From the IMG/VR virus record IMGVR_UViG_3300013285_000086, positions 1-22,424 of that record: a stretch of DNA of 22,424 nt. One strand, written 5' to 3'. The notes below the pieces were generated by a model, which did no database searches, had not been told where the DNA came from, and worked only from the letters and a program-made list of their open reading frames with translations. Both the position numbers and the translations under genes were made by a program. Within the stretch, counting starts at the first letter, position 1. Every line of letters starts with the position of its first letter. Positions 1 through 22,424 of the stretch are shown one piece after another. The stretch is from a virus.

Positions 1-43
1 ACAACATGTCCTTGTTGTTTAGGTAATTTACTTTTGCTGTCAT
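1..43 (-). CDS. N-terminal fragment of a divergent minus-strand gene
   Basis: Read on the minus strand from 43, the sequence opens with ATG and encodes MTAKVNYLNNKDML before running off the left edge, so only 14 codons are visible. A purine-rich AGAGGA lies at 59-54, ten bases upstream of the ATG, and a second AAGG abuts the ATG. A well-formed sigma70-type promoter lies just further upstream (68-96). The residues look protein-like (mixed polar and hydrophobic, no stop) and the opening feels similar to short conserved hypothetical proteins of T4-like aquatic phages, but I cannot name a family. The function is unknown. The call rests mainly on the promoter, ribosome site and open frame lining up. 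Confidence 0.5.
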   Translation of the reverse strand, partial: MTAKVNYLNNKDML

Positions 44-67
44 CCTTGAAGAGTCCTCTAATAAGTT

Positions 68-96
68 ATTATAAACTACGCACATTAAAAAGTCAA
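68..96 (-). promoter_or_regulatory. Sigma70-type (early-like) promoter, leftward
   Basis: On the minus strand there is TTGACT at 96-91, a 17-bp spacer, and a perfect TATAAT at 73-68. This is 11 of 12 matches to the bacterial sigma70 consensus at optimal spacing. The predicted start near position 61 would give a short leader carrying the AGAGGA ribosome site before the ATG at 43. In T4-like phages this type of promoter is used by unmodified host RNA polymerase for early genes. The leftward gene may therefore be early, in contrast to the late baseplate genes on the other strand. It has not been tested experimentally. Confidence 0.7.
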
Positions 97-104
97 CTAA
101 ATAC
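71..104 (+). promoter_or_regulatory. Putative late promoter upstream of the gp48-like gene
   Basis: ATAAACTACGCACAT occupies 71-85. After a 12-base spacer comes TAAATAC at 98-104, within ACTAAATA at 96-103, one mismatch from the NATAAATA late box of T4-like phages. The same 15-base element (14 of 15 identical) and the same spacing recur at 5585-5618 before gp6. T4 late promoters normally consist of the TATAAATA box alone, so the upstream element is an extra. It overlaps the leftward sigma70 promoter completely. The ribosome site AGGA (116-119) lies downstream, eight bases before the ATG at 128. Confidence 0.6.
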
Positions 105-127
105 TATACCAAAATAGGAATAATATC

Positions 128-1126
128 ATGGGATTACTAGACACATTAAATGCCTCATCGAATCTGCTAGGAGCAGGATCCAGTGCTATTAATACAGCTA
201 AAAACATGTCTAGTGCCATCAGCACAGCATATTCCAGCGAAGGCGGCGGTGTCGCAGCCGCAATGCGAGCAATCAACTTGCCCGCCGCTGGAGAAGCAGT
301 GGGCGACATATTGAGTGCAGTTGCTACATTTGGCGGTGATGCCAATGCCAACGACTGGCGTGCCAGATTAAGTTTGGCCAACTGGACCAGTTTCAAAAGT
401 AGTCCTGTTTTGAAGCCTTTAAAAGATGCTGGCGGTTTAATTCTACCATATACTCCTAAAATTACAATTGCCAGTAATGCAGATTATCAGGCAATTGATA
501 CTGTACATACAAATTACAAATTTCAAGCATTTAAAAATAGTGATCCAGGAACTATACAGATTGAAGGATCCATGTATGTTGAAGATGCTACCCAAGGTCT
601 TTACTGGATTGCCATGGTGCATTATTTAAGAAGTCTTACCAAAATGTTTGCTGGAAATGATTCCAAGGCTGGTAATCCACCTCCGATTATTTTCTTTAAT
701 GCTTATGGAAATTATGTGTTTAAAAATATTCCAGTGGTAGTAACTAAAATGAGTATTACTTTGCCTAGCGATGTGGATTACATTGGATGTAATGTGGTTG
801 GCAGTGCCGCCGGAGAAATACAAGGCATTGCAGATAGTATTGGCGGCCTTGCCAGTACGGGTGCCGGTTTGTTAGGCGCCGACAGCGCACTAGGCGGAAT
901 ACTGGGCGGTGTCAGCAGTATTGCTGGTGGTGTGGGCCAAGTGGCAGGATTGTTAGGTTCGTTTGGTATCGGTGGTACAACCAGCGGCGGAGTTGCACAC
1001 GTGCCTACCAAGAGTTCTTATAATATAACATTGCACCCTATATATAGTAGAAACAGTGCTCGTAACTTTAGTCTTGATAGATTTGTTACCGGTGGGTATC
1101 TTAACAACAGTTTTGGATATATTTAA
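128..1126 (+). CDS. 48: gp48-like baseplate tail tube cap protein
   Basis: This 332-residue protein matches what I recall of T4-like cyanophage gp48 (T4 gp48 is 364 residues), which caps the baseplate and nucleates tail tube assembly. Landmarks are DWRARLSL at residues 76-83, the ILPYTPKI and YKFQAF stretches, GSMYVEDATQGLYWIAMVHY followed by LRSLTKMF, then the PPPIIFFNAYGNY, KMSITLPSDVDYIG and final SRNSARNFSLDRFVTGG segments. Two glycine/alanine/serine-rich segments interrupt it: roughly residues 1-75 and a very glycine-rich stretch at about 225-290. The start is supported by AGGA eight bases upstream and a candidate late promoter at 71-104. It is the first gene of the run, two bases before the next. 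gp54, a related protein, is the main alternative. No separate gp54 is seen here. Confidence 0.8.
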   Translation: MGLLDTLNASSNLLGAGSSAINTAKNMSSAISTAYSSEGGGVAAAMRAINLPAAGEAVGDILSAVATFGGDANANDWRARLSLANWTSFKSSPVLKPLKDAGGLILPYTPKITIASNADYQAIDTVHTNYKFQAFKNSDPGTIQIEGSMYVEDATQGLYWIAMVHYLRSLTKMFAGNDSKAGNPPPIIFFNAYGNYVFKNIPVVVTKMSITLPSDVDYIGCNVVGSAAGEIQGIADSIGGLASTGAGLLGADSALGGILGGVSSIAGGVGQVAGLLGSFGIGGTTSGGVAHVPTKSSYNITLHPIYSRNSARNFSLDRFVTGGYLNNSFGYI

Positions 1127-1128
1127 TT

Positions 1129-1431
1129 ATGAAAGTTAATTACTCTAATACAAGTCCTTGGTATACCACAAGAATAAAAAAGAATTATCTTGGTATCTTA
1201 TCTATTAGACCAGTAAGTGCTGATGTGGACGATTTTCTTTATACGATAGAACCACAATACACATATCGTCCTGATTTGTTAGCATACGACTTGTATGGAG
1301 AACAGAATCTGTGGTGGGTTTTTATGCAACGAAATTTGGATGTTATTCAAGACCCCATATTGGATTTCGTTCCCGGAACGCAAATATACATACCCAAAGG
1401 TAGCAGTTTAAAAATTGTGTTAGGATTATAA
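1129..1431 (+). CDS. 53: gp53-like baseplate wedge protein
   Basis: A 100-residue protein, about half the length of T4 gp53 (196 residues) and similar to the short gp53-like proteins I recall from aquatic T4-like phages. The core is YTYRPDLLAYDLYG (about residues 44-57), then LWWVFMQRN (61-69), DPILDF and a GTQIYIP ending. This pattern is typical of the LysM-like fold of these wedge proteins, where a folded repeat meets the local structure rather than binding peptidoglycan. In T4, gp53 joins neighbouring wedges around the hub. The gene begins two bases after the gp48-like stop with only a weak GGA site, so it is probably translationally coupled. It ends one base before the hub gene start. Confidence 0.75.
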   Translation: MKVNYSNTSPWYTTRIKKNYLGILSIRPVSADVDDFLYTIEPQYTYRPDLLAYDLYGEQNLWWVFMQRNLDVIQDPILDFVPGTQIYIPKGSSLKIVLGL

Positions 1432-1432
1432 A

Positions 1433-3676
1433 ATGAGTTTAGATGGATTACCCGGCATAATTGATTCGGCCACACAGACCATTGGTAGTGTTTCCAAAGC
1501 CGCAAATGCAGTTGTGTCATCAAGTTCTATCAGCGGACTTACTTCGGCGTTTAGCAGTATATCTGGAGCATTGAGCGGTATTGGAAATTTTCTCAAAGGT
1601 CTTGCCGCTGGCCAACAACTGCCTCTTAAGAATCCTTTGTTTGATTATGCCAGTTATACCTATGTACTAGGTATAGGCATACTTACAGAAGAAGATTTAA
1701 ATTATCCGGACAAAACATACAAGGCCGGTAAACGTATTCCATTAATTTGTAAAGATGCCAATACCGATCCTAGCAACAGAGTAAACACTGTATACGGAAA
1801 GTTTGATTTTTTTATTAATAATCTTGTGCTGAACAGTGTTATTGGATTTGAGCAAGGTTGCAACAATACCAATGTGATGAATTTTAGTTTTGATGTGATT
1901 GAGCCATATAGTATGGGGTTGTTCATGTTGTCTTTGCAACAAGGTGCTCAGGCAAACGGCTGGGACAATTGGCGTGAGTGCCCGTTTATATTGACCATTG
2001 ATTTTCGTGGAAATACTGAAACTGGTTTAATAAAAAATATTCCAAATACCTCTAGACAAATTCCTTTCAGTTTTGTAGACTTGCAAATGACAGCAAGCGA
2101 AAAAGGCAGTGTATACAAATGTACAGCCATGCCTTGGAATCAGATAGCATTAACAGATGATGTTGCCAATACTAAAAGCGATAGTTCAGCGGTAGGAGCC
2201 ACTGTACAAGAAATTTTACAATCTGGTGAAAACAGTTTACAAGCAGTTCTTAATCAGCGCATGAGAGAAATGGAGAAACAAGGGATTGTAAAAAAAGCTG
2301 ACGAGTATTTGATACTATTTCCAGAAGATGTTGCAAGTAGCGCAGACGGAAGTCAAAGTGCAGACAACACAGAAGATACCAGTGCGGCCACGGAAGCAAT
2401 TACTGACACTCCCAATGCTGCCAGTTTGTATAGTGTACTGGGTGTATCTCGCAGTAAAACCAATCAAACACTGGTACAAGATGCAGGCAATTGCAATGCT
2501 ATAGGCAAAGCCAGTTTGGGATTTGACGAAAAACGCAAAGGTGATCCGTCATTTGGCAAGGATCAAGACATATACGATTCGAAGACTGGTGTGTTCAATC
2601 CCGGCAAATTTGTAGTTGATGGCAAAAGCACCGAAATGCGATTTAGCCAAGATACCAGTATTCCGGCAGCAATTAACCAAGTTATACTTCAAAGTAATTT
2701 TGTAAACACAACTCTTGATAGTAGTAAAATATCTGCATCTGGTTTTAGAGAATGGTATCGCATTAGCCATAAAGTTTATACCATAGGTGATACACAACTC
2801 AATACTGGATTAAAACCTAGATTGATTGTGTATCAAGTGGTGCCGTACAAAGCTCATGCTAGTAGATTGTTGCCTCCAGGAGTCAAAGGCCCTGGATTTA
2901 GTTCATTGGAAAATGAAGCTGTTAAAAAATATGAATATATCTACACAGGACATAATGTAGATATCATAAGATTTGATATTAAATTTGTAAACGGATTTGT
3001 GTATATCATGGGTGCAGACGGCTTGACAAAAACTCAAGACAAGGTCACGGCCAACCAAACAGGCGCACAAGAGCCAGACAAAACAGCAAATATTAAATTC
3101 ATGCCAGACGGTAAACCAATTTCAAAAGAAGGTGGCATAACGCCTACAATTTTAAAATGGGTAAACACACTGACCGGACAGGATCGCGGCGGCGGCGGCG
3201 GACAAGAGGGCGAAGCGCAACGTGCAGCCAAATTGTTCAATCAAGCTATTAATAATCCATTCGATATGTATAACTTGGATATGACAATCATTGGAGATCC
3301 GTATTATATTGCACAAAGTGGTACCGGTAATTTTACTAGCGAACAAGCCACTAGTAATTTAAATACTGACGGTAGTGTAAATTATGAAAGTGGAGAAGTT
3401 GATATTTTAGTTAAATTTAGGACTCCTATAGATATCAATCAAAGTACAGGATTATATAACTTTGGTGGAACCAGCAAGACTGCTCCGGTCACACAGTTCA
3501 GCGGACTGTATTGTGTGCAGACTATTACCAGCATATTTGTGGACGGAAAATTTACACAAACACTAACGGGTTTTCGCAGACCCACCCAAGAATTTGAAGA
3601 AGAACCAACGGCAGCAGATTTGCCGTCGACTACTAGAACAGTAGTTGAAGAACCTACCATATATACAGATGAATAA
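1433..3676 (+). CDS. Probable baseplate hub protein (gp27 position)
   Basis: A 747-residue protein with no motif I can assign firmly. Its place between gp53 and the gp5-like spike, and its size, suggest the hub role filled by gp27 in T4 (391 residues) or by gpD-like hubs. After a serine/glycine-rich start (1-60), residues 75-245 look like a beta-rich tube/hub domain, with FDFFINNLVLNSVIGFEQG, FSFDVIEPYS, CPFILTIDFRG and a VYKCTAMPWN stretch. Residues 255-290 look helical. An acidic Ser/Asp/Glu linker covers about 300-330. A further domain (about 425-540) contains the FREWYRIS and YIYTGHNVDIIRFDI stretches. R585 is followed by five glycines (586-590), then a last beta-rich domain ends FTQTLTGFRRPTQEFEEEP. 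The start has AGGA at 1422-1425, seven bases upstream. The role is inferred from context. Confidence 0.6.
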   Translation: MSLDGLPGIIDSATQTIGSVSKAANAVVSSSSISGLTSAFSSISGALSGIGNFLKGLAAGQQLPLKNPLFDYASYTYVLGIGILTEEDLNYPDKTYKAGKRIPLICKDANTDPSNRVNTVYGKFDFFINNLVLNSVIGFEQGCNNTNVMNFSFDVIEPYSMGLFMLSLQQGAQANGWDNWRECPFILTIDFRGNTETGLIKNIPNTSRQIPFSFVDLQMTASEKGSVYKCTAMPWNQIALTDDVANTKSDSSAVGATVQEILQSGENSLQAVLNQRMREMEKQGIVKKADEYLILFPEDVASSADGSQSADNTEDTSAATEAITDTPNAASLYSVLGVSRSKTNQTLVQDAGNCNAIGKASLGFDEKRKGDPSFGKDQDIYDSKTGVFNPGKFVVDGKSTEMRFSQDTSIPAAINQVILQSNFVNTTLDSSKISASGFREWYRISHKVYTIGDTQLNTGLKPRLIVYQVVPYKAHASRLLPPGVKGPGFSSLENEAVKKYEYIYTGHNVDIIRFDIKFVNGFVYIMGADGLTKTQDKVTANQTGAQEPDKTANIKFMPDGKPISKEGGITPTILKWVNTLTGQDRGGGGGQEGEAQRAAKLFNQAINNPFDMYNLDMTIIGDPYYIAQSGTGNFTSEQATSNLNTDGSVNYESGEVDILVKFRTPIDINQSTGLYNFGGTSKTAPVTQFSGLYCVQTITSIFVDGKFTQTLTGFRRPTQEFEEEPTAADLPSTTRTVVEEPTIYTDE
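3188..3202 (+). repeat. GGC triplet run encoding a pentaglycine linker
   Basis: Four GGC codons and one GGA in a row encode Gly586-Gly590 of the hub protein, between basic and acidic residues (DR before, QEGEAQR after). It separates the middle and C-terminal domains. A pure GGC run is conspicuous in otherwise AT-rich DNA and could change length by strand slippage without breaking the frame. Confidence 0.85.
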
Positions 3677-3687
3677 CTGAGAACACA

Positions 3688-5154
3688 ATGTCAAACGATC
3701 AAACAAAAATCAGTGCCCAAGGATCGGAACCACGTCCAGGGCCTTTCTTAGCCCGTGTAATCAGTCACCTGGATAGCACCTCTATGGGTATGCTACAAGT
3801 TGAACTTTTAAGACCAACTGGTAACACTGGAGATTCTGGACAATTACATCAAGTAAAATACATGAGTCCATTTTATGGAGTTACCAGCGCAGATTTTGTT
3901 AGAGAAGATCCCAATAACTATAATAACACTCAAAAAAGTTATGGCTTCTGGGCAGTTCCCCCTGACGTAGGAACCACTGTTGTTGTAATTTTTATCGATG
4001 GCGATCCCAAGCGTGGTTTCTGGATGGGGTGTGTTCAAGACGAAAACATGAACTTTATGGTTCCTGGCATTGCCGCTACCAGTAATGTGGTTGATGAAAC
4101 AGATAGAATGCCTGTAGCTGAATATAACAAACAAATAAATTCAGTACAAGCCACTGGTGCCACTAAAAATAAAAAACCTCGACATCCGTTAGCAGATGCA
4201 TTACAATCTCAGGGATTATTAAAAGATGATATTCGCGGACTCACAACTAGCAGTGCCCGTAGAGATATACCCAGCATGGTGTTTGGTTGGAGTACTCCGG
4301 GCCCAGTCGATAAACGCCCGGGAAGTCCAAGAGGCCCAATCGGAAAAGCAGATTATAAAATTCCAAATGCATTTGTGGGACGATTGGGCGGCAGTACTTT
4401 TGTTATGGACGACGGTGATGATAAATTTCTTCGAAAAAAATCAGCGAAAGAAGGCGCTCCGGTATATGCCAGCGTATTGCAAAATGAAACAGACGGCGAT
4501 GTAACTATTCCACATAATGAACTTATTCGTTTAAGAACAAGGACTGGCCATCAGATATTATTACATACCAGCGAAGATTTGATTTATATTACAAACAGCC
4601 GAGGAACCGCGTGGATAGAATTAACCAGTAATGGTAAAATTGATATCTATGCTAAAGATAGTATTAGTGTTCACACGGAAAATGATTTAAATTTTACTGC
4701 CGATAGAGATATTAATTTCACAGCTGGCCGCGCTGCCGGTAATGGCCTTCCTGCAAGTGTAGGCAACATTAATTTTAACTCTTCAGGATTGACAAACTTA
4801 ACATCAACTGGAAACTTTAACATTAATTCAGGAGCTGCCACAAATATAACAGCGACCGGAGCAAGCAATATCAACGCTGCCACACATACTGAAACTGCTG
4901 GCAAAATTAATATGAACGGGCCAGCAGCCACGAAAGCAGTCAAAGCACCAAAAGCAGTTCGTGTACCGCAGACGGAACCGTGGAAAGGTCACGAAAACTT
5001 GGATCCAACATTGTTTACTCCAGCTAAAACAAAAGCGGTAGTACCAGCAGTTGGCGCCAACCCAGTTGCTCCGGTAGAACCAACACCTACGGCATTTGGT
5101 ATGTATTCAACAACTACAGATACTTTTAATAAAGTACAGGGATCGGAACAATGA
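3688..5154 (+). CDS. 5: gp5-like central spike protein without lysozyme domain
   Basis: A 488-residue spike. Residues 18-125 resemble the gp5/VgrG OB-fold domain (FLARV, then FWAVPPDVGT, VVVIFIDGDPKRGFWMGC). Residues 196-250 carry SMVFGWSTPGPVDKRPG and RLGGSTFVMDDGDD, which I recall as conserved in T4-like cyanophage gp5. Residues 280-412 are the C-terminal beta-helix: RTRTGHQILLH, SRGTAWIELTSNGKIDIYAK, then short strand repeats (DLNFTA, DINFTA, NINFNS, NFNINS). The tail (413-488) is Pro/Ala/Lys-rich with PWKGHENLDP. T4 gp5 (575 residues) has a lysozyme domain between OB fold and helix. Here that space (about 130-195) is short, charged and low in complexity, with no lysozyme-like pattern. The protein would trimerise on the hub and pierce the outer membrane. 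The ribosome site is weak (GAGA, five bases upstream). The stop overlaps the gp25 start (ATGA). Confidence 0.85.
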   Translation: MSNDQTKISAQGSEPRPGPFLARVISHLDSTSMGMLQVELLRPTGNTGDSGQLHQVKYMSPFYGVTSADFVREDPNNYNNTQKSYGFWAVPPDVGTTVVVIFIDGDPKRGFWMGCVQDENMNFMVPGIAATSNVVDETDRMPVAEYNKQINSVQATGATKNKKPRHPLADALQSQGLLKDDIRGLTTSSARRDIPSMVFGWSTPGPVDKRPGSPRGPIGKADYKIPNAFVGRLGGSTFVMDDGDDKFLRKKSAKEGAPVYASVLQNETDGDVTIPHNELIRLRTRTGHQILLHTSEDLIYITNSRGTAWIELTSNGKIDIYAKDSISVHTENDLNFTADRDINFTAGRAAGNGLPASVGNINFNSSGLTNLTSTGNFNINSGAATNITATGASNINAATHTETAGKINMNGPAATKAVKAPKAVRVPQTEPWKGHENLDPTLFTPAKTKAVVPAVGANPVAPVEPTPTAFGMYSTTTDTFNKVQGSEQ

Positions 5155-5588
5155 GCACAAATTTATACGATAAAATAACATTACCAGCTCGCCCTAATCC
5201 GTCGATTGCCGGACCACAAATGTACAAGGGATTTAGTACAATTAATTCTAATACTCAGAACTTTATTCTTTATGACTTTGAATTAATCAAACAAGATTTG
5301 CTCAATCACTTTAACATACGGCAAGGCGAACGCTTGATGCAACCTAATTTTGGATGTATTATTTGGGACTTGATTTTTGAACCGTTAACTGATCAGGTTA
5401 AAGACCTTATACTACAGAACGTCAATCAGATTTTAAACTATGATCCTAGGATACAAGCTGGTAACGTGCTTGTAACACCCTATGATACTGGTTTACAAAT
5501 ACACTGCACATTAACTTATTTGCCCTACAACATTAGTCAAGATCTACAACTCAAGTTTGATCAAGCCAACGGCTTGATCACACGATAA
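5151..5588 (+). CDS. 25: gp25-like baseplate wedge protein
   Basis: A 145-residue protein (T4 gp25 is 132) of the gp25/TssE family, a fold named after lysozyme similarity but structural in function. It binds the wedge core and, in T4 and type VI secretion, helps initiate the sheath. The signature is GERLMQPNFG at residues 59-68, followed by IIWDLIFEP (70-79), which fits the family pattern GER-x3-P-x-FG. Upstream, YDFELIKQDLLNHFN forms the expected helix, and the C-terminus is a beta hairpin region. The ATG overlaps the spike stop by four bases, with AGGGA at 5138-5142, so translation is probably coupled. The last codons form a perfect hairpin (5558-5580). Confidence 0.88.
   Translation: MSTNLYDKITLPARPNPSIAGPQMYKGFSTINSNTQNFILYDFELIKQDLLNHFNIRQGERLMQPNFGCIIWDLIFEPLTDQVKDLILQNVNQILNYDPRIQAGNVLVTPYDTGLQIHCTLTYLPYNISQDLQLKFDQANGLITR
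5558..5580 (+). other. Perfect 10-bp inverted repeat at the end of gp25
   Basis: TGATCAAGCC at 5558-5567, loop AAC, then the exact reverse complement GGCTTGATCA at 5571-5580. In RNA this is a stable stem with a three-base loop. It lies inside the gp25 coding sequence, six bases before its stop codon. No uridine run follows directly: the nearest, TTTTT, is at 5601-5605, 20 bases later. A canonical intrinsic terminator is therefore unlikely. It could be a weak terminator or a 3' end stabiliser separating the upstream unit from the gp6 promoter. Confidence 0.75.
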
Positions 5589-5618
5589 ACTGCGCACATA
5601 TTTTTATCTAATAAATAC
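5585..5618 (+). promoter_or_regulatory. Putative late promoter upstream of the gp6-like gene
   Basis: ATAAACTGCGCACAT at 5585-5599 overlaps the gp25 stop. Twelve bases later comes TAAATAC at 5612-5618, within AATAAATA at 5610-5617, a full match to the NATAAATA late box of T4-like phages. The upstream element and its spacing duplicate those before gp48 at 71-104. Transcription would start near 5623 and give a leader of about a dozen bases with AGGA at 5626-5629, six bases before the gp6 ATG at 5636. This makes gp6 and the giant gene a separate late unit. Confidence 0.7.
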
Positions 5619-5635
5619 ACTTATTAGGACACATT

Positions 5636-8600
5636 ATGAGCTCAACGGATAGACAAAATAACCTGTTAGTTTCAGAAGACTGGCAGAAAATTTATCAATC
5701 ATTCAAGAACGCCGACTTCCAAAGCTACGACTTTGAAAATCTACGCCGTACCATGATTGACTATATCCGTACAAATTTTCCTGAAGATTTCAACGATTAC
5801 ATTGAGTCTAGCGAATACCTTGCCCTGATCGACCTTATTGCGTTCGTGGGTCAAAGCATAGCTTTCCGTGTGGATTTGAACGCTCGTGAAAACTTTTTAG
5901 AACTGGCAGAACGCCGAGACAGCATATTGCGTTTAAGCCGAATGATTGGGTACAACGCCAGCAGAAATGTACCAGCCAAGGGCTTGTTAAAATTTAGTAC
6001 TATACAAACTACAGAAAATGTGTTGGACAGTAATGGCATCAATTTGGCTGGACAAGTTATTACTTGGAATGATCCAAGTAATTCCAGTTGGTACGATCAA
6101 TTTATTAAAATACTGAATGCATCTCTGCCAACTACACAACAATTTGGCAATCCGGTTGACCAAGCCAGTATCTATAATATTTCTACAAGTCAGTATAGAT
6201 TCAATGCTAGAAACACGGATATTCCTGTTTATACTTTTACCAAATCGGTCGCTGGCCGAAGCATGAATTTTGAAATTACCAGTACAACATTTGCTAATAA
6301 AAATGTAATATACGAAGAAGCCCCTAAGGTAGGAAATCATCTGGCATTTATTTACAAAGACGATGGCTACGGCGCCGGCAGTACCAACACCGGTTTCTTT
6401 TTAAATTTTACACAAGGCAATCTAAACCAAGGCGCATTTAGTGTTACTCAACCCAGTAGCAATCAAACTATTGATATTAATACACAAAATATCAATAATA
6501 GTGATGTGTGGCTATACAGTTTAAATCAAAGTACCGGGTTGGAAGATACACTATGGACACAAGTTCCTGCGCTGACTGGCAACAATATTATCTATAACAG
6601 TTTAAGTAAAAATATCAAAACTATCTATAGTGTAATTACTCGTGCAGGAGATGCAATTAGTCTAGGATTTTCTGACGGCACATTTGGAGATTTACCGTTA
6701 GGTAATTTTAGAAGTTACTATAGAATCAGCAACGGTTTATCATATTCAATAAGCCCTAGCGATATCTTAAATGTGGCAATCAGTGTTCCTTACACAAGTA
6801 GCAAAGGGCAAGCTGAAACATTAACAGTGACATTGAGTTTGGTAAACAATGTGTCAAATGCCAGCGGCACTGAGACCAATGCAAATATCAAAGCAAATGC
6901 TCCGCAGACATATTACACACAAAATCGTATGATAACCGGCGAAGATTATAGTATTAGTCCGTTGAGTATTACACAAAAAGTTGCTAAAGTAAAAAGTATC
7001 AACAGAACAAGTAGCGGCATTAGTCGTTATTTTGATCTGACAGATCCAACCGGAAAATATAGTAGCACTAATTTATTTGCAGATGATGGCGTTGTCTATC
7101 AAGATTTATATACCTCTAGCATAAATTTTTCTTACATGACTAAGACTGATGTAGAAGGTGTTGTCTATAATACAATTTTTCCTATATTGAACGATCCCAA
7201 CCTACGTAACTTCTATTATGCAAACTATATCAATTATATTTCTGAAAGTTTAGCAATCCAGTGGGTTAACGTAACCACTGACAGCAACAGCAGTACTGGT
7301 TATGTTGGGGACTCCAGCTTAATTCCTAAGAAATTGTCCAGTTATACCAGTACCGACTTAAAATATTTTACTAGCGGTGCTTTGGTTAAATTTCTTGCAC
7401 CAGCAGGTCGATATTTTGACACCACCCATCAAAATGCATTAATGACGCTCCCAGAGTCTGGCATATTACCTTTTGGCGGTGTTGATTACTTGTGGGCGCA
7501 AGTTGCTACTGTTGTCGGTGACGGCCTTGGCGACGGAGAAAACAATTCGGGAAAGACAACTATTAATGGCGGACTATTCGGAGTAGTAACATTAAACGAA
7601 ACAATTCCAACCAGAGCAATTATCAGCCAAATAATCCCGCAGTTTAGTTCAACAATTGGATCAACTGTGATCACTACTATGATTGATTTGATTTTTAATA
7701 ATAAACCTTTTGGTTTACGTTATGATGCTGGAACACAAAGTTGGCAAATTATTTTTGAAACCAATTTAAACACCACTAGCAGTTTTAGTTTGGGTTACCA
7801 AGGCGATACAACCAACACACAACAAGATTCCAGCTGGTTATTGTTGTTTACTACCAATAACGAATATTATACTGTGAACGCACGACTATTGCGCTACATA
7901 TTTGAAAGCGACAAGGCTGTATCGTTTTACTTTGATACATCATTAAAAGTTTTTGATACTGTTTCTAGTACAACTATATTAGACAGTTTAAAGATATTAA
8001 GTATTAATCCTCGTCCTGATAACACTATACCATTCACCACCGATCTCAACTGGCAAATTATCAGTGCATACACTGGGCAGGACGGCTATGTTGACCCTAG
8101 TAAAATTGTTGTTGCATTCGCAGACACCTTGAACAATGGAATTGTCGATAATCCTCAATTGTTTTTAGATATTGTAGCCCCTAATACAAGTCCGTTGACC
8201 AAATATATTGTACAACAAAAATATTTAATTAGTCAGGGCCAGGAAGATTATCGATATGTAAGTAATGCAACCGGACTTGTAAAAATTCTCACAACACAGG
8301 GATCGGTTGGTAGTTTGAATCAATACACCGACGGACAATATTTTTATTTTGTAGACAAAGCAGTTGTTAAAAAATATGATGCTGCCACCAGTACGCTGAA
8401 TGCCAGTTTAGATTATAAAGTTTATGTTGGAAGAGATAAATTAAAATTTCAGTATACACACAACGCAGATTACAATAGCCGCATTGATCCAGGTGCTAGT
8501 AATATTATTGATGTGTATGTATTAACAGTTGATTATGATACACAATTTAGACAGTGGTTGTCAGGCGCAAATGTTAAAGAACCGATGCCTCCAAGCAGTA

Positions 8601-9127
8601 GCGAACTTAACAGTTTATTAGCACCTAATTTAAATTTAATCAAATCTATTTCAGATGAAATTGTTTATCATCCAGTGAGTTATTTGTTATTGTTTGGCCC
8701 ACAAGCTCCTGATAATTTACAAGCTACATTTAATGTTGTAAAAAATCCTACAAGCACAGCCAGCGATAATGATATTATTGCAAGAATCATTGCGGCATTT
8801 AATAGATTCTTCACACTAGATAACTGGAATTTTGGCGATACATTTTATTTTACTGAACTGTCAACCTATGTAATGAATCAACTCACACCGGATATTACTA
8901 ACTTTGTTATTGTCCCTAAACAAGGCAATTTATATTTTGGTGCATTATTTGAAATAAAATGCCCAAGCAATCAGATATTGATTAGTTGTACTACTGGAGC
9001 AGATATTAAAGTAGTTGCAGGATTAACTAGCGACAACTCAAGAACAGTTACAGGCAGCGGATTGTCATCTGTAGTAACAAGTCAAAACATAACTAGTGCA
9101 ACCTTTGGAGTAACTAATGGCAAATAA
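5636..9127 (+). CDS. 6: gp6-like baseplate wedge protein, enlarged
   Basis: A 1,163-residue protein, nearly twice T4 gp6 (660), the wedge subunit that forms the continuous ring around the hub and drives baseplate opening. The N-terminus is diagnostic: YDFENLRRTMIDYIRTNFPE (31-50), YIESSEYLALIDLIAFVGQS (55-74), then AFRVDLNARENFLELAERR and ILRLSRMIGYNASRNVPAKG up to about residue 116. Around 426-475, QNRMITGEDY and VKSINRTSSGISRYFD fit the baseplate J-like core. The C-terminal region (about 1045-1128) has ARIIAAFNRFFTLDNWNFGD, YFTELSTYVMNQLTPDI and FEIKCPSNQILIS, again as in gp6. The middle (roughly 500-1040) is beta-rich extra sequence that I cannot assign. The start has AGGA six bases upstream and its own promoter. 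Its 3' end overlaps the next gene by 11 bases. Confidence 0.88.
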   Translation: MSSTDRQNNLLVSEDWQKIYQSFKNADFQSYDFENLRRTMIDYIRTNFPEDFNDYIESSEYLALIDLIAFVGQSIAFRVDLNARENFLELAERRDSILRLSRMIGYNASRNVPAKGLLKFSTIQTTENVLDSNGINLAGQVITWNDPSNSSWYDQFIKILNASLPTTQQFGNPVDQASIYNISTSQYRFNARNTDIPVYTFTKSVAGRSMNFEITSTTFANKNVIYEEAPKVGNHLAFIYKDDGYGAGSTNTGFFLNFTQGNLNQGAFSVTQPSSNQTIDINTQNINNSDVWLYSLNQSTGLEDTLWTQVPALTGNNIIYNSLSKNIKTIYSVITRAGDAISLGFSDGTFGDLPLGNFRSYYRISNGLSYSISPSDILNVAISVPYTSSKGQAETLTVTLSLVNNVSNASGTETNANIKANAPQTYYTQNRMITGEDYSISPLSITQKVAKVKSINRTSSGISRYFDLTDPTGKYSSTNLFADDGVVYQDLYTSSINFSYMTKTDVEGVVYNTIFPILNDPNLRNFYYANYINYISESLAIQWVNVTTDSNSSTGYVGDSSLIPKKLSSYTSTDLKYFTSGALVKFLAPAGRYFDTTHQNALMTLPESGILPFGGVDYLWAQVATVVGDGLGDGENNSGKTTINGGLFGVVTLNETIPTRAIISQIIPQFSSTIGSTVITTMIDLIFNNKPFGLRYDAGTQSWQIIFETNLNTTSSFSLGYQGDTTNTQQDSSWLLLFTTNNEYYTVNARLLRYIFESDKAVSFYFDTSLKVFDTVSSTTILDSLKILSINPRPDNTIPFTTDLNWQIISAYTGQDGYVDPSKIVVAFADTLNNGIVDNPQLFLDIVAPNTSPLTKYIVQQKYLISQGQEDYRYVSNATGLVKILTTQGSVGSLNQYTDGQYFYFVDKAVVKKYDAATSTLNASLDYKVYVGRDKLKFQYTHNADYNSRIDPGASNIIDVYVLTVDYDTQFRQWLSGANVKEPMPPSSSELNSLLAPNLNLIKSISDEIVYHPVSYLLLFGPQAPDNLQATFNVVKNPTSTASDNDIIARIIAAFNRFFTLDNWNFGDTFYFTELSTYVMNQLTPDITNFVIVPKQGNLYFGALFEIKCPSNQILISCTTGADIKVVAGLTSDNSRTVTGSGLSSVVTSQNITSATFGVTNGK

Positions 9128-12100
9128 AAACAATCCATTAGGAAATACGAATCTTACTGTAAACTTTCTTCCTAAATTTTACCAGTCTGATTCTAATAAG
9201 AAATTTTTACAAGCTACACTAGATCAGTTATACCAACCTGGTAGTATTAAAAAAATCAACGGGTTTGTAGGACGCGAAAATGCCAAATCTTCTACGGGTA
9301 CAGATATCTATCTCGAAGCCAGTGATCGAGTACGACAAGATTATCAGTTAGAGCCGGCCATAACCATCACCGATAATATTGGTAACCAAACATTTTTTAA
9401 AGATTATATTGATTACATTAATCAAATTAATACATTTGGCGGCAACACATCTAACCATGCTAGATTAAATAAACAAGAATTTTATAGCTGGGATCCGCAC
9501 ATCAATTGGGATAAGTTTGTTAATTTTCAAAATTATTACTGGGTCCCGTACGGTCCAGACACTATTAGATTGCAGGGCCAGCAAAAAGCAATCACCAGTA
9601 CTTATACTGTTTCAATCGAAAGAGAATTAAGCAATAACGAATATTTGTTTACTCCCAACGGATTTACCCGTAATCCCGTATTGAAACTGTATCGCGGACA
9701 AACATACACATTTGAAATCAACAGTCCTGGGAATCCGTTCAGTATCAAAACTGCACGTACACCGGGGCAAGCTGACAGATATCTAGTTGACACTATTGAT
9801 AATCACGGAGTTGAAGTTGGAACTATAACATTTAGTGTTCCGCTGGATGCTCCTACGTTATTGTTTTATCAAAGCGAATCAGATCTTCAGTTGGGCGGAG
9901 CAATTCAAGTGTTGAGTATTACCAAAGACACTTATATTGATGTTGAAAATGAGTTACTGGGTAAAAAACACTATCGGTTGTCTAACGGCACACAACTTAG
10001 TAACGGTATGAAGTTGGCATTTTTAGGAAATGTAACTCCTGTTGAATATGCTTCTGGAGAATTCTATGTTGAAGGGGTTGGTGTTGCCATCAAGCTAATT
10101 TCTACAAGTAGATTAGAAATTATTAATCCCTATACTAAAGAAAAAACAATACCTTTTGATAGCGATAAATTTGATACTCAACCGTTCAGCGATGCCACCG
10201 GCTATGCTGGCCAATCGGATTACATAGTAATTGATAGGGGCAGTAACGATGCTAACAATTGGAGTCGATACAATCGATGGTTTCATAAAGATGTCATTGC
10301 TGCAAGTTCTTTATATAATGGTAATCCAGTTAATTTAGATCAAACTGCAAGAGCTATTAGACCCATTATAGAATTTAATTCAGATTTAAAACTTGCAAAT
10401 TTTGGTACCACAGCCATTGCTGATGTTGATGTTCTTGACGATTATACCACAGATGCATTCAGCACGATTGAGGGATCTTTGGCATATAGCGTTGACGGGG
10501 TTTCTTTAGCAGAAGGTCAACGAGTTATTTTTACTGCTGATCCAGACACGCTAGTTAAAAATAAAGTTTTTAAAGTTACATTTGTTAACGTGTTGCATCT
10601 CAACAGTGGAAGCAGACAAATTCACTTAGAAGAAATTTCATCGCCGTCATTGCATCAAGTAGCACTGGTCAAATTTGGAACTAAACATCAAGGCAATGCA
10701 TATTGGTACAACGGTACCACATGGGTCCGCGGACAATTGAAAACCAAAGTGAATCAAGCACCGTTGTTTGATGTAGTAGACGAAAACGGTATAAGTTATG
10801 CTGATACCAGCGTGTACAACGGATCAACATTTGTAGGAACAACTTTGTTTTCTTATAAAATTGGAGCAGGCACTAACGACGGTGCATTGGGATTTCCGTT
10901 AAGTTACAGAAATATTAGTAATATCGGCGATATTGTTTTTAACTTTACACTGGCCACTGATAAGTTTCAATATAAACAAGGAACTGCCCTTCTAACACAA
11001 GCAATTAATGTGGGATACCTTGTGGGGCAAACGTTTGCTGGAAAACCAACTTATAAAAATGGCTGGCAGCTTTGCACAGCTTCAACCACACAAGCCGCTA
11101 TAAGAATTTATAAAAATTCTAGAATTACAAATTATTTCAACATAGATATTTTTGATGACATTACGAATCTGTCTGATCTAGTAGTTAGAATTTATGTAAA
11201 TGGACATAGACTAGATCCACTGGCATGGACATTGGTCGATACACCGTCTTATAAGCAAGTTCAATTGAGAAAAGATATTGCATTAAGCGATGTATTAACT
11301 ATTAGAGCGTTTGCATCCCAACCAATTAACACTGTTGGTTATTATGAAATTCCTGTGAATTTACAAAATAATCCGTTAAACAATGTTATAGGAGATTTTA
11401 CACTGGGTGAAGTATCAGACCATGTGAATTCAATAGTTGATAATTTAGATACTACATTTGTAGGAGTATTTCCAGGCAGCGGCAACTTGCGAGATTTGGG
11501 CAACATAACACAATACGGTACGAAATTTGTACAGCACAGTGGTCCAATGAGCCTTGCAATCTATCATATTACTAGCGAATCTAATAATGTTATTCGTAGC
11601 ATCCAGCAGGCTCGGGATGACTATAATAATTTTAAAAGAAATTTTATTAAAATTGCTAGTAGTTTGGGAGTAGACGGCGATACTGTTACAATAACAAATC
11701 TAGTGTTACAAAAAATCAATAAAGACAAGCCAAAAACAAGCCCTTATTATTTTAGTGACATGGTGCCGTATGGCGCATGTATAGTTACAGATCTCAATGT
11801 TGTTGATTATAGAATTAAACAATATCCATTAACCAAACCGTTTGTCTTAACAGCATTGAGTAATGATGCTGTGGGTGTTTATTTAAATGGTGTGCAATTA
11901 ATTTACGAACAAGATTATATATTTCTTGATACTGGATTTGTTGTGATCGATAGCTTGGTCAAGATGAACACAGGCGATGTGATTACCACACGAGAATACG
12001 ACAGTACCGACGGATGTTTTGTACCAGCAACTCCGACCAAGATGGGTATATGGCCAAAGTTTGCTCCAAAAATTTATACAGATACTTCGCTATTAACACC

Positions 12101-15100
12101 GCGTGTTATGATACAAGGGCATGATGGCAGTCAGATTTTGGCCTACGGTGATTACCGAGATAATTTAATTTTAGAATTAGAAAAGAGAATTTTTAATAAT
12201 ATCAAAGTTCAATACGACACTGAAATTTTTGATGTTACTGATATAGTTCCAGGATACAATAGAAAAACAGATTACAGTCTATCTGAATTCAATGAAGTTT
12301 TAGCTCCTAATTTTTACAAATGGACTGCATTGGCTGGTAGAGACTTTACAAAACCATTGGGTACATTTTCTGTTGATAACACCTTTACATATAATTATTC
12401 CGATACTGTTGGACCTGACGGCAAGCCAGTTCCAGGTTATTGGAGAGGAATTTATCGTTGGTTGCTGGATACTGATCGACCTAATTTATGCCCATGGGAA
12501 ATGTTAGGTTTTAGTATCGAGCCCAAATGGTGGGCCACAGTGTATGGCGTTGGCCCATATACCGGCGATAATTTCCCAATGTGGCAAGATATCAGTGATG
12601 GTATGGTTCGTGAACCTGGAGTTCCGGCAGTTAAATTAAGCAAGTATGTCAAGCCATTTTTAATGAATCATATTCCAGTTGACAGCAACGGAATATTATT
12701 AAGCCCTAGTGATTCTGGATTAGTCTCAGGGCCAACTAATTTCACAATGGATGGTGGGTTTGTATTTGGAGATGTCAATCCAGTTGAATCTGCCTGGCGC
12801 CGTAGTAGTCATTATCCATTCAGTGTGCTCATATCTTCTATACTTTTAAATCCTGCAAAAACTTTTGGTCTGTTGTTAGATAGAGCCAACATTAAACGTA
12901 ATCTTGCGGGACAGCTGATCTATACAAACACTAACCTACGTGTGCGACCAACTGATATTGTATTACCCAGCATTTATTCAAGTACAACTCGTGTACAAAC
13001 CGCGGGATTGGTTAATTATATTGTAGATCATATTCTAAACTTTGTGTTTAGTAATAATGTCAGAAGTTACAATCAGTATGCTACTGACCTAGATACTTTA
13101 ACAAGTCAAATTAGCTATCGAGTTGGTGCATTTACCAGCAAGGAACAATTTAACTTGTTGTTAGATAGTAAAACACCTTTGAGCACGGGTGGTGTTTTTA
13201 TACCTCAAGAAAATTATCAGGTTAATATTAATACTTCTAGCCCTATCAAGAAAATAACTTATAGCGGAGTTATTATCACCAAATTACATTCGGGATACGA
13301 AATCAAGGGTTACAGTACTACACAGCCGTATTTTAAATATTATCCTTACTTGCAAACAGGTCAACGAATCAATGTTGGCGGTATTAGTGAAAGCTATACA
13401 ACTTGGACACCTGGCCAACAGTATGCGGCCAATTCAGTTGTATTATATAAAGGACAATATTATCGAATATTATCTTCTACAACAGCAGCCGCAATATTCA
13501 ACCCGGCAGCATTTAGCTATCTAGGAGAATTGCCAGTCGTGGGTGGCGCTAACGCTGTTTTAAGAAAATTATGGGATAGAAATAAACCAGTAGTAGTTCC
13601 CTACGGCACAGAATTTACAAAAATTCAAGATGTGGTTGATTTTTTACAAGGCTACGGCGAATGGTTGACTGATCAAGGATTTGTTTTTGATGATTTTAAT
13701 AGCAATTTAAATGCTGTTTCTAACTGGGAAAATAGTGCTAGAGAATTTTTATTCTGGACTACACAAAACTGGAGTTCTGGTGCAGACAATTGGGCAGACT
13801 GGACTCCTGCTGAGCCAGTTACATACGGAACTATTGTAAAATACAATGGAGATTATTATAGTGCATTGTATAACTTAGCTGCCACAGATGTATTTGACCC
13901 AATCAAATATACCAAATTAGAAGGATTAAGCAACATTGGTAGCAGTGTTATAAGCCTAAGCCCAAGTGCAAATAGACTAACATTTAATACTACACTATCT
14001 GTAGTAGACAATATTAGCAATCAATTTTACGAATATGAAATATTTAAAGTTGATGGTACTCCTCTGACTCCGCTGTTTTTAGACAGCTATAGAGAAAATA
14101 ATGTTGTAAGTTACAGTCCTCGAACTACTGACGGGATATATGGTGCTAGTTTTTATCTAATACAAAATGAACATGTTATTACAATAGATAACACTACAAT
14201 TTTCAACGATGTAGTTTATAATCCACAAAGCGGTTATAGACAAGAGCGTATCAAAGTATCAGGCCACGTCAGTATTGACTGGTACGGTGGTCTTGATGTT
14301 CCTGGTTTTATATTTGATCAAGCCAACATCAAACAATGGCAAATATGGCAGGATTATGCTCTGGGAGATATTGTAAACAATCAAGGGTTTTATTATAGTG
14401 CATTGTCGGCATTGCCTGGAACGGAAAAATTCAATCCAACCAATTGGGTACAATTAGAAAAGAAACCAACACCTAAATTAATCCCCAACTGGACTTATAA
14501 AGCAGGCCAGTTCACTGACTTTTATAGTCTCGACGACGATAATTTTGATACTGCCCAACAAAATATGGCACATCATTTAATTGGATACCAAAAACGTCAA
14601 TATCTTAATAATATTATTCAGGATAATGTAAGCGAATTTAAATTCTTTCAAGGCATGATTCGTGAAAAAGGTACACAAAACAGCCTTAACAAATTATTTG
14701 ATGTATTAAGTTCTGACAGTAAAGAAAGTCTCAAATTTTATGAAGAATGGGCAGTGCGGGCTGGACAGTATGGCGCTAGTAGAGCTTTTGAAAATATTGA
14801 ATTTTTATTAGACGAAGGTACTTTTAGATTAAATCCTCAAGGATTCCAACTGGTAACTACACCTGATGTTAATCTCAACGGTACTTTTATCATACAACAA
14901 AAATCTACTGATGTATATTTAAAACCGTTAGGTTACAACAGTAAACCTTGGCCGCTATTAACAAATTACAAACCTTTCTTACGTAGTGCTGGGTACGTTA
15001 ATTCAACAGAGGTGTCCATAAGTCTTGGATACCTGCCAGAAATTGCTGCCTTAGACATTGCCACAATTAATGAAGGAGCCTATATATGGGTAGCCTTTGA

Positions 15101-18100
15101 AGGACCTAGTTGGAATCTATATAGATATACAGATATTCACATGTCTGTGACAGATGTTACTTATAACGACTCTGCAAAGACGTTAACAATTACAGCAGAA
15201 AATCTTACTGGATTTGTATCAGGGTCGTGGATTGGACTTGCACAAGTAGAAAAATTAAAAGGTTTTTATCAAATAATCAGTGTTGAATTAAACTCATTTA
15301 CGGTTTCGGCAACCATTACTGGATTTCCGAGCCCATTCAAACAAAGCAATGAACTGGTAGTGTATGCATTGATTAGTCAACGAACCAGTAGTATCGACAA
15401 ATTAGATTCTGTACTTACAACAAAACTTTTACCGGGCGAACTAATATGGACAGACGACAGCGGTAACGGCAAATGGGCCAGCTGGATGTTTAATCCTATC
15501 TACACAATATCGGACGTAAACAACTCAGCTCCGCAAAATCAGTTACGATTTGGCAATACCATTGCTGTGAACAACAAAGGCACACTGGCCGCAGTTGGTT
15601 CTAGTTTTGGAGAGTTAATAACATACGACAAAGTAGGAACAGTCACTCCATGGGTCCAGCGACAAATTGTAGCTTCTCCATTTATTGCAACAAACATTGT
15701 TATATTAACTACCGGTAACACTGTACTTAACAGTACCACAGTGACTATGTCCAGTGCAAACGCTTCTATGATAGGTGGATTTATTGATGGACCTGGTGTT
15801 CCTTATGATACACTGGTAACGGCAGTAAATAACGGGGTCAGTATCACAATTAGTCAAAAAGCAAATGCAACAACCACAGCTTCAACTTTTACAATTGTAA
15901 CAAATCCAAACCCTGCCACAGTAATAGCAACCTCGATAGCGTTTTCAGCAGACGGCACATGGATGGCCAGTGGAAGTCCTTTGGCCGGATATGCTGTAAC
16001 AGATTTCTTGGGAGCGTATAATACTGCTAACATATACGGACCGGGACTAATTGTTTCAACTGGTTCTGGTACCAGTACAACATATTGGCAAGCATTAAGT
16101 AATGTTCCAGCAAACAAACCACCAGCAAGTAACTTATCTTACTGGAGCCCAATATATTATTTGCCAGTTGATTCATACGGAACTTGGTCAATCAATGATT
16201 CGTATCTTGAAAACACCTTAGTTGTTTACAAATCAAAAGTATATAAGAATGTTGTTCCTGCAACAACATCGGGCTTGCCTTCGATCTATGGTCAAACAAT
16301 AGTTAATGTGTTGAGTACAAATGGCGCAAGTTATATTTTAACTGCCGATACAACAGCAGGCCTTGCTCCAAATTATCAAATTATTTTTACAGGTAATGTG
16401 TTTGGTGGAATATTAACCGGCGGACTATACTATGTTTCTACAGTACTTACAAGTACTACATTTACAATTACAGCATTGCAATATAGCACGTCAGTGGTAC
16501 CAGTTACAACTGCATACGGATCAATGCAAGCTACTCAACAACCTCAACCATCTCCAGGCGGTAATAACCAGTGGGCAGAACAAAGTGTTCAAGCTGGACC
16601 AGTTGGTCAGGGTGTGATTAGTTTGTATAAAAAAGATCCTAATAATATTTACGGTTTAGTTGACACCATCATTAGCCCGTTCCCAGCCGCCAATGAAAAT
16701 TTTGGTAGCAAGATTGTATTTGGAAATAATACAGTATATGTATCAGCACCGGGGTATGGTGGTGTCGGTCGAGTTTATAAATTAAAATATGCAACAACAA
16801 TTCAAGCTCAAAGTGCATATAATCCAGTTGGTAGTACCAACGCTACACTAGTGGTTACTAGTACAGCCGGTGTCCGTGCTGGCATGTATGTAATTAATCC
16901 AGCATTTACTAGCGAACAAACAGTAGCACAAGTGTTGGATTCTCGTACAGTAATACTAAGTGGCAGTCCAAATAGTATTCCAAGCGGTATTATAAAATTT
17001 GCAATTGTGGGATGGGGATATGATTTTACAGAAATATACACTGGCACACAAACCGGCGCCGCATTTGGAAATTCCATTAGTTTGAGCCAAGACAATCTCA
17101 CATTGGCAATTGGTGCGGATACCGGTACAGTAAATGGTATACTTAACATTTATAAAAATGCAGGTTCTGGATTTAATCCGGGTGCGCCTTTACAAACTAT
17201 ATCGGGAACTACTAAAAACTTTGGTATCAGTACTAGTATTTCCAACGACGGCACATATATCGCAGTGGCAGATGACAGTGCCACAGTTGGCGGAGTAATA
17301 CAACGAGGAGGTGTCACTGTTTATAAATTTACTGATAGCACATACACATCTTATCAAACATTAATACCCCATCAACCAGAAATTAATGGACATTTTGGTA
17401 ATAAGTTATCTTTTATGAACGATTACGAAACTTTAGTAGTTTATAGTCAATATGGCGATACGATTATCACAACTACATTTGACGATAATACAACTACGTT
17501 TGATAAAAATAGCACAGACTTTGCATTCACACAAACCAATAGCGGACGTGTTGATATTTACGATCTATATGCTACCAAGTGGGTATTCAGTGAAAGTTTA
17601 ACCAAAACAAATCCGGTAAAGACAGCAGGCAATTTTATTAGAAATGATGTTTATCAAATTTTAACTCTTGGTACCACAGATTTTACAGCAATTGGCGCAA
17701 GTACCAATGCAATCGGAGTGACCTTTACGGCAACAGGTGACGGGTACGGTACGGGAACTGCGGCCTTGGTCACTAATGAAACTTCAATCGCTGACGGATA
17801 TGGAGTAGGATTTGCCGTGGGCTCTAATCATATCTTAATTGGTGCGCCAGAATCAATTGATCAAGGATTTAATTCAGGTAAGGTTTATGATTACGGTAAA
17901 CCAAATAACACATATACCTGGACTATCGATCATTCTGAAGTTGACAAACCCGATGTTACAAAAATTAAACAAGCATTTTTGTACAACAGAGTAACTGGAG
18001 AATTGATCACACATTTAGACGTTATAGATATTGCTCAAGGAAAAATTCCAGGGCCTGCTGACGAAGAAATAATGTATAAGTCGTTTTACGACCCAGCAAA

Positions 18101-21100
18101 TTATAGTACAGTTAATGGAGTTACAACGTCAGAGGCAGGCGCAGTATGGACTACCAAACAAGTTGGCCAGTTATGGTGGGATGTGCGCACTGCAAAAGTT
18201 ATCGACGCTTATGAAAACGACACAATATACAGAAATACCAATTGGAATACATTGGCAACAGGAGCCAGTATTGATATTTACGAGTGGGTTGGAACAAAAT
18301 TAAAACCAAGTGTATGGGATACACAAGCAGATACGCCAGCTGGATTAACCAATAATATTAGTGGTAAGAGTTTGTATGGTGATGCAAAATACAGTATCAA
18401 GACAACTTACAATACAGTAACATTATCTACTGTTACAACTTATTATTTCTGGGTCAAAAACAGAAAATTTACCCCTAATGTTCCAGGACGACATATGGCT
18501 GCACAAGATGTATCTAGCTTAATTGCAAATCCTCGAGGACAGGGGTACACTTATCTTGCATTGACCGGACTTGATAGTTTTAGTTTAGTTAATGCTAAAT
18601 CTTATTTAAAATCCAATGAAGTAGTGTTGAGTGTTGAATATTGGACAGGTGATAAGACAGATCAAAATGTACATAGCCACTGGAATATTATTAGCGACGA
18701 CCCAACAACCTATATTCCTTTACCGATTGAACAAAAATGGATTGAAAGTCTCTGCGGCAGAGATACAGCAGGTCGTGCAGTTCCTGATTTAAGTTTGCCG
18801 GTTAAATTACGTTATGGTATCGAAAACCGACCACGTCAGGGCATGTTTGTTAATAGATTTGAGGCATTAAAGCAATTTGTTGAAACAGCAAATCAGATAT
18901 TGCTAGCAAATCAAATTGTTGAAGAAGCCAGTATTACTGCATTGCAAGGATATGATCCACAACCAACTGTGATATCTGGATTGTACGATATCACTTTCCC
19001 TACTGATGCTGAACTAGTGTATGCTAGTACGGGTAGTTTTACTCGAGCAGTTATCATGCCAGTAGTTGCCGACGGCAGAATTACCGGTATAACAATAGTT
19101 AATTCTGGTAAAGGATATCTAATAGCACCTTATCTTACAATAGTGGGAGTAGGTGTTGGTGCAGTTGTTAGATCTATCATTAATAATAAAGGCCAGATTA
19201 CAGGAGCCACTGTAGTGTCTAGGGGAGAAGGCTATAGTGATACTACCACTACTATCAATGTACGAGATTACTGTGCGCTGGTACAGAGCGATAGTCAAGC
19301 AAACAACAATTGGAGCATTTATAGTTATGATCCAACACAACGCTCTTGGGCAAGGATTCTAACTCAGAGTTACGATGTGAGAGAGTTTTGGAATTATGCC
19401 GATTGGTATGGCTCTTATGTTGACACCAAAGGTAAGGTAATATTTACAGCTTCACAATTTACTGTTGCAAAATTTTCAGTAGCTACGTTGACAGAATTAA
19501 ACAATATTCGACCCGTCATCGGTGATACTGTCAAAATTAGAACTACAAATGCTGGTGGCTGGGAATTGCTTTACAAATATTCCAATTCTACCAGTGTAGA
19601 TTGGACACAGTCATATGCTACTGTGGGTATTCAGAACGGTACTATACAACTGAGTAGCAGTTTATACGATCTATCTAATACAGATTTGGGATTTGACAAT
19701 ACAATTTTTGACAGCAACAGCTATGATAAAGTTGCAGGCACTGAGTTAAGAATTATTTTAGATACACTTAAAAATAAGATTTTTACACAACATGCTAGCC
19801 TCAATGGTGCATATTCAGATTTGTTCTTTGCCAGTGTGCGATATGCACTGAGTGAACAACCGTATGTGGATTGGATTTTTAAAACCAGTTTTGTCAAGGC
19901 ACAACATAACGTAGGACAGTTAGATCAGCCAGTTACATATCAGGCTGACAATCTAGCCAATTTTGAAGATTATGTTAATGAAGTAAAACCTTATAAAACC
20001 AAAGTACGAGAATATGTCAGTAACTATGATAGTTTAGATCCAGCACAGCTACCAATTACTGACTTTGATCTGCAACCAATTTATCAAAATAATGCGTTAG
20101 CAGTTATTGACACATTTGTAGACAATGGAAAATTAGCAACAAATAATTCTATTGTACAGCAATATCCATGGAAATTCTGGTTGGACAACGGTGGCTTTGA
20201 AGTGGTCGAACTAAAACTAACCAGCAGTGGTTCCAAATACATAACCGAGCCGCAGGTGATCATTACCAGCGATAGCGGTAGTGGTGCAACAGCTAGGGCG
20301 TTTATTTCTAATGAAAAAGTCAATAGAATTGTACTGCTGACTCCAGGTAGTGGATATTTGTCAGCACCAAAAGTAGAAATTCGCGGCGGCACACTAATAG
20401 ATGGAACCAGCGCAACTGCAAGTGCTATTATTGGCAACAGCGTTGTCCGTGGAACACTAGTTGGTATTAAATTTGATAGAATTAATTCTACGTATTTTAT
20501 TACACAGCAATCTAAAACTGAAACATTTACTGGTACCGGCAGCAGACAACAATTTTTGTTGGTATGGGGTCCTGATATTAAAATAGGACAAAGCACAGTA
20601 TACATTGATAACATTCTAGCATTACGAGACAGTTATATAATGTATGTTGTCAAATCAACAAATTTGGGATACACTACATATTCTGGAATTATACAATTTG
20701 ATACAGCTCCTAAAAAAGGTAGTGCAATCCGTGTAACTTACATGATTGATCCTTCGTTGATGCAAGCAACTGATAGAATACAATATTTGTATAATTCTGC
20801 CACGGGCGAATTAGGAAAAGATTTATCACAACTAATGACAGGCGTTGATTATGGTGGCGTAATTGTTGATGGAACCGGATTTCAGATATCCAACGGTTGG
20901 GATAGTTTACCTTATTATTCAGATCAGTGGGATTCGTTTGACGAAACATTTAATGATTATACTGTGGTTGTTGGAGCTGATACTCACTCATTTACTTTAC
21001 CGTACACACCAGCGGCTGGTGTACAGTTAACATTGTACAGAAAACAAAGTAATACAGACACATATCAATCTGATGGTGTAACTAAAATTTATTTGTATTC

Positions 21101-22424
21101 AACCGCTGATGTTGCCCCTTATGTTAATGTTGCAAACAATCTTGCAACTACTGGCATTTCTGCTACATTCACAAGCATCAATCGTATAGGTAGTTTGTTT
21201 GGAACTATATTAGTTGTTTCAAGCACCAATGGAATTGTTGCAGGCATGGGGGTAGTTGGTTCAGGTTTTGCCAACGGACAAACGGTCAGCTCTGTCACAA
21301 ACAGCACAACATTGGTCTTGAGTATTCCAGCAGACACCCAGCCCAGCGGAACAATACAGTTTATTCGCAATGTTGTGGGTAGTGCAACGTTGAATGTAAC
21401 AAGTACAGTTGCATTAAAGCCGGGAGATGTTGTTACTTTATTAAATTTAAATACATTTAGTTATAACACCACAGTGTTGTCTATTCCAAATAGTACAACA
21501 GTTACTTTAAGCAACATCATTTATCAAACTATTCCTCCGGGAACTTATATAACATTCACACGTAAGCTGGTGCAACCAACGGACGTTAATGTTAAAACTG
21601 ACGGTAGTATTATATTAACCAATTTGGCTAACTCTAAAATAGTTGCTGGAACATTGATTAATATTATTGGACAAATTAATCCGGTACGCCTTGACGATCC
21701 AAATTACAATATCAAACCTTACCTTCAACAATTAATAAATGCATTTGCATACGACACAGCATTTACTACAGGTACTATGCAAAGTATTTTTGCAGGACTT
21801 GATATTTTAACACAAGTTAAAACTTACGGTTACGATCCCATGACAACTGCCAACAGTGTCACAGCATTGGCAAACAAGATACTAGCTATTCCAGGAGTGG
21901 CCGGAGCTTCTTTAGCTGCCGTGGATACCATCAACACTAACCTTGCTACTATTGTAGAAATCATTGATCAGGCCAACAGTGGAATTATTCCAACTCCAGA
22001 ATTCCCACCATATGCTGGTCTGAATACTGGCTATGTAAATGCAGGAATACTGTTGTTTGATAATATAACATTCATACAATTTGAAATGGTTGCTTACATA
22101 ACAGCAAATTATCCCAGCTTGACATATGACCAGAATGTTTTCCAGCAGGACATGCAAAATATAGTATGGAGTTTGATTTATGATTTGACATACGGCGGTA
22201 ACAGTCAGTCTGTGCAACGTGGCCTAACATATTGGTCATCTAACAACACTTTAAGAACCGATCTTGGTACAGCATGGCCCGGAATTTATACTCGTCTAGC
22301 CAGTATTGCACAAAGTATTATTATCAAATCAGCAGTAACTAGATTACAAACAATTGTTGCACAATACAAGCCACTCAGTATTTTAACTGGCGGCTCAATT
22401 GCAAGTACCAGCATTTCAAATAAT
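9117..22424 (+). CDS. 7: Giant modular gp7-like baseplate wedge protein, 3' end outside window
   Basis: The frame opens at ATG 9117 and I read it without a stop to 22424: 4,436 codons, still open. T4 gp7 is 1,032 residues. The start lies within the gp6 3' end with GGAG at 9107-9110, six bases upstream, implying coupling. gp7-type features are the N-terminus (NLTVNFLPKFYQSDSNKKFL, TLDQLYQPG), YSWDPHINW/FQNYYWVPYGP (122-147), KVNQAPLFDVVDENG (544-558), GHDGS and DYRDNLILELEKRI (about 1001-1025), GMIREKGTQNSLNKL and FYEEWAVRAGQYGA (1846-1887), RYGIENRPRQGMFVNRFEAL (about 3232-3251) and DYVNEVKPYKTKVREYVSNY. Between these lie CBM-like modules (1430-1783), a seven-bladed FG-GAP propeller (2145-2930) and repeated beta modules (3322-4150). 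There is no signal peptide or membrane span. Very few cysteines. It probably forms wedge plus peripheral receptor- or glycan-binding surface. The gp7 assignment is from recalled motifs and position. Confidence 0.8.
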   Translation, partial: MANKNNPLGNTNLTVNFLPKFYQSDSNKKFLQATLDQLYQPGSIKKINGFVGRENAKSSTGTDIYLEASDRVRQDYQLEPAITITDNIGNQTFFKDYIDYINQINTFGGNTSNHARLNKQEFYSWDPHINWDKFVNFQNYYWVPYGPDTIRLQGQQKAITSTYTVSIERELSNNEYLFTPNGFTRNPVLKLYRGQTYTFEINSPGNPFSIKTARTPGQADRYLVDTIDNHGVEVGTITFSVPLDAPTLLFYQSESDLQLGGAIQVLSITKDTYIDVENELLGKKHYRLSNGTQLSNGMKLAFLGNVTPVEYASGEFYVEGVGVAIKLISTSRLEIINPYTKEKTIPFDSDKFDTQPFSDATGYAGQSDYIVIDRGSNDANNWSRYNRWFHKDVIAASSLYNGNPVNLDQTARAIRPIIEFNSDLKLANFGTTAIADVDVLDDYTTDAFSTIEGSLAYSVDGVSLAEGQRVIFTADPDTLVKNKVFKVTFVNVLHLNSGSRQIHLEEISSPSLHQVALVKFGTKHQGNAYWYNGTTWVRGQLKTKVNQAPLFDVVDENGISYADTSVYNGSTFVGTTLFSYKIGAGTNDGALGFPLSYRNISNIGDIVFNFTLATDKFQYKQGTALLTQAINVGYLVGQTFAGKPTYKNGWQLCTASTTQAAIRIYKNSRITNYFNIDIFDDITNLSDLVVRIYVNGHRLDPLAWTLVDTPSYKQVQLRKDIALSDVLTIRAFASQPINTVGYYEIPVNLQNNPLNNVIGDFTLGEVSDHVNSIVDNLDTTFVGVFPGSGNLRDLGNITQYGTKFVQHSGPMSLAIYHITSESNNVIRSIQQARDDYNNFKRNFIKIASSLGVDGDTVTITNLVLQKINKDKPKTSPYYFSDMVPYGACIVTDLNVVDYRIKQYPLTKPFVLTALSNDAVGVYLNGVQLIYEQDYIFLDTGFVVIDSLVKMNTGDVITTREYDSTDGCFVPATPTKMGIWPKFAPKIYTDTSLLTPRVMIQGHDGSQILAYGDYRDNLILELEKRIFNNIKVQYDTEIFDVTDIVPGYNRKTDYSLSEFNEVLAPNFYKWTALAGRDFTKPLGTFSVDNTFTYNYSDTVGPDGKPVPGYWRGIYRWLLDTDRPNLCPWEMLGFSIEPKWWATVYGVGPYTGDNFPMWQDISDGMVREPGVPAVKLSKYVKPFLMNHIPVDSNGILLSPSDSGLVSGPTNFTMDGGFVFGDVNPVESAWRRSSHYPFSVLISSILLNPAKTFGLLLDRANIKRNLAGQLIYTNTNLRVRPTDIVLPSIYSSTTRVQTAGLVNYIVDHILNFVFSNNVRSYNQYATDLDTLTSQISYRVGAFTSKEQFNLLLDSKTPLSTGGVFIPQENYQVNINTSSPIKKITYSGVIITKLHSGYEIKGYSTTQPYFKYYPYLQTGQRINVGGISESYTTWTPGQQYAANSVVLYKGQYYRILSSTTAAAIFNPAAFSYLGELPVVGGANAVLRKLWDRNKPVVVPYGTEFTKIQDVVDFLQGYGEWLTDQGFVFDDFNSNLNAVSNWENSAREFLFWTTQNWSSGADNWADWTPAEPVTYGTIVKYNGDYYSALYNLAATDVFDPIKYTKLEGLSNIGSSVISLSPSANRLTFNTTLSVVDNISNQFYEYEIFKVDGTPLTPLFLDSYRENNVVSYSPRTTDGIYGASFYLIQNEHVITIDNTTIFNDVVYNPQSGYRQERIKVSGHVSIDWYGGLDVPGFIFDQANIKQWQIWQDYALGDIVNNQGFYYSALSALPGTEKFNPTNWVQLEKKPTPKLIPNWTYKAGQFTDFYSLDDDNFDTAQQNMAHHLIGYQKRQYLNNIIQDNVSEFKFFQGMIREKGTQNSLNKLFDVLSSDSKESLKFYEEWAVRAGQYGASRAFENIEFLLDEGTFRLNPQGFQLVTTPDVNLNGTFIIQQKSTDVYLKPLGYNSKPWPLLTNYKPFLRSAGYVNSTEVSISLGYLPEIAALDIATINEGAYIWVAFEGPSWNLYRYTDIHMSVTDVTYNDSAKTLTITAENLTGFVSGSWIGLAQVEKLKGFYQIISVELNSFTVSATITGFPSPFKQSNELVVYALISQRTSSIDKLDSVLTTKLLPGELIWTDDSGNGKWASWMFNPIYTISDVNNSAPQNQLRFGNTIAVNNKGTLAAVGSSFGELITYDKVGTVTPWVQRQIVASPFIATNIVILTTGNTVLNSTTVTMSSANASMIGGFIDGPGVPYDTLVTAVNNGVSITISQKANATTTASTFTIVTNPNPATVIATSIAFSADGTWMASGSPLAGYAVTDFLGAYNTANIYGPGLIVSTGSGTSTTYWQALSNVPANKPPASNLSYWSPIYYLPVDSYGTWSINDSYLENTLVVYKSKVYKNVVPATTSGLPSIYGQTIVNVLSTNGASYILTADTTAGLAPNYQIIFTGNVFGGILTGGLYYVSTVLTSTTFTITALQYSTSVVPVTTAYGSMQATQQPQPSPGGNNQWAEQSVQAGPVGQGVISLYKKDPNNIYGLVDTIISPFPAANENFGSKIVFGNNTVYVSAPGYGGVGRVYKLKYATTIQAQSAYNPVGSTNATLVVTSTAGVRAGMYVINPAFTSEQTVAQVLDSRTVILSGSPNSIPSGIIKFAIVGWGYDFTEIYTGTQTGAAFGNSISLSQDNLTLAIGADTGTVNGILNIYKNAGSGFNPGAPLQTISGTTKNFGISTSISNDGTYIAVADDSATVGGVIQRGGVTVYKFTDSTYTSYQTLIPHQPEINGHFGNKLSFMNDYETLVVYSQYGDTIITTTFDDNTTTFDKNSTDFAFTQTNSGRVDIYDLYATKWVFSESLTKTNPVKTAGNFIRNDVYQILTLGTTDFTAIGASTNAIGVTFTATGDGYGTGTAALVTNETSIADGYGVGFAVGSNHILIGAPESIDQGFNSGKVYDYGKPNNTYTWTIDHSEVDKPDVTKIKQAFLYNRVTGELITHLDVIDIAQGKIPGPADEEIMYKSFYDPANYSTVNGVTTSEAGAVWTTKQVGQLWWDVRTAKVIDAYENDTIYRNTNWNTLATGASIDIYEWVGTKLKPSVWDTQADTPAGLTNNISGKSLYGDAKYSIKTTYNTVTLSTVTTYYFWVKNRKFTPNVPGRHMAAQDVSSLIANPRGQGYTYLALTGLDSFSLVNAKSYLKSNEVVLSVEYWTGDKTDQNVHSHWNIISDDPTTYIPLPIEQKWIESLCGRDTAGRAVPDLSLPVKLRYGIENRPRQGMFVNRFEALKQFVETANQILLANQIVEEASITALQGYDPQPTVISGLYDITFPTDAELVYASTGSFTRAVIMPVVADGRITGITIVNSGKGYLIAPYLTIVGVGVGAVVRSIINNKGQITGATVVSRGEGYSDTTTTINVRDYCALVQSDSQANNNWSIYSYDPTQRSWARILTQSYDVREFWNYADWYGSYVDTKGKVIFTASQFTVAKFSVATLTELNNIRPVIGDTVKIRTTNAGGWELLYKYSNSTSVDWTQSYATVGIQNGTIQLSSSLYDLSNTDLGFDNTIFDSNSYDKVAGTELRIILDTLKNKIFTQHASLNGAYSDLFFASVRYALSEQPYVDWIFKTSFVKAQHNVGQLDQPVTYQADNLANFEDYVNEVKPYKTKVREYVSNYDSLDPAQLPITDFDLQPIYQNNALAVIDTFVDNGKLATNNSIVQQYPWKFWLDNGGFEVVELKLTSSGSKYITEPQVIITSDSGSGATARAFISNEKVNRIVLLTPGSGYLSAPKVEIRGGTLIDGTSATASAIIGNSVVRGTLVGIKFDRINSTYFITQQSKTETFTGTGSRQQFLLVWGPDIKIGQSTVYIDNILALRDSYIMYVVKSTNLGYTTYSGIIQFDTAPKKGSAIRVTYMIDPSLMQATDRIQYLYNSATGELGKDLSQLMTGVDYGGVIVDGTGFQISNGWDSLPYYSDQWDSFDETFNDYTVVVGADTHSFTLPYTPAAGVQLTLYRKQSNTDTYQSDGVTKIYLYSTADVAPYVNVANNLATTGISATFTSINRIGSLFGTILVVSSTNGIVAGMGVVGSGFANGQTVSSVTNSTTLVLSIPADTQPSGTIQFIRNVVGSATLNVTSTVALKPGDVVTLLNLNTFSYNTTVLSIPNSTTVTLSNIIYQTIPPGTYITFTRKLVQPTDVNVKTDGSIILTNLANSKIVAGTLINIIGQINPVRLDDPNYNIKPYLQQLINAFAYDTAFTTGTMQSIFAGLDILTQVKTYGYDPMTTANSVTALANKILAIPGVAGASLAAVDTINTNLATIVEIIDQANSGIIPTPEFPPYAGLNTGYVNAGILLFDNITFIQFEMVAYITANYPSLTYDQNVFQQDMQNIVWSLIYDLTYGGNSQSVQRGLTYWSSNNTLRTDLGTAWPGIYTRLASIAQSIIIKSAVTRLQTIVAQYKPLSILTGGSIASTSISNN
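11178..11314 (+). repeat. Beta module 'VYVNG', copy 1 (giant protein residues 688-732)
   Basis: VVRIYVNGHRLDP, a tyrosine-containing hairpin, then LRKDIALSDVLTIRAF. The pattern is a strand with NG and a leucine, then a strand ending in a glycine- or serine-x-hydrophobic stretch. Related segments occur at 11865-12001 and 20520-20743. Small beta modules of this form are common in tail fibre and baseplate proteins. The similarity is by eye only. Confidence 0.45.
11865..12001 (+). repeat. Beta module 'VYLNG', copy 2 (giant protein residues 917-961)
   Basis: AVGVYLNGVQLIYEQDYIFL followed by VKMNTGDVITTREY. It matches the NG-x-x-L-x(4-6)-DY and GD-V/I-I-T pattern of the other copies. It directly precedes the GHDGS block conserved in gp7-like proteins. 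Confidence 0.5.
13404..13535 (+). repeat. CBM5/12-like module, copy 1 (residues 1430-1473)
   Basis: TWTPGQQYAANSVVLYKGQYYRI followed by FNPAAFSYLGE in compressed form: W-x-P-x3-Y-x3-S-V-V-x-Y-x-G-x-Y-Y, then F-N/D-P and an aromatic, then L-G/E. This is the aromatic-rich layout of CBM5/12-type chitin- or glycan-binding domains, where the W and Y residues form the binding face. Two clear further copies follow. The assignment is by pattern only and binding is not shown. Confidence 0.55.
13800..13925 (+). repeat. CBM5/12-like module, copy 2 (residues 1562-1603)
   Basis: WTPAEPVTYGTIVKYNGDYY then FDPIKYTKLEG: same order and spacing of W, Y, V-Y, G-YY and F-x-P as the copy at 13404-13535. The two are divergent at DNA level, so the duplication is old or they were acquired separately. 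Confidence 0.6.
14346..14465 (+). repeat. CBM5/12-like module, copy 3 (residues 1744-1783)
   Basis: WQDYALGDIVNNQGFYYSAL then FNPTNWVQLEK. It keeps the W, the G-DIV, the G-x-YY and the closing FNP-x2-W-x2-LE of the family. It stands just before the conserved GMIREKGTQ block, separating the gp7-like scaffold segments. Confidence 0.6.
15693..15899 (+). repeat. TST/G-GM beta module, copy 1 (residues 2193-2261)
   Basis: A divergent copy between propeller blades 1 and 2: LNSTTVTMSSANASMIGG, GVPYDTLVTAVNNGVSITIS and a closing ASTFTIV. The form is strand with STT/SS, a G-containing turn, G-x-P-x2-T-x-V-x-x-V, then a T-hydrophobic-I-S strand and a final T-hydrophobic strand. It matches copies at 16842, 21201 and 21375. 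Confidence 0.5.
16185..16274 (+). repeat. Weak CBM-like module in the propeller (residues 2357-2386)
   Basis: WSINDSYLENTLVVYKSKVY then PATTSG: keeps the W, Y, V-V-Y and VY positions of the three clearer copies but lacks the G-x-YY and the FNP ending. It lies between blades 2 and 3. It may be a degenerate copy or an unrelated hairpin. Confidence 0.35.
16305..16484 (+). repeat. G-G-YYV beta module (residues 2397-2455)
   Basis: SYILTADTTAGLAPNYQIIF, then TGNVFGGILTGGLYYVSTVL, then TSTTFTITALQ. The order of a T-x-GL-x3 strand, F-GGI-x2-G-x2-YYV and a T-T-FTIT strand is one I recall from repeat modules in tail proteins of aquatic phages. It sits between blades 2 and 3. Function unknown; presumably a small surface domain. 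Confidence 0.45.
16842..17009 (+). repeat. TST/G-GM beta module, copy 2 (residues 2576-2631)
   Basis: ATLVVTSTAGVRAGMYVI, then EQTVAQVLDSRTVILSG and PSGIIKFAIV. It is close in form to the copy at 21201 (TILVVSSTNGIVAGM, GQTVSSVTNSTTLVLS, PSGTIQF), 4.3 kb downstream in the same gene. This copy lies between propeller blades 3 and 4. Confidence 0.7.
17649..17768 (+). repeat. TDFTAIGA module (residues 2845-2884)
   Basis: VYQILTLGTTDFTAIGAST followed by NAIGVTFTATGDGYGTGTA. This short motif (Y-x-I-x2-x-G-T-TDFTAIGA-x2-N-x-x-G-x-x-FTATG-x-G-x-GTGTA) is one I recognise from tail and fibre proteins of aquatic phages, often in several copies. Here a single copy sits between blades 6 and 7. Function unknown. 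Confidence 0.6.
19080..19262 (+). repeat. Paired GxGY repeats, copies 1 and 2 (residues 3322-3382)
   Basis: ITGITIVNSGKGYLIAPYLT, a strand ending GAVVRSIIN, then ITGATVVSRGEGYSDTTTTI. The unit is hydrophobic strand, S/R-G-x-GY, a P- or T-rich turn and a strand, as in GSGY repeats common in phage tail proteins. A second pair is at 20196-20438. Confidence 0.65.
20196..20438 (+). repeat. Paired GxGY repeats, copies 3 and 4 (residues 3694-3774)
   Basis: EVVELKLTSSGSKYITEPQV with GSGATARAFIS, then VNRIVLLTPGSGYLSAPKVE with GTSATASAIIGN. Same unit as the pair at 19080-19262, with the typical S-ATA-x-A closing strand better preserved. The two pairs flank a gp7-like conserved block (residues about 3576-3656). 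Confidence 0.7.
20520..20743 (+). repeat. Beta module 'VYIDN', copy 3 (residues 3802-3875)
   Basis: TVYIDNILALRDSYIMYVVK then GIIQFDTAPKKGSAIRVTYM. The aP-x-x-G-x-x-I-x-V-x-Y ending is typical of small tail fibre beta modules. It precedes a block with GVDYGGV, GWDSLPYYSDQWDSFDE and LPYTPAAGVQLTLYR that I recall as conserved in gp7-like proteins of aquatic phages. Confidence 0.5.
21201..21368 (+). repeat. TST/G-GM beta module, copy 3 (residues 4029-4084)
   Basis: TILVVSSTNGIVAGMGVVGS, GQTVSSVTNSTTLVLSIP and PSGTIQFIRN. It is the best-formed copy of this unit and directly abuts copy 4. The G-M turn, the G-x-TV-x2-V strand and the PSGTI closing strand match the copy at 16842. Confidence 0.7.
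21375..21566 (+). repeat. TST/G-GM beta module, copy 4 (residues 4087-4150)
   Basis: SATLNVTSTVALKPGDVV, a longer hairpin, TTVLSIPNSTTVTLSNI and PPGTYITFTRK. Tandem to copy 3 with a two- to three-residue linker. The GM turn is replaced by GD and the closing PSG by PPG, so the copies have clearly diverged. Confidence 0.6.
22041..22244 (+). other. Helical YGGN module near the window edge (residues 4309-4376)
   Basis: AGILLFDNITFIQFEMVAYI, then YDQNVFQQDMQNIVWSLIYD, then LTYGGNSQSVQRGLTYW. This segment, helical in contrast to its beta-rich surroundings, matches a module I recall from large structural proteins of aquatic T4-like phages (x-FIQ-E-x2-A-YI ... D-x2-x-IV-x2-L-x-YDL-x-YGGN). A partial echo (LINAFAYDTAFTTGTMQSIF) occurs earlier at about 21733-21792. 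It suggests the protein continues with more repeats beyond 22424. Confidence 0.55.

Follow-up and report, generated by a model that had tools for sequence, protein, structure and literature searches.

Results

A giant gene follows gp6 in a baseplate gene cluster

The window, that is, the whole stretch of 22,424 nucleotides analysed here, constitutes an entire IMG/VR record, and the giant gene that fills its right-hand part is therefore cut by the end of the contig. The genes of the baseplate region in the window, with the matches that identify them, are as follows:

1129..1431, + strand: gp53-type baseplate wedge protein P0003, 100 aa (phrog_7145, E 2.3e-26; PF11246)
3688..5154, + strand: gp5-type baseplate hub P0005 with an OB domain, 488 aa (phrog_13211, hub/lysozyme, E 2.7e-50; PF04717)
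5151..5588, + strand: gp25-type baseplate wedge protein P0006, 145 aa (PF04965, E 1.6e-12; phrog_261)
5636..9127, + strand: gp6-type baseplate wedge subunit P0007, 1,163 aa (phrog_10646, E 1.3e-292)
9117..22424, + strand: giant baseplate-region protein gene (phrog_10938, 1018 bits; whole protein about 5,364 aa, judged by the related contig L008)

Two genes for virion structural proteins (phrog_12050 and phrog_11190) also lie upstream on the same strand, and the end of the gp6-type gene overlaps the start of the giant gene by 11 bases. A sequence-only reading of this DNA had placed the giant gene in a baseplate context and in the position of gp7 behind gp6, which the gp53, gp25, gp6 and hub/lysozyme profile matches bear out. 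The gp5-type hub (3688-5154) contains no lysozyme domain detectable by Pfam at E 0.1 and in this respect differs from the hub of Pectobacterium phage CBB, which the excerpted text of PMC5259590 describes with such a domain.

The genes beyond the contig end can be seen in L008, where the gene after the giant one encodes a T4_gp9_10_N domain (27.6 bits) and is followed by genes for a sedolisin-like peptidase, a phrog_11259 protein and a collar-domain protein. The peptidase (L008:20161-21795; 544 aa, Pro-kuma_activ PF09286 and Peptidase_S8) lies two genes past the giant gene, within the tail cluster. Since the gene order in T4 is gp6, gp7, gp8, gp9, gp10, the giant gene, with gp6 upstream of it in the window and a gp9/10-type gene downstream of it in L008, occupies the gp7 slot.

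The giant frame is a single coding sequence under purifying selection

The frame starts with an ATG at 9117 and runs free of stops through 22424, giving 4,436 codons that are open at the 3' end, as the sequence-only reading had it (at least 4,436 codons, still open at the edge). The other five frames of the window contain 217-463 stops each, and from base composition alone an open run of 4,436 codons has a probability of about 10^-138. In the 61,083-base contig L008 the giant gene is complete (2297..18391; 5,364 aa, 587 kDa): its ATG and the upstream stop overlap by 11 bases, just as they do in the window, and the next gene begins at 18393, one base past the giant stop. The window aligns with L008 without a gap over 4,436 of 4,436 codons (93% amino acid and 87% nucleotide identity), and dN/dS between the two was 0.027-0.106 in all eleven 400-codon intervals of aa 1-4400. 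Against the more distant L011 (67% identical over 4,410 codons) dN/dS was 0.09-0.26, again in 11/11 intervals; against L027, dS was saturated in 4/11. The gap-free alignment with L008 together with the low dN/dS indicates that the frame behaves throughout as a single coding sequence; by comparison with L008, the window gene probably lacks about 928 codons of a protein of about 5,364 aa.

Long frames are the rule among related loci. When the best 80 of 220 confirmed stretches were retained, the longest frame was bounded by stops at both ends in 50. These comprised 8 exact duplicates and 42 distinct IMG/VR frames, of which 36 complete relatives (3,883-5,693 aa) were kept for alignment and 6 were excluded: L021, L074, L077 and L080, which length and termini, not identity, mark as near-copies, and L060 and L064, whose frames seem to be interrupted. 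The L060 frame ends at 2,694 aa, whereas that of L038, which has the same N-terminus, reaches 5,041 aa; the L064 frame has no start region. Either case could be a sequencing error or a real break. The sequence-only reading had named an assembly error joining separate genes as what would overturn it; apart from the cut contig end, only the two interrupted frames among the 50 speak for such a fusion, and the gap-free L008 alignment with dN/dS of at most 0.106, the stop-bounded long frames of the other relatives and the 3,340-4,555 aa relatives in isolate genomes (below) refute it for practical purposes.

The giant protein belongs to a known jumbo-phage family

The giant protein matches phrog_10938, a family of virion structural proteins, at E 0 (1018 bits) in 5 stretches; none of these was found in aa 2131-2940 when that part was searched apart. 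By tblastn, relatives were found in six isolates: Pectobacterium phage CBB (gp236, CBB_236; 3,340 aa), PA5oct (gp355; 3,857 aa), Atu_ph07 (gp180; 4,449 aa), Phosso (XYS97451; 4,555 aa), SCTP-2 (gp140; 3,807 aa) and Vibrio phage 2.275.O (gp424; 3,771 aa). In five of the six (CBB, PA5oct, Atu_ph07, Phosso and Vibrio 2.275.O) the giant gene stands directly after gp6. The exception is SCTP-2, where gp6 lies at 231230-234952 of the record, away from the giant gene; the gene that precedes the giant one there (L006, 4609-13899) encodes a 3,096-aa protein that is not gp6. The six isolate proteins and that of the window have conserved blocks along the chain in common; the mean identity to the six does not exceed 51% in any 50-aa block.

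Relatives of the giant protein are reported from virions, both in published work and in record notes. In the excerpt of PMC5259590, CBB_236 is among the proteins detected by mass spectrometry in purified virions, with an entry of 21 and 7.72 (peptides and coverage), and the record of PA5oct gp355 is annotated ESI-MS/MS. The excerpt of PMC7247149 lists phAPEC6 gp245 at 381.88 kDa with 17 unique peptides and 7.6% coverage, right after the baseplate wedge protein gp244; its number, position and size beside gp244, rather than its sequence, suggest that gp245 is an orthologue. A close relative is also already in UniProt: A0A6J5L0K2, a 'YHYH domain-containing protein' of an uncultured Caudovirales phage, is 64% identical over 858 columns to the modelled N-terminal part of the giant protein, the piece compared being the 1,165 aa in BFVD only. 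As similar giant proteins are known from isolated phages, the window gene joins a known family and does not represent a new kind: it is a further member of a jumbo-phage family, with inserts specific to its lineage.

Modules interrupt the conserved blocks

Across 43 sequences, conserved blocks alternate with variable stretches. The core tree, which was midpoint-rooted, was built from the blocks at aa 1-150, 380-850, 960-1420, 1500-1550, 1620-1730, 1790-1900, 2960-3290 and 3550-3650. The features along the giant gene are:

9117..9566, + strand: N-terminal block, strongly conserved, aa 1-150 (aligned in the six isolates too)
9570..9941, + strand: cupredoxin-like beta-sandwich, aa ~152-275 (VIA-align, Foldseek)
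13401..13493, + strand: CBM5/12 copy a, aa 1429-1459 (PF02839, 26.9 bits against a cut-off of 26.2)
13770..13922, + strand: CBM5/12-like copy b, aa ~1552-1602 (alignment)
14325..14456, + strand: CBM5/12-like copy c, aa ~1737-1780 (by eye, script motif and alignment only)
14484..14816, + strand: conserved core block, aa 1790-1900, with the motif F[FY]QGMIxEKGTxNxLNKLF (conservation)
15444..17996, + strand: FG-GAP/WD40-type beta-propeller stretch, aa 2110-2960, 851 aa (PF14312)
19014..19286, + strand: GxGY module a, glycine-rich repeats, aa 3300-3390 (common to cyanophage proteins)
20184..20456, + strand: GxGY module b, glycine-rich repeats, aa 3690-3780 (48% identity with the giant protein of cyanophage S-CAM22 across 58 aa)
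21084..22424, + strand: hypervariable stretch, aa 3990-4436 (length 14-722 aa across the 43 sequences)

The cupredoxin-like module is suggested by a model of the N-terminal 860 aa (mean pLDDT 72.3, pTM 0.68; aa 33-119 under pLDDT 50), for which the 50 PDB matches listed show cupredoxin-type chains such as laccases, rusticyanin and nitrite reductases. The VIA-align rows fall mainly on aa 151-274, the match to 2dv6_A having a Z of 8.7 and an rmsd of 2.4 over 102 residues, near the level that the tool calls common; the best Foldseek E is 2.2e-5. The module has its full length (118-125 aa) in 36/36 IMG/VR relatives, as opposed to 1-73 aa, by alignment length, in 6/6 isolates. Copper cupredoxins hold Cys, His and Met in the ligand loop; the loop reads YQSE or YVSE in the seven printed sequences that have the module, and copper binding by it is thus unlikely.

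The two further CBM5/12-like copies are also reduced or missing in the isolates: copy b is 4-8 aa long in the six isolates (and 4 aa in L087) and copy c 0-3 aa, so that, relative to the isolates, the window lineage adds the cupredoxin-like module and copies b and c. PF02839 matches 29 of the 37 members of alignment A1, and the assignment of copies b and c rests on those relatives, the window's own aa 1480-2130 giving no match to PF02839 at E 0.01. When PDB sequences were searched with the core alignment, the domains found were those of chitinases, with E 0.3-0.4.

For the propeller stretch, the excised aa 2110-2960 match PF14312 (FG-GAP_2) at E 3.5e-6 with 27.6 bits against a cut-off of 23, no single stretch passing by itself; on the whole protein the score is 15.4 bits, below the cut-off. 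In the propeller alignment A3, which comprises the window, 31 of the 36 IMG/VR members and two of the six isolates, 21 of 34 sequences match PF14312 at E 0.01 (best 3.2e-17), and a search of PDB sequences with this alignment gave E values of 0.01-0.08 for WD40 proteins and an integrin. A3 omits four isolates, L040, L079 and L087 (417-684 aa in this stretch) and L058 and L061, in which the stretch is 48 aa long although both stand among members with longer ones in the core tree; in CBB it is 90 aa.

The sequence-only reading had held that the extra modules were inserted into the scaffold and not appended to it. Their position and variation among relatives agree with this, since the modules interrupt conserved blocks; the scaffold itself is the family's own and not demonstrably that of gp7.

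Sequence comparison with T4 gp7

The earlier reading had further claimed that the giant protein shares N-terminal motifs with T4 gp7 and carries gp7-type blocks throughout its length. Neither claim was confirmed by BLAST, HMM or profile comparison, and the conserved blocks are those of the phrog_10938 family. By hhalign, the 43-sequence alignment reached a probability of at most 0.2% against six T4-type gp7 sequences, and comparisons limited to four regions, or made through a bridge of gp7 plus cyanophage sequences, reached at most 0.9%. A T4-type gp7 profile searched over the 43 members with hmmsearch had a best E of 0.02, and BLASTP of the 43 queries against gp7 gave one match at E 0.001 (L047, 71 aa), with the listed matches at scattered places; direct sequence homology to T4 gp7 thus found no significant support in any of these searches. 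In the hhalign controls, gp6 scored at most 0.3% against gp7, the annotated downstream wedge gene of S-CAM22 and S-RIM2 0.1%, and the giant proteins of these cyanophages 74%, which indicates that the test is able to see a distant gp7.

The T4 gp7 profile phrog_964 likewise had no match at E 0.1 in 18/18 records that bear the family, namely those of the six isolates, of which one genome is partial, and twelve possibly fragmentary IMG/VR contigs; the same profile finds T4 and also matched one of 14 control genomes, Bacteroides ihuae. In the literature excerpts (PMC6102473, PMC5259590, PMC3622015, PMC6892783, PMC3037559 and PMC7247149) the gene after gp6 in CBB-type phages is not named gp7.

Structure comparison was less informative. 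The AlphaFold model of the core (aa 1480-2130, 651 aa) has a mean pLDDT of 63.6 and a pTM of 0.39, with values of ~23-40 in its helical part, and is too weak for a judgement on the gp7 fold. It has no match in the PDB at E 0.001, and chains of phage or contractile-injection baseplates or fibres (9rkv, 8fqc and 8kec, E 0.007-0.07) and 7b5h (E 0.05) that were listed for it were not usable. By VIA-align, its highest-scoring matches, with Z 8.9 for 9jlf_E and ~7-8 for E1 enzymes and endosialidases, span 70-85 residues around aa 2003-2088. The matches listed include no T4 gp7 chain, which, given the quality of the models, carries no weight against a gp7 fold; the whole chain found nothing among the PDB sequences at E 1.

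Giant genes after gp6 are also found in aquatic T4-like phages, with which the sequence-only reading had proposed a comparison: S-RIM2 has a 6,378-aa gene in this place, with the record note 'similar to gp7', and S-CAM22 one of 6,273 aa. That reading had also supposed that the protein would exceed any other in a typical T4-like virion; its large size is real, and these two proteins of the same slot are larger still. The S-CAM22 giant matches the T4 gp7 profile phrog_964 at E 1.2e-6, and in a four-sequence set the cyanophage giants match a T4-type gp7 profile at E ~1e-7 and 3e-7. With the window protein they have in common the slot, the giant size and GxGY modules. The similarity found to the window protein is at the level of modules only, and the gp7 profile matches the cyanophage giants at one motif but not the window family. 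Regions of the window family compared with the cyanophage giants by hhalign reached at most 2.3%; rows of the whole alignment against the cyanophage sets, with probabilities of up to 96%, were alignments of 1-2 columns, which we disregarded, or GxGY modules. In S-CAM22, the gene annotated 'baseplate wedge initiator gp7' (L099:26543-30670; 1,375 aa) has no match to the T4-type gp7 profile, and it is the giant after gp6 (L099:6469-25290) that matches, at gp7 positions 731-758; the gp7 label may therefore sit on the wrong gene.

By eye, the motif of the core block at aa ~1840-1870 is reminiscent of the KG motif of gp7, a likeness that was not significant in the tests. The giant could accordingly be a true, very divergent homologue of T4 gp7 that has kept this motif and is insertion in the rest. 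The position after gp6 fits such descent, the motif resembles T4 gp7 DFYSTKGIEASYKFLFKVL and cyanophage DFYSTKGTSFSIAYLFKLL, and it is at that motif that the same-slot cyanophage giants match the T4 gp7 profile. Weighing against it, the family reaches at most 0.9% against gp7 or the gp7-cyanophage bridge, and the sole alignment of the bridge to the core block pairs the block with a different part of gp7. We regard such divergence as a serious possibility, somewhat short of an even chance; it overlaps with the explanation that we prefer (below), which allows homology. T4 gp7 (1,032 aa) is four to five times shorter than the giant protein, and the two have the slot after gp6 in common and presumably the same role. 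As a guess from position the label gp7 is fair, but the sequence lends it no support, and a gp7 slot filled by a protein without gp7 similarity fits functional replacement and extreme divergence alike.

Proposed role of the giant protein

The explanation that we prefer, and consider reasonably likely, is that the phage is a T4-superfamily relative of CBB, PA5oct and Atu_ph07, that the gene encodes a single virion protein of ~5,360 aa and ~590 kDa located in the wedge region of its baseplate, and that this protein probably does gp7-like work. In the place of gp7 it would join the inner wedge of gp6, gp25 and gp53 to the outer baseplate and fibre proteins. The conserved blocks would form the wedge scaffold, a role suggested by the slot, by their conservation and by there being no detectable gp7 elsewhere; the modules lodged between these blocks (cupredoxin-like, CBM5/12-like, propeller and GxGY) would lie exposed on the outer side, where they would bind glycans of a surface or other components of the virion, and would be exchanged quickly, the module families by themselves pointing to this putative binding role. 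With one copy per wedge and an assumed six-fold symmetry, six copies of 587 kDa would add up to ~3.5 MDa. Several findings count against this explanation: there is no significant sequence link to T4 gp7, the core model is too weak for a test of such a link, the SCTP-2 giant is not preceded by gp6, the 7.7% peptide coverage leaves room for a cut chain, the window's own CBM-like copies b and c fall short at E 0.01, and PF14312 scores below its cut-off on the whole protein.

A different account would make the giant an adhesin or tail-fibre-like protein that merely adjoins the wedge genes, the work of gp7 being done by another protein. Its modules are in keeping with this, since carbohydrate-binding modules are present by sequence and modules of the cupredoxin-like and GxGY types are found again in tail-fibre, connector and other proteins of cyanophages. 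Yet the conserved blocks are spread over most of the chain and extend to the distant isolates, the same-slot cyanophage giants bear the gp7 motif, and none of the 18 records yields another gp7 to phrog_964, although a gp7 too divergent for that profile could be among their genes. We therefore think a bystander adhesin unlikely.

Less probable still is a polyprotein, in which the one frame would be cut into several mature structural proteins. The modular build and the nearby sedolisin-like peptidase gene of L008 would suit cutting, and the low peptide coverage of the relatives is compatible with it: in the excerpt of PMC5259590, the 7.7% coverage of CBB_236 leaves an uncut chain undemonstrated. 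Against this, phAPEC6 gp245 is listed at its 381.88 kDa with no mention of cutting in the excerpt of PMC7247149.

It is the baseplate that determines the moment at which a contractile phage commits itself to infection. Should the single wedge protein that we favour be correct, the giant would be a candidate for the gp7 that the T4 gp7 profile misses in the six isolate records. We further suggest, tentatively, that in this mostly metagenomic T4-superfamily lineage the wedge scaffold may itself have become an adhesion organ, with a ~590 kDa chain per wedge that carries CBM, beta-propeller and cupredoxin-like inserts, and that host-surface recognition might evolve by swaps of modules in the scaffold and not only in the fibre genes. 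If the conserved blocks are the scaffold, the uptake of surface-binding modules between them would have brought it to a size of half a megadalton. Such a scaffold would also be viable without them, as the propeller stretch measures no more than 48 aa in L058 and L061.
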